From Halorhabdus utahensis DSM 12940 (GTDB taxonomy: Archaea; Halobacteriota; Halobacteria; Halobacteriales; Haloarculaceae), in assembly GCF_000023945.1 (NCBI RefSeq), contig NC_013158.1, forward strand, positions 1,736,001 to 1,800,000: DNA of 64,000 bases. Reading direction: 5' to 3'. The notes beneath the pieces are model-generated. The model was given only the letters and a program-made list of their open reading frames with translations. It searched no databases and was not told the origin of the DNA. Below are positions 1 through 64,000 of this stretch, piece by piece (position 1 is the first letter of the stretch; every line of letters starts with the position of its first letter). Both the position numbers and the translations under genes were made by a program.

Positions 1-320
1 AGGCCGATCGAGACGGTGCCGAGCAGATCACGACCGACCACGTGAAGCAGGCTGTCCCCGACGCCCGCGAGGAACTCCGCCAGAAGAATCTGGACGCGCT
101 ATCGGAGCATCAGCAGGTGATCTACGAGATCATCGAGGAGCACGAGTCGATCGCCCCCGGCGATCTGTATCCGGAGTACCGGTCTCGCGTCGACAATCCG
201 AAATCCGATCGAACCGTTCGGAGCTATCTCAAGAAGATGGTGCGGTACAACCTGGTCGCGGCCGAAGGATCGACGCAGGACCGCCGCTATCGGAGTCTGG
301 CACCGCCGAGTCCGTCGTGA
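1..320 (+). CDS. Orc1/Cdc6 family replication initiator, C-terminal part (cut by window edge)
   Basis: The reading frame is open from the first full codon at position 3, and a GTG at 42 is probably internal, so the gene starts left of the window. What remains is the end of the AAA+ lid and the C-terminal winged helix that Orc1/Cdc6 proteins use to bind origin repeats. It has alternating helices with ALSEHQQVIYEIIEEH and a recognition-helix-like KSDRTVRSYLKKM. The ATPase motifs lie outside, so activity cannot be judged. Haloarchaea carry many orc1/cdc6 copies, on the main chromosome and on plasmids or integrated elements. Next to an integrase-bearing accessory region this copy could belong to an element, which is inference. 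The next gene begins about 110 bases downstream. Confidence 0.8.
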   Translation, partial: ADRDGAEQITTDHVKQAVPDAREELRQKNLDALSEHQQVIYEIIEEHESIAPGDLYPEYRSRVDNPKSDRTVRSYLKKMVRYNLVAAEGSTQDRRYRSLAPPSPS

Positions 321-395
321 TTGCTATAACCAGCAGGCGAAGCCTGGATCCGAGCATGACGGCCAATCACGGCCCGACGATAAGATACTTTACTC

Positions 396-413
396 TTGCA
401 CATCTATGTGCAA
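396..413. promoter_or_regulatory. Perfect 8-bp inverted repeat, probable operator of the HTH-nucleotidyltransferase pair
   Basis: TTGCACAT and ATGTGCAA are exact reverse complements separated by 2 bp. The palindrome lies just downstream of a TATA-like stretch (TAAGATACTTTA, 382-393) and 14 bp before the chosen ATG at 428. It would therefore overlap the predicted transcription start. This is the usual place for autorepression by an antitoxin-like HTH protein. The role is inferred from position and symmetry. Confidence 0.6.
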
Positions 414-427
414 CCATAAGAAGACAG

Positions 428-1093
428 ATGTATACTGCATGCGGCGAAAAGGAGCTGAAGACGTTGCTCGCGATCGATCCGGGCGATACGATCGTCGGCG
501 TCGCACGGAAGATCGACGAGAACCGCGAGACGATCCGCCGGACCGTCGATCGTCTGGAAGCCGAGGGCTACGTTGAATACGACGACGGACTCACTGTCCT
601 CGACGACGGGGTCCGAGACGCTGGACTGCAACTGCTCGCGGCCTCGGCAGGCGTCTCACCACCGTCAATTTCCGAGGCCTACGTCCTCCCGCAGTTCGCC
701 AATATGGACTTCGCGTTCACCGGGATCGACGCGGTGTACGTCTGGACGCGTGGCGGTTACCAGGTCGCGCGCGAACCAGACGATTATCCCCTCTTCATCG
801 CCGTCGAGGAATCCGACTTCGAAGGCTGGGAGCGATTTTTCGACCAGTTCGATATCCCCGTCTCCCGCGAGCGACAACCGCGCGAGAATATCGACGGCCC
901 ACTCCAGGTCGTCGTCGAATCTCGTGACTCGATCGACGCGGAATCGGTCGACGGCCGTCCGGTCATCACGCTGGACGAGACGGTCGAATTCGCCCGGGAA
1001 TACTACGCCACGTTCCAGTCGGCCTTATCCATGCTCGATCGCATGTACGACGAGGTCGACAGCGACGCGGACTACCGGATGGAGCCAGCATGA
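428..1093 (+). CDS. Winged-HTH protein, probable antitoxin/regulator partner of a nucleotidyltransferase
   Basis: 221 residues from ATG 428. The frame extends upstream, but the earlier codons cross the promoter and palindrome, so 428 is preferred. Residues about 5-60 form an HTH (LLAI..GDTIVGVARKIDENRETIRRTVDRLEAEGYVEYDDG). The rest is an alpha/beta domain I do not recognise, with a conserved-looking VYVWTRGGYQ segment. The stop overlaps the next start (ATGA at 1090), so the two are translationally coupled. The arrangement matches AbiEi/AbiEii-type systems, where an HTH antitoxin precedes a nucleotidyltransferase toxin. The C-terminal domain is not a clear AbiEi match, so the assignment rests mainly on context. 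Autoregulation through the inverted repeat at 396-413 is likely. Confidence 0.6.
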   Translation: MYTACGEKELKTLLAIDPGDTIVGVARKIDENRETIRRTVDRLEAEGYVEYDDGLTVLDDGVRDAGLQLLAASAGVSPPSISEAYVLPQFANMDFAFTGIDAVYVWTRGGYQVAREPDDYPLFIAVEESDFEGWERFFDQFDIPVSRERQPRENIDGPLQVVVESRDSIDAESVDGRPVITLDETVEFAREYYATFQSALSMLDRMYDEVDSDADYRMEPA

Positions 1094-1785
1094 GCCAGGA
1101 AGAACGCAGCGAGGCCCTGATCGAGGTGCTTGAGGACCTCCAGGAGTCGGACATCGACTTCGTGCTCGTCGGCGGGTATGCCGTCAGCCAGTTCGAAACG
1201 CGCTTCTCGACTGATCTGGATCTCGTCATCGCTCCCGACGAATACGACGATGTCGTCGCGTTTCTCGAAGCCCATCACTTCGAGCGCCAGGACGCCCTCG
1301 AAGTCCCGCCCGAGGAGACCATCTACGATCGAGAAATCGAACTGTTCGAGCGCTCCGAGGACCTCGTCCATCCCGTCGGCGTCGACGTGCTGGTGAACGG
1401 CCTTGGCTGTCGGCAGACCGACGCGGAGTGGTCGCTCGCGTATCTCCGCGATCACAGCACCGAGCGAGCGATCTCCGGTGGGTCGAAATCGACGACGGCG
1501 CGCACGGCAGATGGCGAGATTCTGGTCGCCGCGAAACTACACAGCGCACGCCCGACGGATCTCGCAGACGTACTGGCTGCCGTTCCGGAAATCGACCTCG
1601 ATATCGTCGAAACGCACATCCACCGTGGCGACCCGGGCGCCTTGCAGGCGCAACTCGAAGACGCACGGGAGTTCATCGCGGAGGGCGGTCTCGACCACCG
1701 GTTCAAGAGTCTATTCGGCCAGTCTGCGGCGTCGAGTGACGATATCGACGCGTTACTCGAATTTCTCGAAGGACAAATCTCCTGA
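1090..1785 (+). CDS. AbiEii-like nucleotidyltransferase, probable toxin of a two-gene module
   Basis: 231 residues starting inside the stop of the HTH gene. The N-terminal nucleotidyltransferase fold is clear: LVGGYAVSQF gives the glycine-rich loop, STDLDLVI supplies the paired metal-binding aspartates (DxD), and VGVDVLVNG supplies the third. Further on, AAKLHSARPTDLADVLA matches the K..R..D segment of AbiEii and related families. Family members transfer nucleotides to tRNA or protein targets and arrest growth when not held by their partner. All catalytic residues appear present. The target and any phage-defence role are not shown by the sequence. About 210 bp of AT-rich DNA follow. Confidence 0.7.
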   Translation: MSQEERSEALIEVLEDLQESDIDFVLVGGYAVSQFETRFSTDLDLVIAPDEYDDVVAFLEAHHFERQDALEVPPEETIYDREIELFERSEDLVHPVGVDVLVNGLGCRQTDAEWSLAYLRDHSTERAISGGSKSTTARTADGEILVAAKLHSARPTDLADVLAAVPEIDLDIVETHIHRGDPGALQAQLEDAREFIAEGGLDHRFKSLFGQSAASSDDIDALLEFLEGQIS

Positions 1786-1998
1786 TAACCCATCATAGAA
1801 ACGTTCCCTACCCGATATCGAGTGTAAGAGTGTGAGAAATATAGAAAGGATGTCTTGATATTCCGATATCTAGCCGATTTCTATTATGACCCGCGTGGCC
1901 GATAAAGAGGATGTATCTCCCATAGAAAAGCTCTATAACGGCCTGCTCAGCGTTCTCATATTATAATACCCGTCGCATCGCCGTAGTTAATCTTCCAA

Positions 1999-2679
1999 AT
2001 GAACTGGAGCAAGACTCTTACCACTGTTTGTGAAAATATGGATAAAATGGTGAAACTGGAAAGGGAACTTGAGAAAGTGGAGAAATACCTCCGGGAAGAG
2101 TCCATTTCAGCGTTTGCGACTGGATCCCGTATTCAGGGTACAGGCAACAAAATGAGTGACTTGGATATTGTAGTCATTGATGACGTTAACGTAGAGGTCG
2201 TTGGGAAGGAACTTTCGGAGGAGATAGATGCTGGATGGCCAGTTGATGTCGTCCATTACAGTCTGGAAGATATTTTACACCGTATTGACCAATATGACCC
2301 ATATATAGTTACAATGGTACAGTCAATGGAACCGCTGACGCTCGATGAGAAGATCGAAGCCGATCTCCGCAAAGCGGTTACGACAGCAGACCCAGACTCA
2401 GAGTTTATCGAAAATATTGCTGAAGTTAATATCTATAGAGCGGCAGAGAGCACTGCTCAGGCAATAATCTATGAAGCATATATAAAAACTGCTGAGAAGG
2501 GCTACCGTCACGTTCCTCCCCAAGAACTACCAGACTTGGTATCAGAACTCGAAATAATGCCAGGTTCGTCTCTCGACAGAGTTCTTGAATTAAAACGGCA
2601 GGTCGAGCATCCTGAAGGCGATACCCGTGAAGCGTTTAATGAACTCGTGAGTATATACAAAGAAACACAAATAATATAG
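1999..2679 (+). CDS. MNT-family nucleotidyltransferase with helical C-terminal domain, AT-rich
   Basis: 226 residues. ATGSRIQGTGNKMSDLDIVVI (about residues 40-60) is the GS-x10-DxD signature of minimal nucleotidyltransferases, and PVDVVHY near residue 88 gives the third aspartate. Residues 100-226 are helical. They could be a HEPN-like or substrate-binding domain, but no clear catalytic R-x4-6-H motif is visible. A TATA-like ATTATAATA at about 1959-1967 lies about 35 bp before the ATG. The gene is markedly richer in A/T and uses AAA, ATA and GAA codons far more than its neighbours, which suggests recent transfer. It stands alone with no partner overlap and is unrelated in sequence detail to the enzyme at 1090. 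Confidence 0.65.
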   Translation: MNWSKTLTTVCENMDKMVKLERELEKVEKYLREESISAFATGSRIQGTGNKMSDLDIVVIDDVNVEVVGKELSEEIDAGWPVDVVHYSLEDILHRIDQYDPYIVTMVQSMEPLTLDEKIEADLRKAVTTADPDSEFIENIAEVNIYRAAESTAQAIIYEAYIKTAEKGYRHVPPQELPDLVSELEIMPGSSLDRVLELKRQVEHPEGDTREAFNELVSIYKETQII

Positions 2680-2760
2680 CATACTCTGGGGATTACCAGA
2701 TAAGAGCGGCGTTAAATTTATACTTTTGAATCACATACCCAATGATGGGTGAATCGGCCC

Positions 2761-3003
2761 ATGAGCATTGACCCAGTAAACGAACCCGCCCCCGGTTTCA
2801 CTCAAGGCCAGATTCGGGACGCTGACCGGTTGCTCTCCGATGGTACGCTGTACAAGGAGAATCCGAACGAACACATCCAGTTCACGGCTAACACCGACGA
2901 TTTCGAAGAACACATCACGGTACCAAAAGACAACCCGCAGGCCGCCCACGCGTCGGCGTACCAGGATGGGGACAAGATCGGTCAGGAGCCGTTGGACGAA
3001 TAG
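2761..3003 (+). CDS. Small acidic hypothetical protein
   Basis: 80 residues from ATG 2761; an in-frame GTG four codons upstream (2749) is the alternative. A TATA-like AAATTTATACTTTT stands at 2714-2727. The product is very acidic and hydrophilic, without cysteines, membrane segments or recognisable motifs. It contains ITVPKDNPQAAHASAYQDGD near the C-terminus. The family is not recognised. It is followed by about 270 bp of AT-rich non-coding DNA before the helicase gene. Confidence 0.5.
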   Translation: MSIDPVNEPAPGFTQGQIRDADRLLSDGTLYKENPNEHIQFTANTDDFEEHITVPKDNPQAAHASAYQDGDKIGQEPLDE

Positions 3004-3238
3004 CTGGACTTATCCTGGCGTATTTTTAAAAGAATGATTTGAAACGAGGGTGGAGTATTTGTGCTTTGTATCATACACTGGTAGCCGAATATATAAAATG
3101 GTAAATATCCCGATAGTCCACACGGCCATCTACTGAGCGCCTGTTTCACTCCCACTCATAGAACACAAAATATTGTAAACAGTCCTATGACAGACCTCTC
3201 CTGATGCAGAGCAAGGCCGGTCGCCGACGTGCCGGATG

Positions 3239-3246
3239 TTTATTTA
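3239..3246 (+). promoter_or_regulatory. TATA-like box that sets the helicase start
   Basis: TTTATTTA lies 24-31 bp before ATG 3270, the spacing of leaderless haloarchaeal transcripts. The frame is open further upstream to 3204, but those codons would be untranscribed if this box is used. The preceding segment 3004-3238 is AT-rich and shows no gene. Confidence 0.5.
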
Positions 3247-3269
3247 GGATCGTCGAGAGAAATTGCCCT

Positions 3270-6020
3270 ATGGGAACCGTCGGGACAAACGAAATCGAAT
3301 CGGTCGATGAGCCGTCACTGCCGGTTCGTCTGTTCCGTCGGTATGCCCCCGATCCCCTCGTTCGATTGTGGCTCGGCGATCCGGACGAACGACGCCGCAA
3401 ATTCGAATCAGCACTTGCGACTCTCGAAGACGAACTCGCTTCTCTGAACGAGGAACAAACGGCGCTTCTCGACGGTGAACACTACTTGACGACGCGGGAA
3501 CGACGCGGGTTCTCCGAAAGCCTTCAGCGTGCGATCGACGAGTACGACGAACTTCGATCGACGACGTGGCCGTTCCCCTATTCGAGCAACGACCGCGATC
3601 GGTTGGACTCGATCAGATCGGAGCTACAGGGAATCACTGCACGTCTCGACGGATACAACGAGGAGTTCGTGGAGCGACAGCTGGAGCAGTACGAGAACCT
3701 CTTCACGGATATCGACGAGGCAGACCACGACCTGAATCGCGACCAGCGAAAAGCGGTCGTCCGGAACGATGAGTACAATCAGGTCATCGCCGGTGCGGGG
3801 ACCGGCAAGACACTCGTCCTCACGCACCGGATCGCCTACCAGATCGAACGCGGTGTCGATCCGGATCGGATTGCCGCCGTCACACTCACCCGAAACGCCA
3901 GAGACGAGATTCAGAAGCGCCTCGACGAGCGCTTCGGCATTACCGAGGTCACCGTGGAAACCTTCCACAGTTTCGCAAATGGGATCGCACGCCAGGCCAC
4001 GGACGGGCATCGCTCGACGATCGACGATCGCGACCGTCGAAACTTCGTCGAGGAACGGATCCGCGACAAACTCGATGGGGACGATGCCGCGTTCGCCCGG
4101 CACTATCGCCAGTTTCTGACCCACTACTCGACCGAGACGCCGGTCCCCAACGATCACGAATCGCGAGCCGAGTACGTCCGGGCCCGGTCCGAACGGTCCT
4201 ACGAGACGCTCGCCGGCGAAACGGTCGCATCGCAGGCCGAGAAGGCCATCGCGGACTTCCTGTTCACGCACGGCGTCGAGTATCAGTACGAGGCGATCGC
4301 CGAATGGGCCGAGACGGGCGAGGACAGGGACGTTTACAGTCCGGATTTCTCTCTGCCCGAATACGACATTACCATCGAACACTGGGGGATCGACGAGAAC
4401 GGTGCCGTCGCGCCGTGGTTTGCCTGGACCAGCGAGGAGTACCGCGAGAAACTCGCGTGGGCACGCCAGCAGTTCGCGTCGAGTGGCCACACCCTGGTCG
4501 AAACCTACGATTTCGAATACTGGGCCGGCACTCTGGAGAAGGCCCTCACCCATCGCCTCGCGAGACATGGCGTCCGACTGGATCCGATGAGCTTCGACGA
4601 CCTCGTCGATCACGCTCTCGACGACCACGAGCGAGAGCAACACCTCATCGGACTCTTCGCGAAGTTCATCGACAACGCCGGGACCTTCGATACCGATCCC
4701 GACGAGATCCGAGCCGATCTGTCGCGGCACGATCCCCGCGAGTATCACTTCGGTGTCTGTGGGTCCATCCTCCTCGAGGAGTACGAAGACTGGAAGCGAC
4801 GGAACGGTCTCGTGGACTTCGACGACATGATCTACGACGCCGTCGCGGCCGTTCGCGAGGACCCGGACCGCTTCCAGTCGCAGTTCGAGCACGTCCTCGT
4901 CGACGAGTTCCAGGACGTCGCGATCAGTCAGATCAGACTGCTCGACGCGCTGACCGACGGTCCCGACGCACCGCACCTCTTCTGCGTCGGCGATGACTGG
5001 CAGAGCATCTACGCGTTCCGTGGCGCTGTCGTCGAGTATTTCGTGGACTTCGAGGAGTACTTCGGGCCGGCAGCGATCACCGAACTCCGCGAGACCTATC
5101 GCTGCCCGGCAACCGTCCTGGAGGCGAGCACGGACCTGATCGCGAACAATCCCACGCAGATCGAGAAAAGTCCCGTGGCCTGCAGTGGCCGGGAGACGAC
5201 ACCACGGCTCCACGTGCTCGACGGGTACGACGAGTGGCAGTATGCGGACCGGGTCGGCGAGTACGCGGCGACTCTCGTCGAGCAGTACCTGAACGAGGAC
5301 AGTGATCCAGAGGACGTAATGATCCTCTCGCGATACGATAGTGGGGCGCCGTTCGTCGATCAGGTCAAAGAGGCGCTCGAAGCGCGGAGCATTCCCTACG
5401 ACGGCAAAGCAGACGGCGACCGATATCGGCCCGACGGTGCACCGGCTGGGAGCGGCGCTGGCGTGTCGGTCTTCTCCGCCCACCAGGCGAAAGGGCGCGA
5501 GGCACCGCACGTCATCCTCCTCCACGTTGCTCGGGGCGAGGACGGATTTGCACCCGACGTCCGCAACAACGAACTGCTGAACCCCGTCCGTGATGTCTCG
5601 GCGAACACCGACGCCGAGGAGCGCCGCCTCTTCTACGTCGCCCTGACACGCTCGGAAGCGACGCTCGATCTGCTGACGAAGGCGGGCGAGGAGTCCGGGT
5701 TTCTCGACGAAATCGATGCGTACCTCGCGCGGAGTGAGAGCGTCGTCGATCCCGGTGAGGTCGGCGACCGAGTGCGCATCACTGCGACGGTGGCCACGCT
5801 GTGGGACGACCCGCACGAAAGTCAGGCACAGGCGGGCTTGCTCGAAGACGAGAGTGGCAGAATTAAGTTCGTCTCGTGGGAGCGAACTGACCCGCCAGTC
5901 GTGGCGGAGGGAGCGACGTACGTCTTCGACGAGGTCGAAGTCAGCGAGTACAACGGTGATCGAGAGATCCACTTCACGGAGGCAACGACGATCCACGAAC
6001 GAGAGCCAGGGAATCAATGA
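3270..6020 (+). CDS. UvrD/HelD-like superfamily 1 helicase with embedded nuclease-like domain and C-terminal OB fold
   Basis: 916 residues. The helicase motifs are complete: AGAGTGKT (Walker A, about residue 175), VETFHSFAN, LVDEFQD (Walker B, about 543), VGDDWQSIYAFRGA, LRETYRC, VFSAHQAKGREAPHV and FYVALTRS. Between motif Ia and the Walker B region sits an insertion at about residues 318-400. It contains ASQAEKAIADFLF, SPDFSLPEYDI and TIEHWGI, reading as E, D and ExW positions of a PD-(D/E)xK-like nuclease core. The last 90 residues (GDRVRITATVATLWDD to DREIHFTEATT) resemble an RPA-like OB fold. A coiled coil may occupy residues 45-150. The protein probably unwinds and trims DNA in repair or defence. 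The ADP-ribosylglycohydrolase gene follows after 70 bp. Confidence 0.8.
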   Translation: MGTVGTNEIESVDEPSLPVRLFRRYAPDPLVRLWLGDPDERRRKFESALATLEDELASLNEEQTALLDGEHYLTTRERRGFSESLQRAIDEYDELRSTTWPFPYSSNDRDRLDSIRSELQGITARLDGYNEEFVERQLEQYENLFTDIDEADHDLNRDQRKAVVRNDEYNQVIAGAGTGKTLVLTHRIAYQIERGVDPDRIAAVTLTRNARDEIQKRLDERFGITEVTVETFHSFANGIARQATDGHRSTIDDRDRRNFVEERIRDKLDGDDAAFARHYRQFLTHYSTETPVPNDHESRAEYVRARSERSYETLAGETVASQAEKAIADFLFTHGVEYQYEAIAEWAETGEDRDVYSPDFSLPEYDITIEHWGIDENGAVAPWFAWTSEEYREKLAWARQQFASSGHTLVETYDFEYWAGTLEKALTHRLARHGVRLDPMSFDDLVDHALDDHEREQHLIGLFAKFIDNAGTFDTDPDEIRADLSRHDPREYHFGVCGSILLEEYEDWKRRNGLVDFDDMIYDAVAAVREDPDRFQSQFEHVLVDEFQDVAISQIRLLDALTDGPDAPHLFCVGDDWQSIYAFRGAVVEYFVDFEEYFGPAAITELRETYRCPATVLEASTDLIANNPTQIEKSPVACSGRETTPRLHVLDGYDEWQYADRVGEYAATLVEQYLNEDSDPEDVMILSRYDSGAPFVDQVKEALEARSIPYDGKADGDRYRPDGAPAGSGAGVSVFSAHQAKGREAPHVILLHVARGEDGFAPDVRNNELLNPVRDVSANTDAEERRLFYVALTRSEATLDLLTKAGEESGFLDEIDAYLARSESVVDPGEVGDRVRITATVATLWDDPHESQAQAGLLEDESGRIKFVSWERTDPPVVAEGATYVFDEVEVSEYNGDREIHFTEATTIHEREPGNQ

Positions 6021-6090
6021 TACGGCGACGGCGGGATCGGAGTTGCCGAGTGGGAGTGGGTTTAACGGACTGGTGATCGTGGGTTCGCGC

Positions 6091-7017
6091 ATGGTTTCGA
6101 CCGACGCTGCCGAAGGCGTTCTCCTCGGGTTGGCCTGCGGTGACGCACTCGGACGACCGCTCGAATTCACACCTTGCGACGAGATCGCTCGACAGCACGG
6201 CACTGTCACGGAGATGCTCGCAGACGGCACGCACGGCAAGCCAGCGGGGACCGTCACCGACGATACCGAACTGGCCCTTCGGATCGCACGGAGTCTCGTC
6301 GAGAACGAACGCTTCGACGGCCAGGATATCGCCGACCGGTTTCTGGAGTGGTTCGAAGACGACCCGTTCGACATCGGGTTGATGACCGCCGACGCGCTCC
6401 GGGAGTACAGCCACGGGACGGACTGGCGGTCGGCCGGCCAGGAGGTCTGGCAACACCGCGCCGAAGGATCGAACGCCGGGAACGGGAGCGTCATGCGGTG
6501 TGCGCCCCACGCGATTGCCTTCGCCGACGACCCCGACACGCTCGCCAGGGTGAGCAAGCAATCCTCGGCGATCACCCATCACGACCCGCGATGTCAGTAC
6601 GGCTGTGCCATATTGAACGAGACGATCGCCGGCTATCTCCGCGGCGAGGACGATCCGTTCGGTGACGCGCTCGCTCGTGTCGATGGAGAGGCGCCGGACG
6701 AACTGGTCGAGACGCTTCGGTTGGTCCCGGATTTGATCGACGACACCGACCTCGAAACCAGCGGCTACGTCGTCCACACGCTGCAGACGGCGCTATACGA
6801 CGCGTTGACAGCGGACTCGGCCGAAGCGGCGATCGTGTCGGCCGTGAATCGCGGTGGCGATACGGACACGATTGGTGCCGTGGCTGGTGCTGTCGCCGGC
6901 GCTCGATTCGGGGCGGAGTCACTCCCCGATCGCTGGCTCGATCCGCTCGACTATCGCGAGGACCTGTCCTTGCTCGCACGGTTGCTCGCGACGACAGAAA
7001 TCAGCGCGTCGGTCTGA
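6091..7017 (+). CDS. ADP-ribosylglycohydrolase (DraG/ARH family)
   Basis: 308 residues. Family signatures are visible in order: GLACGDALGRPLEF near the start, TVTDDTELALRIA (metal-binding TDDT), AGNGSVMRCAPHA and NRGGDTDTIGAVAGAVAGA (second metal site GGDTDT). The enzyme hydrolyses ADP-ribose from proteins, nucleic acids or small molecules using two magnesium ions. The ATG at 6091 is chosen because the family N-terminus begins there; GGTTTAACGG at about 6058-6067 is a plausible promoter box. Codons upstream in this frame overlap the helicase in another frame and are not credible. The neighbours are a helicase and, 700 bp on, a Doc-like protein, so a role reversing a toxin-type modification is possible but unproven. 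Confidence 0.85.
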   Translation: MVSTDAAEGVLLGLACGDALGRPLEFTPCDEIARQHGTVTEMLADGTHGKPAGTVTDDTELALRIARSLVENERFDGQDIADRFLEWFEDDPFDIGLMTADALREYSHGTDWRSAGQEVWQHRAEGSNAGNGSVMRCAPHAIAFADDPDTLARVSKQSSAITHHDPRCQYGCAILNETIAGYLRGEDDPFGDALARVDGEAPDELVETLRLVPDLIDDTDLETSGYVVHTLQTALYDALTADSAEAAIVSAVNRGGDTDTIGAVAGAVAGARFGAESLPDRWLDPLDYREDLSLLARLLATTEISASV

Positions 7018-7164
7018 TCCATCTTCTCCATCAGGTATCCTAAGCATAGGCGACGGGTGCCATTCCGTCGGCTGTCTCGCGAAAATCCCTAATCAGCGAA
7101 CTCGTGAAATTCCGGAAGTAGCGCGCCTTTGCTTACGTTTCTGGCAGTCCCTCGTTGATTTGCA

Positions 7165-7365
7165 ATGTCCCGAAACGACCCTGTGTTCGGGGACGGCTTC
7201 GATCGACCAGTCTGTCCGAACGGCCACACCGCGTGGACGCGGTCGAACGGCCACTACTGGTGTCACGACTGTAGTCGTCTCCACGGCGCAAACCCCGAGT
7301 TCGACTCCCTGCGAGACCCGGAGACCGGCGACAGGATCGACCCAATCGAGGTGAACGCCTCGTGA
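7165..7365 (+). CDS. Small zinc-ribbon protein
   Basis: 66 residues. CPNGHTAWTRSNGHYWCHDC presents a C-x3-H ... C-x2-C arrangement typical of a small treble-clef or zinc-ribbon fold. The rest is short and polar. The stop overlaps the next start (GTGA at 7362), so the two genes form a coupled pair. The family is not recognised; such proteins in haloarchaeal accessory regions are often nucleic-acid-binding. The N-terminus is supported by ATG 7165, directly before the first conserved residues. Confidence 0.6.
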   Translation: MSRNDPVFGDGFDRPVCPNGHTAWTRSNGHYWCHDCSRLHGANPEFDSLRDPETGDRIDPIEVNAS

Positions 7366-7556
7366 CCGGTGATGTGCCGGAATCGACCCGGAAGTACGCC
7401 CGGGAGAACCGCGAACAGCTCGAGTACATCCTTCGGCACGGTAGCAGCATCGAGATCCGGGCCTACGCGGCCGCACTGCTCATTCGTGGGCTGTCCGATC
7501 CGGAACTCGATCAGGTCGTCGAGGAACTGGAGACAGGTCGCGAAGTACTGACTTGA
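7362..7556 (+). CDS. Small helical hypothetical protein coupled to the zinc-ribbon gene
   Basis: 64 residues with a GTG start overlapping the preceding stop. The sequence is amphipathic and mostly helical (STRKYARENREQLEYILRHG, then AYAAALLIRGLSDPELDQVV). No catalytic or metal-binding pattern is seen. Coupling suggests the pair acts together, for example as a DNA-binding unit with a small helical partner. I do not recognise the family. Confidence 0.55.
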   Translation: MTGDVPESTRKYARENREQLEYILRHGSSIEIRAYAAALLIRGLSDPELDQVVEELETGREVLT

Positions 7557-7647
7557 TGTGAGTTGTCGCGCTCTGATCTTCGACCCTCATTCATCGTTCT
7601 CAAGGCCCAGCACTAGGTTTATACTACTCGATGGACTCTATTCCAGT

Positions 7648-7752
7648 ATGAGCCTCGAAGAGACAGTCGACTACCTCGCCGAGGAACTCGACCTCGAGCG
7701 GAGTGAACACGTTCGCGAGGTCGGTCAGTCAGTCGCAGAGCTTCGCGACTGA
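7648..7752 (+). CDS. 34-residue acidic small protein, convergent with the Doc-like gene
   Basis: The frame MSLEETVDYLAEELDLERSE... encodes 34 residues. A TATA-like GGTTTATAC at 7616-7624 lies about 28 bp upstream of ATG 7648, fitting a leaderless gene. The upstream codons to 7558 would then be untranscribed. The predicted product is a single acidic helix. Its stop (7750-7752) directly abuts the stop codon of the opposite-strand Doc-like gene, with no gap. It could be a tiny antitoxin-like or regulatory peptide, but convergent placement is atypical for that. The function is unknown. Confidence 0.45.
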   Translation: MSLEETVDYLAEELDLERSEHVREVGQSVAELRD

Positions 7753-8640
7753 TTAGAACATTTCTCTGAAGTCTCGTTCGACGAGGCCGTCCTCGAGATA
7801 CGTGATGAACTCTTGTTTCGTTGGCCCCTGACGGTCGAGCAGGTCATCACGCTCTGCACGCTGTAGGACTGCCTGAGCGAACTCCGTACAGTGCGATTCG
7901 TGCAGCCCAGCGTACTTCGAGAGTGCTTCTCGCCAGTGCATATCCAGTTCGAATTCGGCCAAACGGATTTGGATGCCATCTTTCCGTTCGACGAGGTCGA
8001 CATCAAGCTCTGCGAGCGTTTTGAATCGGACGTTGTTTCGACGGACGGTGATGAGTCGCTTCGAATCGACAATGTAGGGGTCAACCCACTCTCGCCAGGC
8101 GCTGTCGTCGACGTGAGTTCGTGGCATCGCGAAGTCCGGTTCCACACTTTCAATACAGAATTGAAGCATCGCGATCCCGGTACGATGATTCGCATTTGGG
8201 AGGGAATGCCGGAGAATCAAGTTCGACATCACTTCCCCAGCAACCTTTGGAAGTGGTCCACCCCAGGACACGTGATCGAGTGCCTGTTGGATCTTTTGCG
8301 GCTCGAACTCCTTGTAGAGCCGAAACTCATCCGCTTCTCGAACATCTACAGCGGCTTCCAGCAGCTCCACTAACCGGAACGTTACGACTTTTCCAGCACG
8401 GGGGAGGGTACGAATTCGTTCGGTCAGCCAGTTTCTATCGAAGTCGATCTCGTGTGCTGATTCGACCTCTTTATCCCCCTCATAGAGCACATACACTGGT
8501 GTTTCGAACGGATACCCGATCAGCTTGGTCGACTCGTCGGATTGCTCTCGCCGGGAACGAATCTCCGCCGGTGACGCCGAGCTAAATGTAAGAGAGAAAT
8601 TTTCGGCCTGTGGGTGATGATAATAGACGAGCCGATCCAT
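7753..8640 (-). CDS. Doc/Fic-like protein
   Basis: 295 residues on the minus strand. The only strong motif is HSLPNANHRTG (residues 145-155). It matches the Doc variant of the Fic signature H-x-F-x-D/N-A-N-K/G-R, with the catalytic histidine 145 and arginine 153 kept and leucine in place of phenylalanine. Fic-fold proteins transfer AMP, or phosphate in Doc, to target proteins. Residues 1-130 carry no recognised domain, and the C-terminal 100 residues are helical and charged. No Phd-type antitoxin precedes the gene; an inhibitory helix motif (S/T)xxxE(G/N) is not evident. Classification rests on one motif, so the confidence for function is moderate. Confidence 0.55.
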   Translation of the reverse strand: MDRLVYYHHPQAENFSLTFSSASPAEIRSRREQSDESTKLIGYPFETPVYVLYEGDKEVESAHEIDFDRNWLTERIRTLPRAGKVVTFRLVELLEAAVDVREADEFRLYKEFEPQKIQQALDHVSWGGPLPKVAGEVMSNLILRHSLPNANHRTGIAMLQFCIESVEPDFAMPRTHVDDSAWREWVDPYIVDSKRLITVRRNNVRFKTLAELDVDLVERKDGIQIRLAEFELDMHWREALSKYAGLHESHCTEFAQAVLQRAERDDLLDRQGPTKQEFITYLEDGLVERDFREMF

Positions 8641-8796
8641 CTCACTGTGTATTCATGTTGCGCGGCTAAAGTAGTCCTGTTTTATTCTGAATTCACAGAC
8701 CCGATTTTGCGACTGGCCGCTTCTGGCACCTCTGGAACCACCACGCCCGATCTTACCCACTCGTGCAGCGTACGAGTGCCGGGTGCAATCCGAATG

Positions 8797-10050
8797 TCAA
8801 CTGTCGCTCAGCGCTTCACGGAATCGTTCGGCGTCTTCGAGGAGATCAGGCCGGTTCTCGAAGACCGTCATCGCCTCTTGGGCTTTCTCGATGTCGTCGA
8901 GGAGGTCGGGATCCTCCTTGATGAGGGTCAGAATGGAGTCCCGGAGGTCCTGCTCTTCGGCCTTGATCTCCTCGACGGCGTCGTGGGAGGTCGCCTGGCC
9001 GCACCAGACACAGAAGTCCTTCTCGCGGGGAGTCTCCTTCCCGCAACGTGGACAGTCCATCGGCGCGATGGGATCGGGCTCGTCGTCCTCGTCGATTTCG
9101 GCGCCGTGGATCTTCGCGAGTTCGCGGTCGGCGTCCTCGCCGAAGACGCTGACGTAGCGCGCCGCCACGTCGCTGCCGCGGACCCACCCGTGGTGATCCT
9201 CGATGTGGGCCTGGTTCATGCCCTGCGAGGCGAGATAACTCGCGGAACTCTTCCGGAAGTTGGTGAACGTGACGGGCTTGTTCACGTCCGCGTCCTCGGC
9301 GGCGCCCTCGAGGATCTTCGTGAACATCCGGTAGGAGAACTCCTCGGCACGGTTCAGCTTGCACCACAGCGGCGCGTTCGGATCGTCCCGCGCGGGATGA
9401 TCAGCGAGCCACCGCTGGAGATAGGGAACGGACGGAATCAGCGTGACCGTCCGCTGACCGGTCTTGCCCTGGAAGGTAAGCTGGTAGCCGTGGCGGTGGT
9501 CGGCGACGTCGCCGATGGTGAGACTGCGGATCTCGCCGCTGCGCGCACCGGAGTCCCACGCGACGGCGATCAACGCGGCGTCCCGACTGTGGTTCGTCGC
9601 CTCGATCATCGGGAGAACGTCTTCCTCCCAGTGGAGCATGTCGCCGGGGTTCGGCGCGGGGTCGTAGTTGTTCGAGGTGCCGGACGGTACCCACTCGATG
9701 CTCTCGGGCGGTTCGTCGCCGTTCTCGTCGGTCGTTCGCCGTCCGAAGACGCTGAGTGCGACACGGTAGTCCCGGTTCGTCTCCTCGTTGTCGTAGGTGC
9801 GGTTGATCCAGCGAACGAGTTCTTCGGTCGCCTCGCGGTCGTCCAGCGCGTCGGCCACCCCGCCGACGTGTTCGGCCATCCGCGTGCAGTGCCGGAGGAG
9901 CTTGAGGTGCCGGTGGTCGCTGTACTCGGTCTGGAGCAAGAAGAGCTGGTCACTGAACTCGAGCAGTGCCGCCCTGTCGTCCTCGCTGATCTCTTCGGAA
10001 TCCTGGATACGCTCCCGGAGCGTGTCGATCTGATCGCCCGGATCGGTCAT
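8797..10050 (-). CDS. Tyrosine recombinase/integrase with internal zinc ribbon
   Basis: 417 residues from ATG 10050. An upstream frame to 10071 is rejected because the promoter box overlaps it. The N-terminal SAM-like domain (about 1-110) is followed by a catalytic domain with SGARSGEIRSL (Arg 170), QGKTGQR (Lys about 196), FTNFRKSSASYLASQG (Arg 266), DHHGW and ARYVSVFG (Tyr 299 nucleophile). The usual histidine of the H-x-x-R box is asparagine (Asn 264). C-terminally a CPRCG...CVWCG zinc ribbon (Cys 333, 336, 347, 350) and acidic helices follow. It would integrate or excise an element. Its promoter adjoins a tRNA-like 3' end at 10098-10121. Confidence 0.85.
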   Translation of the reverse strand: MTDPGDQIDTLRERIQDSEEISEDDRAALLEFSDQLFLLQTEYSDHRHLKLLRHCTRMAEHVGGVADALDDREATEELVRWINRTYDNEETNRDYRVALSVFGRRTTDENGDEPPESIEWVPSGTSNNYDPAPNPGDMLHWEEDVLPMIEATNHSRDAALIAVAWDSGARSGEIRSLTIGDVADHRHGYQLTFQGKTGQRTVTLIPSVPYLQRWLADHPARDDPNAPLWCKLNRAEEFSYRMFTKILEGAAEDADVNKPVTFTNFRKSSASYLASQGMNQAHIEDHHGWVRGSDVAARYVSVFGEDADRELAKIHGAEIDEDDEPDPIAPMDCPRCGKETPREKDFCVWCGQATSHDAVEEIKAEEQDLRDSILTLIKEDPDLLDDIEKAQEAMTVFENRPDLLEDAERFREALSDS

Positions 10051-10073
10051 ACCAGTACATGGGGCTCCCACCC

Positions 10074-10083
10074 CTTTAAATTA
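10074..10083 (-). promoter_or_regulatory. TATA box of the integrase gene
   Basis: On the minus strand the sequence is TAATTTAAAG, centred about 28 bp before ATG 10050. This fixes that start and predicts a leaderless transcript. It lies between the integrase and the tRNA-like fragment. Confidence 0.5.
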
Positions 10084-10097
10084 CGGCATGTGAACTA

Positions 10098-10121
10098 CCG
10101 GTTCAAATCCGGCCCTTGGCT
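10098..10121 (+). other. tRNA 3'-end-like fragment, candidate attachment site
   Basis: CCGGTTCAAATCCGG folds as a T arm (four base pairs around the TTCAAAT loop) and is followed by CCTTGGC and T, the size of an acceptor 3' strand plus discriminator base. No D arm, anticodon arm or 5' acceptor strand (expected GCCAAGG) is found upstream, so it is not an intact tRNA. Haloarchaeal tyrosine recombinases often use tRNA 3' ends as attachment sites. Its place 48 bp from the integrase start supports an att remnant. I noticed no second copy in the window. Confidence 0.5.
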
Positions 10122-10147
10122 CTCACCCTTTTCCTGAGATCCAAAGA

Positions 10148-10175
10148 CGACATGCAGATGGGTAATCGCATGTCG
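10148..10175. repeat. 8-bp inverted repeat beside a TATA-like box
   Basis: CGACATGC and GCATGTCG are exact reverse complements with a 12-bp spacer. A TATA-like GAATTTATAC follows at 10181-10190. The repeat sits just outside the candidate att fragment. It could be an arm-type recombinase site, an operator or a hairpin; nothing decides between these. The remaining bases to 10339 hold no convincing gene. Confidence 0.4.
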
Positions 10176-10339
10176 GATTGCGAATTTATACGCTGTATGG
10201 CGGGGTCGAATACACTCCATGCTGAAATTTCTTGATCTTTCACGCACCTCAAATCCGCTCACAATAATCCTCCCCCGAATTTACCTAAATCAGAACCAAA
10301 TGTCTCTGTTGCTGATCCAGAACCGTGGACGATCCTTCT

Positions 10340-10768
10340 TTATCGTTTCCCACGTTCCGCAGTCCATTGCGCGCTTGCCTCGACAGCGTTTTGCACCGTC
10401 AGTCGTGCGATTTCCGGTCGAGCATTGTTTTCTCCGCCGGCGGGGAAGAAGTTGAACGTCGCCGGATCACCACTGTCACCGAGGCGTGCCGCGAGCGTGA
10501 TGACCTCGCCTGCGTCGGCATCGACGAACTTTCGTCGAACCTGGGTCTCGCCGGCGGGCACTGACGTTTCGATCGCCGCGTCGTATTCGTCCTCGACGAT
10601 CGTAATTGAGACGGTCAGCGACTGATCGCTGTTGTTCTCGATGACGACTGTCCCGCCCGGGTACCTTGAGTCGGTCTCACTGGAGGGGAGGACTCCGAGA
10701 CAGCCCGAGACTGACACTATACTAATCGTACCTCCCACTGCAGCGAGAAACTGCCGTCTGTTACGCAT
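10340..10768 (-). CDS. Tat-exported lipoprotein of unknown function
   Basis: 142 residues. The N-terminus RNRRQFLAAVGG ... SGCLG carries a twin-arginine motif, a hydrophobic stretch and a lipobox cysteine, so the protein is probably exported folded and anchored outside the membrane. The mature part has a beta-rich pattern (GGTVVIENNSDQSLTVSI), like small haloarchaeal immunoglobulin-like lipoproteins. An adjacent ATG at 10771 is equally possible as the start. The gene is alone and divergent from the next one. No ligand can be proposed. Confidence 0.75.
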   Translation of the reverse strand: MRNRRQFLAAVGGTISIVSVSGCLGVLPSSETDSRYPGGTVVIENNSDQSLTVSITIVEDEYDAAIETSVPAGETQVRRKFVDADAGEVITLAARLGDSGDPATFNFFPAGGENNARPEIARLTVQNAVEASAQWTAERGKR

Positions 10769-10919
10769 CATCTCCAGTCCACTCCTTCACATGTGTTTTC
10801 AGTAGCAACATCTCGGGCTGGGTTCCCGTTTGGCAGCGGGGGATATACGGGTTGTTCGGCGTTTCGGAGTCGGAAACTGTGGCAAGCTCTTTTATCGGTC
10901 GTGACCCGGAAACGCGGGT

Positions 10920-11798
10920 ATGGGAGTGATCAAACGTCTCATGATCGGGTTCGGCATGGCACGCCGGAGCGTCCGCGTGCTCCGAACCCATCCGAAACTG
11001 CTGGTATTTCCACTGATCGGCGGGCTCTCGGGCCTCGCGTTCCTCGCGACGCTGTTCGGGAGTCTCGTTTTCACCGGCCCGTTCTTCGAAGTGCCCGGCC
11101 CGGCGATCTTCGTCGCGCTGTTCGTCGCGTACCTCGTCGAGACGTTTATCGCGTCGTTCTTCACGGCGGCACTGGTCGTCGCGACCCGAACGGCGTTCCG
11201 CGGCGATGAGCCGTCGATCCGCGCCGCGTTGGCGGCCGCCTGGCAGCGGAAATTACCACTGCTTGTCTGGTCGGTCGTCGCCGCCATCGTCGGCGTGATC
11301 CTCCGCGCGATCGAGAGCGAGGACAACCTCGTTGCCCACCTACTCGCCGCGGTCTTCGCGGTCGCCTGGAGCGTGATGACGTACTTCGTCGTCCCGGTGA
11401 TCGTCTTTCGGGACCCCTCGATCACGGAGCTGTTCAAAGAGAGCGCGCGGACGTTCAAGGACACCTGGGGCGAGTCCATCGGCGCGATGGGTGCGATCGA
11501 CGTCGTGACCGTCCTGCTGGCCCTGGGTGGCGTCGTCCTCGGTGCGATCACCTACGTCGCGACGGCCGGCCTGGGGACCGTCCAGCTGGTGGCGACGCTG
11601 TCGGTCGGGGGGACTGCTGTCGTGATCGGACTGCTCGTCGGCAAGGCACTCAGCGGCATCGCCAAGACTGCCCTCTACGTCTACGCGACCGAGCATACCG
11701 CGCCCAAGCACTTCGAGGACATGGACTTCGGCGAACTCGGCGGGGCACGCTCGTCCTCGACGGCTGGGACGTTCGGAGGCGGTTCCGGACGAATCTGA
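10920..11798 (+). CDS. DUF6159-like multi-pass membrane protein
   Basis: 292 residues with about six hydrophobic segments, the first at residues 26-50 after HPKLLVFPLIGGLSG and pairs near 58-82, 98-115, 122-140, 175-205 and 208-230. It ends in a glycine-rich hydrophilic tail. The HPKLLVFPL opening and FKDTWGESIG segment are typical of the DUF6159 family, whose function is unknown. TCTTTTATCG at 10888-10897 is a TATA-like box 23-32 bp before ATG 10920, indicating a leaderless gene. It is monocistronic as far as can be seen. Confidence 0.8.
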   Translation: MGVIKRLMIGFGMARRSVRVLRTHPKLLVFPLIGGLSGLAFLATLFGSLVFTGPFFEVPGPAIFVALFVAYLVETFIASFFTAALVVATRTAFRGDEPSIRAALAAAWQRKLPLLVWSVVAAIVGVILRAIESEDNLVAHLLAAVFAVAWSVMTYFVVPVIVFRDPSITELFKESARTFKDTWGESIGAMGAIDVVTVLLALGGVVLGAITYVATAGLGTVQLVATLSVGGTAVVIGLLVGKALSGIAKTALYVYATEHTAPKHFEDMDFGELGGARSSSTAGTFGGGSGRI

Positions 11799-11961
11799 TT
11801 ACAACGCAGTTCTCCTGTCATTTGCCAGGATTACCGACAAATGCGACCGGGTAAACCAGATTTGCTGAGTCAGCAATTCGGAAATACGGACTCACTGTCG
11901 GGACATGTACGTACTGACGTGACCGACAAACCGAAGAGGATCGCCATCTGCACCCCAGAAC

Positions 11962-13284
11962 GTGTGCGTCTTGCCCTCCACCACGGATCCGTTGCCCGCC
12001 CCCGCCTGGCTTCGTGATCTCCCCGTCGTCGTGGGGAACCTCGTCCCGATTGTCGGCGTCATCTTTTTCGGGTGGTCGCCGACGGCGCTGTTGCTCGTCT
12101 ACCAGGCCGAACTAGCCGCGATTTGCGTCTGGACCGTGATCAAGATCCCCTTTGCCCATAAGCGACCCAACAACGCCATCGACGATCGCTTCAGGCTGCT
12201 CGGGCCACTCCAGGAGAAACGCGGCGCGGTCGGGTCGCTGGGTCCCTTCCCGCCAGTGTATCCGCGGAACGTCCCGACGCTCGTCTTTGCTGTCGTGATC
12301 ACGCCCGTCGTCGTGGGATTGGCCTTTGTCGCCTTCGCCCTGACGCGACCGACGGTCACTGAGGCCGACGCGGCCGCGTTCCTCCTCGGTGGAGCCGCGG
12401 TCTTTCTCACCCGCGGGATCGACACCTACCGCGAGTACTTTCGTGGGAACGACTATTTGACGCACTCCCCGCGATCCTTGCTGCTCGTTCCTTTCAAGTA
12501 CCTCTTCGTCGTCGGCCTCCTGTTCATGGCCTTTCTCGGCCTCGAATCGACCGTCGAGACGACTGCGATCCTCGATCCCGCGCGGTCGGTGCTCGCCCTC
12601 GCGGTCGGGAAACTCGCTTACGACGTCCGGGCGAGTCGACTGGAACGTGATGACGACCGCCGGGGCCTCTTCTCACGGCTTTACGGAAGCAAACGCACCG
12701 AGATCGAACCTGAACCTGTCGAGACACCGGACGTGGAGCCACGTCTCCGGACGTCGATGGGTCGGACGGCGACGGTCGTCGACGCCCTGCTTCACGGACT
12801 TGCCTATCTGGCTGGCTCGATCGGGTTCGTCACCGCTTTGATCGTCGGCTTTGGCGTGCTCGCATCGAGCGTCGGGTTTGTCCTCGTCGGTCTCGGCCTG
12901 GGCGGATTCTTCGTGGCGTTGCGAGCGACCACCCGGTACTTCCGGTACGGAACGCTTGAATACCACTGCTACGACGATGTTCTCGTGGCATACGACCGAC
13001 TCCTCGAGGAATCCCAGGCCAAAGTGGAGAATTACGCAGTCACCGATATCACGCTCTCGAACGGACTAATCGATCGCCTGCTCGGAACTGAGTCGCTCGA
13101 ATTCAATGTGTATTCGACGGACGACACGACGATGGAGCTGTTCGTTCCGAGTCCCGAAACGGTCGATACCGACGACGACGCCAACGAGAGCGTCCCGATG
13201 ACTGTTCCGCACCTCCAGGAGCCGCGTTCGATCACGGACACACTCGGTCTCTCGTGGCACCTCGACGACAGCGCGGGTGAGTAA
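11962..13284 (+). CDS. DUF6498-like membrane protein
   Basis: 440 residues from GTG 11962; no better ATG exists before the first membrane segment. Hydrophobic segments occur around residues 22-60, 108-130, 138-152, 172-195 and 270-315, and PRNVPTLVFAVVITPVVVGL is one of them. Residues about 330-420 form a soluble PH-like beta region following TTRYFRYGTLEYH. This layout is that of the haloarchaeal DUF6498 group, of unknown role. Strand, length and codon use are normal. Nothing suggests an operon with the upstream DUF6159 gene, which ends about 160 bp away. Confidence 0.75.
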   Translation: MCVLPSTTDPLPAPAWLRDLPVVVGNLVPIVGVIFFGWSPTALLLVYQAELAAICVWTVIKIPFAHKRPNNAIDDRFRLLGPLQEKRGAVGSLGPFPPVYPRNVPTLVFAVVITPVVVGLAFVAFALTRPTVTEADAAAFLLGGAAVFLTRGIDTYREYFRGNDYLTHSPRSLLLVPFKYLFVVGLLFMAFLGLESTVETTAILDPARSVLALAVGKLAYDVRASRLERDDDRRGLFSRLYGSKRTEIEPEPVETPDVEPRLRTSMGRTATVVDALLHGLAYLAGSIGFVTALIVGFGVLASSVGFVLVGLGLGGFFVALRATTRYFRYGTLEYHCYDDVLVAYDRLLEESQAKVENYAVTDITLSNGLIDRLLGTESLEFNVYSTDDTTMELFVPSPETVDTDDDANESVPMTVPHLQEPRSITDTLGLSWHLDDSAGE

Positions 13285-13404
13285 CGGTTACGTGACGTTG
13301 TGGGCATTGTTCGGATCGTCGCTGAACGTGGCTCAAATGCCCCTTTGACCGTATGTCAGGTATATGAACGCGGACCGAATACTGTGAAACGCGGAGGTAT
13401 CACG

Positions 13405-13503
13405 ATGCCGCTCCTGAAATGTTCCAACTGCCCTCAACGATTCGACTCGATCACAGAGATGCGCGAGCATGCCTGTCATCACCGTCAGGAGAAGAGCACG
13501 TGA
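13405..13503 (+). CDS. 32-residue C2H2 zinc-finger microprotein
   Basis: From ATG 13405 the product starts MPLLKCSNC and contains a C-x2-C-x12-H-x3-H pattern (Cys 6, Cys 9, His 22, His 25 or 26), essentially one isolated zinc finger. A strong Shine-Dalgarno GGAGGT at 13394-13399 sits 5 bases before the ATG, which is unusual among the leaderless genes here and decides the start. The frame is open upstream to 13300 but lacks sense there. Small zinc-finger proteins are common in haloarchaea and several affect motility or stress; this one is unassigned. The 255 bp to the next gene hold only a GC-rich hairpin at 13680-13700. Confidence 0.65.
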   Translation: MPLLKCSNCPQRFDSITEMREHACHHRQEKST

Positions 13504-13758
13504 ATCACATCACAGCCAGTCGTTAGCGGAATGAGGGGCCACGTGACACTGGACGCAATGTATTGGCGTGTTCGAGATCTTCGACTGGCTTGCATCGTCG
13601 GGTGAGACGAAACTCCGGCGTTTCACACCTGGAAACACTGCACACTGCTTGAGTATCCGTCGCCCCATCGTTCTTTATGCCCGCCCAGGTCGGAGGCGGG
13701 TCTCAGTATCCGACCCCGCCCTGCCTACCGGTTGTCGTTCTCCCAACTCCGCGTTAAA

Positions 13759-14334
13759 TCATCCACTTTCGCGCGCGATCTCGTCGAAGCTATCGAGGAG
13801 TTTCGCCGCCTCACCTAGCAGTCGGCGCGCGCGTCGCTCCAGCCGCCGTGACTGTTCCTGTCTTCGCTGATAGGCCTCGTGAGACTCGCGCTGCTCAGCC
13901 GGAAGTTCGGCCGCGATAACCTGGCGCTTGGCTTCGACGCTGAAGTACTCGCCGAGCGTCGCGTACCCGAGGATCGTACACTGCTGGGTCACGGCTGCTC
14001 GGACGTCTTCGCGATCGACCGGCTTGCAGAGATAGTCGTCGAACGGCATGTCGAGGATGTCGAAGTCTGGATCGATTGCCGTCACCATGAGCACTCGCCC
14101 CTGGAAATCCATCGCCGCGAGTTCATCGAGCACGTCATCGCCGGACATGCCGGGCATGTGCCGATCCAGTAGCACTACGTCGATCTCGCGGTCGCGGACC
14201 ATCTCCAGGGCCGCCTCGCCATCGTAGGCGGTTTCGACGTTACAGAGTCCGCGCAGGCGGAGCGCGTAGGCGTCGGCGACCTCCCGCTCGTCGTCCACGA
14301 CCAGCGCGTTCGGGAGGTTCTCGGTGTCCCCCAT
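13759..14334 (-). CDS. HalX response regulator
   Basis: 191 residues. Residues 8-120 form a receiver domain: NALVVDDERE gives the acidic pocket, VVLLDRHMPGMSG the phosphorylated Asp 57, MVTA the switch threonine and DDYLCKPVDRED the lysine. The C-terminal 65 residues are a helical, arginine-rich HalX domain, found with receivers in haloarchaea and presumed to transmit output. CATTTATGG on the minus strand at 14360-14368 is a TATA box about 28 bp upstream of the start. No kinase is in the same operon; the pair at 15119-18450 on the other strand is the nearest candidate partner. Confidence 0.85.
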   Translation of the reverse strand: MGDTENLPNALVVDDEREVADAYALRLRGLCNVETAYDGEAALEMVRDREIDVVLLDRHMPGMSGDDVLDELAAMDFQGRVLMVTAIDPDFDILDMPFDDYLCKPVDREDVRAAVTQQCTILGYATLGEYFSVEAKRQVIAAELPAEQRESHEAYQRRQEQSRRLERRARRLLGEAAKLLDSFDEIARESG

Positions 14335-14538
14335 CGATCACTATTCAACGGCGGCTACCCATAAATGCCGGTCTTTCGGGCAGTGTGGACCCTTGAGCGC
14401 CGGCAGCGTTGGCGATTCCGAGTTTCGACGGCTGGCATCGATCGGATCGAGTCTGTATAGCTAGAGTCTCTTATCGGTCACCCCCTCGATAGCTAGCTGC
14501 CATCGATACCTCCATAGGGCGTTTCTCTCGATGTACCG

Positions 14539-14958
14539 ATGTCAAGCGAACCAGCCCGATCCCGAATTGGTCCCACCTCCCCGGCAACGACCAACCGAGA
14601 TGACGTATGGAATCACGACGATCCGACGTCGCTGCTCGACACACTCGGCGACGAATACGCTCGGGCAGCCTTCGAAGCCGTCCTCGACCACCCGAAGAGT
14701 GGACGGGAAGTCGCGGCGGCCACTGCTATGTCCCGTCCCACGGCGTTCCGACGGCTTAACGCGCTCGTCGATCTCGGCTTGCTCGAAACCGAAAACCGGA
14801 TCGAGGCCGAAAACGGTCACCATCACAAGGTCTACCGTCCCGTAATCGACTCGTTGGCAGTGACGATCGACGACGGCGGGATCGAGATTGTGGTCGAATC
14901 CGACCGGCCGACAGGATCGCCCTTCGACGCGCCGCGGCCGATCCCGGCGAACGACTGA
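14539..14958 (+). CDS. ArsR-like winged-HTH regulator
   Basis: 139 residues. The core DDPTSLLDTLGDEYARAAFE, followed by SGREVAAATAMSRPTAFRRL and the wing, is an ArsR/MarR-like DNA-binding domain. A short beta-rich tail (SLAVTIDDGGIEIVVES) follows. It is a clear paralogue of the protein at 24762 (shared LLGD-Y-R, RELxxATxMSRPTxxRRL). Both lie beside histidine kinase genes, here 160 bp before the 7TM pseudokinase on the same strand. A regulatory link with the kinases is inferred from that repeated association. The N-terminal 28 residues are low complexity. Confidence 0.75.
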   Translation: MSSEPARSRIGPTSPATTNRDDVWNHDDPTSLLDTLGDEYARAAFEAVLDHPKSGREVAAATAMSRPTAFRRLNALVDLGLLETENRIEAENGHHHKVYRPVIDSLAVTIDDGGIEIVVESDRPTGSPFDAPRPIPAND

Positions 14959-15118
14959 GTACTCGCCGTTCGGCACGCTCTCTCGAACCCCCGATATCCA
15001 AGTATCGGGGGCCTCCAGAGAGACACACTTCAGCGACCGCAGGTCGAAGAGATCCCTGCTCACCGCTGTGATCAGGGCCCAGGCGTCGGATCGACATGAC
15101 GGCGGCCCAGAACGATAG

Positions 15119-16771
15119 ATGGTGCTCTATACGGCACTCCGGCTCGGAACGACAACGTTCGCGGCACTGGTAGCCGTCGCGCTGGTGGTGGTTCTGCTCC
15201 GGTATCGTGATCGGGCCAGCGCCCGGGCACTGCTCGGTGTCGGGGTGTTCACAAGCGTGGGATCGCTCTTGCACCTGCTTGTGGCCGATCTCACATCGCC
15301 GAACGCAGCGATCGCAGTGACCGGCTGGGATGTCGAGGCGTCGGCGTGGGTCGTGATCGGCACGACCACCACAGTGATCGCCGGCGGGCTGTGGGTACTG
15401 TTCGCCTTTCGATACACGGGTCGATCCCGGCGGGTGGTCCAGGCGACCGGCGCGATCATAGGCGCGATCTCGATCGGTGCCGTCATGACCGCGGCACTGG
15501 CGGTCAGGGATCCGTCCCCCCTCACATTCCAATTGCTGACGGTGACGTTCCTCCTCATGGGATTTCTCGTCACGATCGGGGTATTTTTGCTCCTGTGGAC
15601 GTCGATCGACCAGCAAGCAGTCCCGCTCCGTGAGCCGTTGTTGCTAGCAGGTGGCGCGATCGTATTGTTGTCCGGAAGTTTCGTCGCACAGATCTTCGAA
15701 CGACCAGTCATCCGCCCGGCACTGACGGCGATCGCCGGCGGCTTGTTTCTGTTCGCCGTTGTCCGGTATCCGGTTTTCGAAACGCCACCCGCCGTACGGG
15801 TGCTCGGGCGGGATCGCGTCGTCGGTGAACTGGCTGACGGAATCCTCATCGTCGATCGGAGCGGGCGGGTTCGAGACCTCAATCCCGCCGGCGAACGGCT
15901 GTTCGATGTCTCGCGGGCATCGGTCCTCGAAGAAGCGTTCGAGTCACTGTTTCCCACCGCGATCAGTCTCACGGACGTGGCGAAGAGAGCGGACCCAATT
16001 CGGATCGAACTGCCGGACGGAACGACGGTGTCCGTGACCGCCGATCCGGTCACTGACGGACGGGGTCGTCAAGTCGGCCACCTGATAACCTGTACGGACG
16101 TGACCGCCCGACAGCGGAGGGAGGAACAGCTCACGTTGCTCAGTCGCTTCGTCGTCGAGGTGATTCAGGGACGAATGACTGCCGTGGCCGACGAGGTAAC
16201 AGAGATAGAAAACACGTCGTTCGACGACGCTCCGGAGGTCGCCGGTCGGATGTGGGAGCGAACGACGCAGCTGACGACACTCGTCGCCCAGACGCGCTCG
16301 ATCGAGCGAGCTATCGCCGAGAACGGGGTCCGCCCGGACGAGCGACTTGCTGTCGGCGCCGTCCTCCGGGAACTCCGCGATTCGATCACTACCGAAGCAG
16401 GCCCGAAGATGGCGGTCGATACCCCAGCGGACGCTATCGACACGGCTGTCAACTCGGCGCTCCTGGCGTCGCTGCTCGAACCAGTGCTCGAAGACGCGTG
16501 CGCCCATGCTGTGACGCAGGTCGAAGTCACCGTCGAAACTGACCCCCCGACGGTTCGGATCATCGACGACCGACCGGACGTCAACGATCGCGCAGAGAAG
16601 GGGTCCGACGCCGACCTCTCGCTTGCGGTTTCGCGCCTGGCACTCGACCAACTCGGGGGCCATCTTTCCGTCGAGCGGACCTCGGAGGGACGACGGGCGG
16701 TTGTCGTCGTCCTCCCGTCGGGTGACACGCGGGAAACGGACCGACCACACACAACAGGGGGTGACGCGTGA
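15119..16771 (+). CDS. Seven-helix sensor with degenerate histidine kinase module (pseudokinase)
   Basis: 550 residues. Residues 1-225 hold about seven transmembrane segments of the 7TM kinase N-terminal type, followed by a PAS domain (ELADGILIVDRSGRVRDLNP, about 238-330) and a kinase-like region. The phosphoacceptor box reads LSRFVVEVIQGRMTAV with no histidine. The N box reads LLEPVLEDACAHA, with aspartate for the key asparagine. The G1 position reads IIDDRPDVND, lacking DxGxG. The protein is therefore unlikely to autophosphorylate. Its stop overlaps the start of an intact kinase of the same architecture (TGATG at 16769-16773). A heteromeric sensor pair is a reasonable inference. Confidence 0.8.
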   Translation: MVLYTALRLGTTTFAALVAVALVVVLLRYRDRASARALLGVGVFTSVGSLLHLLVADLTSPNAAIAVTGWDVEASAWVVIGTTTTVIAGGLWVLFAFRYTGRSRRVVQATGAIIGAISIGAVMTAALAVRDPSPLTFQLLTVTFLLMGFLVTIGVFLLLWTSIDQQAVPLREPLLLAGGAIVLLSGSFVAQIFERPVIRPALTAIAGGLFLFAVVRYPVFETPPAVRVLGRDRVVGELADGILIVDRSGRVRDLNPAGERLFDVSRASVLEEAFESLFPTAISLTDVAKRADPIRIELPDGTTVSVTADPVTDGRGRQVGHLITCTDVTARQRREEQLTLLSRFVVEVIQGRMTAVADEVTEIENTSFDDAPEVAGRMWERTTQLTTLVAQTRSIERAIAENGVRPDERLAVGAVLRELRDSITTEAGPKMAVDTPADAIDTAVNSALLASLLEPVLEDACAHAVTQVEVTVETDPPTVRIIDDRPDVNDRAEKGSDADLSLAVSRLALDQLGGHLSVERTSEGRRAVVVVLPSGDTRETDRPHTTGGDA

Positions 16772-18450
16772 TGATCCGGATCGCCTGGGTCGCCGGTGCC
16801 CTCGTCGTGCTCGTGACCGGCGTCATCGTGGCCGGTCGGACTGCACGACGACACGATCATCCGGGGGTGGTGCCGTACGCACTACTGGCCGTCCTGCTTG
16901 CCGGGATGGGCGCAACCATCGCGTTCAGCCGGTCCGGTTTGGTGCCGATCGAACTCGATGCGATCAGCGAGTTGCTTCTCATCGGCGGGTACGCGTTCGC
17001 CTCGTTGCTGTGGATCGCGTTCGTCTTCGAGTACACCGGCCGCGGCCCGGCGATGACGCCGCGTCGATGGGCGGGGATCGTCCTCCTTGGTGGTCTGACA
17101 GTCACGAGCACGGCGGTCACCTGGGCGCAGCAGACGGCGCGACTACAGGTGGGCCTGCTCGGCCAGCTGTCGTCCCTCACGACGTTCGTCCTGCAGGTGG
17201 CTGTGTTTTCACTTGGTCTGCTCGGTGTGGTGTTACTCGTGCGCTCGGCGGTGACGTACGACGATCTGGCGCGTGACTCAGCAGTGGCCTTTGCCCTCAC
17301 AGGCGTCGGGATCACGTTTCTCCCGATCGCGATCGGCTACGGCGGACAACTCGGTGGCGACTCGATCTATCGGGTCGTCTTCGTTCAACTCGCGGCCGTC
17401 GTCGGCGTCTTGGCCTGGACCGCGTTCGGCACCGACGCGTTCGAACGAGGGGCAGCGGCGGGACACCTCGCCCGGAAGACGGCCCTCGACGCGATGTCCG
17501 TCCCCGTACTCGTCGTCGATCGCGAAGATCGACTCCTCGACGTGAACCAGGCCGCCGCAGAGACGTTCGACGTCGAGACGACCCGGCTTCGGCATCACTC
17601 GCTCGCCGACGTGACGGACGTGCCCGAGGATCCACCAGCGGACCGCCCGGTCACGCTTCGGACCACGACCGGGAGACGGGAGTTCGCCGTCGACCGGACC
17701 GAGATCACCGGCACAGACGGCGATGTGCTCGGGCGTGCCTACCGGTTCCGGGACGTTACGGACCGCAAGACACGCGAACAGCGTCTGCAGGTTCTCAACC
17801 GAGTAATCCGACACAATCTCCGGAACGATCTCGACGCGATTCGCGGGTTCGCCGAACCGATCCGCGACGAGGAACTCCCTGCCGGAGAGGCGTCACAGTA
17901 TTTCGATCGGATCGAAACACTCGCGACAGAGCTGGTCGATCTCGCCGACGCAGTCGACCGGTCCCAACGCGTGCTGACGGGGGACCCCCTCGAACGGACC
18001 CAGTGTGATCTCGTCACGATCGCCCGATCGGTCGCTGGCAGCGCGACTGACGCCGACGTGACGCTGGATCTTCCCGGGGCGGTTGTCATCCGATCCGATC
18101 CTGACGCCATCGAATCGGTACTCACGGAACTGCTGGACAATGCCATAACCCATACCGATCGGACGCCGCCGTCGGTAACGGTCTGCATCCACTCGACGGC
18201 AGACGGCGGACGGATCGAGGTGGCAGACGACGGACCGGGAATCCCGCCCGAAGAGCGGAACCCTCTCCTCGAGGGCGAGGAAACACCGAGTCGACACAGT
18301 AGCGGAATCGGTCTCTGGCTGGTCTCCTGGACGGTGACGCGGCTGGGCGGCGAGCTGGCGTTCGACGAACGCGATCCCCGTGGGAGCGTGGTGATCGTCG
18401 ATCTGCCCGATCTGGAGCGATCGAACCAGTTTGGGCCGCCGGACACTTGA
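16771..18450 (+). CDS. Seven-helix membrane histidine kinase (intact)
   Basis: 559 residues. The first 215 residues contain about seven membrane helices; a PAS domain follows (ALDAMSVPVLVVDREDRLLD, about 235-335). The phosphoacceptor box is LNRVIRHNLRNDLDAI with His 348. The ATP site has LLDNAITHT (N box), VADDGPGIPPEER (G1) and SSGIGLWLVSW (G2). ATG 16771 overlaps the stop of the pseudokinase; a GTG three bases earlier is the alternative. It should sense a membrane or intracellular signal through 7TM/PAS and phosphorylate a response regulator. No receiver gene is in the operon; the HalX protein at 13759 is the closest. Confidence 0.85.
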   Translation: MIRIAWVAGALVVLVTGVIVAGRTARRHDHPGVVPYALLAVLLAGMGATIAFSRSGLVPIELDAISELLLIGGYAFASLLWIAFVFEYTGRGPAMTPRRWAGIVLLGGLTVTSTAVTWAQQTARLQVGLLGQLSSLTTFVLQVAVFSLGLLGVVLLVRSAVTYDDLARDSAVAFALTGVGITFLPIAIGYGGQLGGDSIYRVVFVQLAAVVGVLAWTAFGTDAFERGAAAGHLARKTALDAMSVPVLVVDREDRLLDVNQAAAETFDVETTRLRHHSLADVTDVPEDPPADRPVTLRTTTGRREFAVDRTEITGTDGDVLGRAYRFRDVTDRKTREQRLQVLNRVIRHNLRNDLDAIRGFAEPIRDEELPAGEASQYFDRIETLATELVDLADAVDRSQRVLTGDPLERTQCDLVTIARSVAGSATDADVTLDLPGAVVIRSDPDAIESVLTELLDNAITHTDRTPPSVTVCIHSTADGGRIEVADDGPGIPPEERNPLLEGEETPSRHSSGIGLWLVSWTVTRLGGELAFDERDPRGSVVIVDLPDLERSNQFGPPDT

Positions 18451-18536
18451 GGCCCACGAGGACATGGTTTATGCCGCTGGTTCCCGAACGTCCGGACCAC
18501 AACGACCGATCACCTGATCGGTCCGCCCGGTTACCC

Positions 18537-19886
18537 ATGACCCTCCATCGACGACGCTTCCTGGAACTCGGCGCGGCAGCGACCACCGTCGCACTCGGCG
18601 GCTGTCTCGGATTCGGCGACGGACCACCACTCTACACCGAGTGGATCCCGGTACGGGACGGCGGCGTTCGCGTCGGCTACCTGGATTTCAGTATCGCAAG
18701 CGAGGCAGAGAACGGTGACGAGCTATTGCCGTTGATTCTCCCGGCGGAGGCGAACAGCAGTTCCAGACAGGTCCTGACAGAAGTCTCGGGATTCGATGAC
18801 ATCGACGATCCACTGCTGACCTGGCCGCTCGAAGTCGGCGGCCGACTGGTCGCCGGAGCCTTTCTGTCGGTTGCCGTCTCCGGACTCGGATATCTCGTCG
18901 ATCCGGAACGACCGGACCGCGGGATAGAGGAGCTGTTCATGGCGGACACCGTCGCGGTCGGACGCGGGGAGATCGATCTCTCCGAGGCCACCGAGACGCT
19001 TCGCTCGGGAGCCGAAGGCATGGTCGGCGGCGTCCCGTTCGAGGAAACAGGAACGGTCGAGGACTTCACCCTGTACGAACCGACCGGTGACGGGGAACTC
19101 GATGGCGTCACGGCGATCAGCGAGCAGGCAGTCCTGGTGGCTGACACCCGCGAAGAGATCCGACGCGTCGTCGAGACCGCGGGGGGCGACCGAACGCGGG
19201 CGATCGAAGACGGGACAACGTTCGAGTGGCTGGTCGAGGCGGCCGGCGACGGCCATCTGGCCGGCGGTTGGGTGGGGCCGGTCGATCTCGAAACCGTGTA
19301 CTTCGGTGACCCGGCCGAGCGTCCGGTGGACGAACTCCTCCGGCCAGACGACGACGTCCTCGGGTCGGTGACCTTCGACGCCGACGACAGTGAGGTCACC
19401 GCCGAACTCGCCGCTCGGCGGCCACTCACGGACTCGGCGGCCGAACAGTTCGAATCGCGATTGGGTTCCGCGAGCGAGGACCGTTCGATCTCTATCGAAG
19501 ACGAGCAAGTTACCGCGACCGGGACCTACAGCGAGGGCGTTCTCGATTTCGAACTCACCAGTCCTGATCGAACGACGACCACACGCCCCGACCCGAGTGA
19601 GCCCGTCGATCCCCCCGAGGCAGTCGCGCAAGCAGTACCTGCCGATGCCTTCGAGTTCGACTACGAGGCCGAGAAAGATCGTGTGAAGGTCGGGATTACG
19701 AAGGATCTCAACGTGGAGAAAGTGGTTTTCGAAGCCGTCGTCTCGGGCTATGAGGCCTCGACCACCACACCGCAGGCGGACATGTACATGTATCTCTACG
19801 TCGATCCGGACGGCGACACAGTGGCGGTTACCGTCACCGTCGACGGCACGTCCGGTGTCGTCGCTCGACGGGAGTTTCCTGAGTGA
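18537..19886 (+). CDS. Tat-exported lipoprotein, haloarchaeal family of unknown function
   Basis: 449 residues from ATG 18537. LHRRRFLELGAAATTVAL followed by GGCLG gives a twin-arginine signal and lipobox, which decides the start against a longer frame from 18447. The mature protein is acidic, with no membrane segments. The middle region resembles surface proteins that measure or bind a ligand (VTAISEQAVLVADTREEIRR), and a C-terminal beta-rich part contains DMYMYLYVDPDGDTVAV. No enzyme motif is visible. It follows the kinase pair after 86 bp on the same strand and might be a surface component tied to it. It ends 9 bp from the convergent RDD gene. Confidence 0.7.
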   Translation: MTLHRRRFLELGAAATTVALGGCLGFGDGPPLYTEWIPVRDGGVRVGYLDFSIASEAENGDELLPLILPAEANSSSRQVLTEVSGFDDIDDPLLTWPLEVGGRLVAGAFLSVAVSGLGYLVDPERPDRGIEELFMADTVAVGRGEIDLSEATETLRSGAEGMVGGVPFEETGTVEDFTLYEPTGDGELDGVTAISEQAVLVADTREEIRRVVETAGGDRTRAIEDGTTFEWLVEAAGDGHLAGGWVGPVDLETVYFGDPAERPVDELLRPDDDVLGSVTFDADDSEVTAELAARRPLTDSAAEQFESRLGSASEDRSISIEDEQVTATGTYSEGVLDFELTSPDRTTTTRPDPSEPVDPPEAVAQAVPADAFEFDYEAEKDRVKVGITKDLNVEKVVFEAVVSGYEASTTTPQADMYMYLYVDPDGDTVAVTVTVDGTSGVVARREFPE

Positions 19887-19895
19887 ACTCACCGC

Positions 19896-20351
19896 TCACG
19901 GACGAACGACGATCGTGTTCCCTACCCGATCACCGAGCCGTCTGTCCGACTTCGAGAACGCAACCGTGATGATTCCGGCCAGATAAAAGAACGGCAACCA
20001 GTCGATCAGTCGGAGGAGATTTCGAAGGAGCGATCCCACTAACGACGGCGGCGAACCGTCCGGCCGCGTCACCTTGATGCTGACGAGGTACTTCCCGAGC
20101 GTCTTGCCCCATCGCCATTCGGCCAGCGTGTGATACATGATCGAGACGGCGAGCCAGAGGCCGAGTCCGACGAGTGCGGGTCCGCCTTCGAGGTTCGTCT
20201 CGATTCCCTCGCTGGTGGTCTGTAAGTCTCCAGATACCAGTCCCACGGTGGAGACGACGAGCATGAACAGCGCGAGCCAGACGATCGAGTCGATCGCCAT
20301 CGCGACGCCACGGATGCCGACGCCACACCGCCGCTCGGTGTTCGAGGTCAT
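19896..20351 (-). CDS. RDD-family membrane protein
   Basis: 151 residues from ATG 20351; a GTG at 20363 is less likely. Three hydrophobic segments are visible: residues 16-40, 60-78 and 115-132. The family marks are present: an N-terminal RGVAMAIDSIVW (R and D), the central WRWGKTLGKYLVSIKV and the final LGDRVGNTIVV. RDD proteins are small membrane proteins, some of which act as sodium/proton exchangers; most are uncharacterised. The gene stands alone between convergent and divergent neighbours. Confidence 0.8.
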   Translation of the reverse strand: MTSNTERRCGVGIRGVAMAIDSIVWLALFMLVVSTVGLVSGDLQTTSEGIETNLEGGPALVGLGLWLAVSIMYHTLAEWRWGKTLGKYLVSIKVTRPDGSPPSLVGSLLRNLLRLIDWLPFFYLAGIITVAFSKSDRRLGDRVGNTIVVRP

Positions 20352-20455
20352 TGTACCCGGCACTTGATCGAGAAGACGGAAAGAGTCGGTCTGAGTGTTT
20401 CTCCCGATGAAACACGCCGCCCCGGGTTTTGTTTCACGCCCCTGTTGATACTGCT

Positions 20456-21148
20456 ATGGAACCGATTCCAACATCGACACGGGACGCTGAAACGGAAACC
20501 ACGACTGAGCCAGTCCCCGCTTTCAGCCGGTCGATCGACTGGGCGATCGGCGGCGTGCTTGGGCTTTTGGGCCTCCTGATGGCCCTCGGCGGCTGGGTGC
20601 TGTACGCCGCCATCGATCGCCAGGGGATCGCGACGGTCATCAGGGAAGGGGAATTCCGGTCGGATGTCCTCACCGAGGCGGAGGCGATCGACGTGCTGGT
20701 CGCGATCGCCGAGTGGGGCGGACTCGGGCTTGCCGCCGTCGGCGTTTTGCTCGTCCTGTTCGGCGTCGCTGTCGTCTGGGGTCACGGCCGTGCACGACGC
20801 CACGGCCGGGGGACACCGAACTGGGTCCTCGGCGTGGTCGGCGCGATCGTCAGTACCGTGCTCAGTTTCGTCCCGTTCTCGCCGCTGCTCGGCGGGGCGG
20901 CCGCGAGTTACCTCTCGACCGACCGTGCGGACAGCGGTGTCGCAGCGGGGACGTTCGCCGGGATCTTCACGACCATCCCGGCACTCGTCGGCCTCGGGTT
21001 CGTCGGCGTCGGGCTGTTCAGCGCGCTCCCCGAGGCGACTGCAGGAGGCGCCGTCCTGGCACTCGCCGTCGGCATCGCCTTCACGATCGTCTACGTCATC
21101 GGCCTGAGCGCCATCGGCGGCTACGCCGGGCGACGGTTCGCTTCCTGA
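20456..21148 (+). CDS. DUF5518-like membrane protein
   Basis: 230 residues from ATG 20456. Residues 1-28 are hydrophilic. Membrane helices occur at about 31-55, 84-108, 122-150 and 160-226. The segment VLSFVPFSPLLGGAAASYLS is typical of the haloarchaeal DUF5518 group, whose role is unknown. The upstream gene is on the other strand, so a promoter must lie in 20352-20455; no perfect TATA is evident, GGTTTTGTTTC at 20426-20436 being the nearest. Confidence 0.7.
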   Translation: MEPIPTSTRDAETETTTEPVPAFSRSIDWAIGGVLGLLGLLMALGGWVLYAAIDRQGIATVIREGEFRSDVLTEAEAIDVLVAIAEWGGLGLAAVGVLLVLFGVAVVWGHGRARRHGRGTPNWVLGVVGAIVSTVLSFVPFSPLLGGAAASYLSTDRADSGVAAGTFAGIFTTIPALVGLGFVGVGLFSALPEATAGGAVLALAVGIAFTIVYVIGLSAIGGYAGRRFAS

Positions 21149-21205
21149 ACGGCCCATCGCCGGCAGGCATACCCTTAACAGGCCGACACACGGTGAGCCA
21201 ATACG

Positions 21206-22780
21206 ATGGACACCGACTTCGAGCGCGCACCGATCGGGGTTCTCGAAGTGAGTCCGGACGGCGTCGTCCGCGACGGCAACGCCACGGCAGCGTCTGTCCT
21301 TGACGTAGCCCCTGACGCCGTCGCCGGCGAGCCGATCGGGCGTGTCTTTCCCGAATCTGTCGAGGGCCAGGTCCCGGGGGCGTTCGAGACCCCGCCGGAC
21401 GCGGAGCAGTCCTTCGAGGCGTACTATCCCGACCTGGACAGGTGGCTCGTGGTCGATCTCGTCCCCGCAGCGGAAGTCGTCTACGTCTACCTCCGGGACG
21501 AAACCGACGCACACCGGCGCGAGCAGCAGCTCGACTCGCTTCGATCGGACCTCCGCCGGCTGACGATCGGGAACGAACTCCTCGCGGACGTGCTGGGCGA
21601 CCTCGTTTCCGCCTCGACGCGCGAAGAGATCGCCGAAACCATCTGCCGACAGCTTGGTGAGACTGATATCTACGAGTTCGCGTGGGTCGGCGAGCGCGCG
21701 GTCGGCTCCACGGAGATCGTACTGCGGGCCGCTGCCGGTACAACAGGGCGCACGCTCGACCGGATCGAAACCGCTCTCGATGGCGACGCCGACCTGCCGG
21801 AGTTGCGCGCGATCGAGCGGGGCGAACCGACGGTCGTCGAGTCACTCGGCGCGGACGAATCCGTCCCGGAAACGATCCGCCGGGCGGCCTTCGCCGACGG
21901 ATTGGGGTCGCTGCTTGCCGTCCCACTGACCTACGGCTCGAGCGTCTACGGCGTCGTCGGCGTCTACGCCACCGAGAAGGACGCCTTCTCCGAACGCGAA
22001 CGGGAGAGTTTCGGAACCGTCGGGACGATGGCCGGGTTCGCTATCAAAGCGGCTCGCAACCAATCGCTGCTCACTGCCGAGCGGGTCGTCGAACTCACGC
22101 TCCGGGTGTCAGATCCCGCGACGCCGTTCGTCGCCGCGGTTTCCGACACCGACACCCGGATCGACGTGACGGGTGTGATCCCGCAGGGAGAGGAGCTACT
22201 CTGTTACGTCGAGACCGAGACTGACCAACGGGGGCCCGAGGCGGTCGCAACTGCGTTGGCGGAGCACGAATCGGTCGTTGCGACGCGAACAGTCGGGAAA
22301 CACGACGACGGCGGATCGATCGAACTCCGCCAGCGGGCCGAGACACCGCTCGGACAACTCCTGAGTCAGGGCGGGACAGTTCGGTCGGCCACGTTTGGTC
22401 CAGATGGGGACCGGGTCGTCGTCGAACTCCCGCTGTCGGAAGACGTCCGCCGGATCGCGGACGCGATCACGCGCCGGTACGACGCCGAGGTACTCGCCAA
22501 GCGGGAACGCCGGCGGGACGAACGGACAACCGGGGAGATCCGGGACGGGCTGACCGCTCGACTGACGGACCGCCAGGAGGAGGCGCTTCGCACCGCGTTC
22601 TTCGCGGATTACTTCGAATCGCCACGGGGAAGTTCCGCCGAAGAAGTCGCTGATGCCCTGGGAATTACTGGACCAACGCTGCTTCACCACCTTCGGGCAG
22701 GACAGCGGAAACTCCTGGCAGAACTCTTCGAGGCGACAGATCGGCGGCTCGACCCTGACCGATCGTCGGACGGGACCTGA
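21206..22780 (+). CDS. Bat-like regulator with PAS, GAF and HTH_10 domains
   Basis: 524 residues. Residues 1-105 form a PAS domain (RAPIGVLEVSPDGVVRDGN), then a GAF domain at about 125-290 (FADGLGSLLAVPLTYGS ... YGVVGVYA). A bacterio-opsin-activator-associated region covers 300-420, and the C-terminal HTH (LTDRQEEALRTAFFADYF ... ADALGITGPTLLHHLR) covers 450-510. Such proteins act as soluble one-component sensors controlling transcription in haloarchaea, typically responding to redox, light or oxygen. No cofactor ligand can be named with confidence from the sequence. The gene is apparently monocistronic and followed by the convergent AIM24-family gene. Confidence 0.85.
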   Translation: MDTDFERAPIGVLEVSPDGVVRDGNATAASVLDVAPDAVAGEPIGRVFPESVEGQVPGAFETPPDAEQSFEAYYPDLDRWLVVDLVPAAEVVYVYLRDETDAHRREQQLDSLRSDLRRLTIGNELLADVLGDLVSASTREEIAETICRQLGETDIYEFAWVGERAVGSTEIVLRAAAGTTGRTLDRIETALDGDADLPELRAIERGEPTVVESLGADESVPETIRRAAFADGLGSLLAVPLTYGSSVYGVVGVYATEKDAFSERERESFGTVGTMAGFAIKAARNQSLLTAERVVELTLRVSDPATPFVAAVSDTDTRIDVTGVIPQGEELLCYVETETDQRGPEAVATALAEHESVVATRTVGKHDDGGSIELRQRAETPLGQLLSQGGTVRSATFGPDGDRVVVELPLSEDVRRIADAITRRYDAEVLAKRERRRDERTTGEIRDGLTARLTDRQEEALRTAFFADYFESPRGSSAEEVADALGITGPTLLHHLRAGQRKLLAELFEATDRRLDPDRSSDGT

Positions 22781-22805
22781 CTCTCTCAGCGGACTGTAAC
22801 GCGTC

Positions 22806-23462
22806 TCAGGCGTGTTCCTCGTACGGTTGGACGATGACGAAGCCGCCGGGATCGGTGAACTGCATCTGGAAGCGCTCGCCGGACTCCTGGCCAATCATGT
22901 CCGAAACGTTGGTGTTGACCTCGACATCCGGCGTTGTCGAACTCCAGGCGACTGTCGCGCCTGGGTCGGTGGTGACGGGCGGTTCCATCACGACCGGGTC
23001 GCCATGTGTGGTGAGGGCGACGTGACCCGGTCCCTGAAGCGAGACGTTGGTGAAGCCGCCGGCGAACGCCCCGGCGAGACTGTCGATCTCGGTGATCTCG
23101 TAGGACAGCCCGGACTCGAAGGCCAGCACGTCCTCGCCGTTGACGGTGATCGATTCGCCGTCGTCGAGTCGGAGGAGCTGGACTTCCTTTTCGTGATCGG
23201 CGAGATAGAGGTGGCCTGTCCCCTCGACGCGCATGATCGGCGTCCCCTCGCCGGTCGCGGCTTCCTTGATGAACCCAGTGATGCCGCCCTCCGGTGTTGC
23301 CTGGCCGGTGAACGAGAGGTCGCCCGTGTAGGCGACCATCGAACCGGCTTTCGCCAGCAGCGATCCCTCGACTGCCACGTCGAGGGTGTATCTATTTTCC
23401 AAGCTGAACGTCTCGTCTGTCTCTGTCGGTGCGTGTTCGGCAGTGAATTCGTCTACATCCAT
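22806..23462 (-). CDS. AIM24-family protein
   Basis: 218 residues, all-beta and acidic. LLAKAGSMVAYTGDLSFTGQ and GTGHLYLADHEKEVQLLRL match the TIGR00266/AIM24 family. Its archaeal and bacterial members are of unknown biochemical role; the yeast namesake is mitochondrial. The glycine-rich second half (GAFAGGFTNVSLQGPGHVAL) fits the repeated beta-barrel halves expected. No signal peptide or membrane segment is seen, so it is presumably cytoplasmic. It stands between a Bat-like regulator and a kinase. Confidence 0.85.
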   Translation of the reverse strand: MDVDEFTAEHAPTETDETFSLENRYTLDVAVEGSLLAKAGSMVAYTGDLSFTGQATPEGGITGFIKEAATGEGTPIMRVEGTGHLYLADHEKEVQLLRLDDGESITVNGEDVLAFESGLSYEITEIDSLAGAFAGGFTNVSLQGPGHVALTTHGDPVVMEPPVTTDPGATVAWSSTTPDVEVNTNVSDMIGQESGERFQMQFTDPGGFVIVQPYEEHA

Positions 23463-23562
23463 CGTTTCACGGAGTCACGCGAACTGACTCCGGATTCCAG
23501 TCGGAGCCCGGCACAAAAGAACCGACAGACGGCGTTTCAGAGCGGGAAACCCGGCCGACGGG

Positions 23563-24558
23563 TCAACTGGTCTCGATGCCAGTCACCTCGAAGCGAGCGC
23601 CGCCGTTCGCGGACTCGGTGACGGTGACCGACCAGCCGTGCAGATCGACGACTCGGGCGACGATCGACAGGCCGAGCCCGGTTCCGTGGTCGTCGGTGCT
23701 GAACCCCGGATCGAAGACGCGAGCCTGCTGTGCCGATGGAATTCCCTGTCCATCGTCGGCGACATAGAATCCCTTGGCTGATTCAAGCGGACCGACGGTG
23801 ACGGTCACGGCGCTCCCGCCGTGCTGGATCGAGTTGCGGAAGAGATTCTCGAACAGCCGTCCCAGGCGGTCGGGATCGGCGATGATACTGGGTAAGGACC
23901 CCTTCAGGACGATGTCGGCGTCGTCGGTATCGACGTTCGTCCACGCGTCCTCCACGACTCCCGACAGCTCGACCATCTCGTCAGGTTGGATCACGTCGGA
24001 GCCGCTCGCCAGCGTCAGCACGTCCTCGACGATCCGCTCCATCCGCTCGTGGGCGTCGGCGACGTGCTCGAAGTGGTCCGCCTCGCCGGTCTCTCGGGCC
24101 GCTCGCAAGTGTGCTTTGGCGACGTCAAGCGGGTTCCGGAGGTCGTGACTGATCACGCTCGCGACGTGATCGAGCCCGATCTCGTCCGCCTCTCGGGCGG
24201 CCTCCTCTGGAAGAGGGGTGAACAGGAGCACTCCGTCGGTGTCCCCGTTTTCTGGAACGGCCCGCAGGAGATACCGTGTATCTGGCTCCCTCTCAGATCG
24301 GCCTCTGTTTGATTCGGCGATGATCTTATCGGCTTCCGTTCCGACGACAGTCGGGTCTTCCGGGCCCAGCACGACCGAGAGATCGAATGTCTCGAACAGT
24401 GTCGTCACTGGTTCGCCTGGCTCAATCGACCCGAAAGTCCGCTCGAAAGCCTCGTTCACCGCCTGGACGACCTGCGTTCCGTCGTCGTCGCTGAGCCGAC
24501 AGACCGGATCGGGCCACTCCTCAATCGCAAACGATCCCGTGGCTCCGTTGGCAGTCAT
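23563..24558 (-). CDS. Soluble PAS histidine kinase
   Basis: 331 residues from ATG 24558. An upstream frame reaches 24690 but shows no domain. A divergent PAS-like domain covers residues 10-115, then HVASVISHDLRNPLDVAKAH gives the H box (His 138). The ATPase has LFENLFRNSIQHG (N box), VADDGQGIP (G1) and HGTGLGLSIV (G2), all intact. No transmembrane segments occur, so it should sense a cytoplasmic signal. Its start region faces the ArsR-like gene at 24762 on the other strand, about 200 bp away. This mirrors the HTH next to the kinases at 15-18 kb. Confidence 0.85.
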   Translation of the reverse strand: MTANGATGSFAIEEWPDPVCRLSDDDGTQVVQAVNEAFERTFGSIEPGEPVTTLFETFDLSVVLGPEDPTVVGTEADKIIAESNRGRSEREPDTRYLLRAVPENGDTDGVLLFTPLPEEAAREADEIGLDHVASVISHDLRNPLDVAKAHLRAARETGEADHFEHVADAHERMERIVEDVLTLASGSDVIQPDEMVELSGVVEDAWTNVDTDDADIVLKGSLPSIIADPDRLGRLFENLFRNSIQHGGSAVTVTVGPLESAKGFYVADDGQGIPSAQQARVFDPGFSTDDHGTGLGLSIVARVVDLHGWSVTVTESANGGARFEVTGIETS

Positions 24559-24761
24559 GCGTCTCGTGTCCCATGCTTCGGCCACTGTGGTACTCCGAAC
24601 GAGCACGGTCCGGCGGACGTCATCGGGTGGTTTGTGTTCGTCGCACCGACCTAAAGTCCTGCAGGCTAGTAATACAGATGCGGGGGACACGGACGGACGC
24701 CAGCCAGGAGTTGGGATACCTAGCCTACGAACTCAGGGGTACGGCACACAACCGTCCAGCC

Positions 24762-25157
24762 ATGACGGGACGACGGACACGAACCGGAGAGACGACCCCA
24801 TCGCACGACGCAGGTAGTACCCGCCGGAGTGGGGGTGAATCCCACCCGGAGACAGTCCCGAGCGGGGCGATACTCGCACTGCTCGGGGACCAATACACAC
24901 GCAGACTCCTCTCTCTGTTGGTGGAACGGCCACGGACAGGCCGGGAACTGGACGAGGCGACAGAAATGTCCCGTCCGACGATCTACCGGCGACTCGAACA
25001 GTTAGGCGAGCACGGGCTGGTCCGAACGGAGCTGCAGTTCGATCCTGACGGTCACCATCGAAAGCGGTTCCACGCGACCGTCAGCACATTCGACTTCTCG
25101 ATCGGCTCTCAGAGCATCGACGTGAGTCCTCGAAACCCGGACGACGACCGGCCCTGA
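24762..25157 (+). CDS. ArsR-like winged-HTH regulator, paralogue of the 14539 gene
   Basis: 131 residues from ATG 24762; the frame is open to 24573 but the earlier part is unstructured. The DNA-binding core is ILALLGDQYTRRLLSLLV, with TGRELDEATEMSRPTIYRRL as the HTH, followed by a short beta tail (FDFSIGSQSIDV). Sequence, length and placement next to a kinase gene all parallel the protein at 14539. A divergent intergenic region of about 200 bp separates it from the kinase. The regulated genes are unknown. Confidence 0.75.
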   Translation: MTGRRTRTGETTPSHDAGSTRRSGGESHPETVPSGAILALLGDQYTRRLLSLLVERPRTGRELDEATEMSRPTIYRRLEQLGEHGLVRTELQFDPDGHHRKRFHATVSTFDFSIGSQSIDVSPRNPDDDRP

Positions 25158-25180
25158 AACCTCGCCGAGAGCCCATCCGG

Positions 25181-26350
25181 TCAACCGCAGTCGATCGATT
25201 CGCCGACGGCACGAACGGTCTCCACCGACACGTCGCCGAAGACCGTGTAGCGGTGCCCCTCGCAAGACCAAACGAGTGATATCCCGCTGTCGAACGACTG
25301 GATGGCGGCTTCGTGACCGTTGATCTCGACGCGATCGTCCCCGGGGAGTGCAGCACTGTCGCCTCTCGGTTCGGACTTCGTCACCCGCAGCGTCGCCGAT
25401 CCGTTCGTGTACTGGAGTGACGTGCGGACCGTCCCGTTGTCGTCGAAATATCGCGCGGAATCGAACGTCAGGGGTTCGGGCACGTCCGGATCGGGGATCG
25501 TCATCTCGCTCCTGGCGACCAGTTCGGCCCTGGTCTCGAAGGTCTGGCTCACGACCCTCCGTTCGACGATCGTCGCGTTCGCCGGCGGGTCGAACGTGAA
25601 CATGCCGGCCGAGACCGCGGGATTGAACGTGACGTTCCGGTAGACCGTCGTCACTGTTCGTCGCTCCTCATCGACGACAATCGTCGAGTTCCACTGGAGC
25701 GGATAGTACCACTCCTGGTCGATCCACAGCGTAATATTGGCAGTGTTGACGTCCGCTTCTGGGACGGCTTCCACGACGTACGCCTCGCGCCCGGCGACCG
25801 TCCCGGTCCCGTGGTAGTTCAGCGAAGCGTTCGCGAAACTCTCGATCTGTCCAGCGAACGGCTGTGGGTCGCCACCTCCGGCAGCGGGCAAGATGAGCGG
25901 ATCGAGGGCCGCTTCCCGCTCGGTTCCGTCCGATGCTGTGTTCACTCTCCCGAAGATCGATCCCATCGAACTCGAAATGCTGGTGTTTGACTGCTGCTCC
26001 CCGTCGATCCGATGAGTCACCCGGACGGTGTTCGCGGCTCGATCGTATCGCCACGTCACGGAGTCGTTTGCCACGACCAGCGACCCCCTCTCGCCGGTTT
26101 GTGTCGTTGATCGCCTCCGCTGTGTTCCGACTTCGAACACCGTCTGCTGTGTCGATATCCGTGTCCCATCGAGGGTGGATACGACTGTCGCGTTCACTGC
26201 CTCGAGATCAGTCAGTGTCTCCTCGACCTCCCCCGCGGCCGGAAGATCCGTCTGTTGATCATCCAGCGCTGCACAACCCGACAGGACCACCAGAATCACC
26301 GCAGAAAGCAGGAGTGTTGATCGAAACCGGGCGAACGAGGGTGCGGGCAT
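25181..26350 (-). CDS. Secreted lipoprotein with LolA-like fold
   Basis: 389 residues. RSTLLLSAVILVVLSGCAAL is a Sec-type signal ending in a lipobox (Cys 26). The mature protein has two LolA/LppX-like beta halves: residues 45-240 (with VSTLDGTRISTQQTVFEV and LWIDQEWYYPLQWNS) and 250-389. Such haloarchaeal proteins are annotated as outer-membrane lipoprotein-sorting or DUF4367-like, although archaea lack that pathway. A hydrophobic-ligand or cell-surface role is therefore only inferred. No partner genes are adjacent. The gene is followed upstream by 535 bp without a convincing gene. Confidence 0.75.
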   Translation of the reverse strand: MPAPSFARFRSTLLLSAVILVVLSGCAALDDQQTDLPAAGEVEETLTDLEAVNATVVSTLDGTRISTQQTVFEVGTQRRRSTTQTGERGSLVVANDSVTWRYDRAANTVRVTHRIDGEQQSNTSISSSMGSIFGRVNTASDGTEREAALDPLILPAAGGGDPQPFAGQIESFANASLNYHGTGTVAGREAYVVEAVPEADVNTANITLWIDQEWYYPLQWNSTIVVDEERRTVTTVYRNVTFNPAVSAGMFTFDPPANATIVERRVVSQTFETRAELVARSEMTIPDPDVPEPLTFDSARYFDDNGTVRTSLQYTNGSATLRVTKSEPRGDSAALPGDDRVEINGHEAAIQSFDSGISLVWSCEGHRYTVFGDVSVETVRAVGESIDCG

Positions 26351-26885
26351 ATGAAACAGTACGGATAGGTCCCGAAAAACCTAGTGGAGGTCGTTGATTC
26401 GAAAGGGTGTCTCAGGTGATCTAGCTCATTCCGGAGAGCTCGATCGGTTGGTTCCGTCCGCTGCAATGGGGCACACGACGAGCCACGCGACGTGCAACGC
26501 AGCCAAAACGGCGGCGATGTCCCACACCAGTGGCGTGGCGCGACGTGCTGTCGATGGTTCTCGGCGAGATCGAGCCCCTCGAAGAACGCATCGACGATCT
26601 CACCCGTTTCAGTCCTGGGGCACAGATGTAGCGGTAGAGGGGTACGATATTCTCAGAAACCGTGTTTACAAATCTACCTTAATTCGGGGGCCCCTTGGCT
26701 TTTCTGACCGGGGGAAGCGGGATCTGGAAGACTTCGCCCCGATTTGAAGCCGATCGCGAGCACCAGCGACGGGATTCCGGCTCGAATCAGATCCAGCGGA
26801 CGTTTCATTGGCGGGATGCCGTCCAGCGTGCCATTTCTGGGGTGATCGGACCTGTCCGCGTGGACGGTGTTGGTTGTGACAGTCC
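26351..26885. other. 535-bp stretch without a convincing gene; possible decayed coding remnant
   Basis: No complete open frame has haloarchaeal codon use. One plus-strand frame at about 26536-26628 reads WRDVLSMVLGEIEPLEERID and then ends at a stop, like the last residues of a lost protein, with no coherent frame upstream. Base composition is mixed, with an AT-rich patch at 26650-26690. No terminal inverted repeats or tRNA were seen. Confidence 0.35.
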
Positions 26886-27083
26886 TCAGGGGGCAGCGTC
26901 GTACCCTGCGTCCTCGACCGCACTGACGAGTGCGTCCGCCTCCGCCGTGCCCTCGACCGTTGCCGACTCGGTTTCCCGGTCAGCGGTGGCGTCGGTCACG
27001 CCCCCGACGCTTTCGAGTGCTTCCTCGACGGTTTCCTCACAGTGCGCACACGACATCCCTTCGACAGTGATTGTCTGTGTCAT
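26886..27083 (-). CDS. copZ: Copper chaperone with one heavy-metal-associated domain
   Basis: 65 residues forming a single HMA domain. TITVEGMSCAHCEETVEEAL contains the GMxCxxC copper-binding loop (Cys 11 and Cys 14), and the domain ends with DALVSAVEDAGYDAA as usual. It would carry Cu(I) in the cytosol and hand it to the exporter encoded at 27900. It is transcribed divergently from the Lrp/TRASH regulator across 132 bp, which presumably holds the regulated promoters. Two overlapping CAGCTG palindromes lie at about 27140-27153 within that gap. The identity as a metal chaperone is firm; the copper specificity comes from context. Confidence 0.9.
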   Translation of the reverse strand: MTQTITVEGMSCAHCEETVEEALESVGGVTDATADRETESATVEGTAEADALVSAVEDAGYDAAP

Positions 27084-27215
27084 GGACGGGTAGTCGTAGG
27101 GACTCCCGGAGTTTGTGGATTACCCCTTCGATTCTATCGTCAGCTGGCAGCTGGACCCACAATTTCCGAAGTGAACCCGAGAAACTGTCTTGTATCCGGA
27201 GGAAGAACCTCGAAT

Positions 27216-27806
27216 ATGCACGAGTTGGACGAGACCGATCTCGAGATTCTCTCGCTATTGGCCGAGGATGGACGGCGGCCGTTCAGTGACATCGGCGAGG
27301 CAGTCGGACTGTCGGGACCGGCCGTTTCCGATCGGGTCACGCGACTCCAGGAGGCCGGAGTCATCAAGCGGTTCACGATCGATGTCGATCGGACGCAACT
27401 TCGTGCTGGCGTCCCCGTATTGGTGCAGGTCGAACTCTCTGCAGGTTCCGTCGAGACGGTTCGGGAACGCGTCCGTGATGCGGATGGGGTCGAACACGTC
27501 TTCGTCACTGCGGAGGGTGACGTCTGGTTTTACGCGCGTGCCGAGGCCCAGAACGTCCGGTCGTGGGTCGCTGGATTGCTTGCGGACGTCGACGTCGAGG
27601 GCTACGCCGTCACCCTGATCGACGACGTCGAGTGGACACCGTCGATCGAGGGGTTGGAGTTCGCACTCACCTGTGCGGAGTGTGGGAACACGGTCGACAG
27701 CGAGGGAGAGACGGCCAGGATCGACGGCGACGTCTATCACTTCTGTTGTCCGTCCTGTCTGGATCGCTTCGAGACCCGGTACCGGCGACTCGAAGAGGGG
27801 GCGTGA
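27216..27806 (+). CDS. Lrp/AsnC-type regulator with C-terminal TRASH metal-binding domain
   Basis: 196 residues from ATG 27216, preceded by GGAGGA at 27198-27203. Residues 1-60 are the Lrp HTH (LDETDLEILSLLAEDGRRPF ... GLSGPAVSDRVTRLQEAG). Residues 65-140 resemble the Lrp effector domain, and the end holds the TRASH motif: LTCAECGNTV ... YHFCCPSCLDRFETRY. TRASH cysteines bind copper or other soft metals, as in archaeal CopR/CopT. The protein is the likely copper-responsive regulator of copZ (divergent) and copA (93 bp downstream). The start is supported because upstream codons carry no domain. Confidence 0.9.
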   Translation: MHELDETDLEILSLLAEDGRRPFSDIGEAVGLSGPAVSDRVTRLQEAGVIKRFTIDVDRTQLRAGVPVLVQVELSAGSVETVRERVRDADGVEHVFVTAEGDVWFYARAEAQNVRSWVAGLLADVDVEGYAVTLIDDVEWTPSIEGLEFALTCAECGNTVDSEGETARIDGDVYHFCCPSCLDRFETRYRRLEEGA

Positions 27807-27899
27807 GACGGGCTTTGGAATCGAAAGTATCCCTGGGGCCGGAGCCGACTTCTCGAAGCGAAAAGTGGCCTAAAGCGTGAACCCGTACGTATACATATC

Positions 27900-30491
27900 A
27901 TGGCTACACGAACAATCCATCTCGATATTACGGGGATGTCCTGTGCGAACTGCTCGGGGACGATCCAGGACACCCTCGAATCCCTCGACGGTGTGATAGA
28001 AGCAAGCGCCAACTTCGCCACCGACGAGGGGTCAGTCGAGTACGATCCGGAGGTGGTAACGCTCGGTGAGATCTACGAGGCGGTCGAGAATGCTGGCTAC
28101 GGCGCAGTATCCGAGACTGTCACCGTCGCGATCTCGGACATGTCGTGTGCGAACTGCGCGGAGGCCAACGCGACCGCCCTCGAAGACACGCCGGGCGTGA
28201 TCGGGGCGGAGGTGAACTACGCGACCGACGAGGCCCAGGTCACCTACAACCCTGCCGAGGCCTCGCGAGCGGATCTCTACGATGCCATCGAGGCCGCTGG
28301 CTACTCGCCGGTCCGTGAGGACGACGACGACGCCGGGGACGCCGGGGCGGACGCGCGCGACGCGGCACGGGACGAGGAGATCCGCAAGCAACTTCGACTG
28401 ACACTGTTCGGCGCGCTACTCTCGGCCCCGATGCTCGTGTTCATGGCGGACAAACTCGTCCTCGGCGGCGGGATCGTCGCCGGTGTCGAGTCGCTCGTCG
28501 GCATCAGGCTGGGCTGGGTCGAGTTCGCGCTCGCGACGCCCGTCCAGGCGCTGCTCGGGTGGCCGTTCTACAAGAACTCGTACAACGCGTTGGTGAACAA
28601 CCGGCGGGCCAACATGGACGTCCTGATCGCGCTGGGATCCTCGACGGCGTATCTCTACTCCGTCGCAGTCCTCTCCGGACTGATCGCGGGCGAGGTTTAC
28701 TTCGACACCGCCGCGCTGATCTTGGTGTTCATCACGCTTGGCAACTACCTCGAAGCCCGTTCGAAGGGCCAGGCCGGCGAGGCACTCCGCAAGCTCCTGG
28801 AGATGGAGGCCGAGACGGCGACGCTGATCGGTCCGGACGGGACCGAACGGGAAGTCCCGTTGGAGGACGTCCAGACCGGCGATCTGATGAAGGTTCGGCC
28901 GGGCGAGCAGATCCCGACCGACGGGGTGGTCGTGGATGGCCAGTCGGCCGTCGACGAGTCGATGGTGACCGGGGAGTCGGTCCCCGTCGAGAAGCGCGAG
29001 GGCGACGAGGTGGTCGGGTCGACGATCAACGAGAATGGATTGCTGACGGTGAAGGCGACGAAGGTGGGCGCTGACACCGCCCTCCAGCAGATCGTCCAGA
29101 CGGTCAAGGAGGCCCAGTCCCGCCAGCCCGAGATTCAGAACCTCGCCGACCGGATCTCGGCGTACTTCGTCCCCGCGGTCATCGCGAATGCCGTCTTCTG
29201 GGGCGTCGTCTGGTTCGCCTTTCCCGAAGTGCTGGCCGGGTTCGTCGACGCGCTGCCGCTGTGGGGGCTGGTCGCCGGCGGCCCCGAGATTGTCGGTGGG
29301 GCCGTCTCGATCTTCGAGTTCGCCGTGATCGTCTTCGCCTCGGCGGTGTTGATCGCCTGTCCCTGCGCACTCGGGCTGGCGACGCCCGCGGCGACGATGG
29401 TCGGGACGACGATCGGCGCCCAGCACGGCGTCCTGTTCAAGGGTGGCGACATCCTCGAACGCGCGCGAGACGTCGACACCGTCGTCTTCGACAAGACGGG
29501 CACGCTCACGGAGGGCGAGATGGAACTGACCGACGTGGTCGCCCTCGACGGGGAAGAGACAGCGGCCGATGGCGGTGCTGTGGCCGAACGGCAGCGCCAT
29601 ACCGAGGACGACGTCCTCAGACTCGCGGCGGCGGCCGAGAGCGGCAGCGAACACCCGCTCGCCCGTGCCATCGTCGACGGCGCCGAGGAGCGAGGGCTGG
29701 AGATTCCCGAACCCGATGACTTCGAGAACGTCCCGGGCCACGGGATCCGCGCCACGATCGACGGTAGCGAAGTTCTGGTTGGGAACCGAAAACTCCTCGA
29801 AGACGAAGGAATCGACCCCGCACCCGCCGAGGAGACGATGGAGCGCCTCGAACGGGAGGGGAAAACCGCGATGCTCGTGGCGATCGACGGCGAACTCGCG
29901 GGTGTCGTCGCCGACGCCGATACGGTGAAGGAGGGTGCGAAGGAGGCCGTCGCTGCCCTGCGCGAGCGCGGTGTCGAGGTCATGATGATCACCGGTGACA
30001 ACGAGCGGACGGCTCGCGCCGTCGCCGAGCAGGTCGGGATCGACCCCGACAACGTCCGCGCGGAGGTCCTCCCCGAGGACAAGTCCGATGCCGTCGAGCA
30101 AATTCAGAGTGACGGGCGCAAAGCGATGATGGTCGGTGACGGGGTCAACGACGCGCCGGCCCTCGCCGTGGCCCACGTCGGGACGGCTATCGGATCGGGG
30201 ACGGACGTCGCCATCGAAGCCGCGGACGTGACGCTGATGCGCTCTGATCCACAGGACGTGGTGAAGGCGATCCGGATCTCCGACGCGACGCTGCAGAAGA
30301 TCAAACAGAACCTGCTGTGGGCGCTGGGATACAACACGGCGATGATCCCGCTGGCCTCGCTCGGGCTGCTCCAGCCCGTGCTGGCCGCCGCGGCGATGGC
30401 CTTCTCCAGCGTCTCCGTGCTGACCAACAGTCTGTTGTTCAGGCGGTACACGCCCGAGGAGGACTACCGGATCTTCGGTCGGCTCCGGTGA
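27900..30491 (+). CDS. copA: Copper-exporting P1B-type ATPase
   Basis: 863 residues. Two N-terminal HMA domains carry CANC loops (Cys 15/18 and Cys 83/86). The pump core then has the expected membrane helices, the ion channel motif [11 protein letters not shown] (CPC at 487-489), the phosphorylation motif DKTGTLT (Asp 531), the HP motif SEHPLARA and [15 protein letters not shown] is present as [10 protein letters not shown]. The C-terminus has the last two helices with YNTAMIPLA and [11 protein letters not shown]. This is a P1B-1 Cu(I) exporter, complete and of usual length. An acidic linker with repeated Asp ([14 protein letters not shown]) separates HMA2 from the core. It is probably controlled by the regulator encoded just upstream. 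Confidence 0.95.
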
Positions 30492-30515
30492 CGGGCCGCG
30501 GGCGAGGATCTGCCG

Positions 30516-31166
30516 TCATTCACTGCTGTTTCGGACTTCCGTGAGAACCGTCTCGGCGACCTCGCGCGCCTGGTCGGTCTGTCCGTCGGCGACGAGCGCA
30601 CGGATCCGATCCGACCGCGCGATAGCTCTGAGTGCGTCGCGTCGGTGCGGGCCGTCGACGCCCAGGTCGGCGAATCGCTCGCGCAGATCGCCGACGAATC
30701 CCGCAAGCGCGCCAGCGCCGTCGATCTCCCGTTCGATCTCCTCGCGGAGGACGCCACTCACCGCCGGGGCTCCCCCTTGGGTCGAGATGCCAACGACGAC
30801 CGGGTCGTCGCGGGCGATCGCCGGCAACACCACCGCTCCCGGTGATCGCTCCCCGGAGTGATCCGCGCGGTTGACCAGTACCCCTCGATCTCCGGCAGCA
30901 CGCTCGACGGCTGCGTTGACGGCCGCATCGTCGGTGGCTGCGACGACGAGCGCCGGTTCGATCCGGTCGAGCCACTCCGACACCTCCGTCGGATCGGGAC
31001 TGGCACGCTCAAGTGTCGCCTCGCCAAAGTCGGCGTCCGCGAACTCGGGAGCCACGACGACGACCTCGGCTTCGTGGTCGAACCGGCGGGCCTTCCGTGC
31101 GCCGACGGGCCCACCGCCGAAGACGAGCACGCGGCAATCGCTGAAGTCGTGGAGAAGGGGAATCAT
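30516..31166 (-). CDS. Precorrin-2 dehydrogenase / siroheme synthase N-terminal type (Met8-like)
   Basis: 216 residues. VLVFGGGPVGARKARRF is the NAD-binding Rossmann loop at the N-terminus; VVAATDDAAVNAAV and VLVNRADH follow as in Met8 and the CysG dehydrogenase half. AIARDDPVVVGISTQGGAPAVS completes the family pattern. The enzyme oxidises precorrin-2 to sirohydrochlorin with NAD+; some members also insert iron, a job CbiX probably does here. It belongs to the siroheme pathway with the genes at 34156 and 35700, although it is on the opposite strand. AACTAAACG (minus strand, about 31190-31198) is a TATA-like box about 28 bp upstream. Confidence 0.9.
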   Translation of the reverse strand: MIPLLHDFSDCRVLVFGGGPVGARKARRFDHEAEVVVVAPEFADADFGEATLERASPDPTEVSEWLDRIEPALVVAATDDAAVNAAVERAAGDRGVLVNRADHSGERSPGAVVLPAIARDDPVVVGISTQGGAPAVSGVLREEIEREIDGAGALAGFVGDLRERFADLGVDGPHRRDALRAIARSDRIRALVADGQTDQAREVAETVLTEVRNSSE

Positions 31167-31267
31167 TGGTGAGCGTTCGTGTGGTGGGCGTTTAGTTTCG
31201 GCGAAGCCCGGTACATGGAGGGTTTCAACGGTCGAACGCTACGAGTCGCGGGCCGACGTGGTCGAGA

Positions 31268-31417
31268 TCAGTCGCCGGCAGCGCCGCCGCGGTTCTCACT
31301 CAAGTGCTCCCAGATCTCCGTACAACCGGCCCCGACCTCGACGTCTTCGAGGTGGTCCTGCTCCGATCGTTCGTCTCTTGGGGTCGTTGCTGTCGCCGTC
31401 TCGGAAGTCTCGGTCAT
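31268..31417 (-). CDS. 49-residue small protein with conserved-looking CTEIWEHLSENR tail
   Basis: The minus-strand frame from ATG 31417 encodes 49 residues: a Thr/Glu-rich disordered start and a core HLEDVEVGAGCTEIWEHLSE ending in GGAAGD. GCCTTATGGG on the minus strand at 31441-31450 is a TATA-like box about 28 bp upstream, giving a leaderless promoter. The core resembles short haloarchaeal proteins I recall with a C-(A/T)-E-(I/V)-W-E-H motif, though I cannot name the family. It sits between the precorrin-2 dehydrogenase and the reductase cluster and may serve siroheme or iron-sulfur metabolism. It is shorter than usual gene-calling limits. Confidence 0.6.
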   Translation of the reverse strand: MTETSETATATTPRDERSEQDHLEDVEVGAGCTEIWEHLSENRGGAAGD

Positions 31418-31642
31418 CGAATCTCCGTAGTCTACCCGGCCCCATAAGGCCGTTTTCCGGCGTAATCCCTACCCATTCTTTCTTTTACCAGCAGTAATTG
31501 TCGGTTAAATCGACCGACAGCCCTCAAAGGGAACCGCCGCTGTCTGGCGATTTAGTCTTTCCAGCGTTGTTGACCGTCCGTGACGAGCGGCAATCGCCGC
31601 GGGTGCCGACGGGCTTACCGCCCGCCGGGGACAACGTCGACC

Positions 31643-31978
31643 ATGGCGACGGACGTCCACCAGCTCGACGACGGGGCCTGGGTCAGTGTCAACGACACGC
31701 GTGAGGTGAACGTCAGCGATCTCTGGCGACTCGCTGGCGGGGGTTTCTGCTCGTGTCAACTCACAGATTTTCTCGCCGAGGGGTTCGTCGAGGTCGGCGT
31801 CGACGGCGGGAACGTCGAGGCGCGCATCGCCGGCCAGTGTATCCAGTGTGGGGCGAGTGGCGTGACCGGCTGGCTCACGCTCGGCCGGGTCGACCCCGAA
31901 ACCGGCGATTTCAGACCTGTCGCTCCCGAGAGCGTCCATCGCCCGTCCCGACGACGGCGAGATACGCCGACGGCCTGA
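31643..31978 (+). CDS. Small cysteine-containing hypothetical protein upstream of the reductase
   Basis: 111 residues from ATG 31643. FCSCQLTDFL (C-x-C) and QCIQCGASG (C-x2-C) provide four cysteines at about residues 36, 38, 67 and 70, suggesting a zinc or iron-sulfur site. The rest is beta-rich (GFVEVGVDGGNVEARIAG) with a basic tail. No family is recognised. It precedes the nitrite/sulfite reductase by 99 bp on the same strand and might be its regulator or an accessory factor. GGGCTTACCG at about 31610-31619 is a weak promoter candidate. Confidence 0.6.
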   Translation: MATDVHQLDDGAWVSVNDTREVNVSDLWRLAGGGFCSCQLTDFLAEGFVEVGVDGGNVEARIAGQCIQCGASGVTGWLTLGRVDPETGDFRPVAPESVHRPSRRRRDTPTA

Positions 31979-32077
31979 GTGCTCGGATATACCTGCAAGT
32001 ATTGTCGCGCTCCCGGAGAGGCGGGGAAGGTTGACGAGGTGGCTGTGGGTATACGTCCGGATCACATCTTGGTTGAC

Positions 32078-33853
32078 ATGCCCTCGAAGGTCGAGCGATG
32101 GAAGGACGAGACTTACGGGATGGAGATACGCGACCACCTCGAACGATTTGCCGAAGAGGGGTTCGACGCCATCCCGGAGGACGAACGCGACGCGTGGTTC
32201 GAGCGGTTCAAATGGTGGGGACTGTACCACCAGCGGAAGGGCCAGGAGAGTTACTTCATGATGCGCATCGGGACGCCGATGGGCCGGATGACGCCCGCAC
32301 AGCTCCGGACCGTCGGCGAGGTGGCCCGCGAGTACGCCACCGGCCCCGTCGACAACCCCGAGTTCGGCGACGCCTACGCCGACTTCACGACGCGCCAATC
32401 GATCCAGCTCCACTGGATCAAGATCGAAGATATCCCTGACATCTTTGACGAACTGGAGTCTGCGGGTCTCTCGACCATCCAGGCCTGCGGTGACTCCTGG
32501 CGCAACATCGTCGGCTCGCCGGTCGCTGGCCGGGATGCCGACGAACTCGTCGATGTTTGGCCCATCGTCGAAGAGCTCCACGACCGTTTCAAGGGCAACG
32601 ATCTTTACACGAATCTTCCCCGCAAGTGGAAGGTCGCCGTCACCGGCGACCGTCGCGGTGCCGGCCAGGGCGATATCAACGACCTCGCCTTCGAACCGGC
32701 GGTCAAGGAGATAGACGGCGAGGACATCGCCGGCTTCAACGTCAACGTCGGCGGCGGCTTGGCTCGCAAGGAGCCCCGGCTGGCCCGCAGCATCGACGTC
32801 TTCTGCCGACCCGAGAACGCTGCCGAGGCCGCCGCCGGCCTCTCCGGACTCTTCCGGGACTACGGCGACCGTGAGGACCGGTTCAACGCCCGGATGAAGT
32901 TCCTCGTCGACGAATGGGGAACCGAGAAGATCCGGTCGGTGCTCCAGGAGGAGTACGTCGAGTACGACCTCCCGACGGCGGGCCAGGGCCTCCGGGAGGA
33001 GTACGACTACAACGCCGGGCGGTCGGACGCGCCGGGCGACTACGTCGGTGTCCACGACCAGGCCGACGGCCAGCATTTCGTCGGGCTCTCGGTGCTCGTC
33101 GGGCGGATGGCCGCAGAGGACGTGATCGAACTCGCGGACTTGGCCGAGGAGTACGACTCCGAGATGATCGGCTTGACTCAACGTCAGAACGTCATCGTCG
33201 GTGACATCGCCGAGTCGGACCTGGACGACTTCCTCGCGGAGTCGGTCCTCGAGAACTACTCGCCCGACCCCCATCCCTTCATGCGTGGCTCGATCGCGTG
33301 TACGGGGACCGAGTACTGCTCGCTGTCGATCGTCGAGACGAAAAACCGGATGGTCCGGTACGCCCGCTGGCTCAAGGACAACGTCCCGGTGCCCGAGGGC
33401 GTTTCGGACTTCCACATCCACCTCTCTGGGTGTACGGCCTCGTGTGCCCAGCCCCAGATCGCCGACATCAGCCTCCGCGGGATGAAGACCCGCAAGGACG
33501 GCGAGGCGGTCGAGGCCTTCGACGTCGGGCTGGGCGGTGGCCTCGGCGAGAACCCACAGTTCGCCGACTGGGTGGAGATGCGCGTCCCCGCTGACGAGGT
33601 CCCGGGCTATATCGCCAACCTGCTCGAGGTTTACGAGGCCAACCGTGAGGGTCAGGAGTCCTTCCGGGAGTTCGTCACCGACCGCGAGGAGGACGAACTC
33701 TCGGGGCTCGCCGAGCCCGAAGAGACGAGTTACGAGGACCCGTACCTCGGCAACACGAAGATGACGTGGTATCCCTACGCCGACGAGGAGGAGATGAGCG
33801 CCTCGCCAGCACCGACGAACGCCAGCGGCGAACCCATTCCCACGGACGATTGA
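32078..33853 (+). CDS. Ferredoxin-dependent nitrite/sulfite reductase (siroheme-4Fe4S)
   Basis: 591 residues from ATG 32078; GTATACG about 28 bp upstream supports a leaderless start and excludes the longer frame from 31979. The protein has the duplicated ferredoxin-like and siroheme-binding halves. The cluster motifs are CTGTEYC (Cys 408 and 414) and CTASC (Cys 452 and 456), the C-x5-C ... C-x3-C pattern of this superfamily. CTG at the first motif is like plant and cyanobacterial nitrite reductases, which favours nitrite, but sulfite cannot be excluded. Six-electron reduction to ammonium or sulfide uses ferredoxin. Siroheme enzymes and a ferredoxin follow in the same operon. Confidence 0.88.
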   Translation: MPSKVERWKDETYGMEIRDHLERFAEEGFDAIPEDERDAWFERFKWWGLYHQRKGQESYFMMRIGTPMGRMTPAQLRTVGEVAREYATGPVDNPEFGDAYADFTTRQSIQLHWIKIEDIPDIFDELESAGLSTIQACGDSWRNIVGSPVAGRDADELVDVWPIVEELHDRFKGNDLYTNLPRKWKVAVTGDRRGAGQGDINDLAFEPAVKEIDGEDIAGFNVNVGGGLARKEPRLARSIDVFCRPENAAEAAAGLSGLFRDYGDREDRFNARMKFLVDEWGTEKIRSVLQEEYVEYDLPTAGQGLREEYDYNAGRSDAPGDYVGVHDQADGQHFVGLSVLVGRMAAEDVIELADLAEEYDSEMIGLTQRQNVIVGDIAESDLDDFLAESVLENYSPDPHPFMRGSIACTGTEYCSLSIVETKNRMVRYARWLKDNVPVPEGVSDFHIHLSGCTASCAQPQIADISLRGMKTRKDGEAVEAFDVGLGGGLGENPQFADWVEMRVPADEVPGYIANLLEVYEANREGQESFREFVTDREEDELSGLAEPEETSYEDPYLGNTKMTWYPYADEEEMSASPAPTNASGEPIPTDD

Positions 33854-33854
33854 T

Positions 33855-34139
33855 ATGGCTGATCGCGTGCTGAAGGTCAACGCCTTCACGACGTTCGACC
33901 TCCTCGAAGGGAGCGTGGAGGGACACGGCTTCGCGGAGGAGGCCTTCGCCACGCTCAACGTGCGGACCGCCCGGGAGAATCCCGAATCGGTCTCGCTCGA
34001 ACTCGAACTCGACAACGTCGAACTGGAATCGGTTCCACCCCACGCTGACCGCGTGACCCTCTCGGCTGCGGAAGCCCGAGAGCTCGCAGCCGAACTCGAG
34101 GCAGCGGCGAAACGCATCGAGAGCGAGGACGACTCATGA
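33855..34139 (+). CDS. DUF6360 protein
   Basis: 94 residues starting one base after the reductase stop. VNAFTTFDLLEGSVEGHGFA and ATLNVRTARENPESVSLELE are typical of DUF6360, a small haloarchaeal family found in these reductase operons. The C-terminal AAEARELAAELEAAAKRI is a charged helix. No cysteines or catalytic residues are seen. A function supporting the reductase is inferred from tight linkage only. Its stop overlaps a seven-codon ATGA-linked frame (34136-34159) that leads to the CbiX gene. Confidence 0.85.
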   Translation: MADRVLKVNAFTTFDLLEGSVEGHGFAEEAFATLNVRTARENPESVSLELELDNVELESVPPHADRVTLSAAEARELAAELEAAAKRIESEDDS

Positions 34140-34159
34140 CACAGGAGGACGACGCATGA
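34136..34159 (+). other. Seven-codon bridging frame between DUF6360 and CbiX genes
   Basis: ATG 34136 overlaps the DUF6360 stop (ATGA). Seven sense codons follow, and the stop TGA at 34157-34159 overlaps the CbiX ATG 34156 (ATGA again). A GGAGG at 34144-34148 lies 7 bases before the CbiX start. Such a double overlap could couple translation of the two genes. It may also be chance in GA-rich sequence. Confidence 0.35.
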
Positions 34160-35700
34160 CCGAACAGGCACTCGTCGTTGCGGCACACGGCTCCCACCGG
34201 AACCCCGACTCCGCGCTGCCGACACTGTCTCACGTCGAGGCCATCCGCGATCGTGGTTGTTTCGACCAGGTTCGGACGGCCTTCTGGAAGGAGTCCCCGA
34301 GCGTTCGGGACGTCCTGCGGACCATCGACGCCGAGACGGCCTACGTCGTCCCGCTGTTCGTCAGCCAGGGCTACTTCGTCGACCAGGTGCTTCCCCGAGA
34401 GTTTGACCTCGGGAAGGACGATCTGGCCGGCGAACCCACCGCGCCTGAAATGGTGTACACCGACCCTGTCGGTACCCATCCGGCAATGACAGATGTCGTC
34501 GCGGCCCGCGCCCGTCGCTACCTCGATGACGTTCCCGAGGAGGACGCCGCACTCGCGGTCGTCGGTCACGGCACCGAGCGCAACCCCAACAGCGCCGACG
34601 CCGTCTACGATCACGTCGAGGCGCTTCGGGATCACACTGCCTTCGCCGAGGTCGACGCGCTGTTCATGGACGAGGCCCCGGCTGTCGAAGACATCCTCGA
34701 TGAATTCGACGCCGACGATATCGCCGTCGTCCCGCTGTTCATCGCCGACGGGTTTCACACGCGCGACGAGATCCCCGAACTGCTGGGGATCACCGACGAT
34801 CCGCGGTCCGGGTACCCGGTCCCGGGAACGGTTGACGGTCGCCGGATCTGGTACACGTCCGCCGTCGGGACTGACCGCCTCGTGCCGGACGTCATTCTGG
34901 AACGAGCCGGCGACGCCGGGGCCGACCTGGACCGGGACGTCGAGCAGGACCAGCCCGTGCGGCCGGACGCGGCCGAGGCGTTCCTGTCGTGGCTCGACAC
35001 TGCACCCGCCGAGAACGGTTCTCACTCCCGGGAGTGGGGTGACCTCCTCGTGACCGTCGAGAAAGACACCTACGAACTCCGCCATCGCGACGATCATGGT
35101 GCCGCTCAGGCGACGCTCACCGAGCAGGACGCCGAGACGTTCCGGTGGTTCGTCCGCACCGACGACGATGGCCGCTTCCGGCCGTTCGCCGGCGAGCGTT
35201 CGCTCCCGACGGGGTGGGTACTCCCGGGCCTGAACGCGCGGGAACTCCTGCGGGCCGTCGCTGCGGTGTACCCGGCCGGCATCGAGATGTGGGCCGACGA
35301 ACCTGCTCCAGTGTCGTTCCGGGACGTCGCTGCGCGCCAGACTGGGATGTACGCCGGCGTCTCGGACCTTTCAAATACGGAACTCGACAACCTTACCACA
35401 GCTGTGTGTGGGAACTGCGCCAAGCGACGGGAGTGGGAGGACGGTGACGGCGATCTATCAGCCGACACTGCAGAGCGTGCGGCCGTCGCTACCCAGACCA
35501 CGACGAGCGACCTTCCCTGCCGGGAGCCGTGTTCGTTCGTCGTCGCCGCGGCTCGGGAGATACTCGCGACCGACAGCATCGACGAACAGCGACCTGACCA
35601 ACCCGACGCTGACGTGCCGCCGGGCGACCTGACGCAGCCGGCGAACCGCTACCGGGTGCGGTACCGGCAGGCACGTGGCGTCACCCAGATTTCAGACTGA
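34156..35700 (+). CDS. cbiX: CbiX-type sirohydrochlorin chelatase with C-terminal iron-sulfur domain
   Basis: 514 residues. Two tandem CbiX halves are visible: residues 1-120 (VVAAHGSHRNPDSALPTLS, VVPLFVSQGYFVDQVLP) and 128-250 (AVVGHGTERNPNSADAVYD, VPLFIADGFHTRDEIP). Both keep the histidines expected to bind metal. Residues 260-514 form an extra domain with CGNC (418-421) and CREPC (455, 459), a likely 4Fe-4S site. The enzyme would insert Fe(II) into sirohydrochlorin to give siroheme for the reductase encoded upstream; a cobalt role in cobamide synthesis is the alternative. The stop overlaps the cobA start (TGATG). Confidence 0.88.
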   Translation: MTEQALVVAAHGSHRNPDSALPTLSHVEAIRDRGCFDQVRTAFWKESPSVRDVLRTIDAETAYVVPLFVSQGYFVDQVLPREFDLGKDDLAGEPTAPEMVYTDPVGTHPAMTDVVAARARRYLDDVPEEDAALAVVGHGTERNPNSADAVYDHVEALRDHTAFAEVDALFMDEAPAVEDILDEFDADDIAVVPLFIADGFHTRDEIPELLGITDDPRSGYPVPGTVDGRRIWYTSAVGTDRLVPDVILERAGDAGADLDRDVEQDQPVRPDAAEAFLSWLDTAPAENGSHSREWGDLLVTVEKDTYELRHRDDHGAAQATLTEQDAETFRWFVRTDDDGRFRPFAGERSLPTGWVLPGLNARELLRAVAAVYPAGIEMWADEPAPVSFRDVAARQTGMYAGVSDLSNTELDNLTTAVCGNCAKRREWEDGDGDLSADTAERAAVATQTTTSDLPCREPCSFVVAAAREILATDSIDEQRPDQPDADVPPGDLTQPANRYRVRYRQARGVTQISD

Positions 35701-36536
35701 TGAGCATGGATACGAACGGAACCGTCTACCTCGTCGGTGCTGGCCCGGGCGATCCCGAACTCATGACGGTCAAAGCCCGCCGCCTGCTTGACGAGGCCGA
35801 CGTCGTCCTCCACGATTCGCTCGTGGGGAGCGGCGTCATCGAATCGATACCCGACGCAGCCCGCGTCGAGAACGTCGGTAAGCGCGCCGACGGGCAGCGC
35901 ACGCCCCAGGCGGCGATCAACGAACGCCTCGTCTGTGAGGCCTCGGCCGGCCGTGACGTGGTTCGACTGAAGGGCGGCGATCCGACGCTGTTCGCCCGCG
36001 GCGGCGAGGAGGCCGAACACCTCGCGGCCCACGGCGTTGCCTTCGAGGTCGTCCCTGGCGTCACGAGTGCCATCGCCGGGCCGGGCGTTGCCGGCATCCC
36101 GGCGACCCACCGTGATCACGCCTCGGCGCTCGTTGTCGTCACCGGTCACGAGGACCCGACCAAGCCGAACTCGTCCCTCGACTGGGACGCACTCTCGCGG
36201 ATCGTCGCCGCCGGCGGCACCCTGGTGATCCTGATGGGCGTCGGTCGACTCCCCGACAACGTGGCTGCGCTCCGCGCGGGAGCCGTCGACGCCGAGACGC
36301 CCGTGGCGATGGTCGAGCGGGCGACCCTGGAAGACGAGCGAGTCGTTACGGGCACGGTCGAGACGATCGAAGAGCGTGCAGAGGCCGCGGGGATCGAACC
36401 GCCTGCCGTGACCGTCGTCGGCGACGTCGTCGACGTCCGCGAGGCGGTCGCACATTGCCTGGGGGAAGCCGATGCGGTGGCCGAGGCCCCTTTGGCCGGC
36501 ACGACCGACGGACTCGCGGAGGTGAACCGGCAATGA
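35700..36536 (+). CDS. cobA: Uroporphyrinogen-III C-methyltransferase
   Basis: 278 residues. The order of motifs matches SUMT: VYLVGAGPGDPELMTVKARR (SAM loop), VVLHDSLVG, VVRLKGGDPTLFARGGEEAE, VVPGVTSAIAGPGVAGIP and LVILMGVGRL. It transfers two methyl groups from S-adenosylmethionine to uroporphyrinogen III, giving precorrin-2, the first committed step of siroheme and cobamide synthesis. The start overlaps the cbiX stop, and its own stop overlaps the next start (ATGA at 36533). The gene is therefore locked in the operon. Confidence 0.95.
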   Translation: MSMDTNGTVYLVGAGPGDPELMTVKARRLLDEADVVLHDSLVGSGVIESIPDAARVENVGKRADGQRTPQAAINERLVCEASAGRDVVRLKGGDPTLFARGGEEAEHLAAHGVAFEVVPGVTSAIAGPGVAGIPATHRDHASALVVVTGHEDPTKPNSSLDWDALSRIVAAGGTLVILMGVGRLPDNVAALRAGAVDAETPVAMVERATLEDERVVTGTVETIEERAEAAGIEPPAVTVVGDVVDVREAVAHCLGEADAVAEAPLAGTTDGLAEVNRQ

Positions 36537-37585
36537 GTGACTACGGCGAGTGGCCCCTGAAGCGGCTGATGACCGAAGTGGTCGGCTCCGGGACGAAGTC
36601 CGCCGAGGACATGACCCGCGAGCAGGCAACCGAGGCGATGGAACGGATTCTCGACGACGAACCCGATCCGACGACGCTGGGTGCGTTCTGGCTCGCCAAC
36701 CGCTGGAAGCACAACACGGGCGAGGAACTCGCTGCCTACGTCGACGCGATGGCTGATCGCGTCGAGACGGGGGTCCCCGACGTCGATCCGGTCGACTGCG
36801 GCGCGAACTACGACGGGAAGGAGCGGACGGCGATTTTAGGTGTCGCTGCGGGCGTCGTCGCTGCCGCCGCTGGGACGCCCGTCGTCGTCCACTCGGGCGA
36901 CCGCGTCCCCACCCAGAAGAATGATGCGTACAAGCACGTTCTCGACGAACTCGGCGTCCGGACGGTACTACGGCCCGCCAAATCCGCCGCGATGGTCGAG
37001 GAGACTGGTTTCGGGTTCTACTACCAGCCGGCGTTCAATCCGGCGGTCGACGATCTGTTCGATCGGCGGGATCAGATGGGGGTTCGGACGTTCATCAACA
37101 CCGTCGAGACGCTCGCCAACCCGGCCGGTGCGAGCGTTCACCTGGGCTCGTTCTATCACCTCTCGTTTGCGAAGAAGGTCGTCGAGACCTTCGAGCGCAG
37201 CGAAGCCCACTACCTCGACCGCGTCATCATGTTCCAGGGGATGGAGGGCTACGACGACATCCGACCGGGCTACACGAAGTTCGCCGAGTGGACCGAGGCC
37301 GAGGGCCTCGCAAGCGACGAGATCGAAACGGGTGCCTACGGCATGGACTTCGAGACCGACGACCTCTCTGTCGAGGACGTGGCTGGAGACAGCGCACGCC
37401 TCACCCGCGAGGTCCTCACCGGCGACCGGACGGATCTCTGGCACGACGCCGTCGCGCTCAACGCCGCGGTCCGGATTTACGCCGGCGGCAACGTCGACAC
37501 GCTCGATGCGGGGCTCGATGCTGCCCGCACAGCCATCGACAACGGCTCGGCCGCGGCCGTCCTTGAAAATCTGCGGGGGTTCTGA
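36533..37585 (+). CDS. TrpD-like (anthranilate phosphoribosyltransferase superfamily) protein of unknown substrate
   Basis: 350 residues with the nucleoside phosphorylase-like fold. The N-terminal helical part has MTREQATEAMERILDD and LGAFWLANRWKHNTGEELA. The PRPP loop, GTGGDG in true TrpD, is here CGANYDGKERTAILGVAAG, and the KHGNR element is VVHSGDRVPTQKNDAYKH. These changes argue against anthranilate as acceptor and resemble YbiB/TrpD2 proteins, some of which bind nucleic acids. It is fused by ATGA overlap to cobA and followed one base later by a ferredoxin gene, so its job is tied to nitrite/sulfite reduction or siroheme, but no known step needs it. Confidence 0.8.
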   Translation: MSDYGEWPLKRLMTEVVGSGTKSAEDMTREQATEAMERILDDEPDPTTLGAFWLANRWKHNTGEELAAYVDAMADRVETGVPDVDPVDCGANYDGKERTAILGVAAGVVAAAAGTPVVVHSGDRVPTQKNDAYKHVLDELGVRTVLRPAKSAAMVEETGFGFYYQPAFNPAVDDLFDRRDQMGVRTFINTVETLANPAGASVHLGSFYHLSFAKKVVETFERSEAHYLDRVIMFQGMEGYDDIRPGYTKFAEWTEAEGLASDEIETGAYGMDFETDDLSVEDVAGDSARLTREVLTGDRTDLWHDAVALNAAVRIYAGGNVDTLDAGLDAARTAIDNGSAAAVLENLRGF

Positions 37586-37586
37586 G

Positions 37587-37934
37587 ATGAGTGAGGACGA
37601 CGATGAAGACATCGTCCAGCCAAGCGACGTCGGCGGGGATGACGGACCGCCGGTCGAGGCCAAGCCGTACAAGATAATCTTCGAGGCCAACCGGTGTTTC
37701 GGTGCCGGGAAGTGTGCCGCTGAATCACCGGACTGGGAGCTGGATCTCGAAACCGGCCTGGCCAAACCCAGCACCTACTATTTCGGGGAGGACGACCTCG
37801 ATCATCACGTCCGGGCCGCCGAGAGTTGCCCGGCGAAGAAGGGCCGCGGCGTGATCCACGTCATCGATCGCCGGACGGACGAGGAGATCGCGCCCGATCC
37901 ACACGGCGACGGCCGACTCAGCGTCGACTGGTAA
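37587..37934 (+). CDS. Ferredoxin, probably [3Fe-4S] or variant type
   Basis: 115 residues. An acidic disordered start (SEDDDEDIV) leads to IIFEANRCFGAGKCAAES and later AAESCPAKKGRGVIHV. Only three cysteines occur: Cys 37 and 43 (C-x5-C) and Cys 81 followed by proline, the pattern of [3Fe-4S] ferredoxins such as those feeding P450s. It closes the siroheme operon and is the likely electron donor to the reductase at 32078. The start at 37587 lies one base after the stop of the TrpD-like gene. Confidence 0.8.
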   Translation: MSEDDDEDIVQPSDVGGDDGPPVEAKPYKIIFEANRCFGAGKCAAESPDWELDLETGLAKPSTYYFGEDDLDHHVRAAESCPAKKGRGVIHVIDRRTDEEIAPDPHGDGRLSVDW

Positions 37935-37981
37935 TCACTGCTCAGCGCTGACTGGTGATCGGTGAGAACATCGTCTGGCAA

Positions 37982-39337
37982 TTATCGGTCGCCGGCACCC
38001 AGCGCACTCTCGCCGACCGGGTCCTGCCCTTCGATCAGTTCTTGGCCGTCGAGATACGGGCGGAGTGCTTCCGGCACCGTCACCGTCCCGTCGTCGTTCT
38101 GATAGTACTCCAAGATCGCCACGAGCACCCGCGGGAGTGCGACTCCAGAGGCGTTGAGCGTGTGGAGGTACTCGGCGGATTCGTGGCGCTCAGGCCGATA
38201 TCGAATGCCGGCCCGTCGTGCCTGGAAGTCCTCGAAATTGGAGGCTGAGGAGACTTCGAGCCACCGACCGCCTTCAGTCGGTCCCTCCTCCATGTCGTCG
38301 CCCGGTGCCCAGACCTCGACGTCGTAGGTCTTCGCCGAGGCGAAGGTCAGATCGCCGGTACACAACTCCAGGATCCGGTAGGGTAACTCCAGCCGGCGGA
38401 GTACTTCCTCGGCCTCGTCCAGCAGTCCCTCGAGGCGCTCGTCGCTCTCTTCCGGCTCGACGAAGTTGACGAGTTCGACCTTGTTGAACTGGTGGACGCG
38501 GACGATCCCTCGGGTCTCGGTGCCGTGCTCGCCGGCCTCCTGGCGGAAGTTGGGCGTGTAGGCCTGGTGTTTCAGCGGGAGGTCGTCGTCGAGCAGGATT
38601 TCGTCGCGGTACATGTTCGTCACCGGGACCTCCGCCGTCGGGCACAGCCAGAGGTCCTCCTCTTCGAGCTTGTAGGCATCGTCGGCGAACTTGGGGAGTT
38701 GCCCCGTCCCGGTCATCGACTCACTGGAGACCGGGATCGGCGGGAACACCTCTTCGTAGCCCTGCTCGCGGTGGATGTCCCGCATGAACTGGATGAGCGC
38801 GTGTTCGAGGCGTGCGGCGTCGCCCTTTAGGAAGTAGAAGCCGCCGCCCGAGACTTTCGCGCCGCGTTCGAAGTCCAGGATGTCGAGTTCCTCGCCGAGA
38901 TCGTAGTGGGGCGTGACGTCCTCGGGCAGGTCCCGCAGATCCTCGAACCCCCACCGTCGCGTTTCCACGTTGTCGCTTTCGTCCTCGCCCTCGGGAACGC
39001 CCTCCTGGGGGATATTGGGAATCTCCAGCAGCCGCTCTTCTAACTCCCTCTCGAGTTCGTCGGCGCGTTCCTCGACCTCCTGGAGCTCGTCTTTGAGTTC
39101 CTGAGAGCGTTCGATGGCTTCCTGGGCGGCTTCCTCGTCACCTTCCTGCTTGAGCTCGCCGATCTTCGAGGAGACCTCGTTGCGGTCGTGTCGCAGGTCG
39201 TCGCCGCGGGCTTTCAGCTCGCGCCACTCCTCGTCGATCTCCAGGATCGCGTCGAGATCGACATCGTCGACGCCGCGAGCGGCGAGGGTCTCTCGAACCT
39301 CCCCGGGGTGCTCGCGGACGTACTGGCGTGATAACAT
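37982..39337 (-). CDS. serS: Seryl-tRNA synthetase
   Basis: 451 residues from ATG 39337; an upstream frame to 39364 would add nine residues before the conserved MLSRQYVREH. A long antiparallel coiled coil fills residues 25-105 (RDDLRHDRNEVSSKIGELKQ and following), the arm that holds the serine tRNA. The class II core has motif 2 FRQEAGEHGTETRGIVRVHQ and motif 3 ending in GVALPRVLVAILEYYQ. It is the common, not the methanogen-type, enzyme. An unusual conserved 46-bp element sits 87 bp upstream (39425-39470). The tRNA-Ser(GGA) gene lies 10.6 kb away. Confidence 0.95.
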   Translation of the reverse strand: MLSRQYVREHPGEVRETLAARGVDDVDLDAILEIDEEWRELKARGDDLRHDRNEVSSKIGELKQEGDEEAAQEAIERSQELKDELQEVEERADELERELEERLLEIPNIPQEGVPEGEDESDNVETRRWGFEDLRDLPEDVTPHYDLGEELDILDFERGAKVSGGGFYFLKGDAARLEHALIQFMRDIHREQGYEEVFPPIPVSSESMTGTGQLPKFADDAYKLEEEDLWLCPTAEVPVTNMYRDEILLDDDLPLKHQAYTPNFRQEAGEHGTETRGIVRVHQFNKVELVNFVEPEESDERLEGLLDEAEEVLRRLELPYRILELCTGDLTFASAKTYDVEVWAPGDDMEEGPTEGGRWLEVSSASNFEDFQARRAGIRYRPERHESAEYLHTLNASGVALPRVLVAILEYYQNDDGTVTVPEALRPYLDGQELIEGQDPVGESALGAGDR

Positions 39338-39424
39338 GGACGCCCTTTCTCGGTGGCGTCTCAAAACCGTATCGCTCTGGCCGGCTGCCGGCGACAGCGG
39401 TCGCTCGACGATCGGTACCCCGGA

Positions 39425-39470
39425 GAAACTCCGTCTATATCTTTACCTTGTAACCAGAGGTACTTAAAGC
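39425..39470 (-). promoter_or_regulatory. Repeated 46-bp promoter/leader element, copy upstream of serS
   Basis: Read on the minus strand it begins with GCTTTAAGT, then CCTCTGGTTACAAGGT, then AAGATATAGACGG, and ends GTTTC. It matches the element at 41611-41656 at 42 of 46 positions. The four differences are one C/G at position 1 and three A/G changes. TTTAAG looks like a TATA box, so the conserved sequence would run through the transcription start. 87 bp separate it from the serS start. Confidence 0.65.
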
Positions 39471-39504
39471 GCGATCCGTGGCCGAGCAGTGGGATACTCT
39501 CCGA

Positions 39505-40110
39505 TCAGTCGTACTTCGGCTCGCGTCGCTCGGCCCGTTCCAGTGCTGTCTCGACGATCTCCCGAACGTCACCGTGGAAGGCGCCGCCGTGGCCGCTGTA
39601 CATGTGTTCGACAGTCTCGGGCATCCGATCGAGGATGTCGCGGATCGACTCGATGAGGCGCTCGCGCGATTGGCCGGGATTGTCGGTCCGGCCGAAACTC
39701 CCGCCCTCGAAGGCCCCGTCGTCGTGAACTACGGTATCACCGGAGAAGAGCGTGGTCTCGCTCACCAGCGAGACGTGGTCGTCGGCGTGGCCCGGCGTGT
39801 AGACGACCTCGAAAGTTTCGTCGCCCATTTGGATCGTGTCGCCGTCGTCGAGTCCGTTCGTCCGCCGGGGGTGATCGGCGTTGGCGTACAGCTCGGCGTC
39901 GAAGGCGTCGAGGACCGCATCGAGTTGCGCGACGTGGTCGCCGTGCTGGTGGGTCAGGACGACGCTGTCCAGTTCGTCGGTATACTCCCGGATCACGTCG
40001 ACGACGCCGTCCATCGCGCCGGCGTCGACGAGCGTCGGTCGGTCGCCGGTCGCGAGATAGACGTTCGCGGTGAACGTCTCCGCGTCGGCAGTTACGTTGT
40101 GAACGTCCAT
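39505..40110 (-). CDS. Metallo-beta-lactamase-fold hydrolase (glyoxalase II-like)
   Basis: 201 residues. VVLTHQHGDHVAQLD contains the HxHxDH zinc motif, YTPGHADDHVSL the next histidine, LFSGDTVV the bridging aspartate and MYSGHGG the last histidine. The length is that of a minimal single-domain hydrolase. Thioesters such as S-lactoylglutathione analogues are the usual substrates of close relatives, but haloarchaea use other thiols, so the substrate is open. It lies between serS and DUF5786 and has its own promoter region to the right. No signal peptide is present. Confidence 0.85.
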   Translation of the reverse strand: MDVHNVTADAETFTANVYLATGDRPTLVDAGAMDGVVDVIREYTDELDSVVLTHQHGDHVAQLDAVLDAFDAELYANADHPRRTNGLDDGDTIQMGDETFEVVYTPGHADDHVSLVSETTLFSGDTVVHDDGAFEGGSFGRTDNPGQSRERLIESIRDILDRMPETVEHMYSGHGGAFHGDVREIVETALERAERREPKYD

Positions 40111-40208
40111 GGTCGAAGATAGGGTCCAGCAACGGGTTGAGTCTGGCGGTAATCGTGCCAGCGCATAGCGTGTGATTTTTCACCACGAATGGCATAGGTT
40201 TACATGGC

Positions 40209-40388
40209 ATGGGGTTCGGGAGCTACGACGAAACTGAACAGGAGAATCAGGACCTGGACGCGGATTTTGATGATGATGACGGGGTCAACGCTGCGGAAAA
40301 CACACACGACGGTGATCTTGAGTTCGAGTTCACCGCCTCGAACGACGAACTGATCGACCAGTTATCGGATATCAAGGAAAACACGTAA
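40209..40388 (+). CDS. DUF5786 small acidic protein
   Basis: 59 residues from ATG 40209. The opening MGFGSYDETEQENQ is diagnostic of DUF5786, a haloarchaeal family with an acidic middle and a C-terminal helix (FEFTASNDELIDQLSDIKE). GATTTTTC at about 40174-40181 is a TATA-like box at the leaderless distance. Its stop is one base before the GTG start of the DUF99 gene, so the two form an operon. It is below usual gene-length limits but the family match is strong. The function is unknown. Confidence 0.85.
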   Translation: MGFGSYDETEQENQDLDADFDDDDGVNAAENTHDGDLEFEFTASNDELIDQLSDIKENT

Positions 40389-40389
40389 C

Positions 40390-40947
40390 GTGAAATCGGG
40401 GGTTCGCGCGCTTGGCATTGCCGAATCGTTCACCGGCGATTCGAGTACGCTTGCCGGCGCAGTTGTCCGCGCCAGTCGCGTCACCGACGGCTTCGTCTTC
40501 GGCTCCTGCACCGTTGGCGGAAGCGATGCGACCGACGCCATTGCCCAGATGGTCCACCGCCTTGACCGCGCGGACGTTCGCTACCTGCTGGTCGCCGGGA
40601 TCGCTCCGGCGTGGTTCAACGTGGTCGACCTGCACCGTCTCCACGAGGAGACCGGACTGCCGGTGCTCTCGGTCACTTTCGAGGACAGCGAGGGCCTGGA
40701 ACCGGCGCTCCGTGAGGAGTTTTCCGGCGAAGCGCTCGCCTGGCGGCTCGATACGTACCGCGCCCAACCGGAACGCGAGCGTGTCTCGATGAACGATGAA
40801 ACGGTTTTCGTCCGGAGTGTGGGCTGTGACTCGCCGGCCGGCGAGATCGTCCGGGCGTTCACCCCGGAAGGCGGGCGACCCGAACCGGTGCGGGTTGCGC
40901 GGCTGGCCGCCCGCGCGGCCGATCGGTCGTTCGGCCCCGACGAGTGA
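40390..40947 (+). CDS. DUF99 (endonuclease V-like fold) protein
   Basis: 185 residues from GTG 40390, one base after the DUF5786 stop. GVRALGIAESFTGDSSTLAG and VRYLLVAGIAPAWFNVVDL match the DUF99 archaeal family, whose structure is related to endonuclease V. The aspartates and glutamate of an EndoV site are not clearly conserved, so DNA or RNA cleavage is not established. The C-terminal RVARLAARAADRSFGP is a basic helix. A DNA repair gene follows after 60 bp, which fits a nucleic-acid role without proving it. Confidence 0.8.
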   Translation: MKSGVRALGIAESFTGDSSTLAGAVVRASRVTDGFVFGSCTVGGSDATDAIAQMVHRLDRADVRYLLVAGIAPAWFNVVDLHRLHEETGLPVLSVTFEDSEGLEPALREEFSGEALAWRLDTYRAQPERERVSMNDETVFVRSVGCDSPAGEIVRAFTPEGGRPEPVRVARLAARAADRSFGPDE

Positions 40948-41007
40948 TAGCACGCCTCCCAGACTGCGATAGCGACGTTTTTGCCGGCCCGGCTCGCAGG
41001 CCCGGGC

Positions 41008-41592
41008 ATGGAACACATGGACGGCCTCTCGGTCGAGGGCTGCGAGCAGTGTGGCGACCTCGTGGCCTCCCGGTCGCGGATCGTCGACGGCGTGGGACCC
41101 GCGGATGCGGAACTCCTCTTTGTCGGTGAGGCTCCCGGCGAACGCGAGGACGAACAGGGCGAACCGTTCGTTGGCCGTAGTGGAACGGTTCTCGATGACG
41201 CGTTGCGGGACGCCGGGCTCTCACGAGCGGACGTCCGGATCACCAACTGTGTCCGGTGTCGCCCGCCCGAGAACCGCGACCCGACGAGCGACGAGCGTTC
41301 GAACTGTCGCCCGTACCTCGACCGGGAGATCGACCAGGTCGACCCAACGGTGATCGTCACCCTCGGAAAGGTACCGGGTGAGCATCTTCTGGGCAGGGAC
41401 CTGGCAGTCACCAGCGAGGCGGGCTCGATCGAGGACGTCGATATCGAGGGGACCACCCGCCGTGTATTGATCTGTGTCCACCCCGCCGCGACGCTGTACG
41501 ATCGCAGCCAGCGCGAGACCTTCGAACGGACGATCCAGCAGGCGGCCGACCTGGCGGGTGACGGCGGCCAGGTCGAACTCGGTGACTTCTGA
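41008..41592 (+). CDS. Family 4-like uracil-DNA glycosylase with iron-sulfur cluster
   Basis: 194 residues from ATG 41008, with a TATA-like GACGTTTTTG about 28-35 bp upstream. FVGEAPGERED is the GEAPG-x-x-E-D motif 1 of family 4, and ICVHPAATLYD replaces the HPS/HPAA motif 2. Cysteines in CEQC (12 and 15), CRPP (84) and SNC (100) fit the four ligands of a 4Fe-4S cluster. The enzyme removes uracil from DNA, important in archaea where the polymerase stalls at uracil. An upstream start at 40981 is possible but adds no conserved residues. Confidence 0.9.
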   Translation: MEHMDGLSVEGCEQCGDLVASRSRIVDGVGPADAELLFVGEAPGEREDEQGEPFVGRSGTVLDDALRDAGLSRADVRITNCVRCRPPENRDPTSDERSNCRPYLDREIDQVDPTVIVTLGKVPGEHLLGRDLAVTSEAGSIEDVDIEGTTRRVLICVHPAATLYDRSQRETFERTIQQAADLAGDGGQVELGDF

Positions 41593-41610
41593 CCGGTGAG
41601 TACCCGCGAT

Positions 41611-41656
41611 CCTTTAAGTGCCTCTGGTTACAAGGTGAAGATATAGACGGGGTTTC
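41611..41656 (+). promoter_or_regulatory. Repeated 46-bp promoter/leader element, copy upstream of the RNA polymerase epsilon gene
   Basis: The element begins CCTTTAAGT, has CCTCTGGTTACAAGGT at its core, then GAAGATATAGACGG, and ends GTTTC. It equals the serS copy at 42 of 46 bases and has the same orientation relative to the downstream gene, 80 bp before ATG 41737. TTTAAG is a TATA-like box; the conserved part continues about 35 bp past it. It starts 18 bp after the uracil-DNA glycosylase stop. Confidence 0.65.
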
Positions 41657-41736
41657 TTGAAGGATTTTCGGCGTTCCAGCCACCGGTTCGTTCGGACCCG
41701 CTGGATTCAACTGTCCGTAGCGTCGAGGTACGCATC

Positions 41737-42489
41737 ATGCCGACACCGGGCGACGTGGGTACCGAACTGGAACCGGCCGAGCGCGAGCGCCGCGAGTGGC
41801 GTCGGGACCGGGCGATTTCGACGAAACCCGGCGACGGGACACTCACCCGTGCCGAGGCCAAGCGCGACGCGACGGTCAGACAGTTCGACATCGTCTCGCC
41901 GAGCGCGACGACGATCGGCCGCCCCGACTCACCCGATGGTGATCTCAGCGACCGCATACGGCGGCTTCACGACGAGCAACATCCCGCCATGACCGGCCAC
42001 GCCGAGCGGATGCATCGTCTGGACAAGGCCCGCATCACCCACGCGCTGTGCAGCGAACTGGATCTGACGCCCTGGGAACGGGACCGTGCGCTGGGGGTCC
42101 TGACCGAGATCGACCTGACGGCGTTCGGGAGCCAGCGGGCGATCCCGAAGGTCGCCCTCGTCGTCATCCAGCATGTCGTCGACAGCGAGCGCCGCCGGCA
42201 ACTCGGGCTGCACGACAGCGACCGGATCGCCGAGCTGGACCCTGACGAGATGGCGTCACTGTATGACCGTTTCGAGTCACTGACCGACGACGACCGGTAT
42301 CGCGCCCTGCTGGCTGCCAACGGTCTCGATCAGACCAGCGTCAATCGACTCGATCGCGTCCTGCGCGACCAACTCGACGAACAGGAGCTGCACGGCGCAG
42401 TCTACGGGCGGGTCCCCCACCGCGACCCCCACTTGCCCCGCGCGGCCAATCGGGAGGCGGATCCGCCCGCGCCCGAACGGGACGACTGA
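41737..42489 (+). CDS. Probable DNA-directed RNA polymerase subunit epsilon
   Basis: 250 residues, very polar. The central domain (about residues 70-150) has LDKARITHALCSELDLTPWE and ALGVLTEIDLTAFGSQRAIP, which I recognise from memory as the haloarchaeal RNA polymerase epsilon protein, a subunit described only in halophiles. Residues 1-60 are charged and disordered, the end is proline-rich. No enzymatic motifs exist. Its exact role in transcription is unknown. Sharing a 46-bp upstream element with serS fits a core information-processing gene. The alternative is an uncharacterised conserved haloarchaeal protein. Confidence 0.6.
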   Translation: MPTPGDVGTELEPAERERREWRRDRAISTKPGDGTLTRAEAKRDATVRQFDIVSPSATTIGRPDSPDGDLSDRIRRLHDEQHPAMTGHAERMHRLDKARITHALCSELDLTPWERDRALGVLTEIDLTAFGSQRAIPKVALVVIQHVVDSERRRQLGLHDSDRIAELDPDEMASLYDRFESLTDDDRYRALLAANGLDQTSVNRLDRVLRDQLDEQELHGAVYGRVPHRDPHLPRAANREADPPAPERDD

Positions 42490-42504
42490 TCTGGGAGCCG
42501 CTAC

Positions 42505-43056
42505 TCACGCTTCGAAGTGGCCGGGATAGCGGTTCTCGATGGATTTCAGCTCCGACTCCAACTGCTCGATTCGCTCGACCAGCTCCTGGAACTCCCGGCT
42601 ATGCGTGAGCTCGGTGCGGTCCTTTTCGACCTCGAGGACGTTTCGCTTGACGCGCGCACTCGAGAGTTCTCGCTGGAGGCGTTCGTACTCGTCGAGAGCA
42701 CAGAGCTTCTCGACGGTCGCTTCGATGTCTTCGGCACCGACTGGTTTCGTCCGGTAGTCGTCGATTCCCAGCTCCAGGATGTCGTAGTCAGGCGCGACCG
42801 CCGTGACTAACGCGACCCGACAATCCAGCCCACGTTCCTCGATGACTTTCAGCACTTGCTCTCCTGATAGCCCTGGCATCCGCCGGTCGAGCAACACCAC
42901 GTCGACGGCTGGATCCAGCGCTTCGAGGGCTTGCTCACCGGTGTAGGCGACCCGGACCTCGTAGTCGCTGTCGAGCAGACGCGCGTATCCGTCTGCCGTA
43001 TCGCGCTCGTCCTCGACGATGAGGACGGTCGCGTCTCCAGCACCCGTCGATGACAC
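42505..43056 (-). CDS. HalX response regulator
   Basis: 183 residues from GTG 43056. A TATA-like GTGTTTTGG about 28 bp upstream (near 43084) supports this start over the longer frame to 43122. The receiver has VLIVEDERDTADGY, VVLLDRRMPGLSG (Asp 57), LVTA and DDYRTKPVG (Lys 104). The C-terminal HalX part is a long charged coiled coil (LVERIEQLESELKSIENRY). It is divergent from the membrane kinase at 43206 across about 150 bp, so they are a likely two-component pair. It is a clear relative of the regulators at 13759 and 45874. Confidence 0.88.
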   Translation of the reverse strand: MSSTGAGDATVLIVEDERDTADGYARLLDSDYEVRVAYTGEQALEALDPAVDVVLLDRRMPGLSGEQVLKVIEERGLDCRVALVTAVAPDYDILELGIDDYRTKPVGAEDIEATVEKLCALDEYERLQRELSSARVKRNVLEVEKDRTELTHSREFQELVERIEQLESELKSIENRYPGHFEA

Positions 43057-43205
43057 GTTACTGACATTGGTCCGCGTTACCAAAACACTTCCGGCGGGGC
43101 CGAGGGGTCGCGCCGGGAACACTGCCCAGTATCATGGTAGATACTCACGCACATAGCCTTATGATTGCCCGTCAGGTATTCGTGGTAACGAGTGGATCGA
43201 ATCGC

Positions 43206-45215
43206 ATGGCCTGGCAAACGTCCTGGATGATCGTCCCGCTGCTGATCGCGGCATTCTTGCTGCTGGTGCTCGGTCTGTCGATGCTACTGTTGGTAACGCG
43301 CGAGCGCATGACGCCGACCATCGGGGCGCTCCTCGTCTTCTGTCTGGCGGGTGCCACCTGGGCGATCGCCGAGGCCTATCAGGTGGCCAACACGGGCGCA
43401 AGCAAGCGCATCTGGTTTGCCATCGGTTCAGGGTCGTTCGTCGTGGTCGTGTTCGCCTGGCTCGTCTTTGCGCTGGCAGCCAGCGAGCGCGAGCGATGGC
43501 TTTCCCTGCCGCGGATCGCCCCGGTGTTGGCAGGGGGTGGCGTGCTGGCGGGGCTGTTCTTCACGAACCCGATTCATGGCGCTCTCTGGGAGTCGACTAT
43601 CGTTTCGAGGGCGGGACTGTTCGTGCTTGACGTTCAGTTCACGGCAATCTACGGCGGTGCCATGCTCGGTTTGCTGACGGTGACTGGTCTCGGGATCGCG
43701 GTCCTGTGGGTCTACGGAACCCAGCGCGACGGCGTCAGCTTGCGCGCCATCGGGTGGATGGTCGCTGGCATCTCCTTCCCGGTCGGGACGGGGCTGTTGT
43801 ACCACGTGGGACTCGGTCCCGGGGTGAACCTCACACCGATCGCGCTGGGGGGTACCGCGAGTACACTGATCTACCTCGTGTTCACCAGGGAGTTGATCGG
43901 TCGCGTGCCGCTCCCGCGTTCGGCTGTGCTGAATCGCATGGACGAGGGACTGGTCGTCGTCGGCGCGGACGGTCATGTGAGCGACCTGAATCCGGCAGCG
44001 AAGTCGTTGCTGGATCTCGAGGAAACGGCGCTCGGACGGACCGTCACGGACGTCATCCCCGAGTGGCCGGACGGCGTAGACGACGACCGAACCACGGTTG
44101 ATGTCACCGTCGAAGATGGCGACCGCCGACACCTCCGGATTCGCGTGTCGCCACTGTCGGATAGTCACCACTCACAGATCGGGCTGATTTCCGACCGGAC
44201 CGAACAGGAGGCACTCCAGCAGCGCTACCGGGCCATCATCGAGGAGTCCGCCGAAGCGAACGTGTTGCTCGACGAGAACGGCACCATCATATACGCGAGT
44301 CCGTCCGTCGAGCGCATCTTCGGGTGGACGTCGACCGAGATGGAGGGCGAGACGGCCTTCGAGTTCGTCGCCGAGACGGACCGCGAGCGGATCCGTGCGG
44401 AGTTCGAACGGGTCCTGGCAAATCCGGGCTATGAACCCCGACTCGAGTACCGCGTCGTCGATCGCGAGGGTCACGAGTGCGTCTTCGAATCCCTGGTTCG
44501 CAACCTCCTCGATCATCCTCACGTCGAGGCCATCGCTGTCACCTCGCGGGACGTCACCGAGCGTCGGGAGCGAGAACAGGAACTCGAGCGGATGAACGAG
44601 CGCCTCGAGGAGTTCGCCTCGATACTGAGCCACGATCTCCGCAATCCGCTGGAAGTGGCGGAGATCCACACGACCCTGGCACAGCGTGGTGACGAGGACG
44701 CCCTCGAAACCGTCCAGCAGGCTCACGACCGCATCGACGCCATGATCGACGACATTCTGACGTACGTTCGCGAGGACGACACTGTCGACCCGGACGAGAT
44801 CGCTTTCGAGCCCGTCGTCCAGTCCGCCTGGGAGACTGTTCACACCCGGGGAGCCACGCTGTCGTTCGACATGCCGGCCGAGACGGTCATCGAAGCCGAC
44901 CGGCGACGGCTCCAGCGCGCACTCGAGAACCTCTTCCGAAACTCGATCGAGCACGGGGGTGAGGCGGTGACCGTCCGGATCGGTCGGGCCGACGCGGGCT
45001 TTTTCGTCGCCGACGACGGTCCAGGAATTCCACCCGAGGATCGCGCATCGGTCTTCGACAACGGGTTCACCACCGCCGAGGAGGGCACGGGTCTCGGACT
45101 GGCGATCGTGCGCCGGACGGCCCAGGCTCACGGGTGGACTGTCACGGCGACCGAGAGTGAGTCGGGCGGCGCACGCTTCGAATTCGGCAACGTTTCGTTC
45201 CCGAGCGAAGACTGA
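43206..45215 (+). CDS. Seven-helix membrane histidine kinase with two PAS domains
   Basis: 669 residues from ATG 43206; ATGs at 43134 and 43161 in the same frame would add 24 or 15 polar residues. The N-terminal 225 residues contain seven hydrophobic helices of the HisKA_7TM type. PAS 1 (LNRMDEGLVVVGADGHVSDL) and PAS 2 (SAEANVLLDENGTIIYASPS) follow. FASILSHDLRNPLEVAEIH is the H box (His 476). LFRNSIEHG, VADDGPGIPPED and GTGLGLAIV form an intact ATP site. The partner is probably the divergent HalX regulator at 42505. The final codons lie inside a short tandem duplication. Confidence 0.88.
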   Translation: MAWQTSWMIVPLLIAAFLLLVLGLSMLLLVTRERMTPTIGALLVFCLAGATWAIAEAYQVANTGASKRIWFAIGSGSFVVVVFAWLVFALAASERERWLSLPRIAPVLAGGGVLAGLFFTNPIHGALWESTIVSRAGLFVLDVQFTAIYGGAMLGLLTVTGLGIAVLWVYGTQRDGVSLRAIGWMVAGISFPVGTGLLYHVGLGPGVNLTPIALGGTASTLIYLVFTRELIGRVPLPRSAVLNRMDEGLVVVGADGHVSDLNPAAKSLLDLEETALGRTVTDVIPEWPDGVDDDRTTVDVTVEDGDRRHLRIRVSPLSDSHHSQIGLISDRTEQEALQQRYRAIIEESAEANVLLDENGTIIYASPSVERIFGWTSTEMEGETAFEFVAETDRERIRAEFERVLANPGYEPRLEYRVVDREGHECVFESLVRNLLDHPHVEAIAVTSRDVTERREREQELERMNERLEEFASILSHDLRNPLEVAEIHTTLAQRGDEDALETVQQAHDRIDAMIDDILTYVREDDTVDPDEIAFEPVVQSAWETVHTRGATLSFDMPAETVIEADRRRLQRALENLFRNSIEHGGEAVTVRIGRADAGFFVADDGPGIPPEDRASVFDNGFTTAEEGTGLGLAIVRRTAQAHGWTVTATESESGGARFEFGNVSFPSED

Positions 45216-45244
45216 TGTTGCGTTCCCGAGCGAAGACTGACGTT
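45196..45244 (+). repeat. Tandem duplication spanning the kinase stop codon
   Basis: CGTTCCCGAGCGAAGACTGA occurs at 45196-45215 and again at 45221-45240. The two 24-bp units, extended by ATGTT and ACGTT ends, are identical at 23 of 24 bases with a 25-bp period. The first copy encodes the last residues and stop of the kinase. It looks like a recent replication slippage event. Confidence 0.7.
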
Positions 45245-45408
45245 ACGGGGCCGTTCGAACCGCGACGCAGATACCGGCGGGTGGGTTTATGCGGTCCCAG
45301 TGCGTTAGCAATCAACATGTCCTGCGCCGATGGGGGTCGTCTCCCGCGGGCACGTCCCCCACGCGATCCGCGATCGGACACGCGCCACAGGATGGAGGGC
45401 CACGAGCC

Positions 45409-45834
45409 GTGCTGATCCGTGACGTGATGTCCCGGGAATACCTGACGGTCAAGCGGGGGCAGAGCCTCAGAGATGCCGTGGAGGCCATGCTCAAGGAGGG
45501 CCAGGAGTCCGTGATCATTACGAACGAGGGAGAGCCCGATGGGCTGATCACCCGCCGCTCGGCACTGATTGCCGCCTACAAGACCGACGAACCGCTCAGC
45601 AAGGTGCCGGTCTCGGGGTTCGCTTCTGGCTTTCCGACCTCCGTCAAACCCGACGCCACGGTCCTGTTCGCCATCGGCCAACTGATCAACGCGGACGAGG
45701 AGGTCCTGCCAGTGGTCGAGGATCTCGAACTGGTCGGGGTCGTCACCCGGGAGAACCTGCTCGATGAGTATACGAACCTTCGCAACGAGGCGTTCGATAC
45801 CATCGAACGGCGCAAGGAGTGGGAGGAACAATGA
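45409..45834 (+). CDS. CBS-domain protein
   Basis: 141 residues from GTG 45409. The frame extends to 45289, but a TATA-like GGTTTATGC at 45281-45289 predicts a transcript starting near 45310, and the conserved CBS sequence starts at MLIRDVMSRE. Two CBS motifs follow: residues 1-60 (DAVEAMLKEGQESVIITNEG) and 65-125 (TVLFAIGQLINADEEVLPVV). Such pairs bind adenosine nucleotides or SAM and regulate partners. The stop overlaps a small ATGA-linked frame leading to the HalX regulator at 45874, suggesting an operon. Involvement in signalling is inferred from context. Confidence 0.8.
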   Translation: MLIRDVMSREYLTVKRGQSLRDAVEAMLKEGQESVIITNEGEPDGLITRRSALIAAYKTDEPLSKVPVSGFASGFPTSVKPDATVLFAIGQLINADEEVLPVVEDLELVGVVTRENLLDEYTNLRNEAFDTIERRKEWEEQ

Positions 45835-45881
45835 CAACGAGCGACCGGAATCAGGGCCACCCCAACAGTACACATGACTGA
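45831..45881 (+). other. 16-codon bridging frame between CBS gene and HalX regulator
   Basis: ATG 45831 overlaps the CBS stop as ATGA and the frame encodes MTTSDRNQGHPNSTHD before TGA at 45879-45881. That stop lies five bases inside the regulator gene, whose ATG is at 45874. Ribosomes finishing here could restart on the regulator. Chance cannot be excluded. Confidence 0.3.
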
Positions 45882-46488
45882 CGACACAGACGTGACGGTG
45901 CTTATCGTCGAGGACGAACAGCAGATCGCCGACGGATACGCTTCGATCCTGCGTGATCGCTACACCGTGAAGACGGCGTATTCCGGCGAACAAGCGCTCG
46001 AAACCATCGACGACGACGTCGACGTGGTGTTGCTCGACCGGATGATGCCCGGCCTGTCGGGTCGGGAGACGCTGACCGAATTCCGCGAGGCGGGGTTCGA
46101 GTGTCCGGTCGCCATGGTCACGGCGAAGGTCCCGGATTTCGACGTCATCGAGATGGGATTCGACGACTACCTCACCAAGCCGGTCGATGTCGATGAGCTC
46201 GAAGACACTGTCGAGCGACTGATCGCGCTGGGTCGTCTCGATCCGTCGGTTCGGGCGTTCGTCGCCGACACGATCAAGCAAGCCAGCCTGGAAGCCAACA
46301 AGCCATCCGTCGAGCTATCGACGAGTGAGGACTACCAGGGGCTTCGCGACCGGTTGAGTTCCCAGGGTGCCGAACTCGGCGACATTTCGGCGGCGATGAC
46401 CGACGAGGAGTTCGAACTCGTCCTCCAGACCATCGTCCGCAACCTTGGTGACGGCCAGGACGGGCAGGACTCGCTGGATCAGCTGTAA
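45874..46488 (+). CDS. HalX response regulator
   Basis: 204 residues. The receiver has VLIVEDEQQIADGY, VVLLDRMMPGLSG (Asp 55), MVTAKVPDFD and DDYLTKPVD (Lys 102). Residues 120-204 form the helical HalX-type output region with many glutamates and ending GQDGQDSLDQL. It follows the CBS gene by 39 bp and converges with the PAS kinase gene at 46479, with which it shares its last 10 bp in opposite orientation. That kinase is the closest candidate partner, together with the membrane kinase upstream. Confidence 0.88.
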   Translation: MTDDTDVTVLIVEDEQQIADGYASILRDRYTVKTAYSGEQALETIDDDVDVVLLDRMMPGLSGRETLTEFREAGFECPVAMVTAKVPDFDVIEMGFDDYLTKPVDVDELEDTVERLIALGRLDPSVRAFVADTIKQASLEANKPSVELSTSEDYQGLRDRLSSQGAELGDISAAMTDEEFELVLQTIVRNLGDGQDGQDSLDQL

Positions 46489-48038
46489 GCTCCTGCCTGG
46501 CGTTTCCAGGCCGTCACGTCGAACGTGAGTATCGTCTCCCCGTCTTCGTGGGTGGTTTCGATATCCCATCCCAGTGCTTCCAGCACGAGTCGGACCTTCA
46601 AGAGGTGTTTCGAGCCGTCGAGTAGCTCCTGATCGCTGTACCGGCCGGTCAGGTTCGGGATCGACAGTTCCCCGGGGACCCGGAGGCGAAAGCCGCGCCC
46701 GGTAGACTCGAAAGCCATGGACGTCCCGGGGCCGAGTTCGGCGCCGAGCTCTTCGATTAGTAGCGCTGTGCGCACGTGATCGGTCCGGAGCTCGATCGAG
46801 TCCCCGCTGACGGTACAGTCTGTCCGCTGCTCGGCCAGCGTCCGAATGTCGATGTCGCTGACGTCCCCGCCAGTCTTCACGACGGCGAACAGCTCGCTGA
46901 ACTCCCCGACGAGCTGTTTGAGCCCGTCGACCATCTCTGCCTCCGTCTGACGCGCCTCGGTGAACGATCGTTTCATGTCCGCCCAGGTGTCGGCCAGCGA
47001 AGCCAGTGCCTCCCGGACCGCCGCGGCATCGGTCTGAACCTCGTCGTCGACGTCGCTTGGTGGTTCTTCGCCGGGCTGAACCTCCATGCCGAGCAACGAG
47101 GACAGTTCCACGAGGGACTCCCGGCCTGACGCTTCGGCGTCGAACCCGCCTTCCATCTGTGAGGCGACAGCGATCTGGATCTGCGTCCGGTTTCGGAAGT
47201 TGTGGTCGTAAATTCCATAGAGGTGCTCGATGGCCTCGCGCACGTTCTTGACGAGCATCCGCTGGCGAGTTAGATCCGTAATGTTCCGCGAGATGCCGAC
47301 CAGGCCGATCACCCGCCCGCTGGGATCCGTCACGCGGTGTTTGCTTGCCGTGACGTGGATCTTCTCGGCCGCCGCGTTCTCGATCCACTCCGGCTTGCGC
47401 TCGATCCCCCGATGACCTTCGATCACCGCCATGTTGTCGCGATAGAGCTCCATCGCCGTCTCCGGGAGGAACGTGTCGAACTCGCTGGCCCCGACCAGGT
47501 CGGCCGGTTCGAGATCGTGCAGGTCGGCCTTGGCCTGGTTGACGCGGACGAACCGGGCGTGGCGATCGAAGATATAAATCAGATCGTCGAACTCGTTCAT
47601 CAGCGTGTCGTAGGCGCGGTCCTCGACAGAGACCTGAGCCCCGATGCCGCCGGCACTGGATGCGACCGGGACAGTCGCCCCGATGTGGAGACTCTCCAGG
47701 CGGTCCTCGAAGTGACCCATGTCCTCGGTGTGTAAGAACACGTCCGCGCCGGATAGCATCGCTTGCGCGACCTTCTCGGGACGATCGCCGACGTACATGA
47801 CCCCACGCACTGGGTCGGCTGCGGCTGCCGCCTCAACGGCCGTGATCGCGTGCTCGCCGGCTTCGACGACGACGTACGCCGGCGGGGTGGCCGTGGCTTC
47901 GAGCTCGGCCACGTCACTCGGGTCCAGCGTCGACACGCCGGCCGTCACTCGCGTACAGACTGATCGGTACGTCGAGAGATAGTCGACTGCTCCCGGAACG
48001 ATACCGACGTGCGAATCCGCGAGTGATTGCTCGGTCAC
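46479..48038 (-). CDS. PAS histidine-kinase-like protein with pseudo-receiver domain
   Basis: 519 residues. Residues 10-120 look like a receiver fold without its aspartate: PPAYVVVEAGEHA stands where the phosphorylated Asp would be. A PAS domain follows at 140-260 (DLIYIFDRHARFVRVNQAKA). An H-box-like LYGIYDHNFRNRTQIQI keeps His 279. The C-terminal ATPase part lacks a recognisable N box and DxGxG, reading VRTALLIEELGAELGPGTSM, so catalysis is doubtful. No membrane segments occur. It may be a degenerate sensor or scaffold. Its 3' end overlaps the convergent HalX gene by 10 bp. Confidence 0.75.
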   Translation of the reverse strand: MTEQSLADSHVGIVPGAVDYLSTYRSVCTRVTAGVSTLDPSDVAELEATATPPAYVVVEAGEHAITAVEAAAAADPVRGVMYVGDRPEKVAQAMLSGADVFLHTEDMGHFEDRLESLHIGATVPVASSAGGIGAQVSVEDRAYDTLMNEFDDLIYIFDRHARFVRVNQAKADLHDLEPADLVGASEFDTFLPETAMELYRDNMAVIEGHRGIERKPEWIENAAAEKIHVTASKHRVTDPSGRVIGLVGISRNITDLTRQRMLVKNVREAIEHLYGIYDHNFRNRTQIQIAVASQMEGGFDAEASGRESLVELSSLLGMEVQPGEEPPSDVDDEVQTDAAAVREALASLADTWADMKRSFTEARQTEAEMVDGLKQLVGEFSELFAVVKTGGDVSDIDIRTLAEQRTDCTVSGDSIELRTDHVRTALLIEELGAELGPGTSMAFESTGRGFRLRVPGELSIPNLTGRYSDQELLDGSKHLLKVRLVLEALGWDIETTHEDGETILTFDVTAWKRQAGAYS

Positions 48039-48220
48039 CGTTTATCGCCCCTTGCTACTGTGGCCACGGATAATCTGAATTGATACATCGTCCGCGGTCT
48101 GCATGAATTTTGGGTACAGAATGAGATAGCTGCCGATGCTCGAGACCGGACACCTGAGTTCGCCGGGCGACACTCGCCCGAAGGAAAACCCCCAAGAGCC
48201 GACGCCGCCAAGGATGCCAC

Positions 48221-48865
48221 ATGAGCGAGCGTGACCGTGCCGACGTCGTCGTCGTCGACTACGGACTGGGGAACCTTCGGAGTGTCACCCGCGGTCTCGA
48301 ACGGGCGGGCGGACGAGTCGAGGTGACGGACGATCCGGGCGCGCTCGACCGCGCCGACGGGATCGTCCTTCCCGGCGTCGGCGCGTTCAGCGAGGGGATG
48401 GACAACGCCGGTCCGTTCCGGGACGCACTCCTCGATGCCGCCGAGGACGGCCGACCGCTACTGGGCATCTGTCTTGGAATGCAGATGCTACTCACGACCA
48501 GCGAGGAGGCCGAGCACGCCGGCGAGGGTGACGTCGAAGGGCTGGACCTCATCCCGGGGACGAACCTTCGGTTCGACGGCGACCGGAAGGTTCCCCACAT
48601 GGGCTGGAACGAACTCGCCGTCGAGCGCGACCACCCCCTTCTTGCGGGTGTCGACGGCGAGTACGCTTACTTCGTCCACTCCTATTACGCCGAACCCGAC
48701 GACACAGCCGCCACTGCGGCGTCGACCGAGTACGGCGAGCGCTTCGCGAGCGTCGTCGCCAACGAGGCCGGCAACGTCATGGGGACGCAGTTTCACCCCG
48801 AGAAATCCGGTGAGACGGGGCTCCGCATTCTCGAAAACTTTGTCGCGTACTGCGCCGATCAGTAG
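48221..48865 (+). CDS. hisH: Imidazole glycerol phosphate synthase glutaminase subunit
   Basis: 214 residues. VVDYGLGNLRSVTRGLERAG opens the class I glutaminase domain. LGICLGMQML has the nucleophilic cysteine, and GTQFHPEKSGETGL gives the His and Glu of the triad. HisH produces ammonia for HisF in histidine biosynthesis. The gene is alone here, as usual in haloarchaea where his genes are scattered; hisI is 3.2 kb downstream. The upstream gene is on the other strand, 180 bp away. The length is normal. Confidence 0.95.
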   Translation: MSERDRADVVVVDYGLGNLRSVTRGLERAGGRVEVTDDPGALDRADGIVLPGVGAFSEGMDNAGPFRDALLDAAEDGRPLLGICLGMQMLLTTSEEAEHAGEGDVEGLDLIPGTNLRFDGDRKVPHMGWNELAVERDHPLLAGVDGEYAYFVHSYYAEPDDTAATAASTEYGERFASVVANEAGNVMGTQFHPEKSGETGLRILENFVAYCADQ

Positions 48866-48883
48866 CGTCGCGATCCGACCGGT

Positions 48884-49174
48884 TCACAGTGCATTCACGA
48901 CCACGAGTGCCGACCAGGCTAGCATGGCTCCACCCATTATGATGCCGACGTAGCCGACGACCCCCAGCACTCGTGGCGAGATCTGTTCCGGATCGATCCG
49001 TTCGGGATCGGTGACGACGCCATACCCGAAGCCTAACAGGAGGATCCCGACGATCGCTTCCATCGCGATCACGATCGTCGACTGGCCGCCAAAGGCTAAC
49101 TGCGTCGCCCCGACAGCCACGTTTCCGAGCCCCAGCAGGACGACGCCGTATCCGTAGCGTAAACGGGTCTCCAT
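48884..49174 (-). CDS. Small membrane protein of unknown function
   Basis: 96 residues with three hydrophobic segments: about 8-28 (YGVVLLGLGNVAVGATQLAF), 33-53 and 69-94. A short polar loop (VTDPERIDPEQISPR) separates the second and third. No catalytic residues or family features are recognised. It converges with hisH and is divergent from ridA. The start at 49174 is the only ATG that precedes the first helix closely. Confidence 0.65.
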   Translation of the reverse strand: METRLRYGYGVVLLGLGNVAVGATQLAFGGQSTIVIAMEAIVGILLLGFGYGVVTDPERIDPEQISPRVLGVVGYVGIIMGGAMLAWSALVVVNAL

Positions 49175-49258
49175 GGGGTATCGTCATCGGCCAGCCGCAT
49201 TAACGTACGGACCCGCCCCGCCAGCGGTTTTATACTGCGTCCGGTCGGATTGTCCGGC

Positions 49259-49636
49259 ATGAAGCGCACCATCGAGACCGATGCGGCCCCCGCGGCAGTC
49301 GGGGCGTACAGTCAGGCGACCGCAACCGACGAGCTGGTGTTCACCGCCGGGCAGATCCCACTGACGCCTGACGGTGACCTCCTCGATGACGCTGCCATCG
49401 ACGTCCAGACCCAGCAGGCGCTGGACAACGTCGCGGCAGTTCTCGACGAAGCGGGCGCGAGCATGGACGACGTCCTGAAGGTAACTGTCTACGTCGAGGA
49501 CATCGAGGACTTCGAGGCGATGGATGCGGCCTACGAGACGTTCTTCGATGAGGAGCCACCGGCCCGGAGCGCCGTCGAAGTCGCCGCCTTGCCGAAGGGT
49601 GTCGGCGTCGAGATCGAAGCCGTCGCGACGGTCTGA
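49259..49636 (+). CDS. RidA-family enamine/imine deaminase
   Basis: 125 residues from ATG 49259, with the TATA-like GGTTTTATAC at 49226-49235, at leaderless distance. TDAAPAAVGAYSQATATDEL, LVFTAGQIPLTPDG, LKVTVYVEDIEDFEAMDAAY and PARSAVEVAALPKGVGVEIE are family signatures, including the arginine (PARS) that contacts the substrate carboxylate. RidA hydrolyses reactive enamines formed by PLP enzymes. A small membrane protein gene follows after one base. The assignment is firm; the physiological substrate is the usual 2-aminoacrylate. Confidence 0.93.
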   Translation: MKRTIETDAAPAAVGAYSQATATDELVFTAGQIPLTPDGDLLDDAAIDVQTQQALDNVAAVLDEAGASMDDVLKVTVYVEDIEDFEAMDAAYETFFDEEPPARSAVEVAALPKGVGVEIEAVATV

Positions 49637-49637
49637 G

Positions 49638-49844
49638 ATGGCCGGAGCCACGCTCCGGTGGCGCGAGGCGCTGGTCTGGGGGCTGGTCGGCGGGCTCTCC
49701 TTTCTGGTCCTCCTGCAGGGCTACGAACTGCTGACGCCCGCGGGCGTCGACCCGCTCGTGAAAGGCGGGGTCGCCCTGGCCGTCACTGGGGTCGGGACGG
49801 TGCTGGCAAGAGTCACCGAGCCCTGGTTGCGTTCGGCCCTGTGA
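49638..49844 (+). CDS. Small two-helix membrane protein
   Basis: 68 residues starting one base after the ridA stop. Hydrophobic stretches ALVWGLVGGLSFLVLL (about 11-26) and GGVALAVTGVGTVLA (about 43-58) are separated by YELLTPAGVDPLVK. No known family is recognised. Close spacing suggests co-transcription with ridA. The gene is followed by the tRNA-Ser promoter region. Confidence 0.6.
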   Translation: MAGATLRWREALVWGLVGGLSFLVLLQGYELLTPAGVDPLVKGGVALAVTGVGTVLARVTEPWLRSAL

Positions 49845-49913
49845 GGGCACCCGAACGCCCTTCGATCCAGAGCGAAAACGCTTAACCACACCGTCACTCA
49901 TCAGTAGATACGA

Positions 49914-49995
49914 GCCAGGATGGCCGAACGGTAAGGCGCACGCCTGGAAAGCGTGTTCCCTTTCGGGATTCAGGGTTCAAATCCCTGTCCTGGCG
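49914..49995 (+). tRNA. tRNA-Ser(GGA)
   Basis: An 82-base class II tRNA. Acceptor GCCAGGA pairs with TCCTGGC, discriminator G, no encoded CCA. The anticodon stem CACGC/GCGTG encloses CTGGAAA with anticodon GGA. A long variable arm (TTCCC-TTTC-GGGAT) and a T arm CAGGG-TTCAAAT-CCCTG are present. No intron is seen. AACGCTTAACC at about 49877-49887 is a TATA-like box. It is the substrate of the serS product encoded at 37982. Confidence 0.97.
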
Positions 49996-50335
49996 TGGGC
50001 GACCCGAACATTGTGAGGGTTGCCGAACTCTCGAACGGTGAGCGTAGCGAACCGTGAGAGCCGCGAACACATTACCGAGAACCGCGTCGCGTGTTCAGGA
50101 CACATCGGTCGGTGTGTCTCCTTGCTCGGACGCACTGCCCGGCTCGCAGTGGCGACCACCACGTCCGTGATGCCGTTCGCGCGCGGTTCACGGTGCGATA
50201 TTTTTCGTCTTCGTTCCGTTGTCGCCGGGAATTCCCCACGGAGCGGGAGTATTCAGCCGAAAAACCGGGAATTTTGGCCGGGTCCCCCGTCCCGAACAGC
50301 AAAGTTAACAGTCAGGCGTGTGTATCGTGCTCCTG
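49996..50335. other. 340-bp intergenic region downstream of tRNA-Ser with a stem-loop
   Basis: No credible gene is present. CTCTC and ACGGT (50028-50039) pair with ACCGT and GAGAG (50051-50060), forming a hairpin around GAGCGTAGCGA that may end the tRNA transcript. An AT patch GATATTTTTCG lies near 50192-50202. AAAGTTAACA at 50301-50310 is the probable box for the ferredoxin gene. Confidence 0.45.
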
Positions 50336-50725
50336 ATGCCCACTGTAGAATACCTCAACTACGAAGCGCTGGACGATCACGGCTGGGACATGGACGACGA
50401 CGATCTCTTCGAGAAGGCCGAGTCCTCCGATCTCGGTGAGAACGACTACGGCGCGATCGACGTCGCCGAAGGCGAGTACATTCTGGAGGCGGCGGAGGCC
50501 CAGGGCTACGACTGGCCGTTCTCGTGTCGGGCCGGTGCCTGTGCCAACTGTGCCGCCATCGTCAAAGAGGGCGACATCGACATGGACATGCAGCAGATCC
50601 TCTCGGACGAGGAGGTCGAAGACAAGGGTGTTCGCCTGACCTGCGTCGGGACGCCCACCGAGGACGACGTCAAGATCGTCTACAACGCAAAGCACCTGGA
50701 TTACCTCCAGAACCGCGTCATCTAA
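50336..50725 (+). CDS. Haloarchaeal 2Fe-2S ferredoxin
   Basis: 129 residues from ATG 50336; AAAGTTAACA about 30 bp upstream supports it over the frame from 50318. The plant-type cluster loop CRAGACANC (C-x4-C-x2-C) and the fourth cysteine in RLTCVGTP are present. An acidic N-terminal insertion ([20 protein letters not shown]) is the known halophilic adaptation of Halobacterium ferredoxin. It carries electrons for 2-oxoacid oxidoreductases and, possibly, for the reductase in this window. The identity is clear. Confidence 0.95.
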
Positions 50726-50806
50726 ATTCTCGTCACCGTCGGTTCGACCGCTGGCCCGGATCCCGGGCCGTCCGACGCCGAGGACTGCCAAGTATCTACT
50801 TTTGCC

Positions 50807-51934
50807 ATGCCAACACGTTCCGCAAGGGCTAACACGCCACTCGCTGTGGCTTTCGGTGTGAACGCGACGCTTCCTGACCTCCTTCGGCTGCTGGTCGTCC
50901 CCGTTTTCGGGTGGGTAGCCTGGCGTGACGTGCGGACGCGGCGCGTCCCGAACCGCACCTGGCTCCCGCTGTTGGTCCTTGGCGTCGTGTTGCTCGTCTG
51001 GGACGGGTGGCTGGTCTGGACTGACGGACTCGTGGTTGATCCTCGCGTATTTACGCCGACCCCAGCCCTCTTCGTCTTTCAGGTCGCATTCAGCCTCGGG
51101 TTGCTCGTCCCGCTCGCGTACGCGTTCTGGTGGATGGGTGGCTTCGGTGGGGCCGACGCGAAGGCGCTGATCGTCCTCGCGATCCTCTTTCCGACCTACC
51201 CGACGTATCTCGTTGCGGACATGGCGCTGCCGGCGATTCGCCAGCCTGTCGGTGTGTTCGCGCTGACGATCCTCTCGAACGCCGTTCTGGTCGGACTGGC
51301 GTATCCCCTTGCGCTTGCCGTCCGGAACGCCTTCGGTGGCCACATCGGGAAAGCAATGGTCATCGGCCGGCCGATCGCCGCCGAGGACGCCGTCGAAGAG
51401 TACGGCCGACTGCTGGAGACGCCGGATGGGTTCACCCGGCGTGGCCTCGATCTTGACGCGCTCCGGATGTATCTCACCTGGCGCGGACGCTCGCTGTCCG
51501 AACTTCGTGCCGATCCCGACACCTACCGTGATCCGGCATCGCTCCCCGACGAACCGCATTCCCCTGGCGATGGGTCGATTCCACCGGACGGCGAGGGACC
51601 GCTCTTCCCGGATGGCGAGGAGATGATTCAATCGGAAGGCGAGGGGACAGCCCACCAAACCGACGACGAGTCGACACCGCGATCCGACGGCGGGGAGTAC
51701 GAGGACCCGTGGGGAGCCGAGGCGTTCTTCGCGGACATCGAGCACTCCGCGTACGGCACGACGCCGGCGGAGTTGCGCGAGGGGCTGGAGGTGCTCGCCG
51801 ACAGCGACACCGTCTGGATCACGCCAGGGATTCCGTTCCTGGTGCCGATGTTCGGCGGGCTTGTAGTGAGTCTGGTCGCCGGCGACATGCTGCTCTGGGT
51901 GCTCGAAGCGCTCGGGATCGGAGCGCTTGGGTGA
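50807..51934 (+). CDS. Type IV prepilin peptidase (A24 family) with long cytoplasmic extension
   Basis: 375 residues. The membrane core has about six helices. The two catalytic aspartates lie in AWRDVRTRRVPN and GGADAKALIVL, the second being the GxGD variant GGAD typical of archaeal PibD. Such enzymes cleave class III signals of pilins and archaellins. After the core comes an acidic hydrophilic stretch at about 190-325 with imperfect repeats (GDGSIPPDGEGPLFPDGEEM), then one terminal helix (FLVPMFGGLVVSLVAGDMLL). That extension is longer than in the minimal family. Two 26-bp direct repeats follow the gene. Confidence 0.85.
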   Translation: MPTRSARANTPLAVAFGVNATLPDLLRLLVVPVFGWVAWRDVRTRRVPNRTWLPLLVLGVVLLVWDGWLVWTDGLVVDPRVFTPTPALFVFQVAFSLGLLVPLAYAFWWMGGFGGADAKALIVLAILFPTYPTYLVADMALPAIRQPVGVFALTILSNAVLVGLAYPLALAVRNAFGGHIGKAMVIGRPIAAEDAVEEYGRLLETPDGFTRRGLDLDALRMYLTWRGRSLSELRADPDTYRDPASLPDEPHSPGDGSIPPDGEGPLFPDGEEMIQSEGEGTAHQTDDESTPRSDGGEYEDPWGAEAFFADIEHSAYGTTPAELREGLEVLADSDTVWITPGIPFLVPMFGGLVVSLVAGDMLLWVLEALGIGALG

Positions 51935-51946
51935 TCCGGTGGACAT

Positions 51947-52005
51947 GATCGCTTGGCGATCGGCTGTTCCGGCGAACACGATCGCTGGGCGATGGGGTGC
52001 TCCGG
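51947..52005 (+). repeat. Two imperfect 26-bp direct repeats between prepilin peptidase and hisI
   Basis: GATCGCTTGGCGAT (51947-51960) and GATCGCTGGGCGAT (51980-51993) recur at a 33-bp period, each continued by a related 12-bp segment ending TCCGG. Only two units exist, so this is not a CRISPR. A local duplication is the simplest view. Confidence 0.5.
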
Positions 52006-52071
52006 GCATGCCCGGCCGTGCCCGACCCTCGTGACAAAAGGCCTATGCGCGGAGACGCCTTCTCGTCGGGT

Positions 52072-52461
52072 ATGGTTGCGAGTGACGCCCACGATGTCCC
52101 CGACGTCGATCTCGCCTTCGAGGACAACGAGTATCTCCCGGCCGTCGCCCAGGACGCCGAGTCGGGCGACGTCCTCATGTTGGCATACGTCACACGGGAG
52201 GCACTCGACCGGACCCGCGAGACCGGCCTGGCCCATTACTACTCCCGGAGTCGCGACGAACTCTGGCAGAAGGGCGAAACGAGCGGCAACGTCCAGCATC
52301 TCAAGGAGATCCGGGTCGACTGTGACGGCGATGCACTGCTGTACGTGATCGAACAGGACGGCGGGGCCTGTCACACTGGCTTTCAGTCGTGTTTCCACCG
52401 GACGATCGACGGCGAGGTCGTCGGTGAACGGGTCTTCGATCCCGACGACGTCTACGAATGA
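52072..52461 (+). CDS. hisI: Phosphoribosyl-AMP cyclohydrolase
   Basis: 129 residues from ATG 52072; ATG 52045 in frame is an alternative that adds nine residues. [20 protein letters not shown] and [19 protein letters not shown] are family signatures. [20 protein letters not shown] supplies the magnesium aspartates and zinc cysteine, with CFH after it. The enzyme opens the adenine ring of PRAMP, the third step of histidine synthesis. It is the single-domain archaeal form without HisE. The stop overlaps the next start (ATGA at 52458). Confidence 0.95.
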
Positions 52462-53624
52462 GCACGCAATCGACTGAACCGGATGAGAACGGGCCGTCCG
52501 TCGAGGCGCTGGTGACGGCGCTTCAGCGGGCGGCGACGGCACACGAACAGGCCCGCAAGCGCGTCGAGGAAGCGGGGGCGGCCCGACTCGACCGACTCCG
52601 GGAGCACTACGAGGAGATGAGTGCCCTCCTGGATCGCTACGAGGAACGGGCAACCAGCGACGGCGAGACGGACGTCGACATGGAGGCGTTCATCGAGTTT
52701 CAGGAGGAGATCGCCAGATTCGTCGAGACGCTTCCGGAGGATATCGATCACCGCGAGGCCTTCGAGACGGTCGACGAGACGATGCACCAGAAGTGGCTCA
52801 AGAGTTCGGACTTCGAGACGGCCCGGCAGGCACTCGAACCCGTCGGCGAGCTCGTCGAGCGCGTCGAGGAGCGCGAGCGGACGCTCGAACGGTACCGCGA
52901 GGCCCGCCACGACGTGGCGGTTCGCGAACGCGAACTGGCGGACCGCGTCGACGAACTCGCGGACCTGGTCGCACTCGGCGACGCCGATCTCGACGCGCCC
53001 GTCGAGAAGTTGCGCGAGCCGATCGAGGCGTACAATCAGGCCATCGCCGAGTCGTTCGACCGCCGCAAACACGAGGATTCGGCTCGGGAGCTGCTGGCGT
53101 TCGCCGAGACGACGGCGGCCTATCCGCTGGTCGAATATCGGCCGCCGCCCGAGGATCTGGTGGCGTACGTGCGAGACAGCGAGGCCGGGGCGGAGCCGAT
53201 CCCGACGCTGCTCGAATACGCCGATTACTCCGTCTCGAAACTCGAACACTACGTCCCGGACGCGAGGCGACTCAAGCGCAACGTCGCGACCCACCAGACG
53301 TATCTCCGACGGCTCGATTCCGGCCCGCTCGAGATCTCCTGGCCGCCGCCCGCCGCCGAAACGCTTCGGTGGCGGTGTCGGGAGCTGATCGCCGTCGTGG
53401 GTCGGATCGCCCCGGAGGATGTCGTGGCCAAACTTCGGGCGGTCCGGGAACTGCCGTCGAGGACCGACTACGAGCGCCTGCGAGAGAGTGTCAGGGCCCG
53501 CGAGCAACTCACCGATGAGGAGCGCGACCGTCTCGAAAGCGGCGCGGTCGAGGCCGAACTGGCGGCCACACGGGAGGGACGCGAGAAGCTTGTGGCGGCT
53601 CTGGAGGAACATCCCGAGCGCTGA
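52458..53624 (+). CDS. Coiled-coil conserved haloarchaeal protein (DUF7118-like)
   Basis: 388 residues, extremely charged and mostly helical. Heptad-like stretches run through residues 15-65, 85-200 ([26 protein letters not shown]) and 330-385. A short less helical piece sits around 225-240 ([19 protein letters not shown]). No ATPase or nuclease motifs are seen. From memory it resembles a family annotated as DUF7118; the function is unknown. The ATGA overlap with hisI implies coupled translation, but no link to histidine synthesis is evident. Confidence 0.65.
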
Positions 53625-53680
53625 GACGCCCGGAGTGAAAACCGTGTAGTATTATACGACTGGCTGACCTCTCGACGGCT

Positions 53681-54259
53681 ATGCGACAGCGACACGAGTG
53701 GTTCGGCCCCGACGCGCTGGCCACGCTGTATCGGCTGTATCTCGTTGGAACGCTGGTGGTGACGATGGGCATTCCGATCGTCGTGACTGCTCTCGTCGAG
53801 GACGTCCCCTGGTACGTTCCTGTTGGATTGGGTGCCGTCACGCTCGTGGGCCTGGCATTCTTCTGGTGGTGGACAGGTGCATACGCTCGATCGGTCGAGT
53901 TCCGGCTGACCGACGATGAGATCGAGTCCCGTGGCGGGGTGTGGTGGCACAAACAGTCGACTGTGCCCTATTCGCGCATCACGAACGCCGAGACCAAACA
54001 GGGGCCGATTGCCCGCCGGTTTGGCGTCGGCACCGTCGCCATCCAGACCGCCGGCCAGGGCGCACAGAGTACCGCCGAGTTGACGATACAGGGCGTCGCC
54101 GACTACAGGGACCTTCGCGAGCAGGTTCTCGAATCCGTCCGCACGGAGTCTGGTGAGCGCGAGGGGGAGAGCGATTCGACTCCCGCCCAGGCCGGCGATG
54201 AAGCCACTCTGGATGCGCTCCTCGAAGAGGTCCGATCCATTCGCACGCATCTCGAGTGA
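53681..54259 (+). CDS. PH-domain membrane protein (YdbS/YdbT-like)
   Basis: 192 residues. Two membrane helices (about 20-40 and 46-66, the second [17 protein letters not shown]) are followed by a bacterial-type PH domain ([20 protein letters not shown] to [18 protein letters not shown]). A polar helix ends the protein. The [20 protein letters not shown] motif is characteristic. These proteins are of unknown function and often occur in pairs; here only one is present. The promoter is probably the AT-rich TAGTATTATACG at 53647-53658, 23-34 bp upstream. Confidence 0.85.
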
Positions 54260-54335
54260 CGGGCGTGGCGTTGTCCGTGCAGCCGACTGGTCGGATTCCG
54301 ATGGCTATTACCCCGCCCACCACCCAGACCGCTGT

Positions 54336-54860
54336 ATGACTGAGCTACTCATCGATGCGCTACGCGAGGCCGAGGCCGTCCGCTACGGGGAGTTCGAACT
54401 CTCACACGGTGGCACCAGCGACTATTACGTCGACAAGTACATCTTCGAGACCGATCCAACCTGTCTCCGGTTGATCGCCGAGGCGTTTAGCGAGCGACTC
54501 GACGGGACGACACTCGCCGGCGTCGCGCTGGGCGCGGTCCCGCTGGTCGCCGTCACCAGCGCCGAGACCGACACGCCGTACGTGATCGTCCGCAAGCAAC
54601 AGAAGGCGTACGGCACGGGCAACCTGATCGAGGGCGAACTCGACGAGGGCGAGGAGGTCGTCGTCTTAGAGGACATCGCGACGACCGGTCAGAGCGCGAT
54701 CGACGCTGTCGAGGCGCTCCGGGAGGCTGGCGCAGTTGTCAACCGCGTCCTGGTGGTTGTCGATCGTCAGGAGGGCGCTCGTGAACATCTGGCCGAACAC
54801 GACATCGAACTCGAATCGCTGGTGACCGCCGAGGAACTGCTCGCCGCCGACCGCGACTGA
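54336..54860 (+). CDS. pyrE: Orotate phosphoribosyltransferase
   Basis: 174 residues from ATG 54336. [20 protein letters not shown] opens the family and [18 protein letters not shown] is the PRPP loop (two acidic residues, then TTG). [20 protein letters not shown] is the hood region typical of OPRTases. The enzyme makes OMP from orotate and PRPP. It lies 96 bp before gfcR, another phosphoribosyltransferase-fold gene, and GGCTATTACC near 54302-54311 is its likely box. The assignment is firm. Confidence 0.95.
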
Positions 54861-54955
54861 GTATCGCCGACCGCGAGGACCGCTCCCCGATACTGGATAT
54901 ATCCTCTCTCACTCCGATCGAAATATTCACGGTCGTGTCGTGACATGTGAGAGGC

Positions 54956-55702
54956 ATGAAACGTGTCGAGAAGACCACCCTCCAGTTGCGGGCCGTTTCC
55001 GTCCTCCGGCGACTCAAGACGGATCGAACCTACGACGAACTCGCCGCCGAGACCGGGTTCTCGGCGAGTGACCTCAATCGGTACGTCAACGGCCACGTCC
55101 TGCCGGGCGTCGAGCGCGCCCGGGAGATCGTCGAGGATCTCGGGCACGAAACGCTCGCCGCCGAGATCGAATCGCGGATCGAGCGCGACGAGGAGGGGTA
55201 CGTCGACAATACGGGCGTCGTCTTCGATCAGTCGTTGCTCGACCTCGTTGGCAGTGTCGCTGCCGAGACGTTCGGGTTCGAGCGACCTGACGCCGTCCTC
55301 ACGGCCGCGACCGACGGGATCACGATCGCGGGGGCGATGGCGCGACACTTCGACGTCCCGGTCGTCTACGCGAAGAAGTCCCGCGAGACCGGCGTCTCCG
55401 AGTTCGTCGAGACGCGCCAGCGACTCACCCCCGGGATCGAGATCACCTACTCGCTGCCCGCGAGTGCGCTCGACGCTGGCGACGACGTGTTGCTCGTCGA
55501 CGACTTCGTTCGGTCGGGCAACACCCAGCAACTCCTCGCCGACCTTGCGGATTCCGCCGGAGCGATGGTCTCGGGCGTCTTCACCGTGATCGCCATCGGC
55601 GAGACGGGACTCGACGCCGTCCGCGACGCCGTCGACGCACCCGTCGCCGCGTTCACGACGCTGCCCGAAGCGACCGCACCCAAGACATATGCACGTTCTT
55701 GA
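54956..55702 (+). CDS. gfcR: GfcR-type transcriptional regulator (HTH plus phosphoribosyltransferase domain)
   Basis: 248 residues from ATG 54956, with AAATATTCAC about 30 bp upstream. Residues 15-50 are an HTH (RTYDELAAETGFSASDLNRY), and the rest is a PRTase domain with DDVLLVDDFVRSGNTQQLLA as PRPP loop and AVLTAATDGITIAGAMARHF. In Haloferax, GfcR is a sugar-responsive activator of glycolytic genes; earlier annotation called it orotate phosphoribosyltransferase-like. The loop keeps both acidic residues. In this genome it sits beside pyrE and a purine permease, so a nucleobase or PRPP response is also conceivable. Its target genes are not visible. Confidence 0.85.
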   Translation: MKRVEKTTLQLRAVSVLRRLKTDRTYDELAAETGFSASDLNRYVNGHVLPGVERAREIVEDLGHETLAAEIESRIERDEEGYVDNTGVVFDQSLLDLVGSVAAETFGFERPDAVLTAATDGITIAGAMARHFDVPVVYAKKSRETGVSEFVETRQRLTPGIEITYSLPASALDAGDDVLLVDDFVRSGNTQQLLADLADSAGAMVSGVFTVIAIGETGLDAVRDAVDAPVAAFTTLPEATAPKTYARS

Positions 55703-55770
55703 ATACTCTTTCCGGAAGTTTATAAAACATTAAGTCGTCGCTGTGCAAGGTAGTCGAATGTGTTAGATAC

Positions 55771-57171
55771 ATGGCGGTAACAGACACACTTGCCGATTAC
55801 TTCGAGTTCGAGGAGCACGGTACCAACCTCCGGACGGAGATCATCGCGGGGATCACGACGTTTCTGGCGATGTCGTATATCATCGTCGTGAATCCTGCAG
55901 TACTCTCAGGAGCAATCAGCGCAGGGGAGAACACGTTCCAGATGCTCGCCGTGGTGACGATCATCGCGTCCGTCGCGGCCATGCTCGTCATGGCCTTTTA
56001 CGCCAATTTACCGTTCGGCCTGGCGCCGGGAATGGGCTTGAACGCGTTTTTCGTGGTGGTCGTCACACAACTGGAAATCCCCTGGGAGACGGCACTAGCT
56101 GCTGTCTTTATTGAAGGGGTCCTGTTCATTGGGCTGACGGCAGTCGGGGCTCGAGAGTATGTTATCAAACTGTTTCCGGAGCCGATCAAACTCGCCATCG
56201 GGGCGGGTATCGGGTTGTTTCTTGCACTGCTGGGGCTCGAACAGATGCGGGTCATCACCCAGACGGAGACGATCAATCCGCTGATCGGCACTGATCCGAT
56301 CGCTATCCTCGCCGTCGCCGGCATCATTGTCACTTTCGCGCTGTGGGCCCGCGATATCCAGGGATCGATCGTTCTTGGGATTCTGTCCACCAGCGTCGCG
56401 GCATACGTCGTCTCTGCGCTTGGCGTCATGCCGGCAGGCAACGGCGGTGAGGACGTCCTCCTCGTTGAAACGGCGACGCTTGCGCCGGGTCTCGACAACA
56501 TTGCCTTTGACTTCGCGGCCTTCGATATCTCACCGCTCGCCTTCGCGTTCGTCGACGGGCTACAGAACGTTGAGGGGCTGGCGTTTGCACTCGTGATATT
56601 CACGTTCTTCTTCGTTGACTTTTTCGACACCGCCGGGACACTGACTGGTCTCGGCCATGCTGCCGACTTGACTGACGAGTCGGGGAACCTCCCCGAGATG
56701 AACAAACCGCTGATGGCCGACGCCGTCGGGACAACGGTCGGCGGCATATTGGGTACCTCCACCGTTACGACCTACATCGAATCCTCGACCGGGATCGGCG
56801 AGGGGGGTCGAACGGGTATGACGGCATTGGTGGTTGCCGGGCTGTTCCTCATTACGCTGCCGGTCGTGCCGCTGCTCGATGTGATCCCGTCGTTCGCACC
56901 GTACATCGCGCTGGTCGTCGTCGCGGTGATGATGCTCCAGAACATCACGGATATCAACTGGGGCGACACGGTCCACGCCGTCCCTGCCGGCCTGACTATC
57001 ATCATCATGCCGCTGACCCAGAGCATCGCCTACGGTATCGCTGCCGGGCTTCTCACGTACCCGATCGTCGCCTTCGCTGCTGATCGACGTGAAGAGATCC
57101 ATCCCGCTCACTGGGTCATGGCACTGGTCTGTATCGGGTACTTCGCCGTTCGCTTCCGCGTCCTCGTCTGA
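55771..57171 (+). CDS. NCS2/AzgA-type purine nucleobase permease
   Basis: 466 residues with about 12-14 membrane helices. TEIIAGITTFLAMSYIIVVN, GLAPGMGLNAFF, the FFVDFFDTAGTLTGLG segment and STVTTYIESSTGIGEGGRTG are hallmarks of AzgA-like guanine/hypoxanthine permeases. It imports purines with protons or sodium. AGTTTATAAAAC at 55716-55727 is an excellent TATA box, about 45 bp upstream, implying a leader of roughly 25 bases. This short leader, unlike the leaderless neighbours, may carry a control element. GfcR ends 68 bp upstream. Confidence 0.92.
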   Translation: MAVTDTLADYFEFEEHGTNLRTEIIAGITTFLAMSYIIVVNPAVLSGAISAGENTFQMLAVVTIIASVAAMLVMAFYANLPFGLAPGMGLNAFFVVVVTQLEIPWETALAAVFIEGVLFIGLTAVGAREYVIKLFPEPIKLAIGAGIGLFLALLGLEQMRVITQTETINPLIGTDPIAILAVAGIIVTFALWARDIQGSIVLGILSTSVAAYVVSALGVMPAGNGGEDVLLVETATLAPGLDNIAFDFAAFDISPLAFAFVDGLQNVEGLAFALVIFTFFFVDFFDTAGTLTGLGHAADLTDESGNLPEMNKPLMADAVGTTVGGILGTSTVTTYIESSTGIGEGGRTGMTALVVAGLFLITLPVVPLLDVIPSFAPYIALVVVAVMMLQNITDINWGDTVHAVPAGLTIIIMPLTQSIAYGIAAGLLTYPIVAFAADRREEIHPAHWVMALVCIGYFAVRFRVLV

Positions 57172-57272
57172 CCGGGACGGGAACGGGCTCGAATCGAGAC
57201 TCGACATCGGAGACACGGGAGAGAACAACCGACACCGACGGTCTCTTTTATTTCCCGCTTGTTGAATGGGAC

Positions 57273-57527
57273 ATGCCGAACCTCGAACTCTACGAACTCG
57301 ACGGCTGTCCGTTCTGTGCGAAAGTCACGAAGAAACTCGACGACCTCGACCTCGAATACGAGTCACACATGGTTCCCTCCGCAAAGAGCGCCCGCGACGA
57401 AGTCGAGGCAGTCAGCGGTCAGCGCGGTGTCCCCGTCCTGGTCGACAACGACAACGGGGTCGAAGGGATGCCCGAGAGCGACGACATCGTCGACTATCTT
57501 GAAGAAACGTACGGCAGCGGCGAATAA
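57273..57527 (+). CDS. Glutaredoxin-like protein
   Basis: 84 residues with the thioredoxin fold. LYELDGCPFCAKVTKKLDDL has the CPFC active site, and GVPVLVDNDNGVEGMPESDD contains the cis-proline. CTCTTTTATTTCC at 57241-57253 is a TATA box 20-32 bp upstream, supporting a leaderless ATG 57273. Haloarchaea use gamma-glutamylcysteine rather than glutathione, so its donor is probably that thiol or a thioredoxin reductase system, which is inference. The gene is alone. Confidence 0.92.
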   Translation: MPNLELYELDGCPFCAKVTKKLDDLDLEYESHMVPSAKSARDEVEAVSGQRGVPVLVDNDNGVEGMPESDDIVDYLEETYGSGE

Positions 57528-57566
57528 GCTCGATTTTCGACTGCTTTTTCGCTCCGACAGAGCGCC

Positions 57567-58943
57567 TCAGAGATACTCGAAGTCCTGCTCGCTCGTCGAG
57601 AAGCCCACGCGGTCGTGCGCCCAGTCGAACGTCGACTCGGCTCGCTTTTCCTGGAGGAACTCCACGATCGACTCGCCGACGTCCCCGCCGTAGAGGTTCG
57701 GCCCGGTCTGGATCTCCTCGCGGACGGCGTCGGTTTCAGCGACGTACTCGATCATGTCGGTGACGAACTCGCCGTCGATCGGCGGCACCAGGAGGTTCGT
57801 CCCCGCGTCGAAGACCGTCTCCGGACGGTCGGTGTTGAACCGCGCTGTCAGGCAGATCGCCTCGTCGATGTAGTTGAGCTCCTCCTGCATGCTCCCCGAG
57901 TCGGTGAACTCCGCGAAACACTGCCCGGAAGTGAGGAATTCGTAGACGTGGGCGTGTTTCTTCCAGAGGCCGGTAAAGAGGAAGTTCTCCCGGTTCTCGT
58001 CGAGTTCGAGCAGTTTCTCGCGGTAGCCGTATTCCTTGAGGGCCTGCTCGGTGGCAGTCAACTCCAGGAAGTTGACGTTGTACCCGGCCTCGACGAGGCC
58101 GATGACTCCTTCGACGATCGCGCTGAAGCGGTCGGGCAGGAGGTTCGCACGCCGGTGGATGTCCACCCGGATCCAGTCGTCGCGCTCCTCCAGGACGGGG
58201 TAGATGTCGAAGATGCTCTCTTCGAGATCGGCATCGCGCTTCATCTCGATGGCGTCGACGACGCTGTTGCCGACGACGGGAATGCGCTCCTGTCCGTCGA
58301 CTTCGGCGGGATATCCTTCGTTTTGGAGGTGCTCGCGATTGAGTTCGACGGGGGCGAACTGGTAGATCGAGCCCGCCGAGCCGACGAAGGTGTCGTACTG
58401 CTCGGGGAAGGGTTCGGCGCGGTTGATCGACCACTCGCCGTTCCACTGGCGCTCGACGAACGCAGCGGGGTCGTCGTAGGCCTCGAAATCGGGTGACATG
58501 CCGCGCAGGCCGGCCTCGTTGTGGGCGACGGCCTGGTTGGTGGCGAACAGCCACGCCTGCGGGACGATGCCGGCGGCGTGGGTGTCACCGTGGACGATCG
58601 GCAGGACCGTCGTATCCGGCCACTTTTCGGCGAGGTGGTCGGTCAGTTCGTCGATCCGGCGGTGGACCTGGGCGGTCTTCTCTGAGAGACTGCCACGGAT
58701 CGAAAGGTCGACCGCGACACGATCCTCGATGCCGTACTCGGCGAGGCCGTGGCCGAGGACGTCGTCGTAGTGCTGGCCGGTGTGGAGGACGAACGTGGGG
58801 ACGCCGGCGTCGCGGGCAGCCGTCACGACGGGGGCCTGTTTGTAGAAGTCGGGCTTGGTCGCCGTCACGACTGCGAGGACGAACTCCCCCGCGTCCATCT
58901 GGCGGGCGAGGCGGTCGTCGTAGATCGTCAGGTCGCCGGGCAT
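57567..58943 (-). CDS. UDP-N-acetylglucosamine 2-epimerase family protein
   Basis: 458 residues. The GT-B-like fold of the Epimerase_2 family is visible: FVLAVVTATKPDFYKQAPVV and FVLHTGQHYDDVLG near the start, LPIVHGDTHAAGIV, NEAGLRGMSP and, later, FAEFTDSGSMQEELNYIDEA. The protein is about 80 residues longer than typical WecB, with an insertion around residues 160-215 that is rich in aromatics. It should convert UDP-GlcNAc to UDP-ManNAc or a related sugar for surface glycans, but no other glycan genes are near. An alternative hydrolysing activity, as in NeuC-like enzymes, is possible. Confidence 0.82.
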   Translation of the reverse strand: MPGDLTIYDDRLARQMDAGEFVLAVVTATKPDFYKQAPVVTAARDAGVPTFVLHTGQHYDDVLGHGLAEYGIEDRVAVDLSIRGSLSEKTAQVHRRIDELTDHLAEKWPDTTVLPIVHGDTHAAGIVPQAWLFATNQAVAHNEAGLRGMSPDFEAYDDPAAFVERQWNGEWSINRAEPFPEQYDTFVGSAGSIYQFAPVELNREHLQNEGYPAEVDGQERIPVVGNSVVDAIEMKRDADLEESIFDIYPVLEERDDWIRVDIHRRANLLPDRFSAIVEGVIGLVEAGYNVNFLELTATEQALKEYGYREKLLELDENRENFLFTGLWKKHAHVYEFLTSGQCFAEFTDSGSMQEELNYIDEAICLTARFNTDRPETVFDAGTNLLVPPIDGEFVTDMIEYVAETDAVREEIQTGPNLYGGDVGESIVEFLQEKRAESTFDWAHDRVGFSTSEQDFEYL

Positions 58944-59018
58944 ACGACTCTCTGGGAATACCAGCGGGTAGTGCGTTCCGGTTCGGATCGATGGCAGGAT
59001 AACGCGGACGTCCGCACT

Positions 59019-59984
59019 TCAGGCCGGTTTCTCGCTGCGTTCGCGGATCAACTCCCGCAGTTCCTCGGCCACCTCGATGTCATCCATCTCGCTCTCCTCG
59101 ACGAGCGCCGTCCCTTCCAGGGATTCGCGGGTCGCGCGCTCGACGACGTAGACCGATCTCGCGCCCGTGACCCGGCCGACCGACGCCATGATCCGGGCGC
59201 GCTTTCTGGCGGCCTCGTTGAGCTTCGAGTGGCCCGTGAGCATGCGATCGGCCTCGGCCTCGTCCTCATCCTCGCTGACGGTCTTGAACGGCGCGCGGTT
59301 CGTCGGATGGACGTCGAACCCGACGCGGGTCAGCACCGTGACGAGCTGCTCGTCGTCGGGGTCGACCTCGGGCTCGTCGGGCATCGAGTCGTCCTCGCGG
59401 ACGTCCTCGCTCTCTTCGAGCACGTTGACCGGCGACGTGAGCGGTTCCTCGAAGAGGTCGTCAAGTGTGGCAGCCACCTCGACGCTGGCGTCCATGCCGT
59501 TCTCGTATTTCGAGACGGTCCGTCGGGAAACGCCGAGTTCGTTGGCAAGTTTGCCCAGACTCCAGTCGCGCTCCTCGCGGGCGTCGGCGAGGATGTCGCT
59601 GTCGATGTTGACGTACAGCCCGCCCGGGGCCGCGTAGATGAGCGGCGGGACTTCCTCCACGAAGTAGTCCATCGCCGTGTTCGGGCTGAACACGGGCACG
59701 CCGTGGCGGAAGTAGACGACGCCCGGTTTGAGCTCCTCGTCACGCGTCCGGAGGCCGATCACGAGCGGCGTCGCCTCCAGGTACTCCCCGAGGCGACGCA
59801 TCTCAGCGCCGGTGAGTCCGTCGAAGGCGTCGATATTGCCGAGGATCTTCACCAGAATGGTGTCCTCCCCCCGGCGGGCCGCGATGTCGAAACTCTTGGG
59901 TCGAATCGCACACCGGTCGCTGACGAGAAAGCCCGCGTCCTCCAGCATGGCGATGATGTTACCGACCAGTGCCGATCGTGACAT
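59019..59984 (-). CDS. Archaeal HTH-type regulator (MF_00584 family)
   Basis: 321 residues. Residues 1-115 form a conserved N-terminal domain ([35 protein letters not shown]). An XRE-type HTH is at about 128-180 ([27 protein letters not shown]). The C-terminal domain follows after an acidic linker. This order is that of the archaeal putative HTH regulator family known from HAMAP MF_00584, of unknown regulon. A TATA-like GTTATATAC on the minus strand near 59998-60006 precedes the start at 59984. It is divergent from tiaS. Confidence 0.88.
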
Positions 59985-60163
59985 GGATTCGCTACTGTAT
60001 ATAACGAAATCACGCTATAAATGCGTTCCGCCGCCCTGTGACGCCTTCTTCCCCCGATTTTCGTTTTGAACTAGAGTTGCTCGACGGCCTTGCCCCGACG
60101 GGCGCTTGCACACCCGTCCGGAGAGACGAAACCCGTTAGTTCGCCCCACGGGTACACTCACCC

Positions 60164-61435
60164 GTGACAGTCATCGGCATCGACGACACGGACTCCCGGA
60201 CGGCGGGCATGTGTACGACCTACCTCGCCGCCCGGATCGCCGACCGGCTGGCGGCGACGGATGACTGGGTCGTCGACCGGCGGCTGCTCGTCCGACTGAA
60301 CCCTGCCGTCGAGTACAAAACCCGGGGCAACGCCGCGCTGGCGATCCACACCGACGCCCCCGTCGATGCCGTCCGAGAAATCGTCAGCGAGGAGCTCCCG
60401 ATCGCCGAGACTGACGATCCACGCACGAACCCGGGCGTTGTCCTCGCGAGTGAGTCGGCGGCTGAGATCCCGGAAGCCGTTGGCGACTTCGCTCGCGATG
60501 CCGTCCGGGATTTCCACGACGTCGCCGACGCCCGCGCCCTGATCGACCGGCTTGAGTACGACACCCTGGAGGCGGGCAACGGTCGCGGGTTGATCGGCGC
60601 GCTCGCGGCGCTCGGGGCCTGGCGGGCGTTCGAGGACTGGACGTACGAGTACATCTCCTATCGCGAGCCACCGCGCCGCGGGACCCCTCGCGAGGTCGGC
60701 CCCGAGTCTGTCTTCCGGGCCGCCGATGCCGGCTACCCGGACGCTTGGGACACTGTCGATCACGTCGAAGACGAACTTGTCTGCGTTCCCCACGCGCCGG
60801 GGCCGATCCTCCACGGTATCCGCGGCGACGACCCCGATGTCGTCAGAGGAGTCGCTGCCGACATCGAGAGCGAACCGATCGAACGAACCGCCCTGTTCGT
60901 CACCAACCAGGGGACTGACGCCCACCTACGGCAGGGGACGATCGGGACACTCCGGGACGGCCGGGCCTACCGGGTGACCGGCGTCGTCGACGCCTCGCCC
61001 GAAACCCGCGAAGGCGGCCACGTCTTTCTCACCATCGAGGGAGACGATGGCCATGCGTTGCCCTGTGCCGCGTTCGAGCCGACCAAGCGCTTCCGCGACC
61101 GCGTTCGTTCGCTCCGGGTGGGTGATCGCGTCACCGTCTGTGGCGAGGTCAGCGATGGCACGCTCAAACTCGAGAAGTTCGCCGTCCGGGATCTCGTTCG
61201 GACCGAGCGTGTCACGCCGACCTGTCCGGCCTGCGGTCGGACGATGGAAAGCGCCGGACGGGGCCAGGGGTATCGCTGCCGGGACTGTTCGACGGCTGTC
61301 GACGGGAAAGCCGAGCGGGAGATCGACCGCGATCTAGAGGTAGGGTGGTACGAGGTCCCGCCGTGTGCCCGCCGACACATCGCCAAACCGCTCGTGCGGG
61401 GCGGATTCGACGCGCCGGTCCACCCCGAGCGGTGA
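60164..61435 (+). CDS. tiaS: tRNA(Ile2) 2-agmatinylcytidine synthetase
   Basis: 423 residues from GTG 60164. VIGIDDTDSRTAGMCTTYLA is the ATP-handling N-terminal motif of TiaS. GLIGALAALGAW and the FRAADAGYPDAWDTVDH segment follow. An OB-fold region (about 265-345) and a C-terminal zinc ribbon CPACGRTMESAG ... CRDC complete the enzyme. It attaches agmatine to the wobble cytidine of tRNA-Ile(CAT) so that it reads ATA, an essential archaeal modification. Length and domain order are normal; no upstream ATG fits. Confidence 0.95.
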   Translation: MTVIGIDDTDSRTAGMCTTYLAARIADRLAATDDWVVDRRLLVRLNPAVEYKTRGNAALAIHTDAPVDAVREIVSEELPIAETDDPRTNPGVVLASESAAEIPEAVGDFARDAVRDFHDVADARALIDRLEYDTLEAGNGRGLIGALAALGAWRAFEDWTYEYISYREPPRRGTPREVGPESVFRAADAGYPDAWDTVDHVEDELVCVPHAPGPILHGIRGDDPDVVRGVAADIESEPIERTALFVTNQGTDAHLRQGTIGTLRDGRAYRVTGVVDASPETREGGHVFLTIEGDDGHALPCAAFEPTKRFRDRVRSLRVGDRVTVCGEVSDGTLKLEKFAVRDLVRTERVTPTCPACGRTMESAGRGQGYRCRDCSTAVDGKAEREIDRDLEVGWYEVPPCARRHIAKPLVRGGFDAPVHPER

Positions 61436-61553
61436 GTGCGCTTCCTTCCGACAATCGGCCCCGGCTCGTGTCGCGGGCGCAGTGGGGTCGTTCCGCTCCA
61501 GGAGTCGGTTCCGGCGGGGAAAGCGATATACATCGAGGGATCACAGTGTCGCG

Positions 61554-62285
61554 ATGTCAGCAATGCTCGCGCGGGTGCAATCCCTGGTCGATTCGACCGT
61601 CCAACTCGTCACCGACGAGCCGATCCTGGTCCTCACGTTTCTCGCCGTGGTGTTCGCCTACATCGAGGTCCGAAATACGCTGTTCGCCGCGGCGTACAAC
61701 GTCTACGATAGCGTAGCGAGCGCGACCGGCCTCTTCGGACCACGGATCGCGTCGTACGCGATCGAGCGCCCCTCCGAGGACGACGGCAGACAGGTCACCG
61801 ACATCACCCTCTCGGAGGACATCGAACTCGTCTACTTCCGGATCGTCTTCCGGGCGGCACCACTGGTCGGGGTGCGCTTCGAACTCTTCCGGTGGTGGAT
61901 CGGTTTGCCCGATGGGGTCCGCGCATTGCGTCGCACCGACGTCGAGCAGCTCGCGGACGAGAACGAACTGCCCACGCCCGGGGAGACGAGCCTGAATACC
62001 GACGACGTCAGGATCAACCCGGAGGAGGAACCGACCTACGACAACATCGACTTCGGTTATCTGGAGACGAAACACTTCGTCCTGAAACGCCACCTCGTTC
62101 GTGGGGAAGTCCCCTATTTCGGGACGAAGGAAAACCGACGGGTCCACGTCCCGCTGTGGATCGACCTCTCTGAGTACGACGGGACCGAGGATGCGCCGTC
62201 CATCGAGGTCACGGTCGATCCGCCCCACTTGCCGTATCTCAACACGACCGAGATCGACGTCGAGATCCCGGATACCGGGGATTAA
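61554..62285 (+). CDS. Membrane-anchored haloarchaeal protein of unknown function
   Basis: 243 residues from ATG 61554; the TATA-like GCGATATACATC at 61522-61533 fits a leaderless gene and excludes the longer frame from 61365. One membrane helix (about residues 20-38, EPILVLTFLAVVFAY) is followed by a soluble acidic domain with mixed beta content (NIDFGYLETKHFVLKRHLVR, then EVPYFGTKENRRVHVPLWID). No family or catalytic motif is recognised. Tandem housekeeping neighbours tiaS and rlmE are on the same strand. Confidence 0.6.
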   Translation: MSAMLARVQSLVDSTVQLVTDEPILVLTFLAVVFAYIEVRNTLFAAAYNVYDSVASATGLFGPRIASYAIERPSEDDGRQVTDITLSEDIELVYFRIVFRAAPLVGVRFELFRWWIGLPDGVRALRRTDVEQLADENELPTPGETSLNTDDVRINPEEEPTYDNIDFGYLETKHFVLKRHLVRGEVPYFGTKENRRVHVPLWIDLSEYDGTEDAPSIEVTVDPPHLPYLNTTEIDVEIPDTGD

Positions 62286-62343
62286 GCGGACCGTCGGGAC
62301 GGCTATTCGATTCGGCACGCCTATCCGGTTCAACCTCTTTCCT

Positions 62344-62415
62344 ATGAATATGAACGCATCTTCGCCAGCGATTCGTCGTCGAACCACGTCACGGAACCCG
62401 GTGAGTTTCCCATGA
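62344..62415 (+). other. 23-codon frame overlapping the rlmE start
   Basis: ATG 62344 begins a short frame (MNMNASSPAIRRRTTSRNPV, then three more residues) whose stop TGA overlaps the rlmE ATG as ATGA at 62412. The basic product and the exact overlap could mean an upstream regulatory frame or coupling device. No promoter box decides it. Confidence 0.3.
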
Positions 62416-63182
62416 GCGGGAAAGACAAGTACTACAACCGGGCAAAACAGCAGGGCTATCGCGCCCGCTCGGCGTTCAAACTCCGGCAACTCGACGAGAC
62501 GGCCGACCTGCTGGGCGCGGAGCGGACCGTCGTCGACCTGGGGGCGGCCCCCGGCGGATGGCTCCAGGTCGCCGCCGAGCGCCTCGGCGACGGCGGTCGC
62601 GTCGTCGGTGTCGATCGCCAGCGTATCGACGACCTCGAGGAGCCCGACGTCCCGGTCGAGACCATCCGCGGCGACATCACCGACGAATCGACGGTCGAAG
62701 CGATCACCGACGCCGTCGGCGAGGCAAACCTCGTACTCTCGGACATGGCCCCGAACGTCACCGGCGAGTACGACCTCGATCACGCCCGGTCGGTCCATCT
62801 GGCCCGCCAGGCCTTCGAGGTGTCCCTTGACGTGCTCGGGGCCGGTGGCGATCTCGTCGTGAAGGTCTTCGACGGCCGCGATCTGGATGACTTAAAAACA
62901 GACATCGAGGAGGAGTTCGAGTACGTCCGGGAAGTCCGGCCCGACGCCTCGCGGGATTCCTCTTCGGAACTCTACCTGGTCGCCAAACATCGCCTGACTG
63001 CGCCGGTCAGGGAAGGAGACACTGTCGAGGTCGAGATCGTCGACACCGGGGAGGAAGGCGACGGCATCGCGAAGGTCGAGGGGTTTACGCTGTTCGTCGC
63101 CGGCGTCGAGGAAGGCGAGACGGTGACGGTCCGCGTCGACGACCTCAAGCCACAGTACGGGTTTGCACAGCCGGTCGAGTGA
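62412..63182 (+). CDS. rlmE: 23S rRNA (uridine-2'-O) methyltransferase with TRAM domain
   Basis: 256 residues. YYNRAKQQGYRARSAFKLRQ opens the FtsJ/RrmJ family. VDLGAAPGGWLQVAAE is the SAM loop. The catalytic tetrad K-D-K-E appears as the lysine of FKLRQL, SDMAPNVTGEYD, LVVKVFDG and SSELYLVAKH. The C-terminal 65 residues form a TRAM domain (PVREGDTVEVEIVDTGEEGD), an RNA-binding extension found in archaeal members. It methylates the 2' hydroxyl of a uridine in the ribosomal A loop. The assignment is firm. Confidence 0.94.
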   Translation: MSGKDKYYNRAKQQGYRARSAFKLRQLDETADLLGAERTVVDLGAAPGGWLQVAAERLGDGGRVVGVDRQRIDDLEEPDVPVETIRGDITDESTVEAITDAVGEANLVLSDMAPNVTGEYDLDHARSVHLARQAFEVSLDVLGAGGDLVVKVFDGRDLDDLKTDIEEEFEYVREVRPDASRDSSSELYLVAKHRLTAPVREGDTVEVEIVDTGEEGDGIAKVEGFTLFVAGVEEGETVTVRVDDLKPQYGFAQPVE

Positions 63183-63262
63183 CCGAGGCGGTATTGCTTC
63201 GGTCGAGTGAACGTCCGATCAAAACCGACTGATTCTAAGGCCCTCGTCTCTAATCTTGGGGT

Positions 63263-63922
63263 ATGCGTATCGCCGTTATCGCGGACGTTCACGCGAACAA
63301 AGTGGCACTGGAGGCCGTCGCGGGGGACATGCCGGACGTCGACGGCGTCATCTGTGCCGGGGACGTGGTCGGATATAATCCCTGGCCCGAGTTCTGCGTC
63401 GACTGGGTACAGGAACACGATGTGCCGACTGTCTTGGGGAATCACGACCGTGCGGTCGCCACAGCCGAGTATTCGGGGTTCAACGACATGGCAGCGGCCG
63501 GTGTCGAACACGCCCGTGACCACCTTTCGGCAGCCCATCGCGAGTGGCTCGGACAACTGCCGACCGAACGGACGTTGTTCGACGGCCGTGTGAAGGTCGT
63601 CCACGGCCACCCTGACGACCCCGATCACTACACCCATCCCTCGGAGTTCAGTCCGGGGCTGCTCGGCGACGAGGACGTCCTGGTGCTTGGCCACACGCAC
63701 GTCCAGAGCCACGAGAAGTACGGCGACGGCATCGTCCTGAATCCTGGCAGCGTCGGCCAGCCACGCGACGGCGATCCGGGCGCGGCCTACGCGCTGGTCG
63801 ATCTCGACGCGATGACCGTCGAACAACGCCGGGTGCGCTACGACGTCGGCGCGGTGATGGACGCGGTCGACGAGGCCGGACTCCCGCGGCGGGTCGGGAC
63901 GCGCCTCTCACGCGGGCAGTGA
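63263..63922 (+). CDS. YfcE/MJ0936-like metallophosphoesterase
   Basis: 219 residues. IAVIADVHANKVALEAV (D-x-H), CAGDVVGYNPWP (GD), VLGNHDRAV (GNH-D), VVHGHPDDP and VLGHTHVQSH are the five metal-binding blocks of calcineurin-like phosphoesterases, and NPGSVGQPRDGDPGAAYALV completes the YfcE-type pattern. It cleaves phosphodiesters in nucleotides or related molecules; the substrate is unknown. TTCTAAGG near 63233-63240 is a TATA-like box at leaderless distance from ATG 63263. Confidence 0.92.
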   Translation: MRIAVIADVHANKVALEAVAGDMPDVDGVICAGDVVGYNPWPEFCVDWVQEHDVPTVLGNHDRAVATAEYSGFNDMAAAGVEHARDHLSAAHREWLGQLPTERTLFDGRVKVVHGHPDDPDHYTHPSEFSPGLLGDEDVLVLGHTHVQSHEKYGDGIVLNPGSVGQPRDGDPGAAYALVDLDAMTVEQRRVRYDVGAVMDAVDEAGLPRRVGTRLSRGQ

Positions 63923-63946
63923 CAGCTGTCACCGGCGGTTGTGACG

Positions 63947-64000
63947 TTATTCCTCGGCGATAGTCGCTGCCGTCCGCTTGCCGCCGGCGATCCGACCCAC
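63947..64000 (-). CDS. C-terminal end of an unidentified gene (cut by window edge)
   Basis: Reading leftward, 17 sense codons (VGRIAGGKRTAATIAEE) end at TAA (63949-63947). The strand and codon use are normal, and the convergent stop is 25 bp after the phosphoesterase. Too little is present to name a family. Confidence 0.4.
   Translation of the reverse strand: MGRIAGGKRTAATIAEE

Follow-up and report, generated by a model that had tools for sequence, protein, structure and literature searches.

Two overlapping genes in the genome of Halorhabdus utahensis encode a pseudo-histidine kinase and an intact histidine kinase of the same 7TM-PAS architecture, and this pair is conserved, with the same loss of catalytic residues from the first protein, at all 25 complete loci recovered from the order. 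We consider it probable that the two proteins constitute an obligate asymmetric two-subunit histidine kinase, in which the first adds an input and only the second catalyses, the phosphate probably passing to a neighbouring response regulator of the REC-HalX type. Histidine kinases are usually portrayed as homodimers. Below, A denotes proteins of the P0001 family (the first gene) and B those of the P0002 family (the second gene). Coordinates refer to the window, the whole 64,000-nucleotide stretch of DNA analysed, which lies in a genome consisting of a single contig of 3,116,795 bases.

The overlapping gene pair

P0001 (positions 15,119–16,771, forward strand; 550 amino acids) is identified by Pfam, alignment and an AlphaFold model as a 7TM-PAS pseudo-histidine kinase. 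Its 7TM region lies at approximately 15,119–15,772, its PAS domain at approximately 15,815–16,117, its DHp domain at approximately 16,103–16,324 and its CA-like domain at approximately 16,340–16,717, all on the forward strand. P0002 (16,771–18,450, forward strand; 559 amino acids counted from ATG) is, by Pfam and alignment, an intact 7TM-PAS histidine kinase. The two genes meet in the sequence GTGATG (16,768–16,773, forward strand), which can be read as a 1-nucleotide TGATG overlap or, if P0002 begins at an alternative GTG start at 16,768, as a 4-nucleotide GTGA overlap. The gene coordinates, the TGATG junction and the motifs quoted in the earlier note are all present in the sequence, and Pfam agrees with its description of a 7TM and PAS architecture common to both proteins.

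Domain scores separate the two proteins at their catalytic ends. P0001 matches HisKA_7TM (PF16927) at 33.0 bits, above the cut-off of 28.6, and PAS_4 at 36.3 bits. It has no HisKA match in the Pfam protein scan, and its HATPase_c score is only 15.2 bits, under the cut-off of 26.4. P0002 reaches 67.7 bits for HATPase_c and 27.6 bits for PAS_8, while its HisKA score of 23.7 bits falls below the cut-off of 26.9 and its HisKA_7TM match is marginal (27.5 bits in the protein scan and 30.0 in the genome scan, cut-off 28.6). Neither protein has an NCBIfam equivalog above cut-off.

At the phosphoacceptor position, a gap-free alignment running from the DVT motif places E347 of P0001 (codon 16,157–16,159, forward strand) against H348 of P0002 (codon 17,812–17,814, forward strand). 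The N-box Asn of P0001 is replaced by D, and the glycines of both G1 and G2 are absent. The earlier note had described the His, the N-box Asn and the whole G1 motif as lost; the first two are indeed gone, but the G1 Asp is retained (IIDDRPDVN) and only the glycines have disappeared. Taking His, N-box Asn, G1 DxGxG and G2 GxG as the marks of an active histidine kinase, P0001 does not qualify, whereas P0002 possesses them all, as had been claimed of its catalytic motifs and as the alignment confirms. P0001 has both marks of a pseudo-histidine kinase: a predicted DHp-CA fold, and catalytic residues that are gone in all orthologues.

Conservation of the pair and of the residue losses

A search with P0001 of 59 genomes, its own included, recovered close homologues (62–66% identity) in five others and distant homologues (32–35% identity) in three more, and a P0002 homologue directly adjoins each of them. 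A profile built from nine P0001 orthologues, applied to 392 genomes of the order, picked out a distinct group in 23 genomes scoring at least 286 bits, the next score being 206. Two further pairs, in G265 and G259, were found through their gene context. In total, A is present in at least 26 copies, of which one is cut off at the end of a contig; they come from 25 genomes that represent 12 genera and six families of the order. These order-wide searches scored three candidates per genome, and the pair counts are consequently lower bounds. The cut copy (A_L121) was left out of the trees and pair counts; two B copies that are truncated were also dropped, and the second tree omits ten long-branch rows.

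Our main alignment comprises the 25 complete A/B pairs and 67 other 7TM-PAS kinases. Among the complete A proteins, the His, the N-box Asn and G2 are each kept in 0/25. Nine of the 25 still have the G1 Asp and three the G1 Gly pair, one of these three being the A protein of locus L150 (genome G259), whose G1 region contains a poorly aligned insert and is aligned without confidence. By contrast, all 25 B proteins keep the His, N-box Asn, G1 Asp and G2, and 24 of them keep the G1 Gly pair, the exception (L114) having Ala for the second Gly. The other 7TM-PAS kinases retain the His in 67/67 cases and all five features in 63/67. Since every one of these other kinases keeps the His and no A protein keeps H, N or G2, the losses in A exceed what chance would produce. 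The His is replaced by E in ten, D in nine and G in six of 25 A proteins, a set that includes the cut copy and excludes L150; the L150 protein carries E, bringing the acidic residues at this position to 20 of 26 A copies. The pair is thus conserved in relatives with the same losses, as the earlier note had proposed to check.

Gene order is equally strict. B lies directly downstream of A at all 25 complete A loci, and the stop and start codons overlap by four nucleotides (ATGA or GTGA) in 23 of the 25 pairs, with one pair showing the 1-nucleotide TGATG form and one showing neither. A kinase profile run against the 392 genomes, with three candidates scored per genome, found 23 places at B-level scores (at least 399 bits), all of them paired, and no B without an A at those scores; the next score, 345, belongs to an unpaired ordinary kinase. 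The divergent B proteins of G265 and G259 were missed by this search.

Domain conservation and predicted structure

Sequence conservation is distributed differently along the two proteins. Mean pairwise identity across 24 loci is 34% in A and 33% in B for the 7TM region, and 42% in both for the PAS domain, but 41% in A versus 56% in B for the DHp and 27% versus 49% for the CA domain, which is the least conserved part of A. The earlier note had suggested that the pseudokinase senses and the kinase signals, and this division is too simple: 7TM and PAS are equally conserved in A and B, so that both proteins probably sense.

Single-chain AlphaFold models of A and B have mean pLDDT values of 77.9 and 77.3, and pTM values of 0.46 and 0.48 that leave the arrangement of the domains unsure. 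In each model, long N-terminal helices, which number seven in A, are accompanied by a PAS domain, a DHp with two helices and a CA fold. The ATP-lid region forms a helix in the B model and none in the A model, where confidence is low. The DHp-CA part of the A model matches kinases generally, including DivL (4q20, Z 15.0) and RetS (7n0e, Z 14.4; 6dk7, Z 13.9). For the 7TM domain (approximately residues 1–227), class C GPCRs gave the best structural matches (9o38, Z 16.2; 8iep, Z 15.8). Helical bundles reach Z of about 13–14 without kinship, and a possible relationship to GPCRs is only a lead.

Within the DHp, most of the hydrophobic core positions remain hydrophobic in A (0.9 or more), whereas positions 347–352, the exposed H-box residues around the His, are replaced or variable. 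At columns 353, 396 and 397 the majority charge in A is opposite to that in B, which may offer a lead to pairing specificity. L150 deviates at position 353, with Q in A and K in B.

The surrounding gene cluster

The pair sits in a recurrent neighbourhood. Upstream, on the reverse strand, lies a gene for a REC-HalX response regulator (13,759–14,334), the probable target of phosphotransfer, whose family is present at 20 of the 25 pair loci; its phospho-Asp D57, together with D14, D15, T85 and K104, is invariant in 15/15 aligned proteins. Between it and the pair is a gene for a winged-helix (IclR/MarR-like) protein (14,539–14,958, forward; 17 of 26 loci searched). Downstream follow genes for a lipoprotein-like protein of 449 amino acids without a Pfam match (18,537–19,886, forward; 15/26), a PAS-GAF-BAT-HTH_10 (Bat-type) regulator (21,206–22,780, forward), an AIM24-family protein (22,806–23,462, reverse; 11/26) and a soluble PAS histidine kinase (23,563–24,606, reverse), the Bat-type regulator and the soluble kinase belonging to the cluster core. 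Neighbourhood genes were called by a home-made codon-score caller; at least one of its calls in the window (8,794–10,137) seems to be an antisense frame.

The Bat-type gene occurs at the same 20 of 25 pair loci as REC-HalX, one copy being cut. Five pair loci (G008, G313, G237, G123:C404 and G186) stand outside the core cluster: in G008 the core lies about 17 kb from the pair, G123:C404 is a 6-kb contig, and in G186 the pair is elsewhere and the core cluster holds its own intact single kinase. The absence of REC-HalX from the stretch at five of 25 pair loci makes its role as the target uncertain.

The cluster also exists without the pair. A search for the Bat-type family gave 69 matches, all scoring 543 bits or more, from 68 of the 392 genomes, and of 39 core stretches retrieved that lack the pair, 25 encode one or more complete single 7TM-PAS kinases. 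This count combines 21 stretches picked mostly with a kinase already known nearby (20 positive) and 18 others (five positive, with a sixth single kinase cut by the stretch end). L150 had itself been among the first 20 core stretches retrieved as lacking the pair, and proved to hold one. The single cluster kinases are catalytically intact, except for one in G019 and for single changes in G2. Across genomes, the cluster is thus found with the pair, with a single kinase or with neither of them.

A proposed two-subunit kinase

The mechanism that we favour begins with co-translation of A and B from their overlapping genes, after which the 7TM, PAS and DHp regions would bring the two proteins together as a dimer. 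A would contribute its sensor domains and DHp dimer core, having lost normal ATP binding and phosphate acceptance, and only B would bind ATP and phosphorylate its own His. Because A has no His, B would have to act in cis inside an A/B dimer; otherwise the dimer would be an off state. From B, the phosphate would most likely pass to the neighbouring REC-HalX protein, a likely acceptor given its position and intact receiver residues. A would supply a second input and set the on or off state of B, with a sign of regulation that we infer. The strict pairing, the 4-nucleotide overlap, the joint inheritance of the two genes and a retained DHp core all fit the earlier note's idea that A may be a regulatory partner in a heterodimeric sensor. 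As counterpoints, proteins that share a pathway but never touch could also show strict pairing and matching trees, and an intact catalytic set would let B work as a homodimer.

A second possibility is that A acts as an inhibitor in the manner of RetS. The B homodimer would then be active and the A/B heterodimer would be the off state, from which a signal on A would release B. RetS-GacS is the best-known case of silencing by heterodimer formation in the accounts that describe it (PMC6944256, PMC12675982), the DHp-CA model of A matches both RetS structures, and B retains everything required for homodimer activity. We nevertheless regard this as unlikely: the genes overlap at 23 of 25 loci, which suggests a partner that is obligate and made in equal amount, not an inhibitor acting by titration, and an A-less B was not seen at B-level scores when three candidates per genome were scored in the 392 genomes.

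It is more doubtful still that A resembles DivL as a reader, in which case an A homodimer would use its degenerate DHp-CA region to sense a regulator in its phosphorylated form, or some other protein, and would signal to B without forming a heterodimer. A precedent exists in the Caulobacter pathway, described as using the catalytic output domain of a kinase as an input (PMC4211667), and the predicted fold of A is kept, with DivL among its matches. The CA domain is, however, precisely where A is least conserved, and the residues beside the His (347–352) have been lost or become variable. Residues next to the His serve phosphotransfer in kinases.

We give very little weight to a further reading, that A and B are co-inherited members of one pathway and that A signals alone, by a route other than phosphate, to the Bat-type or HalX protein. 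The genes for these two proteins do accompany most pairs, but elsewhere the same cluster contains a single intact kinase, so a separate function for A is not needed.

Selection and origin of the pair

Whole-gene NG86 omega for three genome pairs is 0.369, 0.291 and 0.263 for A and 0.275, 0.183 and 0.270 for B, and A is under purifying selection. In the closest genome pair, omega for the DHp is 0.165 in A versus 0.179 in B. The CA domain is relaxed in A (0.39–0.57), yet still below 1, compared with 0.17–0.26 in B. Over 24 pairs, the correlation between the A and B distance matrices is r = 0.958 for 7TM+PAS and 0.823 for the DHp; it supports pairing rather than contact, since any neighbouring genes inherited together should show it.

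Strain-specific decay of a redundant duplicate would agree with the faster evolution of the CA domain in A than in B, but it is excluded by identical losses in 25/25 complete relatives from six families (an intact homologue of the first gene, which the earlier note had named as the sign of simple decay, was sought among them and none was found), by omega of about 0.26–0.37, well under 1, and by open reading frames throughout, conserved sensor domains, a kept DHp hydrophobic core and the r of 0.96.

In a first 7TM+PAS tree, A and B each form one clade (SH-aLRT 95 and 100), and A is placed outside a group made up of B and eight intact kinases, though support for this is weak (83 and 73). In a larger tree, the A clade has support of 97 and a clade of 24 B proteins has 93, with the 25th (L150) unplaced; uniting all 25 B rows needs one change, with support of only 60, and the deep order is unsettled. 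As A and B are each one clade, the loss of residues in A is most parsimoniously a single old event. The earlier note had proposed a duplication. The two are indeed clades of one kinase family, but their sisterhood is neither shown nor rejected, a single A+B clade having an AU p of 0.528.

A stronger version of the proposed two-subunit kinase would make the pair an ancient obligate archaeal heterodimer that replaced a single kinase within a regulatory cluster conserved in other respects, with the acid usually found in A as a possible permanent phospho-mimic and the opposite DHp charges enforcing A–B pairing over A–A or B–B. This is a tentative idea, which we hold to be slightly more doubtful than not.

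Comparison with known systems

Pseudokinase partners are already known in bacteria. In Streptococcus, FasB and FasC are sensor kinases from the same locus reported to heterodimerise and not to homodimerise; one is a proposed pseudokinase, both feed one response regulator, and FasC is described as keeping and needing its phosphoacceptor His while its kinase domain is dispensable (PMC12675982). A and B are likewise two kinase-like genes in one locus. Unlike the Fas system, A cannot supply a phosphoacceptor His (lost in 25/25 complete A proteins), and A has lost both the His and the ATP site, B keeping both. The systems also differ in their sensor domains and in domain of life.

In Pseudomonas, one sensor kinase regulates another through a heterodimer, RetS inhibiting GacS (PMC6944256, PMC12675982), and the predicted DHp-CA fold of A matches that of RetS. 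Unlike what we propose for A and B, RetS and GacS are each also described as homodimerising. The gene arrangement differs as well: to our knowledge, the RetS and GacS genes are not an overlapping pair.

DivL of Caulobacter is a conserved pseudo-histidine kinase with a kept DHp-CA fold that is reported to control another kinase (PMC4211667). A is also a conserved pseudo-histidine kinase whose DHp-CA fold is predicted to be kept, but it has E, D or G at the place of the His and never Tyr (25 proteins, and E in L150). DivL has Tyr there, and we know of no kinase partner encoded beside it. In Corynebacterium, a catalytically dead ChrS is reported to heterodimerise with its active paralogue HrrS; unlike the ancient fixed A/B pair, this pseudokinase arose by a frameshift during laboratory evolution (PMC9491836).

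We found no archaeal pseudo-histidine kinase pair in the open-licence PMC literature, and the main text of a census of archaeal two-component systems (PMC5847659) contains neither '7TM' nor 'inactive', and we found no description of such a pair in it. Few archaeal two-component pathways besides taxis are described as worked out (PMC6944256), and the HalX output domain is listed without a documented function (PMC5847659), so a partner kinase would help in understanding it. The pair permits direct tests of the origin of asymmetric sensor kinases, of whether autophosphorylation occurs in cis and of the combining of two inputs.

The nearest comparison lies within the haloarchaea themselves. A and B belong to the HisKA_7TM (PF16927) family of haloarchaeal kinases, and single intact members of this family accompany the same cluster. 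Unlike A and B, these other HisKA_7TM kinases are single, intact and presumably homodimeric, and a locus with a fixed dead subunit, set against a single intact kinase in the same cluster of relatives, provides a natural comparison.

Candidate sensory features of P0001

Residue C325 of P0001, the 7TM-PAS pseudo-histidine kinase without a phosphoacceptor histidine, sits at the end of the PAS domain, ahead of a DVT motif. Cysteine occupies this position in 22 of 24 first proteins of the pair loci, while second proteins carry F, L or I there; in other kinases, L or F predominates. The cysteine may have a role in sensing. In structural comparison of the predicted structure, class C GPCRs were the top matches of the 7TM domain (residues 1-227, approximately 15119-15799; Z ~16), although this likeness is only a lead, because helical bundles reach high scores by chance.

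Gene neighbourhood and a second degenerate kinase

In close relatives, the pair is followed by a family of lipoprotein-like proteins of 449 aa (here 18537-19886) without a Pfam match, which lies near the pair at 15 of the 26 loci searched, sometimes in two copies. Elsewhere in the window are a second response regulator (42505-43122, minus strand) similar to the REC-HalX protein of the cluster, and a second kinase (43227-45215, plus strand) similar to its soluble kinase. Judged by eye, 8797-10071 (minus strand) resembles a tyrosine recombinase/integrase gene.

The same cluster at locus L077 (genome G019) carries a degenerate 7TM-PAS kinase distinct from the P0001 type (6117-7748, minus strand), adjoining an intact one (7798-9477, plus strand). 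Residue alignment shows that the degenerate protein has its histidine and has lost the N-box Asn and G1 Asp; the two are possibly an independent, complementary type of asymmetric pair.

The cluster of Bat-type HTH_10 regulator, REC-HalX regulator and soluble PAS kinase is widely conserved, occurring in 68 of the 392 genomes searched across the order. It is comparable to the HK/Bat/RR set HVO_1356-1358 of Haloferax volcanii, which is reported to affect motility (PMC7824242).

Follow-up and report, generated by a model that had tools for sequence, protein, structure and literature searches.

The class I intergenic repeats of halovirus HF2 are extended promoters of 58 bp in which conserved blocks flank a CTTTAAGT TATA box; a conserved block also contains the transcription start, at a distance of 26 nt from the box (PMC8707807). 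They are the nearest described counterpart of the repeat analyzed here, which likewise looks like an extended promoter present in several copies, includes a CTTTAAGT box, lies between genes and recurs in one genome. The HF2 repeats differ in having another core sequence and in needing no other viral genes to be active in Haloferax volcanii. The alpha, beta and gamma motifs of HF2 are not shared, and by eye only the TTTAAGT box is common to the element and IR4. Haloarchaeal promoters in general place the TATA box ~26 nt upstream of the transcription start (PMC6523106; PMC8707807) and have a CGAAA-like BRE consensus just upstream of it (PMC4983044).

The second reference point is the epsilon subunit of RNA polymerase. 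It was reported in 1983; according to a later account, it associates physically with the Halobacterium polymerase, and with it the enzyme is efficient on native DNA templates (PMC8305020 citing Madon and Zillig 1983). The same account names the Halobacterium protein as OE_1279R rpoeps (PMC8305020 citing Leffers 1989, Madon and Zillig 1983) and describes the role of epsilon as enigmatic (PMC8305020). Epsilon is described as a polymerase component and not as a promoter-specific factor. Bacterial alternative sigma factors are auxiliary polymerase factors with their own promoter class and autoregulation. The likeness of epsilon to them proposed below would be one of role; the machinery is unrelated and the comparison is an analogy only. 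Among the papers listed by the literature searches, with subscription papers largely outside their scope, we found no archaeal description of the element or of its core strings, and no cognate DNA site described for epsilon.

Two copies of an extended promoter-type element

The window, a 64,000-nucleotide stretch of the Halorhabdus utahensis DSM 12940 genome, contains one copy of the element upstream of serS and one upstream of a gene for an RNA polymerase subunit epsilon homolog. The features of the two loci are as follows.

37982..39337, minus strand: serS, serine--tRNA ligase (TIGR00414, E 2.3e-147)
39425..39470, minus strand: element copy upstream of serS (conserved extent ~39422-39478)
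39462..39468, minus strand: TTTAAGT TATA-like box of the serS copy (alignment; spacing confirmed without the box in the query)
39445..39459, minus strand: core YTCTGGTTACAAGGT of the serS copy (core search and alignment)
39431..39442, minus strand: initiator-like block AGATATAGACGG of the serS copy (start predicted near 39442; putative leader of ~105 nt)
41611..41656, plus strand: element copy upstream of the epsilon gene (conserved extent ~41603-41659)
41613..41619, plus strand: TTTAAGT TATA-like box of the epsilon copy (alignment)
41622..41636, plus strand: core YTCTGGTTACAAGGT of the epsilon copy (core search and alignment)
41639..41650, plus strand: initiator-like block AGATATAGACGG of the epsilon copy (start predicted near 41639; putative leader of ~98 nt)
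41737..42489, plus strand: RNA polymerase subunit epsilon homolog, 250 aa (homology; predicted cyclin-like core at ~85-220)

An earlier note on this DNA had claimed a 46-bp repeat shared by the two upstream regions. The repeat is real: the copies at 39425-39470 (-) and 41611-41656 (+) are identical at 42/46 bases, and identity drops sharply at both edges. The distances given in that note were borne out, with 87 bp to the serS ATG at 39337 (-) and 80 bp to the ATG of the second gene at 41737 (+), as were the orientation of both copies toward the gene starts and the conservation that extends well past the TATA box. The second-best match of the plus-strand copy within the window was 24/46. For 200 random 46-mers used as a control, the best match averaged 27.9/46 and never exceeded 39/46. 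The window has two exact matches to the 16-bp core, and shuffled sequences gave 0.2 matches with 3 mismatches tolerated. Chance is no serious explanation for the repeat. The whole 3.12-Mb genome contains one additional copy, at C1:1575133-1575170 (-), for a total of 3. This third copy is flanked by a CNNM-type gene and the 3' end of comB (gene names assigned by eye from translations), which leaves it with no protein gene on its own strand immediately downstream. Genomes G004 and G006 have a copy in the same setting.

Alignment of 295 copies defined an extended promoter-type element of ~56 bp. Counted from the first T of TTTAAGT, conservation spans about -10 to +46, and the blocks are ordered as the TTTAAGT TATA-like box, the fixed core YTCTSGTNACAAGGT and the initiator-like block AGMTAYGAMGGG, which falls at the expected start site. 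The TTTAAG box and core that had been noticed in both window copies were confirmed by alignment and by their fixed spacing. A possible TATA-box artefact was controlled for by searching 31 genomes with the core and tail only, the box being left out of the query; TTTA was found at the fixed spacing in 75/78 copies of the fetched loci. Given the ~26-nt distance between the haloarchaeal TATA box and the start site, the expected start is the conserved AG at 41639 (+) and 39442 (-). Transcription from this AG block would produce leaders of ~98 and ~105 nt, respectively. Positions -6 to -1 before the TATA box are pyrimidine-rich, with A at ≤0.13, and a CGAAA-like BRE is absent from this part of the alignment. 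The core contains a partial dyad, CTSGTNACAAG. A palindromic dimer site was considered and rejected because the dyad is broken in many copies with no compensation.

The epsilon identity of the second gene, put forward in the earlier note, is supported by homologs that NCBI annotates as DNA-directed RNA polymerase subunit epsilon. These align at 61-63% identity with E values down to 7e-84 (tblastn), and this annotated name is what links the window gene to OE_1279R rpoeps. The open reading frame belongs to no Pfam or NCBIfam family and has no TFIIB match in Pfam, and comparison by sequence with solved structures or Pfam gave no convincing homology.

Conservation and placement of the element

The element is located before both serS and the epsilon gene in 7/7 sampled members of the genus. 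In the alignment of upstream regions from the genus, conservation climbs at the element and falls after it, and the flanks diverge. Some genus members have tandem pairs of elements 110-121 bp apart, and the stretch between the tandem copies is not conserved within the genus. The epsilon leader has a second block, TGGATTCAACTGTCCGTAGCG at 41702..41722 (+), which is kept in 7/7 genus members and is separate from the promoter element. At serS, a further block (GATACGGTTTTGAGACGCCACC...) at 39337-39390 (-) is conserved in 5/7 aligned genomes and is possibly a basal promoter of its own; in G001 and G005 a second element copy occupies the aligned stretch.

Placement was determined for 185 non-redundant element clusters in the fetched loci, with gene starts taken from a simple codon-score predictor. 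No cluster lies inside a predicted gene (0/185). The next gene is on the same strand in 136/185 clusters (127 within 350 bp), 38 clusters face a convergent gene end and 11 are at locus edges; the 38 convergent cases indicate that some copies do not stand before any gene. The genes downstream are epsilon (59), an RlaP-type nucleotidyltransferase beside epsilon (39), serS (7), GNAT (7), prs (3) and UbiA/menA-like genes (3), with others that include hisG, a cold-shock protein and TrkA. The serS partner is restricted to this genus, and the near-constant partner is the epsilon gene. The earlier suggestion of a growth-linked site for the translation apparatus is unsupported by this distribution, as serS is a partner in this genus only and the other targets are unrelated. 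The search of the genome and related haloarchaea proposed in the same note upheld the idea of a shared regulatory element.

Tandem copies have a fairly regular spacing with a median of 134 bp and often precede the epsilon gene. For most of the epsilon genes examined, an element lies upstream or faces the 3' end, and a few, at loci L165 and L175, have no nearby element at the thresholds used. Elements also face the 3' side of the epsilon gene in several genomes (L146, L160-L164, L168 and L173), as if driving antisense transcripts. In G088, a convergent 420-bp ORF, about the size of an IS200 transposase, ends ~100 bp away from three elements (L220-L222).

Coupling of the element to epsilon

A set of 391 Halobacteriales genomes was scanned for the element at ≤2 mismatches and for the epsilon protein at E ≤1e-30. 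The element was found in 149/391 genomes, with essentially no matches to the reversed pattern, and the protein in 186/391. Epsilon is carried by 149/149 genomes with the element, and the element is present in 0/205 epsilon-free genomes. Fisher's test on this strict table gave p = 5e-73, a value to be read with the relatedness of the sampled genomes in mind, and the within-group contrasts therefore weigh more. A looser pattern detected the element in 36/37 of the remaining epsilon genomes compared to 0/37 epsilon-free controls, and the sole miss (G218) has an epsilon homolog that is just 40% identical. Copies per genome are few, with 3 in the Halorhabdus utahensis genome and ~13 at most in the strict scan of the 391 genomes.

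The contrast holds within narrow groups. The two epsilon-bearing genomes of genus g34, G068 and G088, contain 7 and 11 elements, which are distributed over several contigs besides the one with the epsilon gene, whereas the four members without epsilon (G047, G060, G075 and G081) have zero elements at ≤1 mismatch. Genus g55 exhibits the same contrast, with elements where there is epsilon and none where there is not. In family f4, a single genome (G240) is the only one sampled with the element and the only one listed with epsilon. Copies far from the epsilon gene vanish too, which means that the coupling is more than a lost gene taking its own promoter with it. The coupling of the element to epsilon is near-perfect. 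In viral sequences, the element had one chance-like match in an AT-rich contig and weak, unrelated matches in phages, and no epsilon homologs were detected in the phage collection or the viral contigs.

A candidate promoter class for epsilon

The AlphaFold model of epsilon has a confident helical core at residues ~85-220 and low-confidence ends, with a moderate mean pLDDT of 73. Foldseek with the whole model found no significant match. On realignment of structures, the highest ranks went to cyclins and to the cyclin repeats of TFIIB and Brf2. The best of these was a yeast TFIIB cyclin repeat, which superimposed on the predicted model with Z 12.1 and 2.3 A over 96 residues, bearing in mind that helical folds can score high by chance. 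Comparison with haloarchaeal TFBs gave an hhalign probability of 0.1 with thin alignments; homology to TFB is unsupported by these sequence profiles, and the resemblance of the predicted epsilon model to TFIIB is one of fold only. The epsilon core is predicted to adopt a TFIIB-like cyclin fold. The parallel with archaeal TFB and eukaryotic TFIIB, which work with BRE and TATA, is a predicted cyclin fold coupled with a promoter that has a TATA-like box and a start expected ~26 nt on. Epsilon differs from these factors in that it has one predicted cyclin repeat, and its element has a pyrimidine-rich stretch in the place of the BRE. A second cyclin repeat and a zinc ribbon at the N-terminus were looked for and not found: the model has a single confident helical domain at ~85-220, and the family alignment has one conserved cysteine.

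We propose, with a probability of about 0.6, that the element marks a promoter class read by epsilon, autoregulated through the copy before the epsilon gene, to which serS was added in Halorhabdus. The element would be an extended archaeal promoter consisting of a TATA-like box, a fixed core and the initiator or first transcribed bases, and its use would depend on the epsilon protein encoded behind one of its copies. Epsilon would join the initiation complex, where it would touch the DNA between the TATA box and the start site or aid opening, and would thereby select the promoter class. Its own gene and a small, lineage-variable set of others would be under its control, and in Halorhabdus this set would include serS. 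The proposal draws on the anatomy, conservation, tandem arrays and position of the element, its coupling to epsilon and the predicted fold. The efficient transcription of native DNA by epsilon-containing polymerase, as summarized in PMC8305020, fits a subunit that recognises or opens the element. Judging from these sequence patterns, epsilon probably binds the element, and the effect may be activation rather than repression. More tentatively, we advance the broader idea that epsilon acts as a TFIIB-like factor that selects promoters by their sequence, comparable to an alternative sigma, with its own extended promoter class, an autoregulated and sometimes plasmid-borne gene, and targets rewired by lineage. 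A DNA element present essentially only alongside epsilon is a concrete target for testing the enigmatic role of the subunit. If this is confirmed, archaea would possess, in addition to their TBP/TFB repertoire, an auxiliary factor of the polymerase that serves a promoter class of its own.

Co-occurrence alone is compatible with another factor that was gained and lost together with epsilon. A different regulator, either a TFB paralog or an ordinary repressor located between the TATA box and the start, could bind the element and have epsilon merely as its main target. The core is placed where a repressor could sit and has partial dyad symmetry, and haloarchaea have many TFBs (17-20 TFIIB-domain matches per genome). 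We consider this unlikely, as the lack of compensation for broken dyads speaks against it, and the loss of epsilon-distant elements along with epsilon within one genus requires the factor to have had an identical history of gain and loss.

Improbable is a scheme in which the element drives small or antisense RNAs, the tandems ~134 bp apart being small RNA genes and the placement at epsilon and serS only one use. The third genome copy, the 38/185 clusters that face a convergent gene end and the fairly regular tandem spacing would suit such RNAs, but the next gene is on the same strand in 136/185 clusters, the sequence between tandems is unconserved in the genus and searches for an RNA family or fold came back negative. 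The earlier note had also suggested a conserved transcribed leader; on this reading, it would control translation of epsilon and serS. The predicted leaders do begin inside the element, and leaders are unusual in a setting where 72% of Haloferax volcanii mRNAs are leaderless (PMC4983044). The suggestion is nevertheless unsupported and the explanation very improbable: the TATA box is at fixed spacing, most of the conservation is upstream of the start expected from haloarchaeal spacing, and the leader-folding check was negative. The consensus RNA fold energy was 0 with no dyad covariation (60 of 429 copies aligned), and Rfam gave no match over the element and only a sub-threshold Burkholderia sRNA match inside an MBL-fold gene. 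Hardly credible is the reading of the element as a dispersed repeat, or the remains of a mobile element, that regulates nothing. Several tens of bases are repeated per genome, there are tandems, and some copies are near the 420-bp ORF in G088; however, copies are few per genome, their orientation before epsilon is fixed and they are held in place across the genus while the flanks diverge. The insertion-like dispersal that the earlier note had set against its own interpretation was not what we found, with 3 copies in the genome and 0/185 clusters inside genes.

The epsilon gene itself is found in several settings. Plasmid-borne epsilon genes with an element occur in Halorussus halophilus and Halococcus dombrowskii, and the plasmid epsilon gene of Halocatena salina has no element at the threshold used. 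The chromosomal epsilon homolog of Halobacterium hubeiense (G113, assigned to this species by its identity with plasmid pSTJ003) has three elements upstream. A distant epsilon paralog (31% identity) on pSTJ003 of Halobacterium hubeiense (L177) is near a TATA-box-binding-protein gene and also has an element upstream. Five genomes of genus g25 in family f5 (G084, G092, G099, G111 and G121) have two to four epsilon matches each.
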